Source: a virus
Length of the DNA: 64,000 nucleotides
Direction: 5' to 3' (one strand)
IMG/VR virus record: IMGVR_UViG_3300008113_004357
Span: 1 to 64,000 of that record
How positions within the stretch are numbered: position 1 is the stretch's first letter; the number at the start of each line of letters is the position of its first letter. A program made the translations under genes and the position numbers. The notes under the pieces are model-generated. The model saw only the letters and a list, made by a program, of their open reading frames with translations, was not told where the DNA came from and searched no databases. This document shows positions 1-64,000 of this stretch, in pieces.

Positions 1-1
1 A

Positions 2-544
2 ATGAATCGTGATTATTCGACCGGCACAGCAGATAACATAGATTTTTTTGTTGGCAACGAAGTTGAACACACTCCTGCATTTGGCATGCGTACTCTGTTT
101 GTTACAGGTGTTCAACATGAGCAGGTTATTGAACATCTTTTAAACGAAGAAAACTCGCATATTGATAGTTCCAAACATATTAAGCATATTTTCTTTGGTG
201 CTAATCACAGTTTTAATCCGCAGAGCTACGAAGAACACAAAGCGTGGGAAGACATGATTATGTACTTTCTTAATCGAGATTATCTTTGTAGTTTAGATAT
301 TCCTATAAGTCAAGTTGAAGAATTTCACGAAAGCGGATATTGTGAATACGATAATTTTATTCCGCAGATAAGAGTTCCAATTCCTTATGTAAAACTTTGG
401 AATTATAATACAATGCTTAAAATCGATGACAAAGATTTTAAGGCAACTAATCCCGGTGTATGGTCCCACAGTCTACATACACTAATGGATCGCAGTAAGT
501 TCACAGACTGGTTACAATATAAAAATGACAAGGTATTAAAATGA
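2..544 (+). CDS. Conserved T4-like phage protein, unknown function
   Basis: A 180-residue soluble protein. I do not recognise a catalytic family. The N-terminal half has a hydrophobic strand pattern (GMRTLFVTGV, IKHIFFGANHSF) that could belong to an alpha/beta fold, and the C-terminal half carries a conserved-looking stretch (KATNPGVWSHSLH, LMDRSKFTDW). From memory, similar proteins occur in marine T4-like phages near T-fold/queuosine-type genes, which fits the QueD-like gene two positions downstream; this is recall, not a search. The ATG lies one base from the window edge, so an upstream start cannot be excluded. The stop overlaps the next ATG (ATGA), so translation is probably coupled. Confidence 0.75.
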   Translation: MNRDYSTGTADNIDFFVGNEVEHTPAFGMRTLFVTGVQHEQVIEHLLNEENSHIDSSKHIKHIFFGANHSFNPQSYEEHKAWEDMIMYFLNRDYLCSLDIPISQVEEFHESGYCEYDNFIPQIRVPIPYVKLWNYNTMLKIDDKDFKATNPGVWSHSLHTLMDRSKFTDWLQYKNDKVLK

Positions 545-744
545 AAGAAATCATTGTCAAAGATAGCCCCGGATTTCAACTTCGCATTAAAAAGTGGGAG
601 TGTACTAATCCTAAAGGATTGTATGCTGTTCATTTTATTCAATGTACTAAAGATAAAGAAGGCAATGTTGATAACGAATCAACATATGAATTCTTTATGG
701 AAGAAAATGATCTTAAACTAGTAGCTGAGGCTTTAATTAAATGA
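541..744 (+). CDS. Small hypothetical protein
   Basis: A 67-residue ORF with ATGA overlaps at both ends, which supports it as a real, translationally coupled gene. It alternates charged and hydrophobic residues (LRIKKWECTNPKGLYAVHFI) and ends in an acidic/helical tail. No domain is recognised. It sits between a conserved unknown and a QueD-like gene. Confidence 0.65.
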   Translation: MKEIIVKDSPGFQLRIKKWECTNPKGLYAVHFIQCTKDKEGNVDNESTYEFFMEENDLKLVAEALIK

Positions 745-1136
745 TTATTAAACAAGATGTACGCCCTAATAAAATGATCTGGGTTACTTTCCGCAAGGAA
801 GGAATTCATAAGTATCCTGCGGCACTAACAGATCCTAATCTAGCAACAGGAGACGAATATGACGTATCGTTTTTGGGTTACCCTCATCGCCACATCTTTC
901 ATTTCAGGGTGTGGATCAATGTGCTCCATAATGACAGGGACATCGAATTCATCCAATTCAAACGTTGGCTCGAGTCGCTGTATAATGGTCAAGGTTCCGT
1001 TTTGAGTCTTGACTACAAGAGTTGTGAAATGATGTCAGATGACTTACATAACATCATTGCACTAAAGTATCCTGGCCGTGAGGTTTGGATTGAGGTCTCC
1101 GAAGACGGAGAAAATGGTTCATTTATTAAGTACTAA
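741..1136 (+). CDS. QueD-like tunnelling-fold (6-carboxytetrahydropterin synthase-like) protein
   Basis: A 131-residue protein with the layout of a T-fold pterin enzyme. A histidine near residue 23 (GIHKYPAA) is followed by a His cluster at 49-54 (PHRHIFHF), the place of the QueD HxH zinc ligands. Next comes a D-I-E-F-x-x-F-K-R-W-L element at 68-77, like the (D)F-x-x-L-K element of QueD. The C-terminal SCEMMSDDL at 95-103 and VWIEVSEDGENG at 116-127 resemble the substrate-binding Glu and final strand of the family. QueD converts dihydroneopterin triphosphate, the FolE product, to 6-carboxytetrahydropterin, the QueE substrate; both partners are encoded at 5.5 and 8.0 kb. The motifs are divergent, so this is a probable assignment, and QueF-like or structural T-fold roles remain possible. 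Confidence 0.55.
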   Translation: MIIKQDVRPNKMIWVTFRKEGIHKYPAALTDPNLATGDEYDVSFLGYPHRHIFHFRVWINVLHNDRDIEFIQFKRWLESLYNGQGSVLSLDYKSCEMMSDDLHNIIALKYPGREVWIEVSEDGENGSFIKY

Positions 1137-1151
1137 CTAGAAGAGGCTATT

Positions 1152-1421
1152 ATGGCTATTAATTATAAAAATGTTTCTTACTTCGAAACCCGCCCTGAAA
1201 TTGTAAAGATCTTTGATGATCTTGAAAAGTTTCATGACTTTTGCCGTTTTGAAATGGTAGAGTTTAATCCAGCTAATCTCTACAATAGAGATAGTCAAAT
1301 TTGGAATAACTATTATCACTCAACTCGCCCACGTAAGCCGTGGAACGGTGAACGTAAGCCACGTGGTGAATACAATCGCAGTGGTGGTGGCAACTATAAC
1401 AGAAACTATAACCGTCAATGA
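1152..1421 (+). CDS. Small protein with Arg/Gly/Asn-rich tail
   Basis: An 89-residue protein. The first 60 residues look like a small folded domain (EIVKIFDDLEKFHDFCRFE). The last 30 are low-complexity and basic (RPRKPWNGERKPRGE, then repeated N-Y-N-R), resembling RGG/RG-type nucleic-acid-binding tails. An AGAGG ribosome-binding site lies just before the ATG. The stop overlaps the start of the downstream glycosyltransferase. Binding of RNA or DNA is only inferred from composition. Confidence 0.65.
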   Translation: MAINYKNVSYFETRPEIVKIFDDLEKFHDFCRFEMVEFNPANLYNRDSQIWNNYYHSTRPRKPWNGERKPRGEYNRSGGGNYNRNYNRQ

Positions 1422-2509
1422 TATACATTGTTGATTTAGAAGCTGTTGAAACTCGTTATACGGCACAATGGAAAGAACATGTACCTAAAATCATTAAAAG
1501 ATCAGGACATCAGGTTCAAGTTATCTCTGGTCCTGAAGATATTCCTGCTGCCACTACTCCTGGTGCCTTTCTCAATTTTGGCGGCACTAATATCTATAAG
1601 TCTCGCCAAGTTGAAGAATTTAGTCGCTTATTTACATCCGGAGCAATTAAGCCAGGCGATCATTTTTTGTTTACTGATGCCTGGCATCCTGGTATCATAA
1701 ACTTAAAATACATGAGTGAGTTATTACAGATTCCTGTAACGATTCACGCTCTATGGCATGCTGGTAGTTATGATCCACAAGACTTTCTAGGTAGACTAAT
1801 TGGTCGAGCTAAATGGGTTAGGCATGCTGAGAAAAGTTTCTTCAATTCTATTGACCACAATTATTTTGCCACAGACTTTCACATTAGAATGTTTGTAGAC
1901 AACTTGTTAGAAGATGGTTACAAACGTGAGAATCCTTGGTATGAGGAAGATTACGACGACTACCAAACCAGTGGCAAGATTGTACGCACAGGATGGCCTA
2001 TGGAGTATATGGAAGATACGTTGACTATGTATAAGAATATGCCCAAGCGTGATCTTATTTTATTTCCTCATCGTATTGCTCCAGAGAAGCAGGTTGATAT
2101 TTTTAGAGATCTAAAACATTGGTTGCCGCAATACGAGTTTGTTGTTTGTCAGGAACAACAGCTGACAAAGAACGAATATCATAATTTGTTGGGCGAAGCT
2201 AAACTAGTATTCAGTGCTAATTTGCAAGAGACATTGGGCATTAGTTGTTATGAAGGTGCAGTAGTGGATGCTATTCCTATGGTTCCAGACCGTCTTTCAT
2301 ACAGTGAAATGTATTTTGATACATTCAAATATCCAAGTAAATGGACAGAAGATTACGATACCTACACTACGTTTAGACCCGACCTATGCCGTGCTATAAT
2401 GTCACACATGGACAATTATAAAACTAGATTGCCTATGTTGAAAAAACAAACGGAGGCTCTACATGAGCAATTCTTTTCAGCCAAAGAATTATACAGACGA
2501 TTCACTTAA
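1418..2509 (+). CDS. GT-B glycosyltransferase (GT4-like)
   Basis: A 363-residue protein with GT4-family features in its C-terminal half. PHRIAPEKQVDIFRDL (about 217-232) matches the R-x-x-x-x-K phosphate-contact region, and ETLGISCYEGAVVDAIPMVP (about 272-291) matches the E-x7-E motif that contacts the nucleotide sugar. The N-terminal half has the hydrophobic strands and FTDAWH/IHALWH pattern of an acceptor-binding Rossmann domain. It would move a sugar from an NDP donor to an unknown acceptor in the host cytoplasm. There is no signal peptide or membrane segment. The last 47 bases overlap the next ORF in another frame. Possible acceptors are modified DNA, a virion protein or a host glycan. 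Confidence 0.85.
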   Translation: MIYIVDLEAVETRYTAQWKEHVPKIIKRSGHQVQVISGPEDIPAATTPGAFLNFGGTNIYKSRQVEEFSRLFTSGAIKPGDHFLFTDAWHPGIINLKYMSELLQIPVTIHALWHAGSYDPQDFLGRLIGRAKWVRHAEKSFFNSIDHNYFATDFHIRMFVDNLLEDGYKRENPWYEEDYDDYQTSGKIVRTGWPMEYMEDTLTMYKNMPKRDLILFPHRIAPEKQVDIFRDLKHWLPQYEFVVCQEQQLTKNEYHNLLGEAKLVFSANLQETLGISCYEGAVVDAIPMVPDRLSYSEMYFDTFKYPSKWTEDYDTYTTFRPDLCRAIMSHMDNYKTRLPMLKKQTEALHEQFFSAKELYRRFT

Positions 2510-2843
2510 CGAAGTAATGATTAGTGCTGGCGGCACCGGTGTTAATTTAGATTCTATTACTATCACATTGCCTAATGACAACTTAATGTCATCATATAGC
2601 GGTGATACAATCACATTAACCGGAGCAGCCGGCGGGCCTGTATATACTATAACGTCTGATGCATCTAGCTATGTTAATAACTGGGAATTTAATCAAGCTG
2701 AATGGATAGATAAATTTCCCGACTGGGATAGAGTCAAAGATATGTGTAGTAAATATCCTGGTTTAGAAATTGCATTGAGAAATTTTGAAACTATTTATAA
2801 GCTGGTAAAGGACGACTATGATAACCCAACTCCTAAAAAATAA
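2463..2843 (+). CDS. Phage protein with beta-rich N-terminus and conserved C-terminal helix
   Basis: 126 residues. The N-terminus is rich in Ser/Thr/Gly (TITLPNDNLMSS, DTITLTGAAGG) as in virion-surface or fibre-like segments. The C-terminus (EWIDKFPDWDRVKDMC, LEIALRNFETIYKLVKDDYD) is a Trp/Asp-containing helical region that I recall in several T4-like phage ORFs. The gene begins 47 bases inside the glycosyltransferase ORF and its end overlaps the cupin-like gene. Its layout parallels the gene at 3275. A structural role is inferred only. Confidence 0.65.
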   Translation: MSNSFQPKNYTDDSLNEVMISAGGTGVNLDSITITLPNDNLMSSYSGDTITLTGAAGGPVYTITSDASSYVNNWEFNQAEWIDKFPDWDRVKDMCSKYPGLEIALRNFETIYKLVKDDYDNPTPKK

Positions 2844-3309
2844 ATTCTTTAATTTATTAGAACGAAATGACCGTAAAAGAATTATTATGGACCGTGTGGA
2901 AAATGAACCGTACCTTGAACGGTACTATGTTTTCCTTAAGGACAGAACATGGTTTCCATTTAATGTGTTTCTACACAAGTTTCTTAAATCAGATCCCGAT
3001 GATGTGCATGATCATCCATGGCCTTACGCTACTTTAATTTTAAAAGGTGGCTATTGGGAATGGATTCCACAGTTTGATAAAGAAGGTCGCAAGTTTGGAG
3101 AAATAGCACATTGGCGTGGCCCGGGCCATTTTCGTATTTGTAGTGCTAACAGTTATCATCGTATTGAACTAGATCCTAGTGTAAGTGCATGGACATTGTT
3201 TATGCCAGGACCACAACGTAGAGATTGGGGATTCCTAGTTAATAACAAATGGATACACAACGAGAAATATCTATATGAACGTAAACAGCAAAGTATCAGC
3301 GCCAGTTAA
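2818..3309 (+). CDS. Cupin-like phage protein
   Basis: 163 residues. The motif pattern DVHDHPWPYATLILKGGYWE, then WRGPGHFRI and NSYHRIEL, follows cupin motif 1 (H-x-H ... G-x-W/Y-E) and motif 2 (P-G ... H). H-D-H at about 62-64 and H at about 114 are candidate metal ligands. Cupins include isomerases, dioxygenases and sugar-binding proteins, so the reaction cannot be named. The gene overlaps both neighbours, which are candidate virion-type proteins, and sits three genes from a glycosyltransferase, so a sugar-related role is possible but unproven. Confidence 0.65.
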   Translation: MITQLLKNKFFNLLERNDRKRIIMDRVENEPYLERYYVFLKDRTWFPFNVFLHKFLKSDPDDVHDHPWPYATLILKGGYWEWIPQFDKEGRKFGEIAHWRGPGHFRICSANSYHRIELDPSVSAWTLFMPGPQRRDWGFLVNNKWIHNEKYLYERKQQSISAS

Positions 3310-3670
3310 TATTACTAGTGCATCTAACTCGTATCCCGGATATGGTGCAGTTCCTCCACTAACTTATACAACTACAACAACTAATACCAGCGGACAATTT
3401 TTAACAAACGGCTCTAGTGGACTAACCTGGGCTAATCCAAACGAAAATGTAATGATTGTTAAAAATAGTCCGGCCGAATTAGAAGTTAAAGGTCGGATGG
3501 TACTAAACGGACGTGACTTGGAAGAACGATTAAACACAATTGAAAAAGTCTTGATGATTCCTGAAAGAGATGTTAAACTAGAGGCAAATTATCCGTTACT
3601 TAAACAAAAGTATGATGACTACATTAATACACTTTCTAAATATAGAATGTGGGACGAACTTAAAAAATGA
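3275..3670 (+). CDS. Phage protein with fibre-like N-terminus
   Basis: 131 residues. The first 60 are Ser/Thr/Tyr/Pro-rich (ITSASNSYPGYGAVPPL, TYTTTTTNTSGQF), typical of extended virion segments. The middle has a hydrophobic, charged module (AELEVKGRMVLNGRDLEERL) and the end is helical. The architecture resembles the gene at 2463: a low-complexity head and a conserved helical tail. It overlaps the cupin-like gene by 35 bases and the phosphoribosyltransferase by 4. I infer a virion or assembly role but recognise no named family. Confidence 0.6.
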   Translation: MNVNSKVSAPVNITSASNSYPGYGAVPPLTYTTTTTNTSGQFLTNGSSGLTWANPNENVMIVKNSPAELEVKGRMVLNGRDLEERLNTIEKVLMIPERDVKLEANYPLLKQKYDDYINTLSKYRMWDELKK

Positions 3671-4191
3671 AAAAAACATATTATAATTGGTCGCAAATAG
3701 AAGGAGCATGTTTAGATATTGCTCGACAAATTAACAACAGCGACTGGCGACCAAATTACATTGTAGGCATTACCCGAGGCGGGCTAGTGCCTGCTATCTT
3801 ATTAAGCCAGTATTTAGAAGTTCCAATGCAATCGTTAGATGTTAGTTTACGTGACGGAGGATCTTGTGTTAGTAACTGCGGAATGGCCGAGGACGCCTAC
3901 GGATTTAATGCCGCAGAAAAAGATGGAGACCCATTATGCAAAAACATTTTAATAGTAGACGATATTAATGATCAAGGATCTACTATTGCTTGGATTAAAC
4001 AAGACTGGCAATCAAATTGTTTGCCCAATGACGAACGTTGGAATTATGTATGGGGACAAAATGTACGCTTTGCTACGCTTACTAACAATTTGGCTAGTAA
4101 AGAATCAGTTGACTATTCTGTCTGGGAAGTTAACAAAGCAGAGGATGACTGTTGGTTGGTCTATCCCTGGGAAGAGTACTGGCTAAAATGA
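3667..4191 (+). CDS. Type I phosphoribosyltransferase
   Basis: 174 residues. The PRPP-binding loop NILIVDDINDQGST (about 93-106) is the hallmark of type I phosphoribosyltransferases, and GITRGGLVPA at about 34-43 is the N-terminal PPi loop of the hypoxanthine/xanthine-guanine group. The enzyme would exchange a base with PRPP to form a nucleotide and PPi. Close to FolE, QueD-like and QueE it could salvage purines or act on a 7-deazapurine base; that specificity is inference. A Cys-containing insertion (SCVSNCGM, about 66-73) may bind a metal. It overlaps both neighbours by about 4 bases. Confidence 0.85.
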   Translation: MKKTYYNWSQIEGACLDIARQINNSDWRPNYIVGITRGGLVPAILLSQYLEVPMQSLDVSLRDGGSCVSNCGMAEDAYGFNAAEKDGDPLCKNILIVDDINDQGSTIAWIKQDWQSNCLPNDERWNYVWGQNVRFATLTNNLASKESVDYSVWEVNKAEDDCWLVYPWEEYWLK

Positions 4192-4379
4192 AATTTTTTC
4201 TTGGCTTTTTAATAGCTACTATAATTTGGGTAGGTGTATTGGCTGCTATTCCCATGCCTGAAGAACGAGTTCGTATCTATGACTGTGGCATGGCAGAATG
4301 GCATCCTGATATTCCAGCAGACGTAAAAGAAGCATGTAGAAAAAGATTTAAAAATATGCAGCCTGGGCCAACCACATGA
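4188..4379 (+). CDS. Small membrane-anchored or secreted protein
   Basis: 63 residues starting at the ATG that overlaps the upstream TGA. Residues 3-20 (FFLGFLIATIIWVGVLAA) are strongly hydrophobic, giving a single transmembrane segment or signal anchor, followed by a polar tail of about 40 residues with two cysteines (YDCGMAEWHPDI, EACRKRF). A longer frame opens upstream at 4152, but this start has the coupled overlap and puts the hydrophobic segment at the N-terminus. Possibly a small envelope-acting phage protein. Function unknown. Confidence 0.6.
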   Translation: MKFFLGFLIATIIWVGVLAAIPMPEERVRIYDCGMAEWHPDIPADVKEACRKRFKNMQPGPTT

Positions 4380-4654
4380 TCAATTTTAATATAACTATTA
4401 ATAATTTTTTTAATAAAGATTTTAAACACTTGTGGGGTGGATGTTTTAGTACTGTATTTTTGCACAAGTTTATTGAATATCAACTGTATAGAGACTCTAC
4501 TATACTAGCAATTAGCTTTGATTGGTCCATTAGAAGAGACCACGCTGGATTAAACATTTGTATTGGTTTATTAAGTTACTGTTTTGATTTTAATTTCTAC
4601 GATAATCGTCACTGGAATCATCAGGAGAGACGATATGAAACACACAAAGAATGA
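4376..4654 (+). CDS. Conserved small phage protein
   Basis: 92 residues with ATGA-type overlaps on both sides. The core (KDFKHLWGGCFSTVFLHKF, then SFDWSIRRDHAGLNICIGL) mixes aromatic and hydrophobic residues with charged ones and could be partly membrane-associated. No catalytic motif is recognised. Coupled translation with the small membrane protein upstream and the sugar dehydrogenase downstream. Confidence 0.6.
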   Translation: MINFNITINNFFNKDFKHLWGGCFSTVFLHKFIEYQLYRDSTILAISFDWSIRRDHAGLNICIGLLSYCFDFNFYDNRHWNHQERRYETHKE

Positions 4655-5466
4655 ATACAATGAATTTATTTCCAGGTCCTAAAATTGGCATAGTAGGTGC
4701 AGGATATGTAGGCGGTGCTATTGCTCGAGCATATCAAGATGTTACAGGAAACATAATCTGCGTAGATGCAGATCCTAGTAAATCTACTGGCACTTATCAA
4801 GACCTTATAGACTGCGAAGCTGTATTTGTCTGTGTTCCTAGTCCTAGTAAAGACAATGGCGAATGCGATACTAGTATACTAAATTCTGTTTTATATCTTC
4901 TTAAAGATTATAAAAACGTTATTATTAGTAAAACTACCGCTACTCCTGATTTTTATCAAAGAATTCAAGAAGTATACCCTAATCTAGTTCATGTTCCAGA
5001 GTTTTTAACTGCGGCTAATGCAGTACATGACTTTCTTACACAAGAGCATGTTATAATTGGCGGTGCGGTGTTGGCCTATCAACGAGAAGCTGAAAGAATA
5101 CTAAAATTTGTACAACCAATTAAAGCGGCTGCATATACATCAATAGGTGAGGCTGCTTTAACAAAATATATTATCAATTCATTTCTTGCTACCAAAGTAG
5201 TGTTCATGAATGAAATGTACGAACTAGCAGACAGTCTAGGCTATGACTGGCGCAAAATGTCTATACTGTTAATGAGTGACTCTAGATTAGGCGGCAGTCA
5301 TATGGCTGTACCAGGTCCGGATGGGCAATTTGGTTTTGGCGGTGCATGTTTTCCAAAAGACACAGATGCTTTAATTAAATTTGCCTCTAAAAAAGGTGTA
5401 AACCTAAATACTTTGAAGGCAGCAGTAAAGAAAAACGATCTTTTGAGGTTGCATAAACCTAAATAA
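4651..5466 (+). CDS. Short UDP-glucose/GDP-mannose dehydrogenase family protein
   Basis: 271 residues. GIVGAGYVGGAIA (13-25) is the Rossmann NAD motif. GQFGFGGACFPKDT (225-238) carries the catalytic cysteine at 233 in the family consensus GGxCxPKD, and the central helical domain (ALTKYIINSFLATKVV) is present. These enzymes oxidise C6 of a nucleotide sugar to a uronate with two NAD. The family is usually 390-450 residues; this protein stops shortly after the central domain and lacks the C-terminal UDP-binding domain. It may be a trimmed active form or have altered substrate binding. A full-length relative lies at 29.5 kb. The start overlaps the previous stop; a second Met four residues in is possible. 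Confidence 0.8.
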   Translation: MNTMNLFPGPKIGIVGAGYVGGAIARAYQDVTGNIICVDADPSKSTGTYQDLIDCEAVFVCVPSPSKDNGECDTSILNSVLYLLKDYKNVIISKTTATPDFYQRIQEVYPNLVHVPEFLTAANAVHDFLTQEHVIIGGAVLAYQREAERILKFVQPIKAAAYTSIGEAALTKYIINSFLATKVVFMNEMYELADSLGYDWRKMSILLMSDSRLGGSHMAVPGPDGQFGFGGACFPKDTDALIKFASKKGVNLNTLKAAVKKNDLLRLHKPK

Positions 5467-5477
5467 GTCTGTATAAT
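5449..5477 (+). promoter_or_regulatory. Candidate sigma70-type promoter for folE
   Basis: A perfect TATAAT at 5472-5477 lies 17 bases after a weak -35 (TTGCAT, 5449-5454) that overlaps the end of the dehydrogenase gene. The downstream leader contains a 6-bp inverted repeat (ATAGAC at 5483, GTCTAT at 5495) and a GGAGA ribosome-binding site before the folE ATG. Transcription starting here would feed folE and the following operon. Confidence 0.45.
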
Positions 5478-5518
5478 AACGCATAGACATCCACGTCTAT
5501 AACTCGGAGAAAACTATA

Positions 5519-6355
5519 ATGACAGCAAAATTTAAACCAGACCCCGTAATTAATACAAAAATTGATAAAGACTTTGTCAAGGATGAGTACAAAGACGATT
5601 ATGTACCTTTGAACAAGGAAGTCTATATTAAAGCGGGGGAAATGATGAGTGACAAAGGCTACGAAGAAGCGTATCTTGGTGATCATCTTCGCTTTAAAAT
5701 GAAACGTGATAAGAAACGTTTCTGGGCAGGCGACAATATCAGTGACTACTTACATGAAGGTGATGTAGAAAAACTAATTGACGAGGCAACAGAAGCGTTT
5801 GAACTTGTATTAGATCGATTGCTTATTGATAGAGAAAACGATCCTAACAGTAAAGGTACAGCAAGACGTCTTGCTAAAATGTACTTTAATGAAATAATGG
5901 CAGGAAGATATGAACCATCACCAGACGCAACAGCGTTCCCAAATGATTCGGAGGACCGTTACGAAGGTATGTTGGTTGTCCGTAGCGAGCTTCGCAGTAT
6001 GTGTAGTCATCATCACCAACCCGTTACTGGCGTTGCTTACATTGGCCTTATTGCTGCCGAGAAACTTATTGGTCTCTCAAAGTACACACGTATCGCACAG
6101 TGGTGCGCCAGACGTGGTACTCTCCAGGAGGAACTTTGCAATGACATTGCTAGGGAGATCGAAAAAGCCACAGGTGCCAAAGATCTAGGAGTATATATTC
6201 AAGCAGTACATGGATGCTGTGAGAATCGCGGCATTATGGCACACAGTTCACTGACTCAGACTACAGTATTGAAAGGTGCGTTTAAAGAAGACGGCAATAC
6301 AAAGAAAGAGTTTTTTGACAATATTAAACTACAACAAGAATTTGCACCGAGGTAA
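5519..6355 (+). CDS. folE: GTP cyclohydrolase I
   Basis: 278 residues. Converts GTP to 7,8-dihydroneopterin triphosphate, the entry step to folate and 7-deazaguanines. The zinc site is visible: MCSHHHQP (161-168) gives the Cys and His ligands, and HGCCENRGI (231-239) gives the second Cys (canonical HxC...RGI). IGLSKYTRI and CARRGTLQEEL match the family core. About 80 extra N-terminal residues, rich in Lys/Asp, precede the catalytic domain. With the QueD-like protein and QueE it supplies three steps towards preQ0. It has its own TATAAT upstream and a GGAGA ribosome-binding site. Confidence 0.93.
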   Translation: MTAKFKPDPVINTKIDKDFVKDEYKDDYVPLNKEVYIKAGEMMSDKGYEEAYLGDHLRFKMKRDKKRFWAGDNISDYLHEGDVEKLIDEATEAFELVLDRLLIDRENDPNSKGTARRLAKMYFNEIMAGRYEPSPDATAFPNDSEDRYEGMLVVRSELRSMCSHHHQPVTGVAYIGLIAAEKLIGLSKYTRIAQWCARRGTLQEELCNDIAREIEKATGAKDLGVYIQAVHGCCENRGIMAHSSLTQTTVLKGAFKEDGNTKKEFFDNIKLQQEFAPR

Positions 6356-6360
6356 CTACT

Positions 6361-6774
6361 ATGGCTATTTGGAAAATTACTAATTATCATAAAAAGAATG
6401 CTGTCGAACGCCAATTTTGGTATAAAGACGGTATAACTGTAACTAAAGACGAAGGGTTTCGTTGGGGAAATTGGACCTGTGAAAGTGACGAACGTCCTGA
6501 CATTGACCTAGATAATCCTGACGGGTATGATGTTTTATGTACCGACTATGATTGGGAAATGGAAGATATGAACGACGGTTGTTGGGTCGAATGGACATTC
6601 CCTGATGACATGCCTGAAGAAGAACGTGAGCGTATTCAAGCACTTTGGGATGAAGATTGGTACGAAGGAATGGAAGGCGATGGCTGGACTAACGATGATA
6701 CTGAACATTGGATTTACGGTCCAATTCAACTGACTAATGTAGACACAGGTGAAGAATGGCACGGTAAGGATTAA
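6361..6774 (+). CDS. Conserved acidic phage protein
   Basis: 137 residues, very acidic and Trp-rich (YDWEMEDMNDGCWVEW, ALWDEDWYEGMEGDGW). No enzyme motif is visible. Such composition suggests a compact acidic protein, perhaps a DNA mimic or a partner of a basic protein, but that is speculation. It follows folE by five bases and precedes the HIT gene by two, so it belongs to the same transcript. Confidence 0.7.
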   Translation: MAIWKITNYHKKNAVERQFWYKDGITVTKDEGFRWGNWTCESDERPDIDLDNPDGYDVLCTDYDWEMEDMNDGCWVEWTFPDDMPEEERERIQALWDEDWYEGMEGDGWTNDDTEHWIYGPIQLTNVDTGEEWHGKD

Positions 6775-6776
6775 CA

Positions 6777-7163
6777 ATGACAGATAAATTTTTTGAAGGC
6801 CCCGATGATATTGACGATAGTGAAGCACCTTGGGACAATATTGTTCGAGAAGACTTTCATGTTGCTGTGTACAAAGACAAGTATCCAGTAACTGAAGGCC
6901 ACTTGTTATTTGTTCCCAAGTACAATACTATCACTATTGTAATGCAGGCTATGGAAGACGCTCTTCGAGAAGGCCGTAGAGGTGTAGAGTTAAAAGAGTG
7001 GGACGGCTTTAATGTAGGTATTAACTACGGAGAAGCAAGTGGGCAGACTGTTATGTGGCCACACATTCATATGATTCCAAGACGCAATGGTGATATGGAA
7101 GATCCTAGAGGAGGCGTAAGACATGTTATTCCAGAACGTGGAAACTACAAAAAAGAAACATAA
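6777..7163 (+). CDS. HIT-family nucleotide hydrolase/transferase
   Basis: 128 residues. GQTVMWPHIHMIPRR (about 87-101) is a variant histidine triad (H-x-H-x-x), and PVTEGHLLFVPKYN (about 37-50) matches the HIT N-terminal strand pair. HIT proteins cleave nucleotide phosphoramidates, dinucleoside polyphosphates or NDP-sugars. The third His of the canonical H-phi-H-phi-H-phi-phi is replaced by Ile-Pro. It lies between folE and queE, consistent with nucleotide metabolism. The end overlaps the next gene by 41 bases in another frame. Confidence 0.82.
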   Translation: MTDKFFEGPDDIDDSEAPWDNIVREDFHVAVYKDKYPVTEGHLLFVPKYNTITIVMQAMEDALREGRRGVELKEWDGFNVGINYGEASGQTVMWPHIHMIPRRNGDMEDPRGGVRHVIPERGNYKKET

Positions 7164-7410
7164 AAAGTTAGACATTCCTCCTAAACCAGATTGGTGGCAA
7201 AACAACCTGCCCGATGATCAAGTGATCACAATTAAGTGGCATAATCAAAACAATCAATGGTGGAATGAAACGTGTGCTAGTGTACTAGAAGTATTTGGAT
7301 TACCTGGAAATAGATTTTATTATAAACCTTATCCAGACTTTATGACATTTACTTTTAAAACAAAAAAAGACGCCAATCTGTGTCGTATATTATTAAGTGA
7401 AAAATTATGA
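7123..7410 (+). CDS. Small hypothetical protein
   Basis: 95 residues, basic and Lys-rich at the N-terminus, then Trp-rich (PDWWQNNLPDDQVI, NNQWWNETCASVLEVFGLPG). No family is recognised. The start used overlaps the HIT gene by 41 bases; no closer ATG precedes the conserved-looking part. The stop overlaps the next ATG. Confidence 0.6.
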   Translation: MLFQNVETTKKKHKKLDIPPKPDWWQNNLPDDQVITIKWHNQNNQWWNETCASVLEVFGLPGNRFYYKPYPDFMTFTFKTKKDANLCRILLSEKL

Positions 7411-7703
7411 AGTGGTTTAAAAAATTATTGTGGCGTTGGGCTTACCAAGGACAAGAATTAGAAGAGAATATTAAGATGTCTACTGGCAATAGGTTAATTA
7501 GTAGAGACGAGGCTGCAACATGCGGAGACGATCCTATCTTAAACTTCAAAGTGTATAGTGCAGTAGGTGGAAAGGTTGTAGAGTTTAGACGTTACGATCG
7601 TAAAAATGATTATAACGATACTACTACCTATATCATTACTAATGATCAAGACTTTGGAGATCGTATTGCTAAAATTGCAATGATGGAGAATCTAAAACTA
7701 TGA
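7407..7703 (+). CDS. Conserved phage protein of unknown function
   Basis: 98 residues. The C-terminal two thirds (FKVYSAVGGKVVEFRRYD, TTTYIITNDQDFGDRIAKI) form a beta-rich module that I recall in many T4-like marine phages without assigned function. The N-terminus is basic and amphipathic (MKWFKKLLWRWAY). Overlaps both neighbours by four bases. Confidence 0.65.
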   Translation: MKWFKKLLWRWAYQGQELEENIKMSTGNRLISRDEAATCGDDPILNFKVYSAVGGKVVEFRRYDRKNDYNDTTTYIITNDQDFGDRIAKIAMMENLKL

Positions 7704-8041
7704 TAGCTCAAGAGCCAGCAAAAGGTGTATTGCTAGTAAGTGAATGGGGTTCTAGCAAAATGTACAAAGCCGTATGTGAGTGCGGCGACAACGATTGTAC
7801 TCACACTATAGATGTTGAGGCAGAAGATACTGGCGTTACTGTAACCATTTACACAACTACTAGAACCAATTTTTGGAGTAAGTCACGTTGGAGTCATATT
7901 TGGCAATTGCTAACCAAAGGACATACTAATTTTGAAACTTGTATTATGATGAATAAACAGGTTGCTCTTAACTATGCTAATGTGTTACAATTAGCAGTAA
8001 AGGACGTAGAAGAATTTAGGAACAAGCATGGAAAAAATTAA
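7700..8041 (+). CDS. Cys-containing conserved phage protein
   Basis: 113 residues. CECGDNDCTH (about 26-35) is a Cys/His cluster that could bind zinc. The rest is beta-rich (DTGVTVTIYTTTR) followed by a helical tail with an acidic/basic end. Located directly before queE with a 14-base overlap. Function unknown; a cofactor or nucleic-acid-binding role is possible. Confidence 0.62.
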   Translation: MIAQEPAKGVLLVSEWGSSKMYKAVCECGDNDCTHTIDVEAEDTGVTVTIYTTTRTNFWSKSRWSHIWQLLTKGHTNFETCIMMNKQVALNYANVLQLAVKDVEEFRNKHGKN

Positions 8042-8900
8042 AATAAGTGAAATGTTTTATTCTGCTCAAGGAGAAGGACGCTTTGTAGGCGTGCCTTCTA
8101 TTTTCTTGCGTACATTTGGTTGTAACTTTAAGTGTGCTGGGTTTGGCATGCCTAAAGGAGAATTAAGTACAGAAGCAGATGTTGTAGCAGAACAACAGGT
8201 TTCTTTTAATAAATGGAAAACTTTTGAAGAGCTACCTTTAGTAAACACAGGGTGTGACAGTTATGCTAGCTGGCATCCTGCATTCAAAGAGTTAAGTCCG
8301 TACTATACACTAGACGAATGTATAGACAAAATGTTAGATTACACTCCTAACAAACGATGGACACAGGACAATGGCAATGACGTTCATTTAGTTATTACTG
8401 GAGGGGAGCCATTACTTGGCTGGCAACAACTATACACACCGTTGTTGAAAAATCCTCGTATGCAAGATCTGTGGAATGTAACTTTTGAGACTAATGGTAC
8501 TCAACATCTTTACAAAGAGTTAAAAACATTCATTGCTTGGAATTGGAATGAATATACTGGTAGAGAAGTAACCTTTAGCGTAAGTCCAAAGTTAAGTGCC
8601 AGCGGAGAAGATTGGGCTGACACTATTAAACCAGAAGTAATTCTTGACTATCAAGAAGTTGGTTTTGTTTATCTTAAATTTGTAGTGTCTACGTTAGAGC
8701 ATTTAGAAGAAGTAGATCGCGCAGTTGGTGTGTACAGACGTGCAGGATTTAAAGGCCCTGTATATGTTATGCCAGTTGGGGGCGTTGTCAGTGTCTATGA
8801 CAATAACAGAATTCATATTGCTGATGAAGCATTAAAAAGAGGTTACTACTATAGTCCACGATTACACGTAGACTTGTGGGGTAACGGATGGGGGAAATAA
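8028..8900 (+). CDS. queE: 7-carboxy-7-deazaguanine synthase, radical SAM
   Basis: 290 residues. Converts 6-carboxytetrahydropterin to 7-carboxy-7-deazaguanine in the queuosine/archaeosine pathway. SAQGEGRFVGVPSIFLR (12-28) is the QueE N-terminal signature, VITGGEPLLGWQQL (about 125-138) the SAM-binding GGEP motif, and FETNGTQ the next strand. The iron-sulfur motif is odd: C32-x3-C36, but position 39 is Gly/Phe rather than Cys. The next cysteine is C76 in TGCDSYASW, which matches the CD(T/S) that normally follows the third Cys. The cluster motif is therefore C-x3-C-x39-C with a long inserted loop. It overlaps the upstream gene by 14 bases. Confidence 0.9.
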   Translation: MEKIKISEMFYSAQGEGRFVGVPSIFLRTFGCNFKCAGFGMPKGELSTEADVVAEQQVSFNKWKTFEELPLVNTGCDSYASWHPAFKELSPYYTLDECIDKMLDYTPNKRWTQDNGNDVHLVITGGEPLLGWQQLYTPLLKNPRMQDLWNVTFETNGTQHLYKELKTFIAWNWNEYTGREVTFSVSPKLSASGEDWADTIKPEVILDYQEVGFVYLKFVVSTLEHLEEVDRAVGVYRRAGFKGPVYVMPVGGVVSVYDNNRIHIADEALKRGYYYSPRLHVDLWGNGWGK

Positions 8901-9349
8901 TGAAGAAACTTTTAAAGAAAGTATTTGGACTTGATAAGATAGAGGAAGAAGTTGAGATTGCTCGTCAAAAGCTTGAAGAAGCAGAGAAGGCTAGATTAGA
9001 AGCAGAAGCGTCTGTTCAAAAAGCTCTGGAAGAAGAAGAACTGGCTAAACTTACTCCCAAAGAACGTGCTACAGCCAAAGGTGAACCTTGGGTAGCTGTA
9101 CTGGACACACATGTTAACAAAGACAATATTCGTAACGGCTTTTTTGAACTTGACTGGAATGAACATTTTGTGTTAGAATTAAAACGTGCAGGCTACGGCT
9201 TTGACGGTGATCCAGATGAAGAAATTGTGGATCGTTGGTTTAGAGATTTGGCTAGAAACATTTTAGGTGAAGAAGGTCAAGACACTACTCGCGGTGCCGG
9301 TTTTATAAATGTTGTTCCAATTTCAAAAGGCAAATCAGAGGTTTCATGA
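8900..9349 (+). CDS. Coiled-coil conserved phage protein
   Basis: 149 residues from the ATG overlapping the queE stop and preceded by GGGGAA; another ATG lies 12 bases upstream. Residues about 10-60 are a long heptad-like Glu/Lys/Ala helix (EEEVEIARQKLEEAEKARLE), a clear coiled coil. The C-terminal half is a mixed domain (GEPWVAVLDTHVNKDN, FELDWNEHFVLELKRAGY). Unknown function; likely oligomeric. Transcribed between queE and the RNase H gene. Confidence 0.72.
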   Translation: MKKLLKKVFGLDKIEEEVEIARQKLEEAEKARLEAEASVQKALEEEELAKLTPKERATAKGEPWVAVLDTHVNKDNIRNGFFELDWNEHFVLELKRAGYGFDGDPDEEIVDRWFRDLARNILGEEGQDTTRGAGFINVVPISKGKSEVS

Positions 9350-10311
9350 CTTATATTTTAGTAGATACTGCTAACACATTTTTTCGTGCTAGGCACGTTA
9401 TTCGTGGCGATGCTGACATTAAGTTAGGCATGGCACTACACATTACTTTTAACAGTATCAAAAAGGCATGGCAAGACTTTGATGGCAGTCATGTTGTATT
9501 CTGTCTCGAAGGTCGCTCGTGGCGCAAGGACTATTACAAGCCCTATAAAGCTAACCGTGCAGAAACTCGTGCGGCTATGACTGTAAAAGAACAAGAAGAA
9601 GACAAACTATTCTGGGAAACGTTTGATTCGTTTAAAGATTTTGTTATTAACAAAACTAATTCCACAGTACTTCAAAACTCTGTGCTAGAAGCAGATGATC
9701 TTATTGCAGGTTGGATTGCTAATCATCCCGATGATGACCATGTGATCATTTCGACAGACAGCGACTTTCATCAGTTAATTGCGCCTAATGTCAAACAATA
9801 TAACGGTGTAGCAGAAACATTGACTACACACGAAGGCATCTTTGACAAAAAAGGCAAAATGGTTAAGGATACTAAAACTGGCGAGCCTAAAGACATTCCC
9901 AATCCAGAGTGGATCTTGTTTGAGAAATGTATGCGTGGCGACAGCAGTGATAACGTATTCTCAGCATATCCAAAGGTACGTAAAAACAAGCTTGAAGAAG
10001 CTTTTAAAGATCGTACTAGCAAGGGATTCGCGTGGAACAACATGATGTTGCAACGCTGGGTCGACCATGAAGGCAAAGAACACCGAGTATTAGACGACTA
10101 CGAACGTAATCGTCAACTGATTGATTTGAAACATCAGCCTGACGATATTAAAGCCATTATTAAACAAACTATTGCTGAAAACAGCAAACCTAAAAATATT
10201 GATCAAGTAGGCATTCGTCTTCTTAAGTTTTGTCAACTATATGATATGAAAAGAATGATGGACAGTATTCAACAATATGCAGAACCGTTACAGGCAAAAT
10301 ACAAGGAGTAA
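9346..10311 (+). CDS. rnh: T4-type RNase H / FEN-like 5'-3' exonuclease
   Basis: 321 residues. MTYILVDTANTFFRAR (1-16) holds the first metal-binding Asp, VLEADDLIAGW (about 111-121) the E-A-D-D motif, and HVIISTDSDFHQLI (about 131-144) the S-T-D-S-D-F motif of the FEN/5'-nuclease superfamily. RGDSSDNV (about 197-204) is the G-D-x-x-D-N helix-hairpin-helix entry. It removes RNA primers and flaps during phage DNA replication. Length and layout match T4 Rnh (about 305 residues). The start overlaps the previous gene by four bases. Confidence 0.9.
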   Translation: MTYILVDTANTFFRARHVIRGDADIKLGMALHITFNSIKKAWQDFDGSHVVFCLEGRSWRKDYYKPYKANRAETRAAMTVKEQEEDKLFWETFDSFKDFVINKTNSTVLQNSVLEADDLIAGWIANHPDDDHVIISTDSDFHQLIAPNVKQYNGVAETLTTHEGIFDKKGKMVKDTKTGEPKDIPNPEWILFEKCMRGDSSDNVFSAYPKVRKNKLEEAFKDRTSKGFAWNNMMLQRWVDHEGKEHRVLDDYERNRQLIDLKHQPDDIKAIIKQTIAENSKPKNIDQVGIRLLKFCQLYDMKRMMDSIQQYAEPLQAKYKE

Positions 10312-10315
10312 CCTT

Positions 10316-10795
10316 ATGACAGAATTTCAAGCTAAACCTATTGTAGATGGAAAATTTTGGATCGTTGAAAAAGACGGAGAAAAAATTGGTACGCTATCTA
10401 AAAAAGAAAATAATAAATTTGTCTTAAGTAGCAAAGACGGATCAAGTTTTTTTGGAAAGAAAGAAGAAATTATCAAAGCATTTGGTAAAGATTTTTTTCA
10501 AACAAAAATTAAAACTACTGTAAGTAATGAGTCCATAAGAGATGTTTACGGATACCCGACTAGCTGTCATCCGTATAACCCAATGTTTAATGTTCAAAAG
10601 AAATTACCATTGTTTACAAAAAGTCCAGATAGCAAAAGTCTGTACTGTGCAGGATACTATATTATTAGATTTGACAAAGGATGGGTCAAAAGCTTTTGTC
10701 CCAAGCTAATTACTATTGAACGCTACGAAAACAAAGGTCCTTTTAAAACTGAATTAGAAATGAAGCAGGTGCTATCAAATGCCAGATCCGATTAA
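10316..10795 (+). CDS. Conserved T4-like phage protein, unknown
   Basis: 159 residues. The start is set by an AAGGAG ribosome-binding site eight bases upstream; a longer frame from 10277 would lie inside the exonuclease gene. Two parts are visible: a beta-rich N-terminal module (PIVDGKFWIVEKDGEKIGTL) and a C-terminal module (LYCAGYYIIRFDKGWVKSFC). I recall both from marine T4-like phages, where they follow the exonuclease and have no assigned function. Possibly replication-associated by position. Confidence 0.75.
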   Translation: MTEFQAKPIVDGKFWIVEKDGEKIGTLSKKENNKFVLSSKDGSSFFGKKEEIIKAFGKDFFQTKIKTTVSNESIRDVYGYPTSCHPYNPMFNVQKKLPLFTKSPDSKSLYCAGYYIIRFDKGWVKSFCPKLITIERYENKGPFKTELEMKQVLSNARSD

Positions 10796-11021
10796 TACTA
10801 TTCCTATTCAGCAGTTTATACAACAGGTAAAGGCCGCTGAATTAGCTCAACAAAGAGAAATAAAAATAGACATTAAAAATGCTAAACTTTTGGCATTATG
10901 TCTTGCAGAATTAAGTGCAAAGCTTTTAGAAGACTACGATGCAATTTTAAGCAAAGTCCAGTCTACACAATCCGAAGAAATTGTCATTAAGCTAGATGGC
11001 GGTGGTTTTAGCAATACCTAA
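10779..11021 (+). CDS. Small conserved phage protein
   Basis: 80 residues, mostly helical (IQQFIQQVKAAELAQQREI, NAKLLALCLAELSAKLLED), probably oligomeric, with a short Gly-containing tail. The start overlaps the upstream gene by 17 bases. No function recognised. Confidence 0.65.
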   Translation: MPDPINTIPIQQFIQQVKAAELAQQREIKIDIKNAKLLALCLAELSAKLLEDYDAILSKVQSTQSEEIVIKLDGGGFSNT

Positions 11022-11026
11022 TTATG

Positions 11027-11034
11027 GATAAATA
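11027..11034 (+). promoter_or_regulatory. Late-promoter-like box GATAAATA
   Basis: GATAAATA matches the T4-type late consensus TATAAATA at seven of eight positions and lies 29 bases before the next ATG (11063), in a short intergenic gap. No sigma70 -35 is needed for such promoters. Suggests late transcription of the two small genes that follow. Confidence 0.45.
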
Positions 11035-11062
11035 TATGCGTAGTTAAAAGGACGCATATAAC

Positions 11063-11347
11063 ATGAGTAGACCAAAACCAAAAGTTTTGCTCGAGTACAC
11101 AAACAAAAAAACGTATAAGACAGAACAAGTATTAGATTCAGACGCTATCTGGGCTGTATTTTACAAAAATCAGCCATTTAATCTTAAGAGCTTTAACAGC
11201 CTTACGAGCTATCCTGGACCAAAATACAAAAAAGTCAGTTTTAGTAATCCCGGACATGCTATTAATCTAGCTAAAAAGCTTAATAGAATGTTTAGCAGTG
11301 ACGAATTTCAAGTAGTTAAACTTACTGCTGGCGAAATAATTAAATGA
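11063..11347 (+). CDS. Small basic phage protein
   Basis: 94 residues, basic, with a beta-rich pattern (KVLLEYTNKKTYKTEQVL, FKSFNSL-type core). No named family. The preceding gap holds a late-promoter-like box and an AAGGAC sequence that may act as ribosome-binding site. The stop overlaps the next start. Confidence 0.62.
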   Translation: MSRPKPKVLLEYTNKKTYKTEQVLDSDAIWAVFYKNQPFNLKSFNSLTSYPGPKYKKVSFSNPGHAINLAKKLNRMFSSDEFQVVKLTAGEIIK

Positions 11348-11742
11348 TATCTAGAGAGACATTTACTAAAATTTTTCTTAAAGAAATGAACCGTAGTACG
11401 GATGCGGCAAATGTAAGATTGCATCTAAACGAATGGTGGCAAAGTAAACGCACTAAAGAGGGCGGCGGCTTAAGATTGAGCCTTAAAGGTTACGAGTTTT
11501 TAGTAAGTGAATTAAATCTCAAAGAATACGAAATCCCTTTTAACGAAAAAATTGAACTGAGTCCTCAAACTATAATATTTTTTGATCAGTTTTTGGATAG
11601 TCCGTATTTTTTAACCAACCAAAGTCTTACCGTTTTTAACGAGAAAAAAGCATTTGAACTCTACATGTTTTCAGACGACATTCGAAAATATGGACTTATC
11701 AAGGCCATAAATAATCAAAAACATATTGCTCAAAACGACTAA
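11344..11742 (+). CDS. Conserved phage protein, unknown
   Basis: 132 residues. The central LHLNEWWQSKRTKEGGGLRL and FLVSELNLKEYEIPF look like a compact alpha/beta domain that I recall from T4-like phages (the GGLRLS...G-Y-E-F-L pattern). No catalytic residues recognised. It ends just before the consensus promoter of the MoxR gene, so it closes a transcription unit. Confidence 0.65.
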   Translation: MISRETFTKIFLKEMNRSTDAANVRLHLNEWWQSKRTKEGGGLRLSLKGYEFLVSELNLKEYEIPFNEKIELSPQTIIFFDQFLDSPYFLTNQSLTVFNEKKAFELYMFSDDIRKYGLIKAINNQKHIAQND

Positions 11743-11758
11743 ATCCCCCAAAAAGGCG

Positions 11759-11787
11759 TTGACAACTAGAAGCAATGACACTATAAT
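11759..11787 (+). promoter_or_regulatory. Consensus sigma70 promoter for the MoxR gene
   Basis: TTGACA at 11759-11764 and TATAAT at 11782-11787, separated by exactly 17 bases: a perfect match to the bacterial housekeeping consensus. It lies about 50 bases before the ATG at 11840, which has an AGGAG ribosome-binding site. This should be recognised by unmodified host RNA polymerase, as for an early gene. Confidence 0.88.
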
Positions 11788-11839
11788 AGATACATAGACA
11801 GTTAGTTCTATCAAGTGTTTAACCTAACTAGGAGTTTTT

Positions 11840-12931
11840 ATGAGCGAAATTAGTTCACGTACCGTTGGCCCAAAGGCCGCTAAAAAGAGTCTGCGCCGTG
11901 CCTTTAAAGCCAATCGTCCGTTGTTCCTTTGGGGGCCTCCGGGTATTGGCAAGTCAGATATTGTCAAACAAATGGGCGAGGAACTCAACGCTCATGTTAT
12001 TGATATCCGTTTGAGTCTTTGGGAACCCACTGACATCAAAGGTATTCCGTATTTTGATGCCAATCAAAGCAAGATGCTTTGGGCTCCTCCTATTGAATTG
12101 CCTGATGCCGAAATGGCAGCAAAGCATAACAAGATCATCTTGTTCATGGACGAAATGAACTCTGCGGCTCCTGCTGTACAGGCAGCGGCTTATCAGTTGG
12201 TTTTGAATCGTCGTGTTGGTACTTACAAGTTGCCAGACAATGTACTCATTGTTGCTGCCGGTAACCGTGAAACTGACAAGGGCGTTACTTATCGTATGCC
12301 TGCTCCGTTGGCTAACCGTTTCGTTCACTTGGAAATGAAAGTGGATTGGGAAGACTACTTTACTTGGGCTACTGAGAACCGTATCCATAAAGACGTTGTA
12401 GGCTTTTTGACCTTCAGCAAGAAAGACTTGTACGACTTTGATCCAAAGGCCGCTAGTCGTGCATTTGCTACTCCCCGCTCTTGGACTTTTGTGTCTGAGC
12501 TGTTGTTTGACGATGATGAGGATGTTGGCACGTTAACTGATCTGGTTGCAGGTGCAGTTGGTGAAGGTCTTGCTGTTAAGTTTATGGCTCATCGCAAGAT
12601 TGCGTCTAAACTTCCTGATCCTACAGACATCCTTAAGGGCAAAGTTAAGAAGATGGACACTAAAGAAATCAGTGCCATGTACTCTTTGACTGTGTCATTG
12701 TGCTATGAGCTCAAAGATGCCGCTGACAAGAATGTCAAAGATTGGAACGATCAGGTTAACTGCTTCTTCGAATTTATGATGAATAATTTTGAAACTGAAT
12801 TGGTTGTTATGGGTACTAAACTTGCTCTTACCCAATATCAATTGCCGCTGGATCCAGACGAGATCAAATGCTTTGATGACTTCCATGCCAAATACGGTCG
12901 CTTCATTGCTGCCGCTACTGAGAAGCGTTAA
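11840..12931 (+). CDS. MoxR/CbbQ-type AAA+ ATPase
   Basis: 363 residues. Walker A is WGPPGIGKSD (31-40), Walker B is IILFMDEMN (about 96-104), and the sensor region is NVLIVAAGNRE with the arginine-finger-like MPAPLANRF. MoxR ATPases act as chaperones that activate a VWA-domain partner by inserting or remodelling a metal centre; the next gene encodes exactly such a partner. Each gene has its own consensus sigma70 promoter, so both can be made immediately after infection. The target in the infected cell is unknown. Codon use is somewhat richer in G/C third positions than in nearby small genes. Confidence 0.9.
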   Translation: MSEISSRTVGPKAAKKSLRRAFKANRPLFLWGPPGIGKSDIVKQMGEELNAHVIDIRLSLWEPTDIKGIPYFDANQSKMLWAPPIELPDAEMAAKHNKIILFMDEMNSAAPAVQAAAYQLVLNRRVGTYKLPDNVLIVAAGNRETDKGVTYRMPAPLANRFVHLEMKVDWEDYFTWATENRIHKDVVGFLTFSKKDLYDFDPKAASRAFATPRSWTFVSELLFDDDEDVGTLTDLVAGAVGEGLAVKFMAHRKIASKLPDPTDILKGKVKKMDTKEISAMYSLTVSLCYELKDAADKNVKDWNDQVNCFFEFMMNNFETELVVMGTKLALTQYQLPLDPDEIKCFDDFHAKYGRFIAAATEKR

Positions 12932-12948
12932 TTTGGTTGTAGCACCAT

Positions 12949-12977
12949 TTGACAGGGTCTTCGGACCCTGTTATAAT
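12949..12977 (+). promoter_or_regulatory. Consensus sigma70 promoter with a UUCG hairpin as spacer
   Basis: TTGACA (12949-12954), 17 bases, TATAAT (12972-12977): perfect consensus. The spacer and -35 edge form a perfect 8-bp inverted repeat, ACAGGGTC (12952-12959), TTCG loop, GACCCTGT (12964-12971). In RNA reading through from upstream this makes a very stable UUCG-capped hairpin, possibly a terminator or mRNA 3' end for the MoxR transcript, while in DNA the same bases are the spacer of the next promoter. No U-run follows, so intrinsic termination is uncertain. Confidence 0.85.
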
Positions 12978-13003
12978 ATATACTATATAAACAGGAGCAA
13001 ATT

Positions 13004-14173
13004 ATGACTCAACTAGATCCAGTCATCGACAAAATTGTAGTAGCCCGTGTTGGACTACTTCTTCGTCATCCATTTTTTGGCAACATGGCTACTCGTCTTA
13101 AGATTGAGGAAGCTAGCGATTGGTGCATGACTGCCGCCACAGACGGGCGTCACTTGTATTTTAATCGTGAGTTTTTTGAAAAGATGAGTGTTAAAGAAGT
13201 TGAGTTTGTTGTAGCTCACGAAATCTTACACAATGTATTTGAACACATGTTAAGGGTTGAAGGTCGCGATCCACGTATTTGGAATGCCGCGGCAGACTTT
13301 AGCGTTAACGGTACTCTTGTTCGTGATCGAATTGGCGACAGTCCTAAAGGCATTAAAATTTTCCACGATGCTAAACACTACGGCAAAAGCACTGAACAAA
13401 TCTATGACGAAATTTTTAACGACATGGATGAGCAAGAACTTGCCGCATTGGGCCAACTACTAGACGAACACATTGACTGGGAAAAGGACGGCAAAGATGG
13501 ACGTCCTCAGTACAGCAAAGATGAACTTAAAAAGATTCGTGATGAGATCAAAGAACAGATGATGCAGGCTGCTCAGGCTGCGGGTGCGGGAAATACGCCT
13601 GCTGAGATCCAGCGTATGATCCGTGAACTCACTGAGCCCAAGATGAACTGGCGTGAAATTCTGCGTCAGCAAATTCAAAGTACTATTAAAAACGATTACA
13701 CCTTTATGCGTCCTAATCGTAAGGCATGGCATATGAATGCTATTTTGCCAGGTACTAACTTTGATGAGACCATTGATATTTGTATTGCTATTGACATGTC
13801 AGGCTCTATCGGAGACGACCAGGCTAAAGATTTTATTTCAGAAATCAAAGGCATTATGGATGAATACAAAGACTATAAGATTAAATTATGGTGCTTTGAT
13901 ACCAAAGTCTATAACGAGGCTGACTTCGATGGCTACGGTGATGACATTATGGAATACGAAGTAATGGGCGGTGGTGGCACTGAGTTTGATGCCAACTGGG
14001 AATACATGAAAGAACACGATATTAACCCTAAAAAGTTTATCATGTTTACAGACGGTTACCCTTGGGGTTCATGGGGTGATGAGAACTACTGTGATACAGT
14101 ATTCATTATCCACGGCAACGATAAAATTGTTCCGCCATTTGGTGCTTATGCTTATTACGAGTCAAAGAATTAA
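13004..14173 (+). CDS. VWA-like metallopeptidase-domain protein (DUF2201 type)
   Basis: 389 residues in two domains. The N-terminal domain carries HEILH (72-76) in the context EVEFVVAHEILHNVFEH, a zincin HExxH site, followed by AAADFSVN. The C-terminal domain has ICIAIDMSGSIGDD (about 257-270), the D-x-S-x-S MIDAS motif of a von Willebrand A fold, and later VMGGGGTEFD and MFTDGYPW for the T and D ligands. Such proteins pair with MoxR ATPases, encoded directly upstream. They may process or remodel a host target; the peptidase activity is predicted, not shown. An AGGAG ribosome-binding site precedes the ATG. Confidence 0.88.
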   Translation: MTQLDPVIDKIVVARVGLLLRHPFFGNMATRLKIEEASDWCMTAATDGRHLYFNREFFEKMSVKEVEFVVAHEILHNVFEHMLRVEGRDPRIWNAAADFSVNGTLVRDRIGDSPKGIKIFHDAKHYGKSTEQIYDEIFNDMDEQELAALGQLLDEHIDWEKDGKDGRPQYSKDELKKIRDEIKEQMMQAAQAAGAGNTPAEIQRMIRELTEPKMNWREILRQQIQSTIKNDYTFMRPNRKAWHMNAILPGTNFDETIDICIAIDMSGSIGDDQAKDFISEIKGIMDEYKDYKIKLWCFDTKVYNEADFDGYGDDIMEYEVMGGGGTEFDANWEYMKEHDINPKKFIMFTDGYPWGSWGDENYCDTVFIIHGNDKIVPPFGAYAYYESKN

Positions 14174-14451
14174 TGGCACTGAAAAACGGAAAAGTAAATC
14201 CACTTAATGCTCTGGGCTTGAGGAAGGTTAACTTCCCAGCCCATCATTTTCACTATACAGCACACAATAGATACACTCCGGCTGTAGTAAAGATGTTAGA
14301 CACTTGGATATACCACAATCTTAACGGAAGATACTATGTAGGACAGTCAATTGATTTAATTGATAACACTATAGTATTTGTTACTAAAATTGGATTTGAG
14401 CAAGAAAAAGAACTCAGCTTTTTCAGACTTGCCTGTCCACATTTAACTTAA
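14173..14451 (+). CDS. Small conserved phage protein
   Basis: 92 residues. Its start overlaps the last base of the VWA gene, indicating coupled translation. The sequence (FPAHHFHYTAHNRYTPAVV, MLDTWIYHNLNGRYYVGQS) is His- and Tyr-rich with a beta-strand end. No family recognised; linkage suggests a helper of the MoxR/VWA pair, which is inference. Confidence 0.65.
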   Translation: MALKNGKVNPLNALGLRKVNFPAHHFHYTAHNRYTPAVVKMLDTWIYHNLNGRYYVGQSIDLIDNTIVFVTKIGFEQEKELSFFRLACPHLT

Positions 14452-14476
14452 TAGATAAATTATAAGCATATATAAT
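14448..14476 (+). promoter_or_regulatory. Candidate promoter for the small tandem genes
   Basis: TATAAT at 14471-14476 lies 17 bases after TTAATA (14448-14453, 4/6 to TTGACA). An overlapping GATAAATT (14454-14461) resembles a late box. Either could start transcription of the genes at 14493 onward. An AAGGAGA ribosome-binding site precedes the ATG. Confidence 0.4.
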
Positions 14477-14492
14477 GATATAAGGAGATATC

Positions 14493-14708
14493 ATGACTGA
14501 AGAAGTTACCAATGTAGAAAATACCGCCCAAGCTGAATCTGCACAACTTACACTTAATGACTTGGCCGCACTTAAAAGTATTATAGATGTTGCTTCATCT
14601 AGAGGCGCATTCAAGCCAAATGAGATGATGGCAGTTGGGCAAGCATATAGTAGACTAACTAGTTTTTTAGACACAATTTCTAAACAACCACCACAAGGGG
14701 GAAAATAA
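14493..14708 (+). CDS. Small protein, first of a tandem paralogue pair
   Basis: 71 residues. An acidic Gln/Glu/Ala-rich N-terminus precedes a helical core, LTLNDLAALKSIIDVASSRG then AFKPNEMMAVGQAYSRL. The next gene has the same core (LTISDLAAIKNLIDVVTTRG, AFKGEELSSVG), so the pair is a tandem duplication. The stop overlaps the next ATG by one base. Function unknown; the conserved helix pair suggests dimerisation or heterodimer formation. Confidence 0.72.
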   Translation: MTEEVTNVENTAQAESAQLTLNDLAALKSIIDVASSRGAFKPNEMMAVGQAYSRLTSFLDTISKQPPQGGK

Positions 14709-14947
14709 TGAGTGAAGAAAATAACGTAGTAGATCAAACCGAAGCAACTCAAGCACCGGTTGCTAATCCAGATTTAACCATTTCTGATTTAGCCGCTATT
14801 AAAAATTTGATCGATGTAGTTACTACAAGAGGTGCGTTCAAAGGCGAAGAACTTTCAAGCGTCGGAGTTTTATACGACAAGCTTAATAAGTTTTTAACTG
14901 CCGTTCAAGCACAGGCACAGCAACAACAAACTGCTGAGTCAAATTAA
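14708..14947 (+). CDS. Small protein, second of a tandem paralogue pair
   Basis: 79 residues, paralogous to the upstream gene over about 45 residues from LTISDLAAIK to the Leu-rich helix (YDKLNKFLTAVQAQ). Ends in a Gln-rich tail. Sequence divergence between the copies is clear, so the duplication is old rather than an assembly artefact. A ribosome-binding site GGGGG precedes the ATG. Confidence 0.72.
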   Translation: MSEENNVVDQTEATQAPVANPDLTISDLAAIKNLIDVVTTRGAFKGEELSSVGVLYDKLNKFLTAVQAQAQQQQTAESN

Positions 14948-14956
14948 GGAGATAAT

Positions 14957-15607
14957 ATGGTAGATCTTAAACACGTAGGTAGAATAAAGGCCACAGGAAG
15001 AAAATGTCTTGTAGCTTTTAGAACTCTACCAGGTGATGCATATCACTGTCTAGTAGTACCCACAGAAAACTTACCTGATGATTATCACGATTCACTTATT
15101 CAATTAGTTGAATCTGCATCTGGACAAAGTTCTAACGAATTCGCAGAAGTTTTAGCAAGAGCTAAATTCCCTGACGGAAGCACTATGTTGCCTGCATTGC
15201 ACACGCAAGGTCGCCTAGTTCGATTGCCAACTGATGCAATTGAAATGACTCCTAACTTCCAAGCAAAAATTGGATTAGACGAGTTAAACACTATCATTGC
15301 TGAACAGCGTGGTATAGCTGTTGACGATTTAGCAGTTAAAGATGCCAACAATCCAAATGTTGAAGTCTCTGAAGTTGCTACAGTCAAAGATATATCCACC
15401 CCTGGTAACGCCGATAATGTTGCAAAAACAACGTCTTCTAGCGTTACACAAGATGAACAACCAGCAGTAAGTGCCTTAAATGAAAATGCATCAGCCGAAG
15501 AAAAGGCAAAGTTCTATCGAAGCCAAGCAGACAAATTGGCAAAAGAAGCAGCTCAATTTAGACGATTGGCTGAAGACCTTGTTCCGACTAAAAAGAAAAG
15601 TGGTTAA
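14957..15607 (+). CDS. Conserved T4-like phage protein, unknown
   Basis: 216 residues. The N-terminal 115 residues (VDLKHVGRIKATGRKCLVAF, LIQLVESASGQSSNEFAEVL, MLPALHTQGRLVRL) form a conserved domain I recall from marine T4-like phages. A Thr/Ser/Asn-rich linker then leads to a coiled-coil tail (EEKAKFYRSQADKLAKEAAQ). No known function; the order small paralogues, this gene, small gene, thyX is a plausible conserved block. AGGAGA precedes the start. Confidence 0.75.
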   Translation: MVDLKHVGRIKATGRKCLVAFRTLPGDAYHCLVVPTENLPDDYHDSLIQLVESASGQSSNEFAEVLARAKFPDGSTMLPALHTQGRLVRLPTDAIEMTPNFQAKIGLDELNTIIAEQRGIAVDDLAVKDANNPNVEVSEVATVKDISTPGNADNVAKTTSSSVTQDEQPAVSALNENASAEEKAKFYRSQADKLAKEAAQFRRLAEDLVPTKKKSG

Positions 15608-15917
15608 TGGAAGAACATTACCCAAAGATGCAATAGACAAATGGCCAGAAGTATTTGGTGAGATTACGTGTAACGTAGTTCCACTAACGTACTTACACAC
15701 CATAACTATTACATTTAAAAACGCAAAAGTTTGGGAAATACGAGCTAATAAAATTATGACTGATGATTGGGATTCTTTTGAATCCCATATCAAAGAAGTA
15801 ATTAAAGAATACGAATCAAATATTGAAAGTATAGATTTTCAGCTCGACACAGACAGAATTAAAAAAGACATTACTAAACACACTAAACGTTTTTTAGATA
15901 AAAGAAAATTAAAATGA
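15600..15917 (+). CDS. Small conserved phage protein with GTG start
   Basis: 105 residues if started at the GTG overlapping the upstream stop. The conserved-looking part begins directly after it (VNGRTLPKDAIDKWPEVFGE, ITCNVVPLTYLHTITITF, AKVWEI). A longer frame from 15480 lies inside the upstream coiled-coil region and is probably not translated. Alpha/beta pattern with a basic helical tail (KKDITKHTKRFLDKRK). Function unknown. The stop overlaps the thyX start. Confidence 0.65.
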   Translation: MVNGRTLPKDAIDKWPEVFGEITCNVVPLTYLHTITITFKNAKVWEIRANKIMTDDWDSFESHIKEVIKEYESNIESIDFQLDTDRIKKDITKHTKRFLDKRKLK

Positions 15918-16594
15918 AAGTTAAGTTAGTTTCTTATAGCCAACCTACAGAAGAATTTCGTCAACAAAACATAGACGATGCACTAGATCTAGTAGCTTAC
16001 TGCGCTCGTGTAAGTAACCCTGCTAATCAGTTCAATACAGAAACTAGCGAAAAGCTAATCAAGTATTTGATCAAGCATCAACATTGGAGTCCTCTCGAGA
16101 TGGTTAGTGCTTGTATAGAGATCACTACTACTAGAGATATTGCAAGACAAATCCTACGCCATCGTAGCTTTAGCTTTCAAGAGTTTAGTCAACGCTATGC
16201 TGATCCAACCGCAGAACTAGATGAAGCTTTTGTACTGCGTGAAGCACGATTCCAAGATACAAAGAATCGTCAAAATAGTGTAGAATTTGACATGAACGAC
16301 GAGCAACAAAAACTTCTTGCCTATGAATGGGAACGTGCTCAGAAGCGTGTACTATTTTCAGTTAAACAAGAGTATTCTTGGGCTATTAAAAACGGTATTG
16401 CCAAAGAACAAGCTCGTGCTGTTCTACCAGAAGGCCTTACTGTTAGTCGTATGTATATGAACGGTACTATTCGTAGTTGGATTCATTACATTGAACTTCG
16501 TAGTGCCAATGGAACACAAAAAGAGCATATGGATATTGCTCGTGCCTGTGGTCAAGTTATTGCAGAAGTATTTCCGCTGTCTAAATCATTGTAA
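15914..16594 (+). CDS. thyX: FAD-dependent thymidylate synthase
   Basis: 226 residues. Methylates dUMP to dTMP using methylenetetrahydrofolate, FAD and NADPH. The ThyX signature R-H-R-x7-S-x-R appears as RHRSFSFQEFSQRY (about 82-95). The C-terminal EQARAVLPEGLTVSRMYMNG and SWIHYIELRS match the substrate-binding region. Folate supply may connect to FolE upstream. The 3' end overlaps the 3' end of the convergent gene by 43 bases, so this marks the boundary between the rightward and leftward blocks. Confidence 0.95.
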   Translation: MKVKLVSYSQPTEEFRQQNIDDALDLVAYCARVSNPANQFNTETSEKLIKYLIKHQHWSPLEMVSACIEITTTRDIARQILRHRSFSFQEFSQRYADPTAELDEAFVLREARFQDTKNRQNSVEFDMNDEQQKLLAYEWERAQKRVLFSVKQEYSWAIKNGIAKEQARAVLPEGLTVSRMYMNGTIRSWIHYIELRSANGTQKEHMDIARACGQVIAEVFPLSKSL

Positions 16595-17484
16595 TGGAGA
16601 ACATTATCTGATTTCCTTGTTATATTGAAATCAAATGTTTTAAACCACTTACTTTGAATAGCTGTTAACGGTTCATCATCTATAGGGAGCTCATGCTTAA
16701 TGAGATTCCCTATTTTTTTGGCCAGTGCTAGTGGGTCTTCATTTTTAACTTTATCATAAAAGAAAGTATTGAGATAATCAAAGTCTCGAACATTAATAAA
16801 ATCCCAATCAGTAAAATGTGTCATGTAACAACCCTGACGAGCTCCTAGTATACTCCAAATGCCGTTTGATACATCTGCGCCTACCATTGACCAAATTCCT
16901 AATCGTTGGTAGTTACCTGGCCATACATCTTTTAATTGATTAACTCGTTGACCCTGTTCAAGTGACATCTTGACGCCTTCACGAAAGCCAGCTCTCCATG
17001 CTTGTAGTGGACTGCCGTTATTATGTATTTGACTAAAGGCTTTGTCTAAAGGCAAATATTCTAAATCCCAGCAAAAGTCTATTTGGCTTTTTACATTGTC
17101 ATTAGGAGCAGCTTCATGTGTTTGCATGTTAAGGACAACGTGCTTCGGCCAGCATTTAATGCCGCCATTGCCGTACATAAGTCCGTTGATAATATTATAA
17201 CTAGGCCAACTTACTACACAATTATCAAAATTAACATCTTCAGGTACTTCAATTACTTGATTAAGAAACTTTCCTGTAAGTACATTGTCACCGTCAATGG
17301 TGACAAATCTGTTTGTTTCAGATAAGTTTGCGGCAGCTTTATGAGCAGCATCACTGCCTTTAACACCGTGAACACGTTTTGCCCAAGGTATCTTTGAACA
17401 AAGATCTGCATAGTTACGATCAGCATCTGGCTCATCGTAACTGATATAGATTACATCATATTCACTTACTGTTATTTTTTTCAT
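16552..17484 (-). CDS. Glycosyltransferase-like protein of the VHGVKGSDAAH family
   Basis: 310 residues. DVIYISYDEPDADRNYADL at the N-terminus, then AKRVHGVKGSDAAHKAAA and RFVTIDGDNVLTG with a D-x-D-N motif, indicates a GT-A-like nucleotide-sugar binding fold. The second half contains a conserved MYGNGGIKCWPK and QAWRAGFREGVKMSLEQGQ. It is a close paralogue of the gene at 37501 and of the C-terminal domain of the giant repeat protein immediately upstream, with which it overlaps by 23 bases. Probably transfers a sugar; donor and acceptor are unknown. Last gene of the leftward run; its stop overlaps thyX tail to tail. Confidence 0.78.
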   Translation of the reverse strand: MKKITVSEYDVIYISYDEPDADRNYADLCSKIPWAKRVHGVKGSDAAHKAAANLSETNRFVTIDGDNVLTGKFLNQVIEVPEDVNFDNCVVSWPSYNIINGLMYGNGGIKCWPKHVVLNMQTHEAAPNDNVKSQIDFCWDLEYLPLDKAFSQIHNNGSPLQAWRAGFREGVKMSLEQGQRVNQLKDVWPGNYQRLGIWSMVGADVSNGIWSILGARQGCYMTHFTDWDFINVRDFDYLNTFFYDKVKNEDPLALAKKIGNLIKHELPIDDEPLTAIQSKWFKTFDFNITRKSDNVLHYNDLDSGNTSAIT

Positions 17485-20400
17485 TTAAGAATTGCTCGTA
17501 TAACCAATCAAAGTCGTTGATCTTAAATAAGTTGTCAGGATTTTCTGTGGCAAACTTACGTCCGGCGAGTGCGCCTTTTATGGCAAATTCACCGTAGGGT
17601 TTATCTGCTCCTTGTGTACACCACACATTTAGACGTTCTTCTGTTTCACTATCTACTTGACGATCAATAGTTTTACCTGCTAGTTTAGCACATTCACGGA
17701 ACGCTGACTTCCATGTTGAAAATTCATCAGTGTTAAAGGAAGTAACGTTACTGACAACTTGTACTGGTTTAAATTTATCGCTGATGCTAGTTGTCATATC
17801 AGGACGAGTTACATCCATACTCAATGTAAGTTGACGAGGTAACAGTTTAACACCACCATAACCGTAGACTAGATTATTAACAGGGTTTTGACTGCGCCAT
17901 ACATGAACTGTATCTCTTTCCCATACAGGTATTTCATAATCAAACTTGAAGTCATCAACTACAACTGCGTCACCATCAACTACCCAGAAGTTATCTGTAT
18001 CTGCCTGTTCGGCTGCTTTGATGTGAGCTTGATGAATGCCTTTAACTCCGTGTACACGTTTGACCCTTGGATACAGCGTTTTAACTCTGTCAAAGTTTTC
18101 ATCAGCATTACTTTCGTTATAACTAATAAACACAATGTCATATGGTTTAACTTTACTAGCTGTAATATTCCATTCTTTACGCTCAACTAGATAACGGAAA
18201 GTAATTTCCTTTTCACTTACAGGGGCATGTTTACTCATCAGGTTAATACCATTATAGTTTTCTTCGCCTCTAAATAAGTGTTTAAAACTGTGATTCATAT
18301 TTCTATCATAGGTATTATGATGACTGAAATAAGTGTCAAATGTAAATGTATCTAATACTTGAACTTCTTTTGGTACTACCCAGAACATGTCTGTAGTAGA
18401 CTCTTCAAGAGCAACTAGATAATCTCTATAAGTGCTTACTGTAAACTTATCAAATTGTTTTGGATTACTTGCTATTGTTTCAATTTCTTTTTTCTCTATA
18501 AAGAATCTTGTTTTAAATTCTCTTTCAGAGATTTGTTCTTCTTTTGAAAATAAACAAATGCCGTCCCAATGTTCACCATTCTTAAAAATATGTGTAACAT
18601 GTTGATTGTAACGAGGAACATAATAATCAAAGTTAAAATCTTCAACAACTTCTACATCTGGCCAGACGCACCAGAACATGTTAGACTCAGATAGTTTACA
18701 AGCTTGTTCGTAGTCCTTGTATGTTGAAATATTAAATTTATCAAACATTTTAGGCGTGCTAGCAACTTCGTCCCATTCCTTACGATCTGAAATGTGTCTA
18801 AATTTAAATTCTTTTTCAGAAATTAATTTTTTCTTGCTGGCAAGAATGACACCGTCATATGTGTCTCCGTTGAGGAACATATGATTTTCTTCTCTTTCGT
18901 AGCTGTTGTGGTAGCTGAAGTAAACATCAAACTTAAATTCATCAGATACAATTACGTCACTAGGAACTATCCAGAATAGATCAGTATCTGATTTTTCAAC
19001 TGCATCCATGTATTCATTGTAGCTGTCAATGTAAAATATATCGTATTTCTTTGGATAACTTGCGACTAATTCAACTATTATTTCTTTATCAGCAAAGAAT
19101 CTATATCTAAATTCTTTTTCAGAAACAAGTACTTCGGTTGAAAATAAACAAATACCGTCATAATGTTTGCTATTCTTAAACACATGAGTTAAGTGTTGAT
19201 TATAACGAGGCACATAGTAATCAAAGTCAAAATCTTCAACAACTTCTACATCATGCCATACACACCAGAACATCTTTGATGTTGAATTTTTTACAGCATT
19301 AAGATAATCGTCATAGGTTTTTATATTAAAGAATCTACTAAATTCTTTTGGTCTACTTGCAAGAACTTCCCACTCTTTTCTGTCGCTTAAAAATCTATAT
19401 TTGAATTCTTTTTCGCTTATGGATTTAAACTTACTGGCAAGTATAATTCCGTCATATGTATCTCCGTTGAGGAACATATGATTTTCTTCTCGTTCGTAGC
19501 TGTTGTGATAACTGAAATAAAGATCAAACTTAAATTCTTCAGCAGTAATAACATCGCTAGGAACTATCCAGAATAGATCAGTATTTGAGTTCTCAACTGC
19601 ATCAATGTATTCATTGTAGCTGTCAATGTAAAATATATCGTATTTCTTTGGATAACTTGCTAGGTAGTCAATTTCTTTCTTTTCTGTAAAGAATCTGTAC
19701 TTGAATTCTTTTTCGCTTACCTGTGAAGTTTTGCTGAATAAACAAATACCATCAAAATGATCTCCGTTCTTAAAAACGTGTGTAATGTGTTGATTGTATC
19801 GAGGTACATAGTAATCAAAGTCAAAATCTTCTACAACGTCTACATCATGCCATATGCACCAAAACATATTGCTTTTAGATTCTTTGCAAGCATTAAGATA
19901 CTGTTCATACGTTTTAATATAAAATTTATCAAACTCTTGTGGTATACTTACAAGTGTATCCCATTCTTTTCTTTCATTTAAGAATCTATATCTAAATTCT
20001 TTTTCACTTATAGGTCTAAACTTACTGGCAAGAATAACACCGTCATATGTATCTCCGTTAAGGAACATATGATTTTCTTGTCGACTATAGGTGTCATGGT
20101 GGCTAAAATAAAGATCAAACTTGTAGTCATTAACTACTGTAACGTCACTAGGTATTAACCAGAGCAAGTCTGTAATAGAAGATTGAACAGCATTTAAATA
20201 TTCATCGTATGTGTTAACATAAAATATATCATAATTTTTAGGATAGCTGATAGTATAGTCAACTTCTTTTTTGTCAGTAAAGAATCTGTACTTAAATTCT
20301 TTTTCACTTACTTTAGTGTGCTTACTAAACAGACAAACACCGTCATAGTACTCGCCGTTTTTAAAAATATGAGTAATATGTTGATTATAACGAGGAACAT

Positions 20401-22072
20401 AATATTCAAAGTCAAAATCTTCTACAACATCAATGTCGGGCCATATTGCCCAGAACATATCAGTTGTTGACTGTTCACAGGCTGTGAGATATTCTTCAAA
20501 AGAACTTATATTAAAAATTTCAAACTTAACCGGCGTACTTACTAATAACTCTTCTTCTTTTTTCTCAATGACAAATTTATTATCAAATTCCTTTTTAGAA
20601 ATTTCTAAAGATTTTGGAGTTAATAATACTCCGTCATAGAAATCACCGTTAAGAAAAGCATGATGTACAGATCTATCAAAGACATTGTCATGAGTATAAT
20701 AAACATCAAATTTAAAATCATCTTTGAGATTAATACCGGAAGGTATAATATAAAACAGTTCTGTTCTTGATTTTGATTTAGCTTCTAAATATTGCTCGTA
20801 AGAATCAACATAAAATTTATCGTACTGGCAGGGAACACTGGCTAAAAGATCCCATTCTTTACGCTCGACAATATATCTATGTTCTATTTCTTTGGCGCTA
20901 ACTGGCTTGTACTTACTTAATAAGAAGATACCGTTATATAATTTGTCATTATTAACTAGGTGTACAAATGCGTGATTTTCTTGTCGTTCGTAGGCATTAT
21001 GATATGTAATGTATAGATCAAATTTAAAATCATCGACTACTTTTAAGTTAGGACTAGTCATCCAAAACAAATCTGTAGTCGACTGCTTTACTGCTTCTAA
21101 ATATTGATCATACGTTTCTATTTCAAAAATATCGTATGATTTTGGAACGCTGGCAACATAATCAACTTCTTTTTTGTCAGTGAAGAATCTATATTTAAAT
21201 TCTTTTTCAGTTACTTTGTTGTGTTTACTAAACAGACAAAGTCCATCATAATATTCTCCATTTTTAAATACATGGGTAACATTCTGATTATAACGAGGTG
21301 CATAGTAATCAAAAGTAAAATCTTCTAAAAGTTCTATGTCATACCATATTGCCCAGAACATATTTGTTGTTGAATTTTCGCAGGCAGCAAGATAATCGTC
21401 GTAGGTTTTTATATTAAACTTTTCAAACTCTTTAGGACGACTTGCAAGAATTTCCCATTCTTTTTTGTCGCTTAAGAATCTATATCTAAATTCTTTTTCA
21501 CTTATAGGTTTAAATTTTGATGCTAAAATGATTCCGTCATATGTATCTCCGTTAAGGAACATATGATTTTCTTGTCTCTCATAACTATTATGATGACTAA
21601 AATACAGATCAAATTTAAATTCTTCAACGACTGTAACATCGCTAGGAACTATCCAAAACAAATCAGTGGTTGCATTTTCCAGTGCGTTGATATATTCTTC
21701 ATAGGTATCTATGTAAAAAATATCGTACTGTTTAGGAATACTTGCTACTAAATCAATTTCTTTTTTATCAGTAAAGAATCTATATTTGATTTCTTTATCG
21801 CTAATATACTTGTGGCGGGGGACCAAAGACAATCCGTCAAAGTATTCGTTATTTTTAAAAATATGCACATAGTCTTCGTCCCATTTAGGGATTGAATAAG
21901 AAGAAAAATCAAAATCGTCTTTTAGTTCTATGTCGTCCCACACTGTCCAGAACATAGAAGTAAGAGCTTTTGATTTAGCTTCGTCGAAGTTTTTGGCTTT
22001 TTTAGCAAACGGATATTTTGATTTAATGACTTTCCAATTTGGATTATTTCCAATAACAAAAATATCGTACAT
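17462..22072 (-). CDS. 1,536-residue protein of 13 glycosyltransferase-derived repeats plus a full C-terminal domain
   Basis: The protein is almost entirely repeats. Residues 1-1310 hold 13 modules of 97-115 residues; 1311-1536 form a complete domain homologous to the genes at 16552 and 37501 (YDIVFISYNESNADENF, RVKRVHGVKG, FWVVDGDAVVVDDFKFD). Modules alternate between two types. Type I reads FW-x-x-W-x-D ... YYVPRYNQHITHVFKNG ... DGICLFSK; type II reads LFWIVPSDV ... YFSHHNSYER ... NHMFLNGDTYDG ... ILASK. Each aligns to residues around the DGD of the C-terminal domain, with DGD changed to PSD or WxD, so the modules probably keep the fold but not catalysis. No signal peptide or membrane segment. 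Possible roles: a multivalent glycan-binding array, a scaffold or a processive polymerase. I know of no described protein of this design. Confidence 0.85.
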   Translation of the reverse strand: MYDIFVIGNNPNWKVIKSKYPFAKKAKNFDEAKSKALTSMFWTVWDDIELKDDFDFSSYSIPKWDEDYVHIFKNNEYFDGLSLVPRHKYISDKEIKYRFFTDKKEIDLVASIPKQYDIFYIDTYEEYINALENATTDLFWIVPSDVTVVEEFKFDLYFSHHNSYERQENHMFLNGDTYDGIILASKFKPISEKEFRYRFLSDKKEWEILASRPKEFEKFNIKTYDDYLAACENSTTNMFWAIWYDIELLEDFTFDYYAPRYNQNVTHVFKNGEYYDGLCLFSKHNKVTEKEFKYRFFTDKKEVDYVASVPKSYDIFEIETYDQYLEAVKQSTTDLFWMTSPNLKVVDDFKFDLYITYHNAYERQENHAFVHLVNNDKLYNGIFLLSKYKPVSAKEIEHRYIVERKEWDLLASVPCQYDKFYVDSYEQYLEAKSKSRTELFYIIPSGINLKDDFKFDVYYTHDNVFDRSVHHAFLNGDFYDGVLLTPKSLEISKKEFDNKFVIEKKEEELLVSTPVKFEIFNISSFEEYLTACEQSTTDMFWAIWPDIDVVEDFDFEYYVPRYNQHITHIFKNGEYYDGVCLFSKHTKVSEKEFKYRFFTDKKEVDYTISYPKNYDIFYVNTYDEYLNAVQSSITDLLWLIPSDVTVVNDYKFDLYFSHHDTYSRQENHMFLNGDTYDGVILASKFRPISEKEFRYRFLNERKEWDTLVSIPQEFDKFYIKTYEQYLNACKESKSNMFWCIWHDVDVVEDFDFDYYVPRYNQHITHVFKNGDHFDGICLFSKTSQVSEKEFKYRFFTEKKEIDYLASYPKKYDIFYIDSYNEYIDAVENSNTDLFWIVPSDVITAEEFKFDLYFSYHNSYEREENHMFLNGDTYDGIILASKFKSISEKEFKYRFLSDRKEWEVLASRPKEFSRFFNIKTYDDYLNAVKNSTSKMFWCVWHDVEVVEDFDFDYYVPRYNQHLTHVFKNSKHYDGICLFSTEVLVSEKEFRYRFFADKEIIVELVASYPKKYDIFYIDSYNEYMDAVEKSDTDLFWIVPSDVIVSDEFKFDVYFSYHNSYEREENHMFLNGDTYDGVILASKKKLISEKEFKFRHISDRKEWDEVASTPKMFDKFNISTYKDYEQACKLSESNMFWCVWPDVEVVEDFNFDYYVPRYNQHVTHIFKNGEHWDGICLFSKEEQISEREFKTRFFIEKKEIETIASNPKQFDKFTVSTYRDYLVALEESTTDMFWVVPKEVQVLDTFTFDTYFSHHNTYDRNMNHSFKHLFRGEENYNGINLMSKHAPVSEKEITFRYLVERKEWNITASKVKPYDIVFISYNESNADENFDRVKTLYPRVKRVHGVKGIHQAHIKAAEQADTDNFWVVDGDAVVVDDFKFDYEIPVWERDTVHVWRSQNPVNNLVYGYGGVKLLPRQLTLSMDVTRPDMTTSISDKFKPVQVVSNVTSFNTDEFSTWKSAFRECAKLAGKTIDRQVDSETEERLNVWCTQGADKPYGEFAIKGALAGRKFATENPDNLFKINDFDWLYEQFLNEKNNSK
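18143..22072 (-). repeat. Tandem array of 13 coding modules, about 597-nt super-period
   Basis: Module residue limits are 1-115 (I), 116-215 (II), 216-312 (I), 313-416 (II), 417-516 (II), 517-613 (I), 614-713 (II), 714-810 (I), 811-910 (II), 911-1009 (I), 1010-1109 (II), 1110-1206 (I), 1207-1310 (II). A type I-type II pair spans about 197-199 residues. At DNA level a 56-base block at 19008-19063 recurs exactly at 19605-19660 and a 28-base block at 18960 recurs at 19557, both 597 bases apart, showing recent duplication or conversion of whole pairs. Confidence 0.9.
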
Positions 22073-22078
22073 ATCATT

Positions 22079-22810
22079 CTACCATGTAATAAACTTATAT
22101 AGCTCTTTTGCGTAGAGCTCGTGAGGTTTTTCTCCGTGATGCCAATATTTTGCTAAAGAATTCTGATGACCTTCTCGCTGGTACTTGAGATAAAAAGAGT
22201 TATTTGAATTATCAAAATCCATATATCGAGAACCGTCTATTAACTTTAAGTAAAAATCAGTCCATCGATCTCGTTTGACAAAGTGCATGGTATTACACAT
22301 GACATACTGAATACCCATTGACTTAAAATAAGACTGTAGTTGATGTACAAGATTTAAACTTTGAATTTCTAAATATGACTGATTTGATGCCATGAACTTT
22401 TGATAAAATGGTATTAATCTTTTTTCCCAATCTGAATTTCCATTAAAGCCAGGATTTAATCTATAGAATACATTATTAGTATTTCCAAACCAAGAATTAG
22501 TTTCAGATATAATATATTTTGTTCCTAATTCTGACGGTATCTCCATACGCACACTTTCGGTCCATGCTACGCAGACAAATAGGTCCATACTTTCAGGATC
22601 ATATTCTCTATGCATCCATTCTAATATTGATCTAGCTATAGTAGGGTTAGCCGATCCTGGAGAAGAAATATTAATAGGTCTATACCCTAGCATCTCAGCT
22701 AATATGTTTCCAAATGATTTGCTTCTATTAAAATCAGAATCTAATTGCCCATCTATCTCTGATCCCGATGCGTGGCTGCATCCAGAGATTAACATTACTT
22801 TCTCTTTCAT
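22079..22810 (-). CDS. SGNH/GDSL-like hydrolase
   Basis: 243 residues. LISGCSHASGSE near the N-terminus (Ser12 in G-C-S-H) is the nucleophile block. NISSPGSANPTIARSILEW gives the Gly/Asn blocks, and KYWHHGEKPHELYAKEL near the C-terminus supplies the catalytic His. SGNH enzymes include O-acetylesterases and acyltransferases that act on polysaccharides, so it could trim or acylate the glycan made by neighbouring glycosyltransferases. There is no signal peptide, so action would be cytoplasmic unless released at lysis. Overlaps the upstream gene by four bases. Confidence 0.75.
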   Translation of the reverse strand: MKEKVMLISGCSHASGSEIDGQLDSDFNRSKSFGNILAEMLGYRPINISSPGSANPTIARSILEWMHREYDPESMDLFVCVAWTESVRMEIPSELGTKYIISETNSWFGNTNNVFYRLNPGFNGNSDWEKRLIPFYQKFMASNQSYLEIQSLNLVHQLQSYFKSMGIQYVMCNTMHFVKRDRWTDFYLKLIDGSRYMDFDNSNNSFYLKYQREGHQNSLAKYWHHGEKPHELYAKELYKFITW

Positions 22811-24063
22811 TTTACTAACCTTTGAACAGTTTTAAAAGTTGTTTTAGACAATAAACATTGATAATTATGATCTAATATTGATTGCATTTGATCGTACATG
22901 TCACGCAGTTCGTTAATAGATTTAGAATTTATATAATTTATAAGATTTAAAATTTTAATAGTTCGTACTTCATGATTAGATTCTTCATCATAACTTTCAT
23001 CCCAGAAATCGCTAAATGTTTTAAATCCCATCCTTTTAGCATATTCTAAAGTGTACGGTGGTGCTACTAATATAAATGGTTTTTTATATCTTATAGCTTG
23101 ATATAATTTTTCACTGTAATTTCCACAATGTTGCGCGAAACGTGTTTCATTAATTACATCACAAAAACTATCATTATAAAAATCTCCCAGTGGATTTAAT
23201 TTAAAATTATTAATAGCAGGGGTTTCATAATTATCATAGCTTTCTGTTATAGGATAATAAGATGGATTTTCATTGTTTATATCAACAGCATTAGTTGCTT
23301 TAATATCTAAACAAACAGGAGAATGATAATTTAAAATTTCAAATCCAGACATTAGTTGTTCGTATAATTCTTTATTTGTTTTTTTCCAATTGTGTATTGG
23401 AAAAAATAAATCATGTGCAAATGCTTGACCATTGCAATTAAAATACCAACTGTAGTTAGAAGAAACTGTTGATAAAAATGCTGTAATTAGATGACGGTGT
23501 TTTGTATATCTCCAATTTACACAAATAAACTTTTTAGTAAATTTGTTGTTAGGAAAACTTTCAAATAACGAGTAATTTTTTAAAAACAAATCATTTGTTA
23601 CTAGTTTCATTATTTTAGTGTAATGTGGATGATAGTAGGCTACCTTATAATCGCAAGTATTCACTATTACTCTTTTTAATCCATTACGTATAACATACTC
23701 TTTAATGCTGTCTAATTCGTCAGCTCTTATTTCGTTTAGATTTGTTTCAAAAGGAAACTCGCTGTAGAATCCTCTATTATGATGATAATTCTCCCTACGA
23801 GAACAAATAGGCTCATATAAGAAAAAATATAAACCCAATCTATTCATAGTTTCCACATCACTGGCACTATGATTAATATTTTTTAATCCTGTCAATTCCC
23901 CGTTACCCATATAGACAAAAACAGGAATATGAGGAGCTAGGCCGGAAGAATTTCTAACTTGGGTCATGAATACATTTGCATCTGTTTCAGGGCGATTTTT
24001 CATGCCAGGAATACTAAACCAATGTAACTGAGTCAATTCGTGATCTGGCGGATTAGAGCTCAT
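22807..24063 (-). CDS. Glycosyltransferase-like protein, SEK/KPF paralogue family (copy 1)
   Basis: 418 residues. The C-terminal part has NYSEKLYQAIRYKKPFILVA, GFKTFSDFWDESYDEESNHE and LDHNYQCLLSKTTF. The middle has FICVNWRYTKHRHLITAFLS. The same layout (x-N-x-R-x-x-H-R-x-x-L then S-E-K-x-F/L ... P-F-I-L ... G-x-K-T-F) occurs in the genes at 28401 and 31542. The E-x-x-x-x-x-S-E-K ... P region resembles the donor-binding end of GT-B/exostosin-like transferases. Sugar and acceptor unknown. Overlaps the oxygenase gene by 11 bases. Confidence 0.68.
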   Translation of the reverse strand: MSSNPPDHELTQLHWFSIPGMKNRPETDANVFMTQVRNSSGLAPHIPVFVYMGNGELTGLKNINHSASDVETMNRLGLYFFLYEPICSRRENYHHNRGFYSEFPFETNLNEIRADELDSIKEYVIRNGLKRVIVNTCDYKVAYYHPHYTKIMKLVTNDLFLKNYSLFESFPNNKFTKKFICVNWRYTKHRHLITAFLSTVSSNYSWYFNCNGQAFAHDLFFPIHNWKKTNKELYEQLMSGFEILNYHSPVCLDIKATNAVDINNENPSYYPITESYDNYETPAINNFKLNPLGDFYNDSFCDVINETRFAQHCGNYSEKLYQAIRYKKPFILVAPPYTLEYAKRMGFKTFSDFWDESYDEESNHEVRTIKILNLINYINSKSINELRDMYDQMQSILDHNYQCLLSKTTFKTVQRLVK

Positions 24064-24559
24064 TAAGTTCTCCTGTAATTTGAAGTGTGTACCTATCTGC
24101 TATTCCAATATTACTAGCTGCATGGGGAACATCGTACTGCCAGAAAAAATAATCTCCTGCTTTCCAATTTACATAACCAACATCTGCTATTTCTAAATAA
24201 TGTCCAGGTTTCCAATCTTCTAACATGATTAACACTCTACACACATTACTTGGAACTGCGTTAAATAATTTAGTGTAAGTTCTAAAATGATCTGTGTGCA
24301 TGGGCATTATTTCTAAAGTACTCATTTTATAAAAATTATAGGTTTGATTTTTTAGACCGAACATATTATTAAATTTTTGTACCCAGTCTGGTAAAAGATT
24401 TTTACTGTCGTACATTGATCCTGTAAAACTTTTTACATAGTCGTAACCCTTTTCTTTCCATTGAGAAACTTCTTGTTCAGTAACTGGTTGTTTAATATAT
24501 GAAAAAGTTCTATAACTGTGATCCCAAAAAGGATTAACATGACCGGTATAAAAATTCAT
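24053..24559 (-). CDS. 2-oxoglutarate/Fe(II)-dependent oxygenase-like protein
   Basis: 168 residues. H88-x-D90 (PMHTDHF), H146 (DVPHAASN) and R156 (ADRYTLQ) form the H-x-D...H...R pattern of the double-stranded beta-helix oxygenases, with strands RVLIMLEDWKPGHYLEI and AGDYFFW between. Would hydroxylate an amino acid, nucleoside or sugar-linked amine using 2-oxoglutarate and O2. Placed between an amidinotransferase and a glycosyltransferase-like gene with 4- and 11-base overlaps, so it probably acts in the same pathway. Distinguished from a simple cupin by the HxD spacing and the late Arg. Confidence 0.78.
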   Translation of the reverse strand: MNFYTGHVNPFWDHSYRTFSYIKQPVTEQEVSQWKEKGYDYVKSFTGSMYDSKNLLPDWVQKFNNMFGLKNQTYNFYKMSTLEIMPMHTDHFRTYTKLFNAVPSNVCRVLIMLEDWKPGHYLEIADVGYVNWKAGDYFFWQYDVPHAASNIGIADRYTLQITGELNEL

Positions 24560-25530
24560 GTGTGTTTCCTTTTTATATCAAGAGTAACGCAGTGAAATCC
24601 ACCACCTAGTGTACGCTGTTGTCGCATAGGCAACATAGCACTATCAATATTATACTTTTCTAATTCTTTACGTAAATTATCTTGATTTTCTTCTAATGCT
24701 ACTAGATTAGGATTGACACTAAACAAGTTCATATTGATCCAAGTGCTGGCATTACAATAACCTGGATAGTGTCCAATATCTACAGGCTCAGGGCACCAAA
24801 TATAATCCCAGCTTTGTAACGGTTTAGGCAATTGATCAATGCTCTTAATTCTACTAGGATTTAACAGCATTAGCCCTTCACGTAATAGACAAATAGTACT
24901 GTCAAGATGCATATAACTATACACACCCTCGATAGTCCAAACTTTTTTATTTGGCATTAGTTCTTGAAGATATTCAGCACCTTTCTTGTTACCACTGTTG
25001 CTGACTAGATAATATAAGTTGTCGTTATCTCTTAATATATTAGCAGCATCAAATGCAGGTTCTGTTTCATTAAGTGCTAGTGTATCAGGATCGCCGAGAC
25101 AATTTAAATTGTATAAACTTTCATCGTATGAACACTTGGTAATCGTTACATAATTATTTTCAAAATGTTCTTGTAGGGCATAATATTCGTTATGTCTTGC
25201 TTTTAACGGCTGAGGAGTTGATAAGATTAGATTGTCATGTACTAACACTCCGTCTCTAGGACAATAGTTATAATAACTAGGAACAACATTTTTATTTGGT
25301 CTCAATACAGACACATTACAAGATTTTAAAAACTCAACAAATTTTTCTAAATCTTCGTTGGCTTCGTTGATAACTTGTTGAGGATAAGGTCCAACTAAAA
25401 TTTCATCAATATTTTTTACATCTGCATAATTAACAGTTCGCAAACTAGTATCAATAGCAGGAATTTTAGCGTCATCTGCAACGCCAACTATAACTGTTTC
25501 TAATGGATCCCATTCGTTCTTACTTAACAT
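24556..25530 (-). CDS. Arginine:glycine amidinotransferase-like enzyme
   Basis: 324 residues of the guanidino-modifying superfamily. NEWDPLETVIVG opens the fold, CPRDGVLVHDN (90-100) contacts substrate, EPAFDAAN (158-164) carries Asp161, YSYMHLDSTICLL (205-216) carries His208 and Asp210, and TLGGGFHCVTLDIKR (308-321) carries the nucleophile Cys314. A full triad suggests an active amidinotransferase moving the amidino group from arginine to an amine, although agmatine/arginine deiminase activity is possible. The upstream neighbour is a StrS-like aminotransferase. The same enzyme pair builds guanidino groups on aminocyclitols in streptomycin biosynthesis. Confidence 0.85.
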   Translation of the reverse strand: MLSKNEWDPLETVIVGVADDAKIPAIDTSLRTVNYADVKNIDEILVGPYPQQVINEANEDLEKFVEFLKSCNVSVLRPNKNVVPSYYNYCPRDGVLVHDNLILSTPQPLKARHNEYYALQEHFENNYVTITKCSYDESLYNLNCLGDPDTLALNETEPAFDAANILRDNDNLYYLVSNSGNKKGAEYLQELMPNKKVWTIEGVYSYMHLDSTICLLREGLMLLNPSRIKSIDQLPKPLQSWDYIWCPEPVDIGHYPGYCNASTWINMNLFSVNPNLVALEENQDNLRKELEKYNIDSAMLPMRQQRTLGGGFHCVTLDIKRKHT

Positions 25531-26110
25531 TAAACACTCTCATTTTACTAATGTCAGGATAATCTTTATCACTCCAACATTTTGGTTTTAAATCTTTTAT
25601 TTGTTCAAATCGTTGTATCCCTAACTCTGCAGATTCAGGTGTCATATAATAATGATATCCTAACAGATCAACATCTTGTTCTTTCCACAGTACGTCGGGC
25701 AATCTACCATCATAGCTCATTTTTTTTAAAATATTAGCAGCTTCTTGGTTGTCAGTTAAAATCATTCCGCCGCGGCCCAAATTAAGATGCTTTCTAAATT
25801 GAAAACTCAAACACATAAATGTGCCAGGAATATAACTATCTTTTTTCCATAAGACTGCTGCATCAATGATATTTGTATTACCAATAAAATAATAGTCTTG
25901 CCATTGCGATTCAACAAACTCCCACGACAGTCCTAGTTTTTCAAATGTCATTGGTATAGATAGATATGTGTGTGCAGGGCAAGTTACTGACTTGGGAGTT
26001 GTGTAACGCAAGCAAAGTTCTACGGCATGAGTACAACTGTCTGTTGCAACTGCATACTCAGAACCAAAATAGTTTGCGATAATATTTTCAAAGTCAGTTA
26101 CTGGAGACAT
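25520..26110 (-). CDS. Miniature DegT/DnrJ/EryC1/StrS aminotransferase
   Basis: 196 residues. FENIIANYFGSEYAVATDSC and THAVELCLR match the PLP-fold entry of the DegT family, CPAHTYLSI the substrate loop, DAAVLW the PLP-pyridine Asp, and CLSFQFRKHLNLGRGGM (100-116) the internal PLP Lys107. Typical members have 360-400 residues; this one stops after YYMTPESAELGIQRFEQ and lacks most of the C-terminal domain, though that final helix is the normal family segment. It may be a minimal enzyme or need a partner. Would transfer an amino group to a keto sugar or cyclitol. Overlaps both neighbours by 11-17 bases. Confidence 0.8.
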   Translation of the reverse strand: MSPVTDFENIIANYFGSEYAVATDSCTHAVELCLRYTTPKSVTCPAHTYLSIPMTFEKLGLSWEFVESQWQDYYFIGNTNIIDAAVLWKKDSYIPGTFMCLSFQFRKHLNLGRGGMILTDNQEAANILKKMSYDGRLPDVLWKEQDVDLLGYHYYMTPESAELGIQRFEQIKDLKPKCWSDKDYPDISKMRVFNVK

Positions 26111-28349
26111 TTTCTTTTGTTTTCTTAATACTAGAAATTGGAATTACTACATTAGAATGCATTGCTTGTTTTTCAGGTATGGCATCCATGTTTGAAGCAT
26201 TTGAAACTTCTACTTCGTATTCTTTAAAATTACCCCAGTGGCCTTGTCCTCTATATCTGTATTGAAAGGTGAAATTTATAGTATTGTTTAATATTCTTTC
26301 TTCTTCTAAAAGATCATTAAAGTCATCACCACTTCTTCCGGCTTCAACATCCCATGTTGGTTTAGCTAACTTTCTTGCTCGCTTTGCAGTATTACTCATC
26401 ATTCGACTATAGTCTTGAGCATAGAAAGGACCTTTACGTCCCCTAGGAGGTGGCTCTCTTTCGTCATAGGGATTATCAATTTGATCAAATTTATATTTAA
26501 AGTCAGCAGCCCACTCACCGTCATCTGAAATTTTAAATTTAAATACTGCATTGTACATGCCTGGACCATACTGCGTTCCAAATTCTTTCAAATCAATTTC
26601 AGGATTAAATAAAATCTCAGCTTCATAGCCACCGCGAGTTTTCCATAGCATACGGAAGAATGGCCACATCTCATTTACTAGTGCGTCAGCAAAAGGATTA
26701 ATGCTAGGTTTAATTATATCGTAATCAAATTTTTCATATTCAATTTCTTTTACAAGATAAGGATTGTTTAACTTTATTGAATAGTGCTCTTTAGCTAGAT
26801 TAAATCTCACAGGATAACCAAACGGTACTTCTGTACAGCCTGTCATAAAATCTAGGAACATATGCATTATTTTAACACGAGACATGACATGTGTGCCGCC
26901 CTTGGTAAAATCATTAGTGATCCAATGTCCTTGATATTTTTGCCAGCTGATATTAAACTTGTGGGGGTTTTGTCCAACAATAGTTTCTGGACCAAGTCCA
27001 TATCCTACACCAGCACCTACGTTATTGATGTTCATGTTACGCATACGCCATAGTAACGTCATGCTGTCAGCAAAGTCTTGTAGTGTCTCTGTAGGGAATC
27101 CTACAATCCAATTAGTAGCTGCATAGATACCAACTTCTTTGCCATGCTTAAAGTTGTCTTCCATTTCTTTAATAGTAACACCTTTGGCCATGTCATCTAG
27201 AACATGTTGACTGCCGCTTTCGATTCCGTAGTTTAACATAATACAGCCGCCGGCCTTTAAATCTTTAAAGTACTCAAGGTCCATGCGACCATCACAGCGA
27301 GCATAGCCTGTCCAGTTAATTTTTAGACCTTTGGCTTCAACTGCTTTACAAAAGGCACGTAGTTCTTTTAGGTTACCGTTAACTAGGCTATCAATGAACC
27401 AGATAACATCTACACCTTTGTTATAGTATAACCACTCTATTTCAGAAATTAAATCTACTGATTGACGTTGACGATATTTCCAAAAGTGTGTTTCTTCACA
27501 GAATGTACACTTGGCTGTACAACCTCGACTAATCTCTGTGTTAACTCCGTTAGGCAAATCGTAGAGACTAAAGTCAATGCTTTCGTAATCAGGCATTGGA
27601 AGTCCGTTAATATTGACACGTTCATATTCGTCTTGTGTTAATACAACAGGTTCAGTATGTTCTACTCCGTTTTCTACATCTTCTAATAACTTTAATAGAT
27701 TAATTTCACCCTCACCTACTACAACATAATCATAATAAGGATGTACAGTAAACCAACTTTTGTGTGCGTTAGGTCCGCCAACTGCAATTTTAATATGCGG
27801 AGCACGGCGTTTTAATTCTTGGGCCATCCATTTAGTAGGTTCTTCACTGATGTAGTACATACTAAAACCGACAACCTGCGGATTCATTTCTATTATTTCT
27901 TCTATTGCCTGTTCAAGAATAGGTTGTAGAATAGGATGTATATCTTTCATATACGTTTCCCCTAACCAGTGCCAACTGGCTGCAGGGTCCCACAATCTAA
28001 AAGGAAGTTTATTATTAGGGATCCAATCTTCTTGATGAGCGCGATATGCTTTAACATTAAGATCCATAATATGAGTTTCATATCCTGCACTTTTAGCAAC
28101 ACCGCTTAATCTAGCAAGACTAAACGGAGGCATATAAGGACTCCATTCTGGACATAGTACTAAAACTAATTTGGTATTTCTAGTCTTGTAGTCTACGTAA
28201 ACAGGAGTAAGATTTTTTTGTACAGTTGCTTTAGCATAGGGAGCAATGGCCTTCATCATAGACATATGACGTGCATCAGCTAAATCTTCGGGCGGCTTTT
28301 CGGGCAGGACTACTTCTTTTTTAGCAAGTCCTTGTAGATTAAAATCCAA
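26094..28349 (-). CDS. B12-binding radical SAM enzyme
   Basis: 751 residues. A cobalamin-binding Rossmann-like domain spans about 60-225 (LVLVLCPEWSPYMPPFSLAR, VVGFSMYYISEEPTKW, IAVGGPNAHKSW, YVVVGEGE). The radical SAM domain follows with C277-x3-C281-x2-C284 (SRGCTAKCTFCEE) and GIESGSQHVL. A C-terminal region of about 230 residues (AVFKFKISDDGEWAADFKYK, NFTFQYRYRGQGHWGNF) is not recognised. Such enzymes methylate unactivated carbons or rearrange skeletons. The start codon is TTG with AGGAG seven bases upstream. First gene after a 51-base gap; overlaps the aminotransferase by 17 bases. Confidence 0.88.
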   Translation of the reverse strand: MDFNLQGLAKKEVVLPEKPPEDLADARHMSMMKAIAPYAKATVQKNLTPVYVDYKTRNTKLVLVLCPEWSPYMPPFSLARLSGVAKSAGYETHIMDLNVKAYRAHQEDWIPNNKLPFRLWDPAASWHWLGETYMKDIHPILQPILEQAIEEIIEMNPQVVGFSMYYISEEPTKWMAQELKRRAPHIKIAVGGPNAHKSWFTVHPYYDYVVVGEGEINLLKLLEDVENGVEHTEPVVLTQDEYERVNINGLPMPDYESIDFSLYDLPNGVNTEISRGCTAKCTFCEETHFWKYRQRQSVDLISEIEWLYYNKGVDVIWFIDSLVNGNLKELRAFCKAVEAKGLKINWTGYARCDGRMDLEYFKDLKAGGCIMLNYGIESGSQHVLDDMAKGVTIKEMEDNFKHGKEVGIYAATNWIVGFPTETLQDFADSMTLLWRMRNMNINNVGAGVGYGLGPETIVGQNPHKFNISWQKYQGHWITNDFTKGGTHVMSRVKIMHMFLDFMTGCTEVPFGYPVRFNLAKEHYSIKLNNPYLVKEIEYEKFDYDIIKPSINPFADALVNEMWPFFRMLWKTRGGYEAEILFNPEIDLKEFGTQYGPGMYNAVFKFKISDDGEWAADFKYKFDQIDNPYDEREPPPRGRKGPFYAQDYSRMMSNTAKRARKLAKPTWDVEAGRSGDDFNDLLEEERILNNTINFTFQYRYRGQGHWGNFKEYEVEVSNASNMDAIPEKQAMHSNVVIPISSIKKTKENVSSN

Positions 28350-28400
28350 GTTAATTCTCCTATCAAATATTTAACAGTTTTAATTTTAGCCGTTTTTTTT

Positions 28401-29531
28401 CTAAACATTTACTGTGTCTAAACGATAACACGTTTTTTCCATCAATACTTGATAATTATGATCAAGAATTTCTTTGACAGCTTTCTGCCATTCAATCCAT
28501 TGGCTATCGCTGAATTCGCACAACCTTAAAACTTCTTTCCAAATCATGTCCAGTCGTGCATGATCGTCAATTTCATTATCGTAACTTTCGTCTATTAAGG
28601 GATCAAATGTTTTGTATCCTAATTTTTTTAAATGCTGCAATGAAAAGGGTCTTGACGCTAAAATGAAAGGGTGTTTTAATGCAATTGGCCTAAATGTTTT
28701 TTCTGTTAAAAATATAGAATCCCTAGCATCTATATACGGAAAAAAGTCATTGTGCTCTTTGAAAAACAGAGTTTCAGTAACCAAACTAAAATAACTGTCA
28801 TTGTGATAGTGTATATCGTCAAGTCGTACATCAATTGGATTGTATCTATCATCAGGGACATTAAGGCGAAGCGGGAATATGTCTTGGTATCTCGTAAATA
28901 ATTTACGCATTCTTTTATATTTCTGCGAATTACCTATACGATTTATCACATCTATACCATATTCAAAAGACGAATAAGTTTTTTCTAAAAGATTACTGTC
29001 AAGTATTTTGTAAAAAAGAAGTACTCTGTGTTCCCTTAACTGTTTGTTAAGACAACAAAATAATTTAGATTTTTTTTGAATTAAGTATTCAATTGTTGGA
29101 TGATTAGTTTCACGATAGAAAACAGAAAGATTTTCTTTCATTACATTTTCAAAAACACTACTGCAACAAATCTCAAGTAATGGTTCTATATTTTGTTCTA
29201 AACAATAGTTTTGATATACTTCTTTTCCATTTTGTGCTGAGGTCAGATATATGTAAGAAACGCTGTAATCATTTATTTGTCTAATAATTCTATGAATTTT
29301 TCTTATATGATCAAAGTAAACTGCTTCATTAACATTGTCAAATAAAATTCTTTTATATCCAGCACTGATTGCCGATTTGATAGAATCTATTATTGGATCT
29401 GTTTCTATTTTAGGAAAGGGATAATTGAAATATGTTCCAGCATAAACATAGAAAGTCTTGCTGTCTATCTCGCCAATAACTTCTGTTAAAAATTTAATGC
29501 TTAAATCAATTTTACTTTGTTCTAAAATTAA
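28401..29531 (-). CDS. Glycosyltransferase-like protein, SEK/KPF family (copy 2), no standard start codon
   Basis: The frame is open from the A10 run that ends the upstream dehydrogenase. The first ATG in frame is at 29141, giving 246 residues, yet the 130 codons before it match the paralogue at 31542: DNVNEAVYFDHI against NNSHEAFHSVVDGI, and CLNKQLREHRVLL against NLNRRWRFHRPAL. From 29531 it is 376 residues, like the 379-residue paralogue. The C-terminus has FLTEKTFRPIALKHPFILAS and GYKTFDPLIDESYDNEID. No ATG, GTG or TTG precedes 29141, so it is made by -1 frameshift fusion, by ATT initiation (29528 or later), or the sequence has an indel. Sugar specificity unknown. Confidence 0.65.
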   Translation of the reverse strand, partial: LILEQSKIDLSIKFLTEVIGEIDSKTFYVYAGTYFNYPFPKIETDPIIDSIKSAISAGYKRILFDNVNEAVYFDHIRKIHRIIRQINDYSVSYIYLTSAQNGKEVYQNYCLEQNIEPLLEICCSSVFENVMKENLSVFYRETNHPTIEYLIQKKSKLFCCLNKQLREHRVLLFYKILDSNLLEKTYSSFEYGIDVINRIGNSQKYKRMRKLFTRYQDIFPLRLNVPDDRYNPIDVRLDDIHYHNDSYFSLVTETLFFKEHNDFFPYIDARDSIFLTEKTFRPIALKHPFILASRPFSLQHLKKLGYKTFDPLIDESYDNEIDDHARLDMIWKEVLRLCEFSDSQWIEWQKAVKEILDHNYQVLMEKTCYRLDTVNV

Positions 29532-30721
29532 TTTTTTTTTTGGCGAGAATTGCCGTAGTGTATTAATTCAAAATTGGCACCATCTACAGTTTGCAATTTG
29601 CGCCACGGGTCTATTACAATAGATCCATTAGGGAATTCTACATATTTTACCCATTCTTCCCAGTAACCAATGAGATATACTTCAGTCCACTCAGATTTTA
29701 AATCTAAATCGCCTGTGTTTTTATCATAATAATTTACATTGCCACCTAGCTGTTCAATGTAATGGCCTACTAATAAACTGGGGCTTCCGATAGTATAATG
29801 TACACCCGGTTTGTATGCTTTACCTACTATGGTAACATTTTTACCTTGAGAGATACATTTTTTAGCAATGCGTTCAGATTGTACTTCTCTAGCTGTCATA
29901 ATAGCATCGAATAAATCATACCCCAGGTCAAGCTTGTCAGCTAGATATCTTAATGCTATGTTATCTCTTGGATGGCATGCGCCGCCATCACCGAGTCCTG
30001 CTGTCATATATGCAGGCCCCATAATACGATAAGAACTTTTTGCCAATGCATTAGTGACAACATCAACATTGATATTTCCATTTGTTTCTGCAACATCTTG
30101 TATCATATTAACCAGTGCTAGTTTTGTACTGATAAAAGTATTGTAAAAGATTTTAATGCTTTCTGCTTCGTCCCAAGTCCCAACTTCATACCGTGGGTTA
30201 TTTTTCATAAGAGGGTTATAAAAATCAATTAACTCTTGTGCATCACCAGTTAAACTGCCGTCTTCTGTACCTATGATAACCATTTCAGGATTAATCATAT
30301 CATACTTAACTGTACCCATGGCAATAAGATACGGATTATAGATAAAACGAGCATTAGTTATTAAGGGCTCTAATTGAGATCTTACAGTACCTGGTAAAAC
30401 TGTACTGATTAAAACAACTAGTTGTTTTTTGTTAACATGTCTATTAACTTCTTGTAAAATATTCTTAACAATAGTGTAATCAAAATCTTTATTTGGTAAA
30501 TGACTTGTCGGTGTTTCGCCGCCGTACATAGGGTCATGTGGTGTAGGTGCCGCAATAAAAATAAAATTGCTGTCTTCTACTGCATCTTTTATTGAAGACA
30601 TCATAGGAAAAGCAGGCGATCTAGGCTCAACGTCATAGCCTACTACTTGGTAGTGTTCTGCCATTACTTCGGCGCAATCTTGCCCAAGTTTTCCAACACC
30701 AATCATAGCAACTTTAGTCAT
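29528..30721 (-). CDS. UDP-glucose/GDP-mannose 6-dehydrogenase, full length
   Basis: 397 residues with all three family domains. MIGVGKLGQDCAEVM (6-20) is the NAD-binding motif, VLISTVLPGTV and EAESIKIFYNTFISTK form the centre, and GLGDGGACHPRDN (242-254) carries the catalytic Cys249. VTIVGKAYKPGVHYTIGSPS, after about residue 295, is the C-terminal nucleotide-binding domain. Oxidises an NDP-hexose to NDP-uronate, giving an acidic sugar for the local glycosyltransferases. Start preceded by AGGAAT. The gene ends in RQKKN encoded by an A10 run; see the frameshift site. Confidence 0.88.
   Translation of the reverse strand: MTKVAMIGVGKLGQDCAEVMAEHYQVVGYDVEPRSPAFPMMSSIKDAVEDSNFIFIAAPTPHDPMYGGETPTSHLPNKDFDYTIVKNILQEVNRHVNKKQLVVLISTVLPGTVRSQLEPLITNARFIYNPYLIAMGTVKYDMINPEMVIIGTEDGSLTGDAQELIDFYNPLMKNNPRYEVGTWDEAESIKIFYNTFISTKLALVNMIQDVAETNGNINVDVVTNALAKSSYRIMGPAYMTAGLGDGGACHPRDNIALRYLADKLDLGYDLFDAIMTAREVQSERIAKKCISQGKNVTIVGKAYKPGVHYTIGSPSLLVGHYIEQLGGNVNYYDKNTGDLDLKSEWTEVYLIGYWEEWVKYVEFPNGSIVIDPWRKLQTVDGANFELIHYGNSRQKKN
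29532..29541 (-). other. A10 run: candidate -1 ribosomal frameshift site
   Basis: Ten consecutive A (minus strand) sit five bases before the end of the dehydrogenase gene. In its frame they read C-AA AAA AAA AA-T TAA, containing the canonical slippery heptamer A AAA AAA. A -1 slip leads into KLILEQSKIDLS, the downstream glycosyltransferase-like frame, which has no normal start codon. A homopolymer-length sequencing error would give the same picture. Confidence 0.5.
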
Positions 30722-30739
30722 TTATATTCCTCAAAAAAC

Positions 30740-30747
30740 TATTTATT
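30740..30747 (-). promoter_or_regulatory. Late-promoter-like box AATAAATA
   Basis: On the minus strand AATAAATA matches TATAAATA at seven of eight positions, 18 bases before the ATG of the dehydrogenase gene, in one of the few gaps of the leftward run. Could provide late transcription of the dehydrogenase and genes downstream of it. Confidence 0.35.
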
Positions 30748-30750
30748 AAG

Positions 30751-31548
30751 TTAAAACCAATCTATTTTTATTTCTTTATTCATCACAACTGGAGGGTTAT
30801 TAGCGTCTAAATTAAACGTGTGATGAATATCATCAACAGTTGGACAAGCTTTTAAAAGTTTAGTAGATTGTATAGCGTACTTGTAGGTTTCTTGTGATAT
30901 GTCAAAACCCACTTTTTTTAAATATGCATAATATCTTGCCGGAGACGGATGGTAATCTTGAAATTTAATTCCCTGTTGCGGGTGATCATAAACGTGCCCA
31001 TGGTCCCAATGTCCTCTCATTTCTGTTTGAAATAAGTTAGGCAAACATATGCTAGTTACAGGTTTATATACATTCAATATTTTACCAATATCTTGTGTTT
31101 CTTCATTTTGATAATTCCAAGGAACACTAGTAAGAAAAATATAATCACATGGCAAACTATCAAGTAATCCTTTGGTCAAACTTACAACATTTAAATCTCT
31201 TAAAATATAGCCTTTTGTATCGCAGAATTTTTTAACAAAATTTTCAGGATAATATGCTTGAGTGAATATGTTTCCTGGTGTCTGCCAATGATCGTTTACG
31301 TATCTATCTTCTCTACAAAAAGTTGTCCACATTACCACAACTAGATCATCCTCTGTATAATTTAATTTAGTGTTACCTTCAGCTACTTTATACGAAATAA
31401 AAGGGTTGCCAGCTCCAGATTTTCCTAGGTTAATAAACTCTGTGTCTGGCATAGTATGTGCAAGAATATCTGCCCAGGTTGGCCAAATATATTTTGTAAA
31501 ACTACATCCAACTGTAATTAATCTTTTATATTTTTTTAAATTTAACAT
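30751..31548 (-). CDS. SGNH-type hydrolase/esterase-like protein
   Basis: 265 residues. RLITVGCSFTKYIWPTWADI puts Ser16 in the G-x-S nucleophile block; NLGKSGAGNPFI gives the Gly/Asn blocks; VVVMWTTFCREDR follows; and QDYHPSPARYYAYLK near residue 215 gives the D-x-x-H-P catalytic end. A second member of this superfamily lies at 22079. Likely an esterase or acyltransferase on a sugar or polysaccharide. No signal peptide is visible. Overlaps the upstream gene by seven bases. Confidence 0.75.
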   Translation of the reverse strand: MLNLKKYKRLITVGCSFTKYIWPTWADILAHTMPDTEFINLGKSGAGNPFISYKVAEGNTKLNYTEDDLVVVMWTTFCREDRYVNDHWQTPGNIFTQAYYPENFVKKFCDTKGYILRDLNVVSLTKGLLDSLPCDYIFLTSVPWNYQNEETQDIGKILNVYKPVTSICLPNLFQTEMRGHWDHGHVYDHPQQGIKFQDYHPSPARYYAYLKKVGFDISQETYKYAIQSTKLLKACPTVDDIHHTFNLDANNPPVVMNKEIKIDWF

Positions 31549-32681
31549 AATTTTGTTGTAAAGGTCGATTTTGAAAGCAAAGTATCAAAATTATATTTGC
31601 ATATAGATTTAGAAAAATCTAAAAACTCTGCTAGCTCAGTTGTATTTAAGTTAGATAAACGCTCAATTTCATCTACTATGGCTATCATACGTTTTACATC
31701 GTCTTCAATAAGATCGTATGCTTCATTAATATACGGATGAAAAGTTTTATAACCTATAGACCTAATTGCTTCTAGACTGTTAGGTCTACTTACAATTATA
31801 AAAGGATGGAAATTTGCAATTGGTTTAAAAAGTTTTTCGCTTAAAAATCTTCCCTTTTCTAGAAAATCATAATAATTTGTTTCGCTTACTACACTAAAAT
31901 AAGTTTCTTCATAAAATTTAGTAGTACTTTGCAATAAGGTAACATGGTTAATCTCCATGTCTGTCCTATCTACAAATAACTCTGGCAATGATAAAATTTT
32001 ATCTTTATTATTTTTTAAAAACTCTAATTCTGTATAATGATTTCTATGGATATCTAAAATGTCGTTCCAAACTTTATCCCAAGTTTTGTTATCGTCCGAT
32101 TTTGCTAAACTTACATATCCATAATCTAGCAAATTTCTAGCAGCCAAAAATGCTACTAACGCAGGTCGATGAAATCTCCATCTTCTGTTTAAATTTAAAA
32201 ACTTTTTAGAATAATTTTTTATATTAAGAGTATCCGGTAAAACATAACCCATACTAGTTACATCGCACTTTGTTGATAGTTCAAAAACTCTTGACCATTC
32301 GGATGTAATAGGTTTACAATTATATTTTTTAGATACTATACCAATTTCAACAGCTATATCCGCAGACTCGCTTAATAGTAATATTTGTTCTTCGGGAATT
32401 TTAAATTTAATAACAACAAATTTATAAATTCCATCAACTACAGAATGAAACGCTTCATGGCTGTTATTTAAAATTAACTTGATTCGTTTACGTCGAATTG
32501 AAATCAAAATATTAGACGGAACAACTTTGTTTAAATGCTCAAGTCCTTCACCTGTCATAAAGTCGACACAAAAATACTGTGCATCATTAAACTTTCTCAT
32601 TCGAGGAAGAACAGTTTCGTCCCGCATAGAGATTTCACTATTTCCGTCAATATAAGGAACTACGTTGTTTACTATAGACAT
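31542..32681 (-). CDS. Glycosyltransferase-like protein, SEK/KPF family (copy 3)
   Basis: 379 residues. FLNLNRRWRFHRPALVAFLA and RFLSEKLFKPIANFHPFIIV with SIGYKTFHPYINEAYD are the family landmarks shared with the genes at 22807 and 28401. ATG start directly after the stop of the SPASM-type radical SAM gene. The conserved Ser-Glu-Lys and Asn-Arg-His-Arg positions suggest a phosphate or nucleotide-sugar pocket, which is inference. This copy has an intact start and serves as the length reference for the copy at 28401. Confidence 0.7.
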   Translation of the reverse strand: MSIVNNVVPYIDGNSEISMRDETVLPRMRKFNDAQYFCVDFMTGEGLEHLNKVVPSNILISIRRKRIKLILNNSHEAFHSVVDGIYKFVVIKFKIPEEQILLLSESADIAVEIGIVSKKYNCKPITSEWSRVFELSTKCDVTSMGYVLPDTLNIKNYSKKFLNLNRRWRFHRPALVAFLAARNLLDYGYVSLAKSDDNKTWDKVWNDILDIHRNHYTELEFLKNNKDKILSLPELFVDRTDMEINHVTLLQSTTKFYEETYFSVVSETNYYDFLEKGRFLSEKLFKPIANFHPFIIVSRPNSLEAIRSIGYKTFHPYINEAYDLIEDDVKRMIAIVDEIERLSNLNTTELAEFLDFSKSICKYNFDTLLSKSTFTTKLC

Positions 32682-33647
32682 TTAAATCATTTCAAATTTA
32701 GGAATTATAATATCTGTTCCGCAATGGCAATGTTCTTTACCGCACATAATCTTTTTAGGACCAACTGCACTAATATCTTGCAATATATGACCAATTTTGT
32801 CGCCTTGGCCGCAACTGGCTAAACTTACATCACCTGACGGATTTATAAAGATTGAGTCTCCAACACTACATATCCAATCTTTAAAAAAGTTTTGGCCGTT
32901 AACAATAATCTCATTACTATTAGTCGGAGATTTTGTTCCGTCAGAATATCTATTATAACTTACTGCTTTACTTTCTTTGCGAGGTTTATTAATAGTAAAA
33001 TTCATTTCTACATTATGTTCATCAATAAACTTTTTCTTTTCAGGATCTTTGTATTCCCACGGTCCAGCGTTAACACTCATTTCATCAAACAACGGAGTCC
33101 ATTCAATAAAATAGTTAGGCATTACAGTTTTCAAATGCTCGCCATATTCTACAACTTCCCAAAATCTTTCTTCGTGCATTAACATTTTTGTACAAAGGTA
33201 ATTTACTTTATCGCAGAGAAAAATGTTGTTTTCTTTATATTTTTCTTTGTCAGAAAATTCTACATGAAAACTAGCTACTATGTCATCAAAGAGGTGATAA
33301 TGTTTTTCCCACCAGGCCAAAGGTCTACTGAGGTTAGTATTAACTGCTAGGGTGCAATTAGGCAACTGTTCTCTTAACCATTCGCAAATGGGAATAAAAT
33401 TTTTCCACGCAGTTGGTTCTCCGCCGCTAAAGAAAAACTTATAATGTTTGTACCCAACACTTTTATACCTATCAATAATAATTTTAAGATTTTTTAAATA
33501 GACATCTAAATTATCGTCATTGCGAAAATTTCCTCCCCAGTTGCCGGGATTACAATAACTACATTTAAAATTACAAAAATTATTAACTTGCCATGTAACC
33601 GCTAGATAAGGCTCAGGAGCAAATATAGATATTAATTTTTTGCCCAT
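32682..33647 (-). CDS. Radical SAM enzyme with SPASM-like C-terminus
   Basis: 321 residues. C25-x3-C29-x2-C32 (NNFCNFKCSYCNP) binds the 4Fe-4S cluster, FFFSGGEPTAWKNFI is the SAM GGEP motif, and LAVNTNLSRPL the next strand. The C-terminus has cysteines DWICSVGD, ASCGQG and MCGKEHCHCGTD, suggesting one auxiliary SPASM/twitch cluster. Such enzymes modify peptides, sugars or cyclitols. Gene order places it between a glycosyltransferase-like gene and three N-twitch radical SAM genes, overlapping the latter by 16 bases. Confidence 0.88.
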   Translation of the reverse strand: MGKKLISIFAPEPYLAVTWQVNNFCNFKCSYCNPGNWGGNFRNDDNLDVYLKNLKIIIDRYKSVGYKHYKFFFSGGEPTAWKNFIPICEWLREQLPNCTLAVNTNLSRPLAWWEKHYHLFDDIVASFHVEFSDKEKYKENNIFLCDKVNYLCTKMLMHEERFWEVVEYGEHLKTVMPNYFIEWTPLFDEMSVNAGPWEYKDPEKKKFIDEHNVEMNFTINKPRKESKAVSYNRYSDGTKSPTNSNEIIVNGQNFFKDWICSVGDSIFINPSGDVSLASCGQGDKIGHILQDISAVGPKKIMCGKEHCHCGTDIIIPKFEMI

Positions 33648-34891
33648 CTATAGACCTCTTTAAGTTCTGGAATAACATCTAAAATACTTTCGTTGCGAGC
33701 GGCGTCTAACTCGTCATTAAATTTAATAAACTCTTGTATACCACCTTTGTTAGGATCTCCGCTTTTTAAATTTTGACTTATCATTTTAAACCCGTTGCTA
33801 ATCTCAGGATTATACGAATACTTGTGAATGTATTCTCGATATAATCTACCTAACTTTTCTTTTGAGAATTCAGGGAGAATCATAATATTGGAATACCAAG
33901 GACTGGTAGCAAGATTAAATCTAGGCACAGTATTCTTGTCAATTAGTTCGTTGTCGATCAAGTAGTCAAAGAATTTAGGAAATTGAAATACGTTCCAAAT
34001 ACTAATAGTAGGAGTTATTTGGAACTGTGCGTGGGGTACTAGTTCTTTTAGTTCTCTTAAGTTTTTCTCTATCCTATCCCAATCAGTACCTTTACGAATT
34101 AATTCGCTATGTGGTCCCATGCCGTCTAGGCTAGCCCAAATAATTAAGTTAGGAAATTTTTTCCAATAATCAATTAAGTCTTTATCTTTAAACTTAAGGC
34201 TGCTAAAGTTTGTTGTATAACTTAACTCAATAGTTTCATTTATACCATTTTCAATCCAGTAGTCTAAACACTCATAATGTTCTGGAGTGATAATAATTTC
34301 GCCGCCTGCAAAATATACTTCAACTACATCTTTAAGGTACGGTTTTAATTTAGTCATTAACACTTGATCATCGTTGTTACTAACTACCATTTTAGTCATG
34401 TTAAAATGTTTGTTTAAAACTTCAACACCTTTTTGGTCAATAAATTCCTGTGCCCATTGACTAGAACAGCTTGGTCCGCAACTACGACATTTCATATTGC
34501 AGAGATTACTAAAACGAATGTCCATGTACTTTAACTTAAATTCGTTTAAACTTCCATCGTCATTAGTGTCCTCAACTGTGTCAACAAAATCAAGTCCTCT
34601 GCGTCTGTTATGACTTTGTCTCATAGTCCACGTGCCTAATTTTTCGAGATCGTAGCATCGTTGGCATGCTTCAACTGGTTCGTCATTGAGCATGTTTAAT
34701 CGCATTTTCTTATACTCTTCACTGTTCATCATTTCAAGTATAGATTCATTTGATTTGATTTCACCTACTGGTTTATTACTGTCAGCTACACAGCATGGCA
34801 ACACCCTGCGATCTGGCCAGGCATGAAAATGAATCCAAGGAAGGATACAAAAGTGTTTTCCATTTTCAACAAGCTCTGTTACGTTTTTCAT
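33632..34891 (-). CDS. N-twitch radical SAM enzyme (copy 1)
   Basis: 419 residues. The N-terminal auxiliary domain has HFCILPWIHFHAWPDRRVLP then CC (33-34) and C76-x2-C79. The radical SAM site is C131-x3-C135-x2-C138 (SNLCNMKCRSCGP), and YFAGGEIIITPEHYE is the SAM strand. The auxiliary cluster sits before, not after, the radical SAM core, an architecture known as N-terminal twitch. Its substrates are not established. LIIWASLDGMGPHSELIRKG follows. Three paralogues in tandem suggest successive reactions on related substrates. Two bases separate it from the next copy upstream. Confidence 0.85.
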   Translation of the reverse strand: MKNVTELVENGKHFCILPWIHFHAWPDRRVLPCCVADSNKPVGEIKSNESILEMMNSEEYKKMRLNMLNDEPVEACQRCYDLEKLGTWTMRQSHNRRRGLDFVDTVEDTNDDGSLNEFKLKYMDIRFSNLCNMKCRSCGPSCSSQWAQEFIDQKGVEVLNKHFNMTKMVVSNNDDQVLMTKLKPYLKDVVEVYFAGGEIIITPEHYECLDYWIENGINETIELSYTTNFSSLKFKDKDLIDYWKKFPNLIIWASLDGMGPHSELIRKGTDWDRIEKNLRELKELVPHAQFQITPTISIWNVFQFPKFFDYLIDNELIDKNTVPRFNLATSPWYSNIMILPEFSKEKLGRLYREYIHKYSYNPEISNGFKMISQNLKSGDPNKGGIQEFIKFNDELDAARNESILDVIPELKEVYRWAKN

Positions 34892-34893
34892 TG

Positions 34894-36132
34894 TTACTCC
34901 GTTAGATTCATAAGTCTATTTAATTCTGGGAAAGTTTTAATGAAACTTTCACCTCTAATTTTATCAGTTGACAAGACATGCATAAAAAATGTCTTTTTAT
35001 TTTCATCCCAAGTGTTGCTTTCATCTGCAAATTTTATTGCATCTGTTACAAGATTGTTTAACAGCACCCATTCAGGACCGTTAGAAGATATAAATTTTTC
35101 TGCATTTTCTTTTGCAGCTGCCTTTAAAATTTTTGGCATACTTTTAGCAGAATAATAACTAGGATGAACGGCAAGATATAAACTGTGATACCAGTCGTCC
35201 AATCTTACAATATTTTTTTCCTTAAGATAGTTATAAAAATCTCCAATAGTCAGATAATTGAAAATACTGAATACTGTGTTTATTTGAAAATGTACATAGT
35301 CTAATTGTCTAAAAGTAAGCAGGTTACTTTCAACTTTACCCCAATCTGTACCGTGACGTAACCACTCTGCTCGTTCGCCGTAATGGTCAATTGAACAGCT
35401 TAATTCAACACGTTTAAAATGTTTCCACAAGTCTAGTATGTCATGATTTTTATATTTAATATTGCTGGCATTAGTGTTATAACGTAAAGTTACATCAGTT
35501 CTACCCTTACGAATCATTTCTTCAAGGATAGTGTAGTGCTCATCTGTGATTAAAGGTTCGCCTCCAGCAAAGTAAGCAAGATCGATGTGTTCAATGTGTG
35601 TTAGTACTTCATTAAGCAAATCGCCTTTACCGTCATCGGCATGAATAACTATAGGATGATTAGGATCAAAATTTGCTTTTTGTTCGGCGGCCCATTGACT
35701 GCTAAATTCAGCACCACAGGTTCTACATTTAAAATTACAAATATTACTAAAACGTATGTCGTAATATTTCATTTTAAAATCTGGCATTGTGCCATCTACT
35801 TGTGTTTGTGGCACTAGTTCGTCAAAATCTTTTCCCCAATGTTCTTTGCTATAATTTCTAAAACTGTGAGGACCTGCTTCTTCATGCTTATAACAAAACG
35901 TACAAATTTCACTTTTAGTTTCGTTTAACATGTTAAGACGAATAGTTTTCATCTTGTCGTTATTAAACGCATCTTTTAATGTTGTTTGCTTTGTATTACC
36001 AAATGGAGTAGTATAGTTGTTACTACAGCAAGGGTATATGTCTCCTTTTGGTGTTACATTTAAATGCATCCATGGAAACATGCAAAATACTTTGCTTTCA
36101 TTTAATAAAAAATCTTTATCTATATTGTTCAT
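34894..36132 (-). CDS. N-twitch radical SAM enzyme (copy 2)
   Basis: 412 residues. FCMFPWMHLNVTPKGDIYP and C35-C36 with C77-x2-C80 form the N-terminal twitch cluster; C132-x3-C136-x2-C139 (SNICNFKCRTCG) is the radical SAM site; YFAGGEPLITDEHYTIL has an intact GGEP. VELSCSIDHYGERAEWLRHG follows. The closest paralogue appears to be copy 1. Copies 2 and 3 keep GGEP, whereas copy 1 has GGEI. Overlaps copy 3 by 17 bases. Confidence 0.86.
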   Translation of the reverse strand: MNNIDKDFLLNESKVFCMFPWMHLNVTPKGDIYPCCSNNYTTPFGNTKQTTLKDAFNNDKMKTIRLNMLNETKSEICTFCYKHEEAGPHSFRNYSKEHWGKDFDELVPQTQVDGTMPDFKMKYYDIRFSNICNFKCRTCGAEFSSQWAAEQKANFDPNHPIVIHADDGKGDLLNEVLTHIEHIDLAYFAGGEPLITDEHYTILEEMIRKGRTDVTLRYNTNASNIKYKNHDILDLWKHFKRVELSCSIDHYGERAEWLRHGTDWGKVESNLLTFRQLDYVHFQINTVFSIFNYLTIGDFYNYLKEKNIVRLDDWYHSLYLAVHPSYYSAKSMPKILKAAAKENAEKFISSNGPEWVLLNNLVTDAIKFADESNTWDENKKTFFMHVLSTDKIRGESFIKTFPELNRLMNLTE

Positions 36133-37504
36133 TGGCTATTTCGCAAAGTTTGTAAAAGCTTTCCATTTCTGGAAATGCTTGTAAAAAGTTAGTATCTCGT
36201 CTTTTATCCATGGCGCTAAACCAATTGAAAAAATCTTTTCGACCTTCAACTAATTTTTCCATAGTATAATTTGTTGACTCCATATAATCGACTACACGTT
36301 TAAATTTTTCATATTCAACGCTGGTAAACTTATCGCTGGCATTATCGTCAACATTCTCTTCCATAAATTTAAGATGCTCGTGCATATAGGGCATAAACTC
36401 TTGTTTTGGTAGTATGTTCATATCATATTGAATAGGATCTCTGAGATAGGGTGTGTCAAATCTTACGCGATGTTCTTTACGATCCTCGTACCATCCATAT
36501 TGTTTACGCCATTCAAGAATTTTTTCTAATAAAGATTTAAATGTTGTTACACTTAAAATATTAAATGTAATCATAAAAGTTATCGGACTAGTAGTATTTG
36601 TAAGATATGTGTGAAAATTTTGTTCCCATAACGAAAGATCTAAACCTGTACGAATGTACTCAGCACGAGGACCCCATGTGTCCATACTAGTAAACAATTT
36701 AAAATTTTTAATTTTATCGTTAACTTTTAAATTTTCAACTTCGGTAGATAATCGATCTACTAAACTGCTCTTGACACCAAGATTACTGTTAACATTAAGT
36801 TCAAGCCAGGGCATTGGTTCTTTGTTAATTTTATCTAATAATCTCCACGTGCTTACGTGCATCAATGGCTCTCCGCCAGTAACACGCATAATATTCAATG
36901 TCTTACGTAACTGAGGCCACCAACGCCAAAACGCATCTACATATGGATTATCTTCTTCTCGACTATACAGCTTCATCCAGTCAATGTCGCAACGATGATT
37001 TTTAACTGTGGTCACTGGACCGTGTTCTTTAATCTCATTAAAGAATCTTGAACTGTATTTGGGATGGCAGTATCCGCATTTGAAATTACATTCATTGCCA
37101 AAATTGATTTCAATATACTCAGGATTAATGTTTTGGTCCCAAGAGCCTTTGGCTGTTTGCTCGTAGCGTTCTTCCGTAAAAATACTGGCATTGCGAATAT
37201 GTCTATCGCTAATATAATCGGGACCCATTGCTTCGATGTTCCAGCAGTATTGACAACCTTCGGGCTTTTTGCCTTCTAGCATCATTTTACGTTCTTGCTT
37301 CTTATGTTCAGTGTTGTGCAACGCACTGGGATTGTCAAATACTTCAATTAAAGGAATCTTATGAGGAGCAGGATGATAACAACTATGTGTTTCTCCTGTT
37401 TGTAGATACATGGTCACGTGATGCCATTTGGCTAGACAAAATGTAGAGCTTACTTCATTCTCTACTTTAATCTTGATTGTTTTGATCTTTTCTTGTTCAT
37501 TCAT
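36116..37504 (-). CDS. N-twitch radical SAM enzyme (copy 3)
   Basis: 462 residues, the longest copy. FCLAKWHHVTMYLQTGETHS with C42 and C84-x2-C87 is the twitch part; C139-x3-C143-x2-C146 (GNECNFKCGYCHPK) is the radical SAM site; RVTGGEPLMHVSTWRLL is the SAM motif. LFTSMDTWGPRAEYIRTG matches the TSxDxxGxRxEYxRxG region of the family. More divergent than copies 1 and 2. Overlaps the GT-like gene upstream by four bases. Confidence 0.87.
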   Translation of the reverse strand: MNEQEKIKTIKIKVENEVSSTFCLAKWHHVTMYLQTGETHSCYHPAPHKIPLIEVFDNPSALHNTEHKKQERKMMLEGKKPEGCQYCWNIEAMGPDYISDRHIRNASIFTEERYEQTAKGSWDQNINPEYIEINFGNECNFKCGYCHPKYSSRFFNEIKEHGPVTTVKNHRCDIDWMKLYSREEDNPYVDAFWRWWPQLRKTLNIMRVTGGEPLMHVSTWRLLDKINKEPMPWLELNVNSNLGVKSSLVDRLSTEVENLKVNDKIKNFKLFTSMDTWGPRAEYIRTGLDLSLWEQNFHTYLTNTTSPITFMITFNILSVTTFKSLLEKILEWRKQYGWYEDRKEHRVRFDTPYLRDPIQYDMNILPKQEFMPYMHEHLKFMEENVDDNASDKFTSVEYEKFKRVVDYMESTNYTMEKLVEGRKDFFNWFSAMDKRRDTNFLQAFPEMESFYKLCEIANEQYR

Positions 37505-38397
37505 TTGAAATAGTTTCTCAGTGTATCGTGCATTTTTTTATAGTAAATAGATCCATCAGCATCAAGGTCAGCAATTTCAATTCCGTGTGCTTGCTTGATT
37601 TCGTTACCGTAAAATTTAATTTTTTCTTCTGCATGATCAATAGTTTTATCTGACCATTGTTCTTTCCAATACTCAGTTAAGTACTCAAAATCTCTTACGT
37701 TAGCGTACTCCCAATTTGTACAATTTGTAAGATAGCAGCCTTCTCTGGCGCCTAGCAGACTGTACAAACCATTATCAACATCACGCCCAACAGAGCACCA
37801 TGTAATTAATCTATAATAGTTTTCCCACCAAATTTGTTTTTTCATATCCGTAACTTTGGCACCTTGGTCTAGGCTCATCTTTACACCTTCACGAAAGCCC
37901 GCTCGCCATGCTTGAAATGGCGTAGCATTAGTAAAGGTAGTGCTATAATTGCCCCCAAACTGATGATACCTATGATCAAAACAAAACTCTACTAAACCTT
38001 TATGATCTGCAGGGTCTGAATTTTCATGGGTTTTCATTTCGTTGACAAATTTACGTGTCCACATTTTAAGGCCACCATTGCCATACATAAGATGATTGAC
38101 ATGTACACGACCAGCCCAGCTAAAAACATAGCTATCATCAAAACCTAGTTCGTCTAAATCAACAACTACTTGAAAAAATTTACTGTCAACAATATTGTCA
38201 GCATCAACAGTGACAAAATATTCTGTTTCACTTTTTGCAGCACAAGCTTTATGTGCGGCGTCGCTGCCTTTGACTCCGTGTACACGTTTAGCCCATGGCA
38301 CTTTCTTTAATAGGTCAGCATAATTTTTTTCAGCATTAGGTTCATCATAACTTAAAAATACAATGTCCTGATCAATGACTTTAATTTTATTACTCAT
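37501..38397 (-). CDS. Glycosyltransferase-like protein of the VHGVKGSDAAH family
   Basis: 298 residues. DIVFLSYDEPNAEKNYADLL, AKRVHGVKGSDAAHKACA and YFVTVDADNIVDSKF (D-x-D-N) give a GT-A-like core; LMYGNGGLKMWTRKF and QAWRAGFREGVKMSLDQG are shared with the gene at 16552. It is colinear over its whole length with that gene and with the last domain of the repeat protein, so these three share one ancestor. Likely a sugar transferase; the cofactor site is inferred from the DxD only. Confidence 0.78.
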   Translation of the reverse strand: MSNKIKVIDQDIVFLSYDEPNAEKNYADLLKKVPWAKRVHGVKGSDAAHKACAAKSETEYFVTVDADNIVDSKFFQVVVDLDELGFDDSYVFSWAGRVHVNHLMYGNGGLKMWTRKFVNEMKTHENSDPADHKGLVEFCFDHRYHQFGGNYSTTFTNATPFQAWRAGFREGVKMSLDQGAKVTDMKKQIWWENYYRLITWCSVGRDVDNGLYSLLGAREGCYLTNCTNWEYANVRDFEYLTEYWKEQWSDKTIDHAEEKIKFYGNEIKQAHGIEIADLDADGSIYYKKMHDTLRNYFK

Positions 38398-38965
38398 ATT
38401 TTTCCTTAATTCCGTAATTAGGAAATCTTTTTAATGTTGCTACACTTATTTGTCCGAGATTCTCTTCGTAATTAGTTTCAAAACTGTAATCTATCTTACC
38501 GTCAATAATATTACTAGCGTCAACTGTAAAATATCTGTACAAATAATGTGGGTCGTCTTTTTTACAAATATAAAATGTAATTGGAGGCAATACTTCTAAT
38601 TTTTCTAACGCTTCTTCATCAAAATATACTGTCCATTTATGATCAATTGTGTTGTGCTCAAGTATAACAGTATCATTAACATTGTATGTTAGAGGTAAAA
38701 TTTGAAATAATGGCTTACTGTATTCTACAGTATCATTTTCAGAAATTCTAATACCTTTACTTAAATTATAAAAATATTCTATATTATATTTTCTAAAATC
38801 TTTTTTACCATTAATAAAATCATCTATCAAAAAAAGATCAATTTCAAATACTTTATACTTGTCTTCTTTAACATTACTCAATAAATGTACAGTACCTTCA
38901 TTGTCATAATGAACATAGAAAGAATTATATACCATTCCTGATGTTGAACGTTCTTTTCTACTCAT
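38390..38965 (-). CDS. Hypothetical protein of the leftward module
   Basis: 191 residues, Asp/Tyr-rich and predicted beta-rich (GMVYNSFYVHYDNEGTVHLL, KWTVYFDEEALEKL, ITFYICKKDDPHYLYRYFTV). No recognised motif. Overlaps the flanking genes by four and eight bases, so it is co-translated with two glycosyltransferase-like proteins. Could be a non-catalytic partner. Confidence 0.65.
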   Translation of the reverse strand: MSRKERSTSGMVYNSFYVHYDNEGTVHLLSNVKEDKYKVFEIDLFLIDDFINGKKDFRKYNIEYFYNLSKGIRISENDTVEYSKPLFQILPLTYNVNDTVILEHNTIDHKWTVYFDEEALEKLEVLPPITFYICKKDDPHYLYRYFTVDASNIIDGKIDYSFETNYEENLGQISVATLKRFPNYGIKEKYE

Positions 38966-39792
38966 AGATTTTCCAATTTTTTAATTATATCGTCAGTAAG
39001 AAATTCGTTTTCTACATAATGAAATAAGCCGTGTTGCTGAAAATTGCCAACTTTTAAATTTCCACTTTCACTAAAATAAGAAGAAATAGCCGAAGTCCAT
39101 TTACTTGGAATATTTTTCCAACCCTGTATTGCCGGTTTCATATGTGTAAAACTTGGCACTAGTGTATCTTTAGTAGTAAATTCTTCCTCGCATCCCATAA
39201 ATTTAAGGGCCAATGCTACACTGACATCCATACTACAAAATGTTTGAGGAGAATTTTTAAGATGTAGTGGATAAAATTTTCTCCACTGGTCAATAATAAT
39301 TTCTACCCATTTAAAAAATTCATAAGTTCTATCAACCTTTTTAAAATAAAAGGCACCACTATATGTGTTGACTAGATTATTAGCCGTGAATGTTTTTCTA
39401 TAGTAATCATTGTTAATTACGTTTCCTCGATAGTCTAAAACATTCGAAGTAAAAAATAAATCTTTTTGTTCTAAATATTTCCACCAATGATCGTTACTGT
39501 TTAATAACAACATATCAGTATCGTAGACAATGTTTTCAATAAACGGACTTACATGTATTACTTTCCATCTATTTTCAATTTTCCAAGATGACCCTTCTGC
39601 ATCATCACCCCACGGAATTGGTAGTATATGATCAAATGCATGTCTATAAGATTCCGGTACTTCGTTATTAGTAATTAAACATGTTTCACGATATAACTTA
39701 TTATTCTTTTTAATGCTTAATGCCAATGCGTAAGCTTGTCTTACATAATCAACATTAGAATTTTGTGCTACAAAAATATGACCATTAGACAT
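38962..39792 (-). CDS. GT8-like glycosyltransferase
   Basis: 276 residues. HIFVAQNSNVDYVRQAYALA is the GT8-type opening, NIVYDTDMLLLNSNDHWW carries the D-x-D (DTD) metal motif, and YSGAFYFKKVDRTYEFFKW is the acceptor-side strand. Would transfer a hexose from a UDP donor with a divalent metal. Paralogous to the next gene upstream, with which it overlaps by eight bases. Confidence 0.75.
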   Translation of the reverse strand: MSNGHIFVAQNSNVDYVRQAYALALSIKKNNKLYRETCLITNNEVPESYRHAFDHILPIPWGDDAEGSSWKIENRWKVIHVSPFIENIVYDTDMLLLNSNDHWWKYLEQKDLFFTSNVLDYRGNVINNDYYRKTFTANNLVNTYSGAFYFKKVDRTYEFFKWVEIIIDQWRKFYPLHLKNSPQTFCSMDVSVALALKFMGCEEEFTTKDTLVPSFTHMKPAIQGWKNIPSKWTSAISSYFSESGNLKVGNFQQHGLFHYVENEFLTDDIIKKLENL

Positions 39793-40621
39793 TGTTAATC
39801 TGCCTTAATAAACTATACTTGTTCATTACATGAACATCCACGGTTGATGTCTTTACTGGGGTAAAATCTGAAGCTTGATCTTGCTTTTGTACTAAAAATT
39901 TCATCACCGATTCTTTAATTTCAAAAAGAATATCAGAATCTCTTATATAAAAAAGTTTACCAGGTAAATGATGTGCAAACGTGCCTAGACTAAATCCATT
40001 AAGCATATGGATTGCAATACTAAATGCGTAATCATTTCTAAAATTAGTACTGTGTATTTGATACACTAACTTATAATAAGTCCAATTTTCTTTAACATGT
40101 TTTACTAACGCAAACAACAATTCAGTATTTTTAGTTTTCTTAAAGAAAAATACCGTAGCCCAGTAAAATGGAATGCCGTGCTCACCGACTGTGGTGAATT
40201 CAGACACATCTCGCCACTGTGCTAGGTCAAATCCTTTTTGGTAAATTAGGAAGTCGTGGGGCTGATCCCAGCAGTAGTTTAATGTTTTTGAGTTTACAAT
40301 ATAATCTGAATCAATTACTAGAGTATTTTCATATGGGGTAAGATCAAAAACACTATGTCGTGTGCTGTTTTTCCAAGGAAGCTTGACGCTTTTACTAGCA
40401 CCGTCATAGAAATATTTTGAATTAGAGTGTTCTTCTTGCTCTAATTCTATAATTTTATCGAATACCGAAGTGTCTAACTTGTCAAAGATAGATTTATCAT
40501 CTGTGATAACTGTTACTGGCACTTCTAGAAATTTTGCTACCTTTTTTGCCGCAAACCAGGCCAGTTGTGCATAATCAATTTCTTGATTATTATAGGCAAA
40601 CAGCACTACTCCGTTAGTCAT
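39785..40621 (-). CDS. GT8-like glycosyltransferase
   Basis: 278 residues. VVLFAYNNQEIDYAQLAWFA, VPVTVITDDKSIFDKL and ENTLVIDSDYIVNSKT (D-x-D) define a GT-A fold like GT8; FYWATVFFFKKTKNTELLF follows. Second gene from the module promoter. Its start overlaps the previous stop by four bases. Confidence 0.73.
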   Translation of the reverse strand: MTNGVVLFAYNNQEIDYAQLAWFAAKKVAKFLEVPVTVITDDKSIFDKLDTSVFDKIIELEQEEHSNSKYFYDGASKSVKLPWKNSTRHSVFDLTPYENTLVIDSDYIVNSKTLNYCWDQPHDFLIYQKGFDLAQWRDVSEFTTVGEHGIPFYWATVFFFKKTKNTELLFALVKHVKENWTYYKLVYQIHSTNFRNDYAFSIAIHMLNGFSLGTFAHHLPGKLFYIRDSDILFEIKESVMKFLVQKQDQASDFTPVKTSTVDVHVMNKYSLLRQINNV

Positions 40622-40965
40622 GCTACAAGAGTCTCCACTGATCTGCTATTCTTAAGTTGTGAATACTTGGTATAATACTCGTTAATAGAACTTTGATAAA
40701 TCACTATCAGTGTGTCTAAAAAGTTTTTAAGATTTTCAATGTTAATAGGAGTATGGTTGTCATCAACTAACACCATATCTTCATCGTAACCTAGATCAAT
40801 TAGTGTTTTAACAAAATTTATAAGGTCACGGGTTACAGTAAATGTTCCACCGTTTTGATAATGGATCAAATTTTGAAGAAATTCTTCTTTGAGTATGTGT
40901 TTTTGGTTTGACAACGTAGTCATATAATTGGCTACGTCAAAGGCTTTTTGGACGATTGGATCCAT
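40618..40965 (-). CDS. Small helical protein, first gene of the leftward module
   Basis: 115 residues, mostly helical (IVQKAFDVANYMTTLSNQKH, LINFVKTLIDLGYDEDM) with a Ser/Tyr-rich end. No recognised domain. It is the first gene after the consensus sigma70 promoter at 41.0 kb and has an AGGAG ribosome-binding site. Could be a regulator or a structural helper. Confidence 0.65.
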   Translation of the reverse strand: MDPIVQKAFDVANYMTTLSNQKHILKEEFLQNLIHYQNGGTFTVTRDLINFVKTLIDLGYDEDMVLVDDNHTPINIENLKNFLDTLIVIYQSSINEYYTKYSQLKNSRSVETLVA

Positions 40966-40988
40966 GACAACTCCTAGATTTAATAGTT

Positions 40989-41017
40989 ATTATACTATTT
41001 TATCTAAAAATTGTCAA
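40989..41017 (-). promoter_or_regulatory. Consensus sigma70 promoter of the leftward glycan/radical SAM module
   Basis: On the minus strand TTGACA (41017-41012), 17 bases, TATAAT (40994-40989): perfect consensus. The -35 lies within the last codons (Leu-Thr) of the virion gene at 41000-41866, whose stop falls in the spacer. Start of transcription would be about 15 bases before the AGGAG of the first module gene. The middle module can therefore be read by unmodified host polymerase, separately from the virion genes upstream. Confidence 0.88.
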
Positions 41018-41866
41018 GTAGTTATCTGTGAAAGTAACAGTAAATGCTAATGTGTTAGCAGTAGGTCTACTTACTGCAACCGTATATCGATTTTCAGCAT
41101 ACTGTGTTACACTAGAAGATTGAGTAAGAATGTTCGTAGCACCTGCACCAGTTACAAGGGTTTGAAATCCTACAGCAGATCCTACACTGCCGCCGGCATT
41201 TACTGAACCTGTAATGTTAGTGCTAGATGCTCTAAAATTAAGTGTACCAAAACCACTTAACATATTAGACCAATCTGTATCTTTTGTAGTTGCGGCTGCG
41301 CCTGTTCTTGAACCGGTAATTTGAATTGACCCACCGGCGTTGAAGAAACAGCGAATATGATCAGCTGCTGGTACTGTAAGGCTTCCCGAAGTGTATCCTG
41401 CAAACGTTAAAGTGATAGTATGAGAAATACTAGTTCCTAAACCAGTCGTACCCCAGTTTGATGACCTAGTTGTTGATGTCAATGACACTCCTGGAGTAGT
41501 CTGAGCAGCGGCGACCGTTGCTCGATTGGCGTTTACTCCATTGTCTGCAAAGTCCTGATATTGGAATCGAATAGCTTCACTGACCACTGTTGACGGTGTA
41601 ACGTCAAATAGTGTCTGCCATGGGCTTCCGCTAGTAGTGCTGGCGGTAGAAACTGCGGTATTGGTTTGGTGTATTCTAGCCTTGGATAAGTCATCTCGCA
41701 ATGCGTCCCATTGAGTAGAAGTCATTGTAGTACTTTGACTTACTGGACTACTAGCAATTGGTTGCCCGTAGCCAGTTGTTCCAGTGCCGATGCCCATCAC
41801 TGACGCAATAACAGACTGAATGTTATTATAATCTTGAGCCGTTGCTCTTGTTCCTGATCCTGCCAT
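41000..41866 (-). CDS. Virion structural protein with FNAGG motif
   Basis: 288 residues, rich in Ser/Thr/Gly/Ala. The segment ADHIRCFFNAGGSIQITGSR, then DTDWSNMLSGFGTLNFRASS, is one I recall as conserved in structural proteins of many marine phages, placed next to tail-fibre genes. The N-terminus has a short helical DYNNIQSVIASVMGIGTG. Probably a tail or baseplate-associated surface protein. AAGGAA precedes the ATG. Confidence 0.75.
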   Translation of the reverse strand: MAGSGTRATAQDYNNIQSVIASVMGIGTGTTGYGQPIASSPVSQSTTMTSTQWDALRDDLSKARIHQTNTAVSTASTTSGSPWQTLFDVTPSTVVSEAIRFQYQDFADNGVNANRATVAAAQTTPGVSLTSTTRSSNWGTTGLGTSISHTITLTFAGYTSGSLTVPAADHIRCFFNAGGSIQITGSRTGAAATTKDTDWSNMLSGFGTLNFRASSTNITGSVNAGGSVGSAVGFQTLVTGAGATNILTQSSSVTQYAENRYTVAVSRPTANTLAFTVTFTDNYLTIFR

Positions 41867-41876
41867 TTTATATTCC

Positions 41877-43661
41877 TTACAATATTATTGCTTCGATTAG
41901 TTTTACATCTTCAGATTCGCTAGTTTCTAAAGCTATAGCAAAAGTATCTGGAAAATTACCTGCTAAAATAGCTGTGTTTCTCAAAACATTTCTAGCTGCG
42001 CCTGCGCATCCGTTTCCTGCTGCTACTAATTTATCACCTTTCTTTACGGTTCCGACAACTTTTACAGGAACACGGCCTTTAAGAGCAACATACGTACCGC
42101 CTTCTAACCCTGCATTCATCATATATGCAGGGTTTGCACTCACTGCACCAAATGCTCTATCACCAAATCTACATGCTGTAACTTCAGCATCGCCACCAAC
42201 AGTTACTACTGTTCCTACTTCATACTCTTCATCAGCTAGATATTTTTCTGCAAGGTCAGCAAATAGCGCACTAGTAGCAGTACCTTGGAACAACACAGCA
42301 TTAAGATTTCCTTCGCTGTCTCTACAGGGAACTGTAAAAGGTGTACCGTTACTAGCTGTGTCAATTGCTGTTGATCTATAGTTTGTACCAACTAACAATG
42401 TATTAGCTTGAGTTGCAGTCACAGCAGTTGTAGCTGAAGTTGCGTTACCTAAAAATGCAGCAGCACATAGTCTACCTGAAGAATCTCTTACTGCAACTGT
42501 ATTAACAGTCCCAACTCCTGCTGAGTCTACAGCGGCACTTCTATAGTTTGCTCCAACTTTTAATTCATCCGCTCTTGAAGTTGTTCCAACAAACTCATTA
42601 GCATAAACTTTGTTAAAAACTGCACCAGGTGCTCCAAGATTAGTATTTCCAGCAATATCAGGAACCAACGCAGGTGCTGTTAACCCGTTGTACGGTGCAG
42701 ATGATGCTTGCGAAGCTGTTATAAATCTAAATTTTGTAAGATTGCTTGGCTGTGTGTTATCTGCTAATCTTACGTCGATACCTTGGTTTAAAGTTTTTCT
42801 TTCAATAATAACGTCATTACTTAAAACTTTAACTTCTAAATCGTCATCATTACCAAGAGTATACCCTACATCTCCAAACTTAACATTAATATTTGGAGGT
42901 CCAATAAAAGAAGTTGTGCCTGTGCCTTTTTCAATAAAGTCATCAGCAGTTCTTGTTTGCCCAGCACTATTAATTAATCTTCTAGAAGCACTAGCAGTAC
43001 CCCAGAAAGCAATAGTAGGAACAGGGCCGCCGGGGCTTACATCACCTGGTTGTAGGTTAGCTAGAGTAATACCTTTCTTAATTGCTGTAAAAGCTCCTGC
43101 ATTTCCTACGTTTAAAATATCTTGACTAGCTGAATTAAGTGTGTATTCGTTAGAAGTTGAAATAGTGTAAGCAACTTTGCCGTCTACAAAAGCAGCAACC
43201 ACAGGGTAAGGGTTGTTAGATGTATCAAATACCTTGATAGATTTTAGCTGAGTAGTACCTACTCCAGCAAGACCTTGCGGACCAACAAGCACAAAACTAG
43301 TTCCGTTATATACATAAAGTTGATTGTTAGCTGTATCAAACCAAAAATCTCCAGAACTTAATCCTGTTGGTTCACTGCTACCTGCTTCCGAACCACCGCT
43401 AGTTTTCCATTTAGTAGTGCTTTGATCGTAAAATTTAATCTTTTTAGCTGAGCTATCGTACCAAATTTGTCCATTAATTGGACGCGGTGGCGCACTAGGG
43501 CCAGCAAAATTTTCTAGCATATGAACTAGATTTTCATTTTGCGCTTCTCCGTAGCCAGCATAGTTTTTTCCTATGAGTTTGATATCTAACGTACTATCAA
43601 TAGTACCATCTTCAACAACAGCTACAGTAGTTCCGTTATACTTATCTATGGTGTATGCCAT
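41877..43661 (-). CDS. Tail-fibre-type protein with duplicated C-terminal module
   Basis: 594 residues. The N-terminal module, MAYTIDKYNGTTVAVVEDG and IGKNYAGYGEAQNENLVHML with PINGQIWYDSSAKKI, is shared with the genes at 43702 and 46938. The C-terminal 160 residues (ADLAEKYLADEEYEVGTVVT, GRVPVKVVGTVKKGDKLVAA) match the stand-alone gene at 50078. Between them are beta-rich repeats (KVGANYRSAAVDSAG and LVGTNYRSTAIDTAS). Likely a host-recognition fibre or its cap. Preceded by a perfect late promoter TATAAATA and an AGAGG ribosome-binding site. Confidence 0.82.
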   Translation of the reverse strand: MAYTIDKYNGTTVAVVEDGTIDSTLDIKLIGKNYAGYGEAQNENLVHMLENFAGPSAPPRPINGQIWYDSSAKKIKFYDQSTTKWKTSGGSEAGSSEPTGLSSGDFWFDTANNQLYVYNGTSFVLVGPQGLAGVGTTQLKSIKVFDTSNNPYPVVAAFVDGKVAYTISTSNEYTLNSASQDILNVGNAGAFTAIKKGITLANLQPGDVSPGGPVPTIAFWGTASASRRLINSAGQTRTADDFIEKGTGTTSFIGPPNINVKFGDVGYTLGNDDDLEVKVLSNDVIIERKTLNQGIDVRLADNTQPSNLTKFRFITASQASSAPYNGLTAPALVPDIAGNTNLGAPGAVFNKVYANEFVGTTSRADELKVGANYRSAAVDSAGVGTVNTVAVRDSSGRLCAAAFLGNATSATTAVTATQANTLLVGTNYRSTAIDTASNGTPFTVPCRDSEGNLNAVLFQGTATSALFADLAEKYLADEEYEVGTVVTVGGDAEVTACRFGDRAFGAVSANPAYMMNAGLEGGTYVALKGRVPVKVVGTVKKGDKLVAAGNGCAGAARNVLRNTAILAGNFPDTFAIALETSESEDVKLIEAIIL

Positions 43662-43683
43662 CTTTTAACCTCTTAATCTTATG

Positions 43684-43691
43684 TATTTATA
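43684..43691 (-). promoter_or_regulatory. Perfect T4-type late promoter TATAAATA
   Basis: Minus-strand TATAAATA lies 23 bases before the ATG of the fibre gene at 43661, in the gap after the stop at 43702. Exact match to the T4 late consensus; consistent with sliding-clamp-activated late transcription of virion genes. Confidence 0.7.
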
Positions 43692-43701
43692 TCTTACTGC
43701 T

Positions 43702-46700
43702 TTAGTGCAGATCTACCCACGAGCCCGGAGCAACATAGGCTTGTATCTTATTAACATCACTATTGTAAATTAATTCCCCATAATTTAAGAAATTAAGAAC
43801 CCTAGCTCCTAGTTGTGCATTTGTATAAGTTGGTAATCTAAAACTAGAACCGTTAATGTTGCTAGTACTAGAGTTAGAAACAACGATATCCCCAAACAAG
43901 TTAGTAGTTGGACGAAGTCCAAACGCTGCACCAGGAGTGACCTGCATTACATATTGCTCTTGTACACTAGTATTGTCAAATGCACTTATTCGAAGACCGG
44001 ATCCACCAGAACGAATAGTTATAGCATTAGTTCCAGAAATAAGGTTAAGTGTACTGGTTCCAGTTACATTAAGTGCTGGATTTGTGATGTTACCAGTTAC
44101 GTTACCCGACACATTACCTGATAAATTACCGTTGATACCGCCTGATACTGTTAAACTTGTAAGTGTTCCTAAACTTGTAATATTAGGCTGTGCTGGTGTA
44201 AGCACATTACCTGTAAGGTTACCAGATACACTACCTGTTAATGATCCAGTTACTGCACCACTTAAATTACCTACAAACTGTGCTACAGGTCCAACAGTAC
44301 TAATTACTGTGCCACCTGTGTTTGTTGACAGCATGTTACCCCTTAAATTACCTATAACATCTACTAAAATTGTATTAGGCAAAGGTAACGTTTCAAGATA
44401 TTTCCAACCAATTGATCCGCCTGTATAGATGAATCCTAGAGCAGTATCTTTTTCATTTAATATAACATCGTCGTCAGCACCTAGTAACATATCTAAAACT
44501 AGTTTGAATGATAGGTCGTTACCATCATACATAGTAAATGCCAACCCAGGTGCAAAACTATATGTACCGGCTACATCAAATCTAAATGCAGTGCCTGTGT
44601 CAACAAAATTTGTTGGGGTTAAAACTGTTGACTCTCCAGTAAATGTAACACCTATTGGACTTGGATGATCAATTAAGAAATTAGGATATGTAACTTTGTT
44701 AACTGTGATTCTTGTAATTCCAGGAGAAGGATTAGTTGAAGATACTAATACATAATCTTTAAATCCTCCGCTGACACCACCTACTGGATCTATTAATGCT
44801 CCGTCTATGGTAATCGTGTCGTTTGTTCTATATGCATATCCGTGACTGTTAGGCGCAATGTTAATGTTAACTTCAGAATAAATTCCAGTTACGCTTATGT
44901 CTAAATTAATAGTAAGACCTGAACCAGAAATAGAATCAGTTGTTGTAGCTAAATTTAGTTTTGAGAATGGTGTTGTAACATTTGGAGATATGCCTTTAAT
45001 TGTTCCTGGATCATAATCTCTATATCGTATTAAACGTAAATTATCTGTATCAAATGCTGAATCAGCATCAATAATTCTTATCGTACTACCAATAGCTCTT
45101 AAAGAATCTTTTGGTAAGACAAAGTCTCTGCCGCCGGTGCTTCTTGTTCTAGCCAAAATTCTATCAGAAACATTTAAGTTATAATCTGCTGATTGCTCGT
45201 CCCAAGGTCTGTTAAAATCGTCAACATACTTTTTAGTAACTAGCGTATCATCAGTGTCACCACCGATAGTGATAATTCCTGAGCCAACAATTTTAGAACC
45301 TAATAAGTCAACTTGCCCTGTACTTGGAAGAAGTTGCAGGTCTCCACGAGCATAAATTTTTTCATCTGTAATTGTAAGGTTGGCAGTATGGATAGTTTTA
45401 ATACCAATAGTTCTTACATTGTTAATGTTGCCTTCTGTTGGTAGTGTTCCGCCTGTGGCAACTACTGATAAAGTTGACGATGTTTTTGCAGTAACAATAT
45501 GATAGTTATTTGCACCAAGACTTCCTGCACCACTGTCAGCAGTAATATAAGACCCAACAACAAATTCAGCAGTTGAACTTAATCCTGTGATATTGTAGTT
45601 ATAGATCTGAGAACCAGTGTCAACCAAGTCGGTGATAAATCCGCTACTTACAGGAGCTGAGGTAATACCAGTAATACCAAAACCGGCGGCTTTTGTAATA
45701 CTGTTAGCGATTACACTTGCTGAAAGAACTGTTACATCATTAATTCTATATTCTTTACCAAACGCAACATTAAAATGTTCTGAACTGTGCCAGGATTCTT
45801 CTGTATTATTGTAAATCAATTCAATGTTAGCTGATGTTACACCATCTCCGCCCTTTAATATAATACCGCCGTTGTCGGCCAGAGCGTTGTCATTATTACC
45901 GTCAGCTAAAATAATATTTTTATCTTTTACAACTAGATCATTAGTAGTGATAGTTGTTGTTGAACCTGTTATTGTAAGATTACCGTCAATGATAGCATTG
46001 CCGCCAACATGCAAGGTAGCGTTTGGAACTGTTTTAAATACACCCAAGTACTGCGAACTTGCATCGATAGAAATAGCATCATATTGTGTTCCAGCATTAA
46101 GCGTGGTAATTTTAATATCTTGTCCGTTTCTATTGCTTTGTAATCTAAATGTAGCTGCATCTACTAAAATTGTATTCTCTTGGTTAACACCTAACTTTAA
46201 CGGAGTAATGTTTTGAATTGACAATGTACCGAATACAGTATTATTTTGTGTAGCTAGCAACACATCCGCAGGTGTAATTAGAGTACCGTTTGCAGCAACA
46301 AGAGCATCAGCACTAGATGCCCGTGTGTTAAATTTAAAAACATTTAACGGGTCATTAAACACGCCTTGGGTGAATCCTGTTTTAATTATACCAGAAAAAT
46401 CACCAATTTGACCAACTAATGTAAATTGTTCGTGTTTACTAAAAATGCCCATGACCTTACCAGCAGACCAAAGCACAGTTACAGTACGTTGGTTGCCTCG
46501 ACTGTCGGAAACTGTTTCTACTGTGAAACCGCTTTTTCCTTGGCTATCTTTCCAAATCTTACCAGCAGGGAATTGACCTACGCCTGTGTAAAAATATAAT
46601 TGGTTTTCAATATTGTCGATCCAAAAGTCGCCTTGACCGGGTGTAATTGGTGCTGTGTTACTTACGATTGGTCCGGCACCAATTCTAAATACTGTACCGT

Positions 46701-46938
46701 CATAGACTTTTAATCTATTATCACTAGTGTCATACCATACTTGCCCTACAATTGGATTATTTGGTTCAGTTGTTGAAGCAAAATTTTCTAATAATCTTAC
46801 AAAGTTTTCGTTAATGTATTCGCCATAACCGACTACGTTTTTGCCAATTAATGTTAAATCTGTGGCGCTGGTGTCTAGTCCGTTGTCAACTAATTCTGCT
46901 AGTAAGCTTCCGTCAGTTTTATTAATCTTGTACGCCAT
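43702..46938 (-). CDS. Long tail-fibre protein
   Basis: 1,078 residues. N-terminal fibre module (MAYKINKTDGSLLAELVDN, IGKNVVGYGEYINENFVRLL, PNNPIVGQVWYDT). Then repeated strands typical of trimeric beta-helical shafts, for example VGGNAIIDGNLTITGSTTT and the N-x-S/T-G runs SGNVSGNVTGNITN and SGAVTGSLTGSVSGNLTG. The end is YGELIYNSDVNKIQAYVAPG, a probable tip. No peptidase S74 chaperone domain is seen. The start overlaps the stop of the next fibre gene (TAATG). Probably trimeric; located at the distal tail. Confidence 0.85.
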   Translation of the reverse strand: MAYKINKTDGSLLAELVDNGLDTSATDLTLIGKNVVGYGEYINENFVRLLENFASTTEPNNPIVGQVWYDTSDNRLKVYDGTVFRIGAGPIVSNTAPITPGQGDFWIDNIENQLYFYTGVGQFPAGKIWKDSQGKSGFTVETVSDSRGNQRTVTVLWSAGKVMGIFSKHEQFTLVGQIGDFSGIIKTGFTQGVFNDPLNVFKFNTRASSADALVAANGTLITPADVLLATQNNTVFGTLSIQNITPLKLGVNQENTILVDAATFRLQSNRNGQDIKITTLNAGTQYDAISIDASSQYLGVFKTVPNATLHVGGNAIIDGNLTITGSTTTITTNDLVVKDKNIILADGNNDNALADNGGIILKGGDGVTSANIELIYNNTEESWHSSEHFNVAFGKEYRINDVTVLSASVIANSITKAAGFGITGITSAPVSSGFITDLVDTGSQIYNYNITGLSSTAEFVVGSYITADSGAGSLGANNYHIVTAKTSSTLSVVATGGTLPTEGNINNVRTIGIKTIHTANLTITDEKIYARGDLQLLPSTGQVDLLGSKIVGSGIITIGGDTDDTLVTKKYVDDFNRPWDEQSADYNLNVSDRILARTRSTGGRDFVLPKDSLRAIGSTIRIIDADSAFDTDNLRLIRYRDYDPGTIKGISPNVTTPFSKLNLATTTDSISGSGLTINLDISVTGIYSEVNINIAPNSHGYAYRTNDTITIDGALIDPVGGVSGGFKDYVLVSSTNPSPGITRITVNKVTYPNFLIDHPSPIGVTFTGESTVLTPTNFVDTGTAFRFDVAGTYSFAPGLAFTMYDGNDLSFKLVLDMLLGADDDVILNEKDTALGFIYTGGSIGWKYLETLPLPNTILVDVIGNLRGNMLSTNTGGTVISTVGPVAQFVGNLSGAVTGSLTGSVSGNLTGNVLTPAQPNITSLGTLTSLTVSGGINGNLSGNVSGNVTGNITNPALNVTGTSTLNLISGTNAITIRSGGSGLRISAFDNTSVQEQYVMQVTPGAAFGLRPTTNLFGDIVVSNSSTSNINGSSFRLPTYTNAQLGARVLNFLNYGELIYNSDVNKIQAYVAPGSWVDLH

Positions 46939-49562
46939 TATAAAATCCTACCAGTAAAAATAACATAATTAATTGCTTGATAAGGGTTCATAATATCAAA
47001 CGGTTGTCCAACTGCTCCAACGACATCAATGTCACCGGTTGTTGGTAATAGCTGAGCGTTAGTAAGAGTGTTGTTAATGTTAGTTGTAATAGCTCCAGAG
47101 TCTGCCGGAGCTCCGATTGCAAATCGCAAAGCATAATACTGATTACCTGCACTACCTATTAAATCATGAGAGTGTTGAGGTAATTGATTTACAGTCAGTG
47201 TTTGTTGTCTTGATCCGCCAACTATGCCAGGTGCATTAGCTGAAGGTACTCTAGGTACTGCCGGTGCTCCACCACCACCGTCAATATTGCCCAGCGAAGT
47301 AAGTGTAAGTCCTGACAAGGATGGGTATGTTACAGGCTGAGGTTGGCAACTACAGACAATAGTTGTGAATCCAGGACTTGGAGTATTGTTAGTTATAGAA
47401 GTAATAACAACAGGAGCATTAGTAGTTACTAGGCCGTGTCCTAGAACAACTTTACCTAGCTGGAACGGTCCGTTGATTACTAAAGAATTTTGAACTACAA
47501 ACTCTACAGAAATAGCACTAATTGTGGTAATTGCATTACGTGTTCCAGAAGTTACTGACGTTTCAATATTAACAGTATTATTATTGTCCATATTTTCAAC
47601 ACCAATTGCAAAACGACCTCTGAGATCAGGTAGAGCAAAAGTTTGATAACCTTGTAACAATACTTGGGATCTATAAGTGTACCCAATTGCAGCAAATAGT
47701 TCAGGATATAAAGACTGACGCTGTTCGCTGCCATCACATAACAAATATCCTGGAGGAGGTGTTGCACCTGCAAAGGGGAACACCGCGCCTGGCGGCACTG
47801 TACCTAAATTTTGAAATAAGGTAGTCTTGCTTATTTTTCTTAATGGTGGAGATAACGATGCTCTGTACACCAAGAAGTAATCACTGTTTAAAGAATCAGC
47901 TACTGGTTCTTTTGTGTTAATAATTTCATCACTGATTGTAGTAACAAACACACCACCGGACTGCGGTGTCACTGTTCCAGTAACTGTTGCTGCCGCAATA
48001 GTACCAGCAACTGCTGTTGTATACTCAAACCAGTAACCAAAAGTTATGTCTTGACCTATAGCTGTAATAGGTTGATTAGTTATACTAAATTGTGAATTAC
48101 TACAAGATACGTTGATAAACCAACTTACTTGAAACTGATGATCTACTGCGCCTGTAAAAACTCTAGCAGTAAAGTTTGATCTCTGTGCTCTAGTAAGTGT
48201 TCTTGTAGGTGTAGGTTGGCTACCGTTAAATTGAATCAATGTACTGTTAACGTCGCCAGTTAGTCTAAACACAGTATTGGCTGCTAATCGAGCAGCAGAT
48301 CCTGTAATACTGCCTGTTAAGTTTCCTGTGAAACTTCCTGTGAAACTGTCGCCAAAATAATTTTTAGCGTAGACATTTCTAAATCTTTTGTTACCGCTGC
48401 CAACAATACTTGAATCAGCTCCAAGATCGTGTGCTTCATTTGTTCTAGGATTAATAGCAACGCCACCAAGTTGTGTTCCTACTGTAAGGTGTCCAGTAAC
48501 ATTGATGTCGCCGCCAACATAGGCATTGCCAGTTATGCCTATTCCACCAGTAGTTACAATACTACCAGTAATTGTTGATGTTGAATTAGTGTTATCAGTA
48601 GTATAAATTTGTCCGTTTAACAACAAATTTCCGTTGATGTCTAAACTAGATCTCTCACTTTGATACGGGGCTGGCATAAAGTCTGGATTGCTTTTATTAA
48701 TACCAACTTGACTTAAACCGGTTATAGTAACAACATCTTTAGGTGCATTATTTAGATCGTTAGTTCTTAATACAATAGAAGAACCTAATGCTTTGTTTCC
48801 TAAAATTGTTTGTTTGTTAGTTGTTGAAATCAGTGTAGTTTCTAACGAATCTCCAATTCTTACACCTGCGGCATTTCGAATATTAAAAGGAAAGTTAGTA
48901 GTACTAGACTGGTCATTTCTTAAAAAATTTGCGGCAGGAACAGTATCGTTACCTACAATCAAAGAGTTAGATTTTTCACTTATTCCCCAGAACTTAACCG
49001 AGTTAATACCGTCAGTGTCAAAGTCTTCTGTGGTTAAATTAACACCCTGTCTTATTTTTTCAAAGCCTGTGATAACTGATTTTGGAAAGAATTCGTCTTT
49101 GCTGATAATAGCAACACGTAGGCCGTTTATATATAATGTAAGAACAGTTCTTTTAGTGTTAGTATCTCTATCGTCAATTTCTTCTGCTTTGAGTCCCGAT
49201 GCTGTTCCGCCTTTGAACTCAGGACCAACTAGCACCCATAAAGATCCATTATACAAATAAAGTTGTTGATTAGTTGTATCGACCCATAAGTCGCCTGTTA
49301 CACTTTTATCTGACCCTGGAGCAGTATTGGCTTTAATAATATTACCTGCTTCTCTCCAGTTTGTGCCGTCAAACAATCTTAACTGAGGGCGAGGTGGAGA
49401 CGAATCTGAATCAGTGTCGTACCATAATTGTCCGACTATAGGATTAGGAGGAGAATTTTTGTTTGCAAAATTTTCTAGTAAATGTAAGAAATTTTTCCCT
49501 ACTGGAATAGCAAATTCTGGATAATTTTTTCCTACAAAAGTAAGACTGCGTGTGTAAGCAAT
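46938..49562 (-). CDS. Tail-fibre protein with tail-collar domain; ATT as likely start
   Basis: 874 residues if started at ATT 49562. The frame opens with (I)AYTRSLTFVGKNYPEFAIPV then LLENFANKNSPPNPIVGQLW, colinear with MAYT... of the sister fibre genes but about 20 residues shorter. No ATG, GTG or TTG exists before 49376, which lies beyond this conserved module. The C-terminal part is a phage tail-collar domain: PPGAVFPFAGATPPPGYLLC, FALPDLRGRFAIG, then a long insertion and QTLTVNQLPQHSHDL, ending FDIMNPYQAINYVIF. It overlaps the upstream gene by 31 bases. The initiation problem could also reflect a deletion or sequence error. Confidence 0.75.
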   Translation of the reverse strand: MAYTRSLTFVGKNYPEFAIPVGKNFLHLLENFANKNSPPNPIVGQLWYDTDSDSSPPRPQLRLFDGTNWREAGNIIKANTAPGSDKSVTGDLWVDTTNQQLYLYNGSLWVLVGPEFKGGTASGLKAEEIDDRDTNTKRTVLTLYINGLRVAIISKDEFFPKSVITGFEKIRQGVNLTTEDFDTDGINSVKFWGISEKSNSLIVGNDTVPAANFLRNDQSSTTNFPFNIRNAAGVRIGDSLETTLISTTNKQTILGNKALGSSIVLRTNDLNNAPKDVVTITGLSQVGINKSNPDFMPAPYQSERSSLDINGNLLLNGQIYTTDNTNSTSTITGSIVTTGGIGITGNAYVGGDINVTGHLTVGTQLGGVAINPRTNEAHDLGADSSIVGSGNKRFRNVYAKNYFGDSFTGSFTGNLTGSITGSAARLAANTVFRLTGDVNSTLIQFNGSQPTPTRTLTRAQRSNFTARVFTGAVDHQFQVSWFINVSCSNSQFSITNQPITAIGQDITFGYWFEYTTAVAGTIAAATVTGTVTPQSGGVFVTTISDEIINTKEPVADSLNSDYFLVYRASLSPPLRKISKTTLFQNLGTVPPGAVFPFAGATPPPGYLLCDGSEQRQSLYPELFAAIGYTYRSQVLLQGYQTFALPDLRGRFAIGVENMDNNNTVNIETSVTSGTRNAITTISAISVEFVVQNSLVINGPFQLGKVVLGHGLVTTNAPVVITSITNNTPSPGFTTIVCSCQPQPVTYPSLSGLTLTSLGNIDGGGGAPAVPRVPSANAPGIVGGSRQQTLTVNQLPQHSHDLIGSAGNQYYALRFAIGAPADSGAITTNINNTLTNAQLLPTTGDIDVVGAVGQPFDIMNPYQAINYVIFTGRIL

Positions 49563-50062
49563 CTTGGATTGCCTGTTGTACTATAACTTACAAGTCCTAA
49601 TTCATCAAATACAAATTTACTTTCGTTGTCGCTTGTATTATCAAACGCATCTTGTCCTGCTGGTTCGCCGTAGTCTAACAGACAAGTTACAAATACATCA
49701 GTGTAATATTTTCCAGAAACGTGTCTAGTTTCTATTCTATTTCGTGTAGGGTCTAGATTAGATGAAGATCTATCATTTACAATTTTAGAATATGTTTGAT
49801 TATACAAACTCGCATTTGTACCAATCGAATTTGGAGTGAGGTAGGTAATAATACCGGTTGGGTCAACTGTAGTTCCCCCGTTCCCAAATGCCATCGAATT
49901 TATAAATCCTTGACCTGTATCAGCAATACTTTCTGCTAGCGCAATACTCATATTTTCATAATGAATAGCATTACGCTTATTAACAAAAACTTGTTCCGAT
50001 ACAGGGTCAAAAATCTTTATGTGGCCTTCAATATGAATTCCTGATAGATCTTTACCTTGCAT
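49532..50062 (-). CDS. Tail/baseplate-associated structural protein
   Basis: 176 residues. IHIEGHIKIFDPVSEQVFVN, RNAIHYENMSIALAESIAD and FINSMAFGNGGTTVDPTG look like a small virion component found before tail-fibre genes. FVFDELGLVSYSTTGNPRLL near the end resembles a segment that in such proteins, from memory, continues for another 20-30 residues; here it stops at THAVLLL, where the next fibre frame begins. A junctional deletion is possible. An AGTCTAAT-type spacer with weak ribosome-binding site precedes it. Confidence 0.68.
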   Translation of the reverse strand: MQGKDLSGIHIEGHIKIFDPVSEQVFVNKRNAIHYENMSIALAESIADTGQGFINSMAFGNGGTTVDPTGIITYLTPNSIGTNASLYNQTYSKIVNDRSSSNLDPTRNRIETRHVSGKYYTDVFVTCLLDYGEPAGQDAFDNTSDNESKFVFDELGLVSYSTTGNPRLLTHAVLLL

Positions 50063-50077
50063 ATTAGACTCTTTAAA

Positions 50078-50617
50078 TTATAGACGACCAACTACGATTT
50101 CAATAACACCTTCTTCGCCATTAAAATCTTCTAACGCTTTTCCAATAACTGAACCTAGTTTTGGATTTTCAGCAGCCTTGGCTCGGCCGTTGCCAGCACT
50201 GACCATAAGATCGCCTTTCTTAACTGAACCGTAAATACCAACAGGAACTCGGCCTTGTAAAGCTACCACTGCGGTATGCTCTCCAAGACTTACAGCACAT
50301 TCTAGTTGGCTGTTCATAATAAATCCTGGATTAAAAGAAACAACTCCTGCAACTCTTGCTGTATCTTCTGTTGCTACTGTAACTTCTTGGGCGCCGCCAA
50401 ACATTAAAACTGTGCCAGGCTCGTAAACTGCATCGGCAACATATTTTTCAGCTAAATCGGCGTAACGGCTTGACGTTGCAGTTCCTTGAAACAGTCCTGC
50501 ATTTAAGTTTCCATCAGCATCTCTACATGCTATGGTGAATGGTGTACCGGTGCTTGCGGTATCGATGCTAGCTTCTCTGTAAAGCTGGCCTACTTTTAGT
50601 GTATCTGCTTGAGACAT
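50078..50617 (-). CDS. Stand-alone fibre C-terminal-type module
   Basis: 179 residues. TLKVGQLYREASIDTASTGT and FTIACRDADGNLNAGLFQGT are followed by YADLAEKYVADAVYEPGTVL and GRVPVGIYGSVKKGDLMVSA, all paralogous to the last 200 residues of the fibre at 41877. It lacks the N-terminal fibre module, so it may form a decoration, tip or exchangeable receptor-binding unit. The start is preceded by AGGAG and late-promoter-like sequence. Confidence 0.75.
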   Translation of the reverse strand: MSQADTLKVGQLYREASIDTASTGTPFTIACRDADGNLNAGLFQGTATSSRYADLAEKYVADAVYEPGTVLMFGGAQEVTVATEDTARVAGVVSFNPGFIMNSQLECAVSLGEHTAVVALQGRVPVGIYGSVKKGDLMVSAGNGRAKAAENPKLGSVIGKALEDFNGEEGVIEIVVGRL

Positions 50618-50632
50618 AATAAAGACTCCTAA

Positions 50633-50646
50633 TATTTTATATTTAG
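50633..50646 (-). promoter_or_regulatory. Candidate late promoter
   Basis: On the minus strand CTAAATATAAAATA contains two near-matches to the late box (CTAAATA and TATAAAATA) about 20-30 bases before the ATG at 50617, in the gap after the giant protein gene. Weaker than the TATAAATA at 43684. Confidence 0.4.
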
Positions 50647-50699
50647 TTAAATCAAAAACTACGGTTTTTGTCGTGATAAACTGCTACTTTGATTCCTTT

Positions 50700-53600
50700 T
50701 TAATATTTATCTTGATACTTATTTGGCCAAACTGACGGGGTATCTTTTAAGAAACTAGCTATCGTATTATTAGATTTAGCCAGTCTCTGTCCTAGATCGT
50801 TCCATAGTTTGCCCTGCTTTTTAACTACTACAACTTTAAGCTCAACTTTTGCATTATTAGCTAAAGTTTTAATAGGTAACTCAGTTAATTGTAAACGAGT
50901 CGTTCCAGTTGTGTTAAATTCTTTAACAACTGTTTGATCTCCTTCAGGGCTGTACGGATATTCAGTGTTAAGATACTCTGTGTATTCAGATTTTCTTAAT
51001 CTTCTTCCGCCTACAAAAATTTCAATTTCATTGATTTTTGGAATATAGGGTAACTCTATAATACCCTGAGTGTACAATAACGGATCGTCAATTGGATTGC
51101 CTGTTTTAACTATTTCAGTATCTTTATAAGGAATTGTTTCAGAAGCACCAATGCCCTGAACTACGCTACCTGATTCGTGATAAACCGGCAGGCCTGTTCC
51201 TAGTGTACCTCGACGCAACTGTCCTAGATTATTACCAGTCTTGCTAAAATATTCAATACGTTCTCCGTTAATTTCAATAATTCCAGGAATATTTTTAGCA
51301 GGATTTGGATCATCTAACGCTGAAGAATCTACAACAGATATTGTGTTATCACCCTGATATAGATTTCGTGTTAGTGTTGTGGCTTTATTCTTATTAAGTC
51401 TCTTATAATGAACTCTGTTCAATATATCCTTAAACTGCATGTAGCCAAAACTTTCACTTACTACGGTATTTGTAAAGGCAATAATCTGAATAGCATCAGC
51501 ATCTGTTAGATAATTTGCTAATCTTATAGTGATATGATCTTTATCAAGATAGTAATCAACATTGTTGATTAGTAAATTACCATTCTTAATTACCCATACA
51601 AAATCACCGGACACCGCAGTTTTACGCAGTCTAAAACTGCCGCCTAGCTTGCCTGCAAGTTCATAAAAATCTGGAGTGCCTGGAGCAATTTGTGTAATCG
51701 GAATAAGCGTATCGATTGTTCTTTCTACATCTAAAATATTATGATTATAGAAACTAACAATTTCAAATTTAGTTCCGTTTGTATATGTATTTTTAAATGT
51801 AATTGAATTAGTAGTTGTGATATAATCTCCAGTATTATCTATCACTACAGAAAAATCTTTACCTTCTTGATATCTAATTTGATTGAGAATTACTGTAATA
51901 TTTGGAGGATTTTGTCTTACAACAAAATTAGCAGAAATAGTTGCACCACTGCCTGTGCCGCCTGAAATTGCAAACGGACTTGTAGGAGGTGTAACATATA
52001 CGCCCAATCCTACTACAATAACTTCTTGAATCTCTCCAGTAAATTGATTAATACGTGTAACTTCTAATTTAACAGGAGAGCCAGCAATGCCTTGATCACC
52101 ACCAATTGCATCAATAATGTCACCTACAATATAACCAGTTCCGCCGGAAGGAACAACTGAATCTTTTTCAACTTCATAGGTAAAAATTGTATAATCTAGT
52201 TCAACATTAAAGTCAGGACCTTGTACTAGCTCTTCTTCATCAATATAAACTTTTACATCGTTAGTATTAATTAAACTAGGATCGTACTTGTGATCTTTTA
52301 AACTATATGATAACAGATTGTTTGTCATAGTGAAATAATCAGCTGCTCTAGGAGTAAGAAAACTTTGACCTTGTTTTACTAACACATTTTGGTCGTAAGG
52401 TTTGTTTGTGCCAATCTTGTTAGAAAGATTGTATGTAGATTGTCCTGTTAGATATACTATCTCTTCCGATCTAACAATAGTAGCATTATTTTCTACATTT
52501 CCAGAGTCAATAATATAATTTATTAGTGCGCCCATTGCCGGCGGAGTAGCAAATTGGATTCCTATTCTTGATCTCCAAGATTGATCTATCTTATCTGTAT
52601 ACTCGTCGTCTGTGCTGAACAGCGAATATTCTGCTAATTCACCGTTGACTAGTACAATGGCTGTAGCAGTTACAAACCATCCTGCTTTAGTAATAAATTC
52701 TTTAGTAACTCCATCGCCAACAAAATAATCAGTATCTAACATGTTAGACGATGAAAATCCAATACTTATAATTGAAATTACCTGATTTGCTGGCGGCATT
52801 GTTGTAAATTCTATTTTGTTATTTTGATAATCAATTATATAATCATCATCTATTTTTTTAATTTGATCATCAATTTTAACAATTACTGAAGTATCAATTT
52901 GTCCAGGAACAAGTTCTTCTGTTCCGCCATTGCGTTCAACAGAAACAAAATCATCTCCATCTAATACAATATCATCAGGTGATAAACCTGTTGCACTGGT
53001 TAACGCACCGTTATTGAACGAACCTCCAGACAACTGTGTGTCGTAGGTATCTTCGTCCATTGGGTAACTACCATCCGATTCTTGCTTTCTAAATATGATT
53101 CTATCACCATATTTTCCAGCAAACTGTGTAGTTTGAATTTCTCTTAATTGTAAATTTACAGATACAGGAACATTAATAATGTCAAAAGCATTATTTCCAG
53201 TAAATGTTAACATCACTGCATCTGCATTTGTCTGTAATGGAGTACTGTAATAAGGATCATCAATTCGTACTGGAGTATCGTACTTGTTACCCCAAACATA
53301 ACCTCCTATACCTAGTTGAGGTGTTTCTTCTAAAATAATAATAAACTCTTTGTTTGACACAAGTCGTTTAACAATATGAATACCATTACAGTTAGGATCA
53401 GGATCACTAGGATTAGCTTTAACTACTCCTTCAATAATAATAGTTGCGCCAAGATCTAATTTATGATCTTCTTGCGTTACAATTTTTACTGCATTTGATT
53501 CGCTGTTAAACACAGTAATTGAATTAATTAGCGAAACATTAAACCTAGAAACGTAGGTGTTTACCTGTTGATTATTTGACGGAATATAAGGCAATCTAAA

Positions 53601-56600
53601 CTCTGTGACGCCAGATTGTGTAACTGTGACTATATAATCGGTAAATTTTGGATTATAATTATCCCATAACCCAACACCCCACGGAACTGCATTCCAACCA
53701 TAGTTAATACCTAGGTCAATTCCGTTAATGGTTACTCCACCGTAGTCTACGCCCTGCATCAACTGATCTAAATCTTTTCCTAGTTGTCCAGTTACAGGAT
53801 TGTAATAATAATTAATTCTGTCAGTTGCTGATAGATGATTAAAGTTTTTAGTGTACTCAATAGTAATTACACTACCAACTGCTGGAGCAATTGTAAATGT
53901 AAGTAGTCCTGAATAGCTGGTATATCCTCTAGTTGTAGATGTTATTGTAGTTAATGTATAATCACTACGTAGCATTTCTACACCATTAATTGTAACATAA
54001 GAATTACCGTAGGTAATATCAGGACTCCATCTCAACGGAAACTGTGTCTTTGATCCTGAAACAATGTTTCCAGAGAACGTTTCATTTTCAATAAGGTCAG
54101 TTAATAGATATGTTCCAGAAATTCGATCAAACTTAACAGTAATTTGATTTGATCTTATTAACGGATTTCCTATAATGGCTATTGCTTTAGCAGGTGTTCC
54201 TGTTGGGCTTAATCCGCCTTTGATTTCAATTACAGGTGCTTTACTAAAATAGCCACCATAGTTAGTAATTTCAATTCTATTAATTTTACCATTAGAAATA
54301 TAAGCTTTTGCTGTTGGATTGATTGTAACTAGCTGTTGATTACTTTCATTAGTGCTTACGCCAGTTCCTGTTATTTTTATCACAGGCGGAGTTACATATC
54401 CGCTGCCTGCATCTAATACTTTAATTTCGATTAAAGAAAATCCAATATGTTTTACAGTAAAACTATTAAAATAATCTAGACTGTCTAAATTAGTTGTCTG
54501 ACTGGTAACGATTCCGTTTTCATCTACTAAAATATTTTTATTCTGAATCTGATACGAGTCTGTGACAGTTGGCAATAAATCAAAATCTGATACAAATGTT
54601 CTAGTTGGATCTATTGCATTGTAGTTACTGACAAATTCTCTTACCTTTGTTCTATAAGGTTTTACTTCTTTAATATATTCTTCAAAGAATTCAAGATTAT
54701 CACTGTTGTATGTGACTTTCTGTTTGAGTTCGCCTACATTATGTTGACCTTTAACAAAACTTGTTTTAAATGCCCAGTCAATGTATAGTTGTTCTGTAAG
54801 AGCATATCTTACACCGGCAAAGAATAATTTTAAGTATTCGCCTTGCAATTCGTCAACTAAAATTTTATTTTTAATTGTGTTTAAAATAATTCTTAATTCA
54901 GCTTCTGGGTTTCCGTCAAAGCTAAACGTATCGTATAACGGTCCATCGTAGCCCAATGTATTTGTAGTAAATTTATAAAGGGTCGAATTAAACTGAATTG
55001 AACCTTGTTGTCTACCAACTACTACATAATTGTTTTCTGTAAGGAAAAAAGATTGTGCTATCTTTTTAAATAATACCCAGCCGCCTGATCCAATATTGGC
55101 AACTTTGACTATGCTTCCAGTAGGAATTTCTGTAGTAATTAACTCATAAGTGTTGCTGACTAGATAATCGATCTTTGTAAATTCATTGTAAGTTTCAATT
55201 ATTCCAGTTGTAGGATCTGTATAAGATCCATACCAATCTATATAAGACCAATATTTTCTTACATCATAACTTTGTGCTTTAATTTTACTCCAAATTCTGT
55301 TAACAGTATCCCAAGTATAAATTGTCCAAGCATCGCTGTTAGTAGAATCAGACTGTACTAGTACACAGAAATTTCTTACTACTATTCGTGTGCCGGACGC
55401 ATATCCTTCTCCAGAATTTTCAATAAGTATCTCAATAATTTTACCTTCAGCATCAATAACTGATTTTAATGCAGCGCCCGTGCCGCTGCCACTGATAGTT
55501 AGAGCTGGACCAAACCAGCTTATAGGATCGTTGTTTACATCTACTTTATAGACTTTAAGTCTACCATAGTTTTTACCAGGATTGACAATATTAGCAGAAA
55601 CTATTCTACCATTGAGCAACACTGGGGTAATAACAGCCTGTCGAATTAGAGTTGTTTGTACAAACTGTAATTCTTCTTCAGTGTCAATCTTCTGGTCCCA
55701 CAGTCCAGATACAATAGTTGGTTGTGCTTCAAATTTTTGCAGGTCTGATAGATCGTAATCATCAGCTAACAGTTTATCTTTAAGAACTAGGTTAACTCTT
55801 TCTACAAATTGTTTTAAAGCTTCAATTCTGTTGGCAAACATACCCTGTCTAGGTCTAAACTCAATACCGTATTTTTTCTTTTCAGGTAAAGAGATATCTG
55901 GAACTGGTCTTCCATTTTCATCTCTGCCAACTAAACTATGGAACCATTTTTGTTCAATGGCAAATGGAATCTCTGTGCTTCGATTAGTGCTTAATAATTT
56001 CCATTCACTGTGATAGTTACTTTCTTTATAATCAGACTTCCAATATTGAATATTAACTGCAACATTTTTTGCGTTTAAGTATTTTTTACAATTTACTAAA
56101 CTAAAACTGTTTGGTCCTGTGAATGCAATATAGCTATACCCGTATGAAGTTGGATCGGCAATTAGTTGCGAAATATTAAGAGCTGTAAAAGTTCTGCCTT
56201 CAATATTTGGTATTGTTGTTTTATTCTTTACCCAGAAATAGTAAGTTTCTTTAAATGTCTGACTTACTGAATCGTAGCGTTTCTTTACACTATAAACTGA
56301 ATCGTCATATTTTGTAGTGCCAGTAACACCCTGAGCAAGACCTTTATCTGTGCCAGACACTTTATTCCATTGAGAAGGAAGGATGGAACTTTCTACCCAT
56401 TCATAGATATCAATGCTGGCAAATGGATGAGGTTTATTCCAGTTTGTTGTTCTGTAACTTACATCCCCTGACTGAGAATCTATGAACCTTGCAGTGGATA
56501 AATCCCACCATAAAGCTCCAACAGCTGATTTAGTCCAATTTGATGTTTCGTCAACTGTTACAGAATCCGTTCCTACAGAATAATTTGCAGGATCAAAGTA

Positions 56601-59600
56601 AGTTTTATATTTGATTTCTTGATCAGCGATGCCGGGAATTTTACCGTAAACTGGATCTACTACATCAAGATATCTAATAAGTTTTCCAGTTTCTGTGCTA
56701 TACAAATAAACTTTTTTAATTTTAGTTACATCAACGTTTGGTATTTGTTCGTAATGTTTTTGCCAACTGCTTTCAGTAGCAGATTTAACATAAGAATATA
56801 CTCTACCAGATCCAGTGTAATTAATAGAAGACACTACTCTATCAACATCAGATTCTGCCGCAAATGATAATAGTAGAGTGTTATTATAACTAGAAATGTT
56901 TGTAATGTTTATTGTTCGTTTAGCAGTCAACGCACCTACAACAAAAGTTCTTGGTGCTGCAATATTATATGTACCTGTTAATCCATTGCCTGTGCCATTA
57001 GAAACAATTTTTACAGGTTGGAGATTATTTCCGTAGACGGTAGCACCTACTTCAATTCTTCCCAAAGTAACATTAGTCACAGTTAGTGTTGTACCAGAGA
57101 TAGAACCGACAAACGCAGCATCGGACGTTGGAGTAATTGTTTCTCCAAAGATAAATGTTGAATCTAGCAGATCAAAAATATCAACTTTGTTTTCGTTTGA
57201 AGTTCTTTCAAATACTGTTAAGTTAGAATCAAAGGTAGTTGAATTTGAATCAAATAAGGTAGCATCAATTCCCGAGCTTACAGAATAAGAATATAAACTC
57301 TTGTCATTGTTTAAAAATCCAATGTCTGTACCAAACTGCTCTGATCTGTATTCTCTAGGACTTCTTAAAACTTGTCCTATTCCTGCTGCCGGATCATGTA
57401 CAAAACTAGCGTTTACATATTTGTAAATTCTTATTTCACCTACGTCAGTTTTTCCGTTCACATCTGTTCTAGATACTCCAATAGCTAGAGTAAGACCATC
57501 ACCGGACAACGCCACTGATTGACCTAATCTTTCTTGATTTAATCCTGAAAAAGATACCAGACTACTATAAGTAAGTTCATATTCATAGACAAATACTTTT
57601 CCAGAGTTTAAGTTATCTCCGGGAGCAGATATTGCTAATATTCTTCCACTATTAGAACAGGCAATATCAAATCCAAAATATTCATTTGTTGATATACCTG
57701 CCGGTGCTGGTATTGTTGCTCCTGCTAGCCAACCACCACCAGTAATAATAAAATATTCGTAGACTCTGCCTGTATTACTAGCATAGCCTGTAGCTGCTAC
57801 AAACAATTTATATTCAATATCAGTTGCTTTGATCAAAGCAAGACTACTGCCAAATTTATCGCCGGCTGTTTGTCCTACTAATGTTTCAGTTATTTCAAAT
57901 GCTCCAGACTGTTGTCTATAGTAAATTTGTACTTGGCCTTTGTCAGAATCGTGTGTAGGTATACCTACTGCTAACCAACGTCCGTCAGGACTAAATTTTA
58001 AAGTAGAGGCAACTACATCCGGAATTCTATCAAATAGCGACCATGAATTATCGTTTGATCCTTTTTGGTATAGTGCTACATATTCGGCAGTAGCTACTGC
58101 GGCTAAATTACCAGATCCGTCTATTGCCATGCAACGGCCAAAGTTAAAAGAATTAGCAGGTTCTAAATTAACTAAATCATCTTTTCTATAAACAGGATTG
58201 TTTTTATAAACAATATAGTTACCTGCTTGATTACTATCGATCCATGCTAACTCACCTGGCTTAAACTCTTCTGGAAGATAAGAATTTAAAGTAGTAATAT
58301 GCGGAGAACGTTGTTTAAAAATTTTATATGTTACGATTGTACTGCTATCAGCAAAAGACTGCCAGCCCTGCACATCTTTAACAAATTTAAATTGATTCCC
58401 AGTTACTGCTGTAACCTTATGGAATCCGTTTAATTTTTCTGTTCCTTTAATACCAATTATATCACCAACTGCCAGCGGAGGTAGTGCAAAAGAAGTTACA
58501 GTTACTTGTTTAGTGGAATTTTCGTAAGTTACTGTTTTAACTTTTAAATCATACAAGCTAAATCTATACACTGACCAATCTCTAGACTCAAATGCTGCCC
58601 AGATGTAGTCACCATTAGAAAACTCATCTATGTTTAAAGTAAGAACATTGGCTATTGACTTTACTGTAGTTTTTACATCTTCAGATCTTACATAACCACT
58701 GGTTCTTAAAAATCTATTAGTTGTACGAGTTGGCCATATGTTGTTTGTATAACCTAACGGTTTGATATAAAGATCGGTAGGCTTATATCTATAGACAAAA
58801 TCTTTTTCATTAATATCAATAGAATCAACTAATTCAAATGATTGAGGATTTATTTTAAATTTATTTTCATCTAGAATAAATTCGACTTCGTCAAAAGTAT
58901 CTACTGCTCCGTATTCTCCAACACGGAAGGCCCACTCTTCATCAAAAGTTAGACTTTCTTGATCTGCTGCGCTTAACACATCAAAAAGTTTATTTAGAAC
59001 ATTTTGTGTGCCTTTTTCAATGATCATACCTTGATAGAACTTATACTGACTTACATCATTTTGAATAATGTTTTCAAGGTACTGTCGCTTCTGATAACCA
59101 ATCAAATGTTGTGCAACTTTTTGCTGTCCAGCATCAAAGTTGTCTGTGTCAAGATCATAGAAGTCTGTAAACTGCTCTGCTCTATAATCCCAGTTAGGCA
59201 ATAGTTGAGGCGTAGGTGTTTCTTCTAAAACGACCCAAGTGTCATCGTTGAATTCTTTAACTCCTTGGATTCGCTCTTTTGCAGCATAATAGAATTGTTT
59301 GTATTTTACAATGTCACCAAGGTTATAATCAGTCCATGGTTCCCATTCTTGAATCTTGGCTTCGTCATAGATGAATCCTTTGATTTCAAAACCTCCAGTC
59401 CAATTAGCTGCTACATATCCTACAACTTTAATTCTTTCCTGATGGTAACCAGCTTCAATATCATAGATAGTATCGTTGAATAAAGTTTTATTGTCAATAA
59501 CAACTACATGTTCTTTCTGTATTAAATGTAAAGTAATCCCGTATATACCGTAATTGGTATTCTCTGGTTCGATCACAAATTGATTTTCGTTTCTATAAAC

Positions 59601-62600
59601 TTTTATAAATTCTTCATCTAACTTTTGTCCGTCTACACGAAGAACACTATAATTGTAAAAATTATCTGTTAAATCAGCAACAACTGAATTTTGCGATTGG
59701 AAAATAAGTTTATTGGCGCTGGGGCTTATGCTGATTACAGATCCTTCAGCCCAATTTTGTGTAGTCCAGAACGCAAATTCTTTTGCACTGGTTTCCCAGT
59801 TTGTTACTGTTCCTAGATTGTTGTTAAAATCATCGAACACAAATCCCTGGTCTTCTAAATAGGCGCCGTAGCCCATTATAATGTCAACCACTTCTTGGAC
59901 TGTGGCAATTCTCTTGCCGTATGGAATTTTAACGGTGTTATTGGAATTGAAATTCTTTTTTAGTTCTATTTCTCTACCACCAATTATAGGAAGTTCTGCA
60001 AGTCTAGAATACAAACGATCATCAAATTCTGCGGTAGTAGTATGTGTAGTTTTTACTCTGTAATATAGATTATTGTATCTTACAATCTTGCCAGCAACAT
60101 AGATTTCGCCAGATTTCCATTCTAGGAAACTTTCGCTGATGCCGCCGACTTTAATTACTCTATCTGTTAGTTTAGATTTATAAACAATGAAATAAGGATT
60201 CTGTGTGTTGTAGCCTTTTAGTTCATAACCGTTGCCAAATCTTGTAATCAACAAGCCGCTGTAAATTACTTTTCTTACAGCACTTGATGTATTAAGATTG
60301 ACTGAATAATTCTCTTCGGGTACAAAAACACCGCCGGAACTTGTTGGTGTTTTGCTGTCTAATAAAATTTTAAACTTTTCTTTATTTGTATAAGACCCTA
60401 ATCTTGTTGACATTTTATTAGTCAGAGATGCTAGGTCGTATTTGTATTGAGATAATCTTGCTGTGTTTTTACTAGTGAGATACTCAACAACATAATTGAG
60501 TAAGCCCGAAGTGTATCTTCTTCCTGTTTCAATTTCGTCTGCAATAGAAGGAAACACAAGATCCTGTAATCTAATACGAAGACCAGTCTCTGAATATACC
60601 AATTGTTGAGTATTATTTTTTACTATTCTGCTTCTGTCAATGCAGCGACCAAAAACATCATTTGGTTTTAATAGCAGAAGTGTGCTAATTAGTGCAAACG
60701 GATAATAACTGCTTTTTCTCCAAGCAGCTTCGACTGGACCTTGATCTCCAAACACATAGAATGAGTCTGTTGAATTTTGGATTGTGCCTGCTACATATCC
60801 AGCATTCAACGGATCAAGCAAGAGACCGTTAGTGTCAACCGGAGCACCTTGTTCTAAAATTGATCTAGCAAATTGTTTGTTAATTTTAGGTGGCTTGCCA
60901 GGTTCTCTAATTAATCCTTCTTTAAGATCGTCCCATAAAAATAAATTATCTTTAGTATAAGGAGCAGGACCATAAACGTCTCTCCACCAAGAAGGTTCAA
61001 TGGCAAATCCCAATGATTCCCATGGAGTAAGATGAGGAGTATCTGTATCAAAATACCATTTATAGATTCCTCTCCAGTAAGCAGGGACAGGTCTACCGTC
61101 CGGTGCTACATGATCTCTATAGTTGTAAGTAAATGGATTTTCTCTGTCATAGAACAACGGACGAGAATAGTCTTCTTGAATGTTCAGTGTCCATTGATAA
61201 AAATATTTTGATAGTACTGAATTAAACTCATCTATTGTATAATCACTATCTCTACTATAACTAGGGACATAGTTGAATATATTAAACAACTCTGCGTTGT
61301 ATGATATTTTTACATTGTTAAAAATTCTTTTTTCTAATTCTAAAATTAGATCATCTCTGTAATCATCAAACGCCACAGTGATACTACCGTCGTGACCTTT
61401 AATAACTTTTGTTTTTTCAATATACGTATCATCTTCATATATTGCAGGTTCAAATAACGGATACAAACCTAATTTACTAGGTGTAGGAGGAACAAAACAA
61501 CCATCAGTTGATTCGTACTCATATACCTCAATAATATCATTTTCGCTTAATTCCGTTAGAATCGTAACAAACTCAGTGTCGCCAAAAACGTAGTCAATGC
61601 CATGTATTAATTGATTATCGTTAATATAAATTCCAACAGCACGATTAGACAATGTCTTTAAATTAAATGTCTTGCTTAATGGATACGATTTAGTTCTAGA
61701 ATCTAATACTGTGTATTCCGTACGACTTGCAGCCGTATATCCAAACATATCCGAAAGGTAGTAAGGACTAGATTTAGGTTTATTTGCAAACATATTTTGC
61801 AATATAAAATCTACGTGTCTTCTTGGCTCAGCATCAAAACCGCTGTCTGTTGCTGCGATAATAAATGCTCTCTTAAACTGTGCGTAGTCAAGACGTGCAG
61901 TATCTAACGCTTTAAGCAAGTTGGCAGACTTGTCGCCAAGGTGATATAGTGCAAGATTCATTGGACCAGTGTGCTGAACAAATCTTGTTCCGTACTCACT
62001 TAATCGTCCAGCATCTCTTAATACTGCTTTAGGGCCGTTATTAAAAAATACCAGTGGATTGTTTCCAATGATAGAATCAACGTGATCAATTACTTCGCCT
62101 AGAGTAAAATCTTGAATGTTATTGTTTAACGGATTGTTTTCTAAATTAATTGGTAGTTTATAATAACCGTTTTGATTTTTATGTTTTTTTGTAAAACATT
62201 CTATAGTAACAACAGAATCAACTGCATCAGTTGTTAGCCTTACTAGTTTATAAACAACGTCGTCAACAATAGAAAATTTTGACGGGATCAAGCGTGTTCC
62301 GTTAACATAAACTTTAACAAATAAATCTTCTAAATTATCTTTAGTATCAAAAACATCTAATGGAAAATCATTTACTATTGAAACTAAAGAAGTTGTGCCA
62401 GTTTCGTCAACTACTGTGTTAGTTTCATTTTTATAAACTCTTACAATTGGTTGTACATTAGTCAGTACATTTTTAATCCATCCGTTTTCAAATTTAATAC
62501 TGTCTAAATTATTAATTATTTTAAGGAATCCGTTGCTAATTGGTTTAGAAATTAAACTAGACCCTAGCTTGTATTTGAATTCAGAATCAGACGCTAAATT

Positions 62601-64000
62601 AAAATTAAAAAGTATATCGCCTATATTATTAATGTTTTGATAAGTTAGTGCAAAACCTAACACTGAATCGGCGGTACCCGTGCCTGTCTTGTAGGAAAAA
62701 ATCTTATTGCCGGCAAAGGTTGATCCGCTATACTTTGTAAGATCAGAAAAACTTATACCGCTTTCGTCAAATATATCAAACAATGGGGCTTGATTTACTG
62801 CTGTCTTTTCTTGTGCAGGTTTCCAGTTTGTTCCATCAAACCAATATGTTTTAGATTGATTTTGAATTCCTAAATTTACTGTGACTGTTTCGTATTCTAT
62901 TGGTGTTGAATCTAGAGTTTCTTCTAGATAAATTTGTTTACGTGGATATTTGAACAACTCTAACTTATGTGTTCCTTCGCCTTTGGCTAGTATGTCTGCT
63001 CTTACAGAAAGATCAGGTTTAGTGTATAATTCAATAGTCACTGCATCAATGACATTTACATAATACACCTGTCTATGTGTAAGACCGGGAACTGAGTCTA
63101 ATGTAGTGTTGTTATAAACAACTCTACTTTTTACTGTAAGGCCGTGATTAGCACCAAACGTAATAGTGTTCAATGCAGGATTAACCTGTGTTGCATCAAA
63201 TAATAATTCAGAAGTTTGAGGTGTTACATCAATAAAATTAACTTTATAAATTTTATTTTTTACTAAAGAATCTGTATCTGCTGTAAACAGTACACGCATA
63301 CCCTGTATTAGATCTATGCCATCTATATTATAGCCAAGGCTTCCTTCGACTGTACTGAATACGTCTTTGGTAAATGAGTCAATTACATCGATAGGAGTTT
63401 TAGCTGCATGGCCGTAATTAAATAATTTAATACCTGGTCTAAATTCAATAATGGGCCTAGTAGCTCTAAAATTTTGATTTAAGTCAGGTTCTTCTCCTAA
63501 CACTTGAGCACTGGCAATAATAACATCTTGATGGAACCAGCGATTATATCGTGACCATGGATTTTGATCAGGACTTGCTCTGTTGATAGTTATGTAGTCT
63601 GGTCTTACAGGATATGTTCCAACTTCACTAAATGGTAATTGGTCAAATGGTGTGTCATCAAATAGAATGCTTTTATCTGCTGAAAAAGTAGATCGTATTT
63701 CAAGCTCTCGTTCTGCCACTACTCTTATACCGGTACCAACACCTTCAATGTAATAAGCACCTTCGGCATATTTGCTGGGGATAACTTCTCCACCAAATTT
63801 TACTTTCATGCCGTTACTAACACGTAATCCTTCTGCTGTGCCATTAGGAATAATATATTCTTTCTTTCCTAAAAAATCTGTGTCAAGATTAATGATTGTG
63901 TTTTCTTCAATATCTAATACTTGAAAAACTCCGCCAGTATCAATTGAGTTTTCACTAACATAGAATAACACGCTTGGAGCATCAAGCGGTACTTCAAACG
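50700..64000 (-). CDS. Giant virion structural protein (3' part; at least 4,400 residues in window)
   Basis: The frame is open to the right edge (VPLDAPS precedes the GTG at 63971), so the N-terminus lies outside. Visible regions: several short beta modules with G-S-G-T/G-A motifs and Y-V-T-P-P (near 55.4-55.6, 54.2-54.4 and 51.9-52.1 kb); a run of FG-GAP-like propeller blades at about 57.3-58.2 kb (FGRCMAIDGSGNLAAVAT, FGSSLALIKATDIEYKLFVA, LGQSVALSGDGLTLAIG); SITVAFDDYRDDLILELEKR near 61.4 kb; and a C-terminal IPGIIEINGERIEYFS module. The composition suits a tail or baseplate-associated protein facing outward. Fusion of many domains in one chain is unusual. Not assigned to a T4 gene. Confidence 0.8.
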   Translation of the reverse strand, partial: FEVPLDAPSVLFYVSENSIDTGGVFQVLDIEENTIINLDTDFLGKKEYIIPNGTAEGLRVSNGMKVKFGGEVIPSKYAEGAYYIEGVGTGIRVVAERELEIRSTFSADKSILFDDTPFDQLPFSEVGTYPVRPDYITINRASPDQNPWSRYNRWFHQDVIIASAQVLGEEPDLNQNFRATRPIIEFRPGIKLFNYGHAAKTPIDVIDSFTKDVFSTVEGSLGYNIDGIDLIQGMRVLFTADTDSLVKNKIYKVNFIDVTPQTSELLFDATQVNPALNTITFGANHGLTVKSRVVYNNTTLDSVPGLTHRQVYYVNVIDAVTIELYTKPDLSVRADILAKGEGTHKLELFKYPRKQIYLEETLDSTPIEYETVTVNLGIQNQSKTYWFDGTNWKPAQEKTAVNQAPLFDIFDESGISFSDLTKYSGSTFAGNKIFSYKTGTGTADSVLGFALTYQNINNIGDILFNFNLASDSEFKYKLGSSLISKPISNGFLKIINNLDSIKFENGWIKNVLTNVQPIVRVYKNETNTVVDETGTTSLVSIVNDFPLDVFDTKDNLEDLFVKVYVNGTRLIPSKFSIVDDVVYKLVRLTTDAVDSVVTIECFTKKHKNQNGYYKLPINLENNPLNNNIQDFTLGEVIDHVDSIIGNNPLVFFNNGPKAVLRDAGRLSEYGTRFVQHTGPMNLALYHLGDKSANLLKALDTARLDYAQFKRAFIIAATDSGFDAEPRRHVDFILQNMFANKPKSSPYYLSDMFGYTAASRTEYTVLDSRTKSYPLSKTFNLKTLSNRAVGIYINDNQLIHGIDYVFGDTEFVTILTELSENDIIEVYEYESTDGCFVPPTPSKLGLYPLFEPAIYEDDTYIEKTKVIKGHDGSITVAFDDYRDDLILELEKRIFNNVKISYNAELFNIFNYVPSYSRDSDYTIDEFNSVLSKYFYQWTLNIQEDYSRPLFYDRENPFTYNYRDHVAPDGRPVPAYWRGIYKWYFDTDTPHLTPWESLGFAIEPSWWRDVYGPAPYTKDNLFLWDDLKEGLIREPGKPPKINKQFARSILEQGAPVDTNGLLLDPLNAGYVAGTIQNSTDSFYVFGDQGPVEAAWRKSSYYPFALISTLLLLKPNDVFGRCIDRSRIVKNNTQQLVYSETGLRIRLQDLVFPSIADEIETGRRYTSGLLNYVVEYLTSKNTARLSQYKYDLASLTNKMSTRLGSYTNKEKFKILLDSKTPTSSGGVFVPEENYSVNLNTSSAVRKVIYSGLLITRFGNGYELKGYNTQNPYFIVYKSKLTDRVIKVGGISESFLEWKSGEIYVAGKIVRYNNLYYRVKTTHTTTAEFDDRLYSRLAELPIIGGREIELKKNFNSNNTVKIPYGKRIATVQEVVDIIMGYGAYLEDQGFVFDDFNNNLGTVTNWETSAKEFAFWTTQNWAEGSVISISPSANKLIFQSQNSVVADLTDNFYNYSVLRVDGQKLDEEFIKVYRNENQFVIEPENTNYGIYGITLHLIQKEHVVVIDNKTLFNDTIYDIEAGYHQERIKVVGYVAANWTGGFEIKGFIYDEAKIQEWEPWTDYNLGDIVKYKQFYYAAKERIQGVKEFNDDTWVVLEETPTPQLLPNWDYRAEQFTDFYDLDTDNFDAGQQKVAQHLIGYQKRQYLENIIQNDVSQYKFYQGMIIEKGTQNVLNKLFDVLSAADQESLTFDEEWAFRVGEYGAVDTFDEVEFILDENKFKINPQSFELVDSIDINEKDFVYRYKPTDLYIKPLGYTNNIWPTRTTNRFLRTSGYVRSEDVKTTVKSIANVLTLNIDEFSNGDYIWAAFESRDWSVYRFSLYDLKVKTVTYENSTKQVTVTSFALPPLAVGDIIGIKGTEKLNGFHKVTAVTGNQFKFVKDVQGWQSFADSSTIVTYKIFKQRSPHITTLNSYLPEEFKPGELAWIDSNQAGNYIVYKNNPVYRKDDLVNLEPANSFNFGRCMAIDGSGNLAAVATAEYVALYQKGSNDNSWSLFDRIPDVVASTLKFSPDGRWLAVGIPTHDSDKGQVQIYYRQQSGAFEITETLVGQTAGDKFGSSLALIKATDIEYKLFVAATGYASNTGRVYEYFIITGGGWLAGATIPAPAGISTNEYFGFDIACSNSGRILAISAPGDNLNSGKVFVYEYELTYSSLVSFSGLNQERLGQSVALSGDGLTLAIGVSRTDVNGKTDVGEIRIYKYVNASFVHDPAAGIGQVLRSPREYRSEQFGTDIGFLNNDKSLYSYSVSSGIDATLFDSNSTTFDSNLTVFERTSNENKVDIFDLLDSTFIFGETITPTSDAAFVGSISGTTLTVTNVTLGRIEVGATVYGNNLQPVKIVSNGTGNGLTGTYNIAAPRTFVVGALTAKRTINITNISSYNNTLLLSFAAESDVDRVVSSINYTGSGRVYSYVKSATESSWQKHYEQIPNVDVTKIKKVYLYSTETGKLIRYLDVVDPVYGKIPGIADQEIKYKTYFDPANYSVGTDSVTVDETSNWTKSAVGALWWDLSTARFIDSQSGDVSYRTTNWNKPHPFASIDIYEWVESSILPSQWNKVSGTDKGLAQGVTGTTKYDDSVYSVKKRYDSVSQTFKETYYFWVKNKTTIPNIEGRTFTALNISQLIADPTSYGYSYIAFTGPNSFSLVNCKKYLNAKNVAVNIQYWKSDYKESNYHSEWKLLSTNRSTEIPFAIEQKWFHSLVGRDENGRPVPDISLPEKKKYGIEFRPRQGMFANRIEALKQFVERVNLVLKDKLLADDYDLSDLQKFEAQPTIVSGLWDQKIDTEEELQFVQTTLIRQAVITPVLLNGRIVSANIVNPGKNYGRLKVYKVDVNNDPISWFGPALTISGSGTGAALKSVIDAEGKIIEILIENSGEGYASGTRIVVRNFCVLVQSDSTNSDAWTIYTWDTVNRIWSKIKAQSYDVRKYWSYIDWYGSYTDPTTGIIETYNEFTKIDYLVSNTYELITTEIPTGSIVKVANIGSGGWVLFKKIAQSFFLTENNYVVVGRQQGSIQFNSTLYKFTTNTLGYDGPLYDTFSFDGNPEAELRIILNTIKNKILVDELQGEYLKLFFAGVRYALTEQLYIDWAFKTSFVKGQHNVGELKQKVTYNSDNLEFFEEYIKEVKPYRTKVREFVSNYNAIDPTRTFVSDFDLLPTVTDSYQIQNKNILVDENGIVTSQTTNLDSLDYFNSFTVKHIGFSLIEIKVLDAGSGYVTPPVIKITGTGVSTNESNQQLVTINPTAKAYISNGKINRIEITNYGGYFSKAPVIEIKGGLSPTGTPAKAIAIIGNPLIRSNQITVKFDRISGTYLLTDLIENETFSGNIVSGSKTQFPLRWSPDITYGNSYVTINGVEMLRSDYTLTTITSTTRGYTSYSGLLTFTIAPAVGSVITIEYTKNFNHLSATDRINYYYNPVTGQLGKDLDQLMQGVDYGGVTINGIDLGINYGWNAVPWGVGLWDNYNPKFTDYIVTVTQSGVTEFRLPYIPSNNQQVNTYVSRFNVSLINSITVFNSESNAVKIVTQEDHKLDLGATIIIEGVVKANPSDPDPNCNGIHIVKRLVSNKEFIIILEETPQLGIGGYVWGNKYDTPVRIDDPYYSTPLQTNADAVMLTFTGNNAFDIINVPVSVNLQLREIQTTQFAGKYGDRIIFRKQESDGSYPMDEDTYDTQLSGGSFNNGALTSATGLSPDDIVLDGDDFVSVERNGGTEELVPGQIDTSVIVKIDDQIKKIDDDYIIDYQNNKIEFTTMPPANQVISIISIGFSSSNMLDTDYFVGDGVTKEFITKAGWFVTATAIVLVNGELAEYSLFSTDDEYTDKIDQSWRSRIGIQFATPPAMGALINYIIDSGNVENNATIVRSEEIVYLTGQSTYNLSNKIGTNKPYDQNVLVKQGQSFLTPRAADYFTMTNNLLSYSLKDHKYDPSLINTNDVKVYIDEEELVQGPDFNVELDYTIFTYEVEKDSVVPSGGTGYIVGDIIDAIGGDQGIAGSPVKLEVTRINQFTGEIQEVIVVGLGVYVTPPTSPFAISGGTGSGATISANFVVRQNPPNITVILNQIRYQEGKDFSVVIDNTGDYITTTNSITFKNTYTNGTKFEIVSFYNHNILDVERTIDTLIPITQIAPGTPDFYELAGKLGGSFRLRKTAVSGDFVWVIKNGNLLINNVDYYLDKDHITIRLANYLTDADAIQIIAFTNTVVSESFGYMQFKDILNRVHYKRLNKNKATTLTRNLYQGDNTISVVDSSALDDPNPAKNIPGIIEINGERIEYFSKTGNNLGQLRRGTLGTGLPVYHESGSVVQGIGASETIPYKDTEIVKTGNPIDDPLLYTQGIIELPYIPKINEIEIFVGGRRLRKSEYTEYLNTEYPYSPEGDQTVVKEFNTTGTTRLQLTELPIKTLANNAKVELKVVVVKKQGKLWNDLGQRLAKSNNTIASFLKDTPSVWPNKYQDKY

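Follow-up and report, generated by a model that had tools for sequence, protein, structure and literature searches.

Programmed slippage is known mostly from IS elements, dnaX, secretion genes and phage tail chaperones. The tail chaperones of the gpG/gpGT type are a tailed-phage gene pair in which a -1 shift makes a minority fusion, a structural chaperone, in a fixed ratio. The tail assembly chaperone frameshift of this type is named in PMC3711429. Poly-A transcriptional slippage is described for tssM1 of Citrobacter rodentium and tssM3 of Yersinia pseudotuberculosis (PMC4256274). The slippery run of dnaX is A9 in Thermus and A10 in green sulfur bacteria, and dnaX orthologues use slippage of the polymerase or of the ribosome (PMC1088944, PMC3711429). 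The bacterial slippage range is given as A9 and longer (PMC1088944, PMC4256274). Bacterial coding sequence is described as rarely containing AAA_AAA_AAA or runs of nine A or T (PMC1088944, PMC5009743). In SAR11 myophages a UDP-glucose 6-dehydrogenase and glycosyltransferases were assigned to host O-chain modification (PMC7029224). No frameshift joining a dehydrogenase to a glycosyltransferase in phages was found in the titles and abstract openings of the papers listed by the literature searches.

Locus and A10 run

The window is a stretch of 64,000 bases from a record of 67,284 bases that belongs to an uncultured bacterial virus. It has a GC content of 35.5% and encodes tail-fibre, exonuclease and other phage families. 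Positions 29528 to 30721 (minus strand) encode a 397-aa enzyme of the UDP-glucose/GDP-mannose dehydrogenase type (DH), and the ORF ends in ...CGC CAA AAA AAA AAT TAA. This ending had been reported in a preliminary description of the sequence, and the run in the final DH codons is exactly ten A long (29532 to 29541, minus strand; T10 on the plus strand). It is the sole A/T run of at least nine within the window. The heptamer A_AAA_AAA, of the X_XXY_YYZ form, is in phase in the DH frame, which is inherent to any run of at least nine. The unshifted product has the C-terminus YGNSRQKKN, and its end just after YGNSR matches that of free-standing relatives.

A -1 shift on the run reads AAA TTA ATT TTA GAA CAA... 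and continues for 376 codons to a stop at 28401. This frame (28401 to 29531, minus strand) encodes a predicted GT-B type glycosyltransferase domain (GT), as judged from the frames, selection and an AlphaFold2 model. The 376-codon frame and the lack of ATG, GTG or TTG in its opening 130 codons were both as first described. The earliest such codon is the ATG at 29141, which is codon 131.

The next gene after the GT encodes a B12-binding and radical SAM protein with a TTG start (26094 to 28349, minus strand). The same gene also lies downstream of the GT in relatives L124, L125 and L133. A separate GT paralogue of 379 aa with its own ATG is located at 31542 to 32681 (minus strand). The preliminary description had aligned it with the shifted frame from the first third onward. 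The similarity held (tblastn 32% over 230 columns, E ~1e-21) but begins at residue 151, nearer two fifths than one third. An ORF at 22807 to 24063 (minus strand) is similar to the C-terminal part of the GT (tblastn 31%, 129 columns, E 1e-14).

A second UDP-glucose dehydrogenase-like ORF of 271 aa is present at 4651 to 5466 (plus strand), with N-terminal and central domains and no C-terminal domain match. An AAA (MoxR-like) ATPase adjoining a DUF2201 metallopeptidase/VWA protein is encoded at 11840 to 14173 (plus strand). The 1536-aa protein encoded at 17462 to 22072 (minus strand) has, by eye, many degenerate tandem repeats of ~115 aa and an end resembling the ORF at 37501 to 38397. One ORF of 4423 aa spans 50700 to 63971 (minus strand).

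Conservation of the run and of the shifted frame

Viral contigs were scanned with the 376-aa frame. Three contigs had 78% identity over all 376 residues, and these share C-A10-TTAATTTTAGA and the relation of the two frames with the window. The A10 run is identical in L085, L086, L087 and L134. A fourth contig of the L087 lineage (L091/L134) keeps the run, and its GT and DH are broken further on. Internal DH breaks were seen in both L086 and L091/L134 and a GT break in L091; these are assembly faults or decay.

The window and L087 are separated by a dS of ~0.8-1.0 (GT identity 78%). For the 130 start-less codons dS was 0.80 and dN 0.16, a ratio of 0.20, and for the DH dS was 0.79 and dN/dS 0.06. 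The other two frames of the 130-codon stretch contain 13 and 15 stops in 129 codons. By these substitution rates the 130 codons are under purifying selection. The first 14 codons past the run are fast evolving (dN > dS, window against L087), as expected of a linker.

Run length was constant among contigs of a lineage in three lineages with 8 contigs (4/4, 2/2 and 2/2). Homopolymers are error-prone and some contigs (L086, L091) have internal breaks, and the run could on that account be put down to a sequencing or assembly error or to a decaying gene. The same run is, however, present in several contigs and in a diverged relative, with both frames kept and the GT under strong purifying selection (dN/dS ~0.2), which indicates neither error nor decay. 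Error and pseudogene were rejected on the conserved run, the selection on the GT and the constant run length, and are very improbable. A homopolymer beside sugar genes, and relatives differing by single A's (A10 in frame in L098, A9 out of frame in L090), would also suit phase variation, in which run length changes in the phage DNA and toggles the fusion between genomes. This is quite unlikely given the constancy within the three lineages and the unchanged run between the window and L087 at a dS of ~0.8.

Identity of the two enzymes

The DH was above cut-off for PF00984 and PF03721 (N-terminal NAD-binding and central domains). It scored 17.4 bits against the C-terminal UDP-binding domain PF03720 (cut-off 30) and 156.5 bits against NCBIfam TIGR03026 (cut-off 189.8). 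It matched phrog_9148 (E 2e-100) and UDP-glucose dehydrogenases in the PDB (E 1e-19). The partner from which the frame shifts out is clear by sequence as a UDP-glucose/GDP-mannose dehydrogenase type.

The GT had no sequence family above cut-off in Pfam, PHROGs or NCBIfam and no PDB sequence match. The best NCBIfam row (E 0.008) was far below cut-off and was disregarded. Neither the window GT nor that of L131 had a match in the phages collection. An AlphaFold2 model based on an alignment of 39 sequences had a pLDDT of 94 and a pTM of 0.92. It is confident from the outset, with a first helix at residues 5-19 and a first strand at 26-30. As the fold begins at the first residues, translation from 29141 would leave out the N-terminal Rossmann domain along with the 130 selected codons, and this start was rejected.

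Structural alignment of residues 1-376 gave T4 beta-glucosyltransferase (Z 11.3, rmsd 5.2, 284 aligned) and an alpha1,3-fucosyltransferase (Z 10.7, rmsd 4.3, 251 aligned). More GT-B matches were trehalose-phosphate synthases and exostosins. The top rows were tied, so the GT-B fold is established and the family is not. Foldseek against the PDB was weak (best E 8.5e-4). According to the model the -1 frame confidently folds as a GT-B glycosyltransferase with two Rossmann-like domains. The enzyme names first proposed thus differ in footing: the dehydrogenase stands by sequence, while the glycosyltransferase rests on its fold and belongs to no sequence family found.

Among the best BFVD fold matches of the GT was a 788-aa phage protein named dehydrogenase (A0A6J5TB28), which by length, name and GT fold match only appears to be a natural DH-GT fusion. 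A model of a natural fusion (L131 with 7 others) had a mean pLDDT of 65 and was given no weight.

Proposed expression of the locus

The A10 run is very probably a programmed slippery tract giving both a free DH and a DH-GT fusion. Most transcripts or ribosomes would read A10 faithfully and yield the 397-aa DH. A fraction would gain one A (RNA polymerase) or shift -1 on A_AAA_AAA (ribosome) and yield a fusion of ~773 aa. Relatives with DH and GT as one in-frame ORF are mostly 760-800 aa. The run, the frames, their conservation, the selection on the shifted frame and the GT-B fold are shown; that slippage occurs, and at what rate, we infer. The preliminary description had suggested a probable slip on A10 joining the DH to the GT, and the run and frames kept in a diverged relative support it. 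It had also proposed comparing relatives for conservation of the run. The outcome was positive, with further lineages carrying A8-A10 at the same place.

Survey of dehydrogenase junctions

The survey comprised 152 loci, which gave 84 distinct DH junctions after near copies were merged. An adjacent GT was present at 39 of the 84: 13 were fused in frame, 18 had a nearby start (GT out of frame, with a start between -75 and +15 relative to the DH stop) and 8 were out of frame without a start. The remaining 45 consisted of 42 without an adjacent GT and 3 truncated junctions; among the latter, L093 and L096 belong to lineages already counted. A run of at least A8 after the conserved YGNTR was found at all 8 no-start junctions (A8-A10), at 3 of the 18 separate and 3 of the 13 fused junctions, and at none of the 42 without a GT. 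Two of the 8, the window and L100, belong to a single lineage. Besides window/L087, six no-start out-of-frame lineages carry A8-A10 there, plus two doubtful ones (L094, L145).

The run carriers among the 18 included L059 (A8, normal ATGA start) and L145 (A9, ATG 14 nt on). L094 (A10, +1 frame) is placed in the nearby-start class solely by a GTG that precedes the run. Four loci (L138, L144, L145, L098) entered the survey via run-pattern scans. When only the loci retrieved by DH similarity were counted, runs were present at 4/4 no-start, 2/14 separate and 2/11 fused junctions (Fisher p 0.005 for the first two).

Cellular genomes gave 10 DH relatives, of which only L223 and L229 had GT profile matches; none of the 8 junctions inspected among these 10 had a run of at least eight. 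In L036/L204, L049/L078, L054 and L055 the DH is extended in frame to 584-651 aa. These are other DH fusions, and their C-terminal extension was unmatched by the GT profile. With L017, whose A8 run is on a virus record of 360,683 bases (~360 kb), the arrangement extends to records of jumbo size.

Selection on the run

The 80 loci found by DH similarity contain 667,370 bases. A/T runs of at least nine numbered 7, with 6 at the DH junction, and those of at least ten numbered three, all at the DH junction. In long frames elsewhere in the same loci AAA AAA AAA made up 1 of 45 Lys triplets and AAA AAA AAG another 1 of 45. AAA accounts for 69% of Lys codons in those loci. At the junction 8 of 9 Lys triplets were uninterrupted A compared to 2 of 45 elsewhere (Fisher 4e-7), although p-values are only guides as homologous copies are not independent. 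Relatives keep runs at the junction yet avoid them elsewhere, and the run therefore looks selected and not like an error. The avoidance is in line with the published rarity of such runs in bacterial genes (PMC1088944, PMC5009743).

Initiation of the GT without a fusion was considered from the codons around the DH stop. The GT frame of L041 is free of ATG, GTG, TTG, CTG, ATT, ATC and ATA for 116 nt beyond the DH stop; the first start-like codon in L005 is an ATA at +38. An ATG or TTG is found 14-53 nt past the DH stop in L028, L145, L144, L034 and L097. These five could start the GT separately, which counts against slippage. For the window the GT might start alone at the AUU in TAATT that overlaps the DH stop. 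In the window as in L087 this ATT is in the GT frame, at -1, and the same spot reads TAATG in the separate junctions L009, L027, L043 and L046. AUU initiation thus stays a minor rival, but an unlikely one: AUU starts are very rare, such a codon is absent there in L005, L041 and L092, and the retention of a run avoided elsewhere is left unexplained.

Phylogeny and frame offsets

Leaving out L059 (A8, own ATG), the run-bearing lineages were 9 out of frame and 3 in frame (L039, L057, L098). Nine of 12 is close to the 2 in 3 expected if frame were irrelevant, which counts against the slippage reading. Loss of one A in L098 or L039 (in frame, A10) places a stop directly after KKK and leaves a DH of normal length.

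In the DH tree L098 (A10, in frame) was sister to L090 (A9, -1) with support 92/75, and L028 (A9, -1) was sister to L094 (=L034; A10, +1) with support 100/99. The 'shift' label changed 5 times in the DH tree, 2 of these forced by well-supported branches, and 3 times in the GT tree, 1 of these forced. The run-bearing lineages are partly related by descent. Label changes on both trees point to more than one origin, and the slip arrangement likely arose more than once.

RNA polymerase or ribosome

Slippage by RNA polymerase is judged somewhat likelier than a ribosomal shift. It is favoured by the runs of 9-10, which fall in the published bacterial slippage range, by the one lineage offset +1 and by the runs in three in-frame fusions. 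The sisters L028 (-1) and L094 (+1), offset in opposite ways, also favour it. The stop after KKK that loss of one A would bring about in L098 and L039 speaks for it too. RNA polymerase can add or drop A's, and slippage could give a free DH and a DH-GT whichever frame is encoded, as for the tssM homologues (PMC4256274). On balance we lean to a reading in which a slippery A-tract in uncultured tailed phages, itself conserved while the frame is not, would yield a free DH and a DH-GT fusion from one gene. The tract would have arisen or shifted frame several times, and would stand between separate and fused genes.

Alternatively, -1 ribosomal frameshifting on A_AAA_AAA (A_AAA_AAG in L028 and L120) could possibly account for the same fusion by itself. 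The heptamer is in phase in all -1 cases, 8 of the 9 out-of-frame lineages are -1 (p 0.04), and the A8 of L017 is short for polymerase slippage. The -1 bias may, however, descend from TAATG/ATGA overlaps, and L034 requires the opposite direction. RNA downstream of the run folds better as a group (mean z -1.69 compared to -0.20 for GT background, p 0.005; compared to fused plus separate junctions, p 0.05), with L028, L138 and L144 strongest. Strong folding was also seen in L092 (z -5.2), L126 and L128. Separate-gene junctions also fold well (mean z -1.21). In the window no stimulator hairpin was found downstream of the run: the 60 nt past it had a z of +0.81, or -1.66 with the run included. An AGGAG-like element within 25 nt upstream was absent in 10/10.

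Function and implications

The named DH relatives are from Synechococcus and Pelagibacter phages. In Bellamy and HTVC008M the DH lies among NAD synthetase and carbamoyltransferase genes. We infer that the DH may make a nucleotide uronate which is used by the tethered GT (channelling).

If the slippery-tract reading is true, slippage would link two sugar enzymes in phages and, being programmed, would fix the proportions in which phage metabolic enzymes are made. Homologues that are in frame, overlapping or slipped stand side by side and form a natural series on how gene fusions arise. The same series lets one ask why both the free and the fused enzyme might be wanted. Gene callers miss such GTs in viral metagenomes or cut them off (here at 29141).

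Comparison with known systems

As described, tssM resembles the DH-GT locus in its poly-A tract before a stop and in the short and long products from one gene. Its homologues slip to the long or the short form, like the out-of-frame and in-frame run lineages. The tssM slippage was shown by mass spectrometry and blots, at an A11. It also differs in being on a bacterial chromosome and in that the added part is a C-terminal domain of the one protein rather than a second enzyme. The dnaX gene is alike in that an A9-A10 run gives two lengths of one enzyme. Unlike DH-GT it is described as a host gene for DNA replication, and in Thermus slippage shortens the product.

The gpG/gpGT type shares with DH-GT a tailed-phage gene pair and a -1 fusion, but DH-GT consists of two metabolic enzymes. 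In Synechococcus phage Bellamy genes 227/228 are a DH directly followed by an annotated glycosyltransferase, as in the window. These are separate genes with an ATGA overlap, and the DH identity is 65%. Gene 228 had no match to the GT profile used, and L002 was classed as without a GT. The in-frame DH-GT fusions of uncultured tailed phages (e.g. L019, L020, L024) differ from the window in being one ORF for which a shift is unneeded, and 10 of the 13 are without a run of at least A8. They have the same domains in the same order, with the junction likewise after YGNTR.
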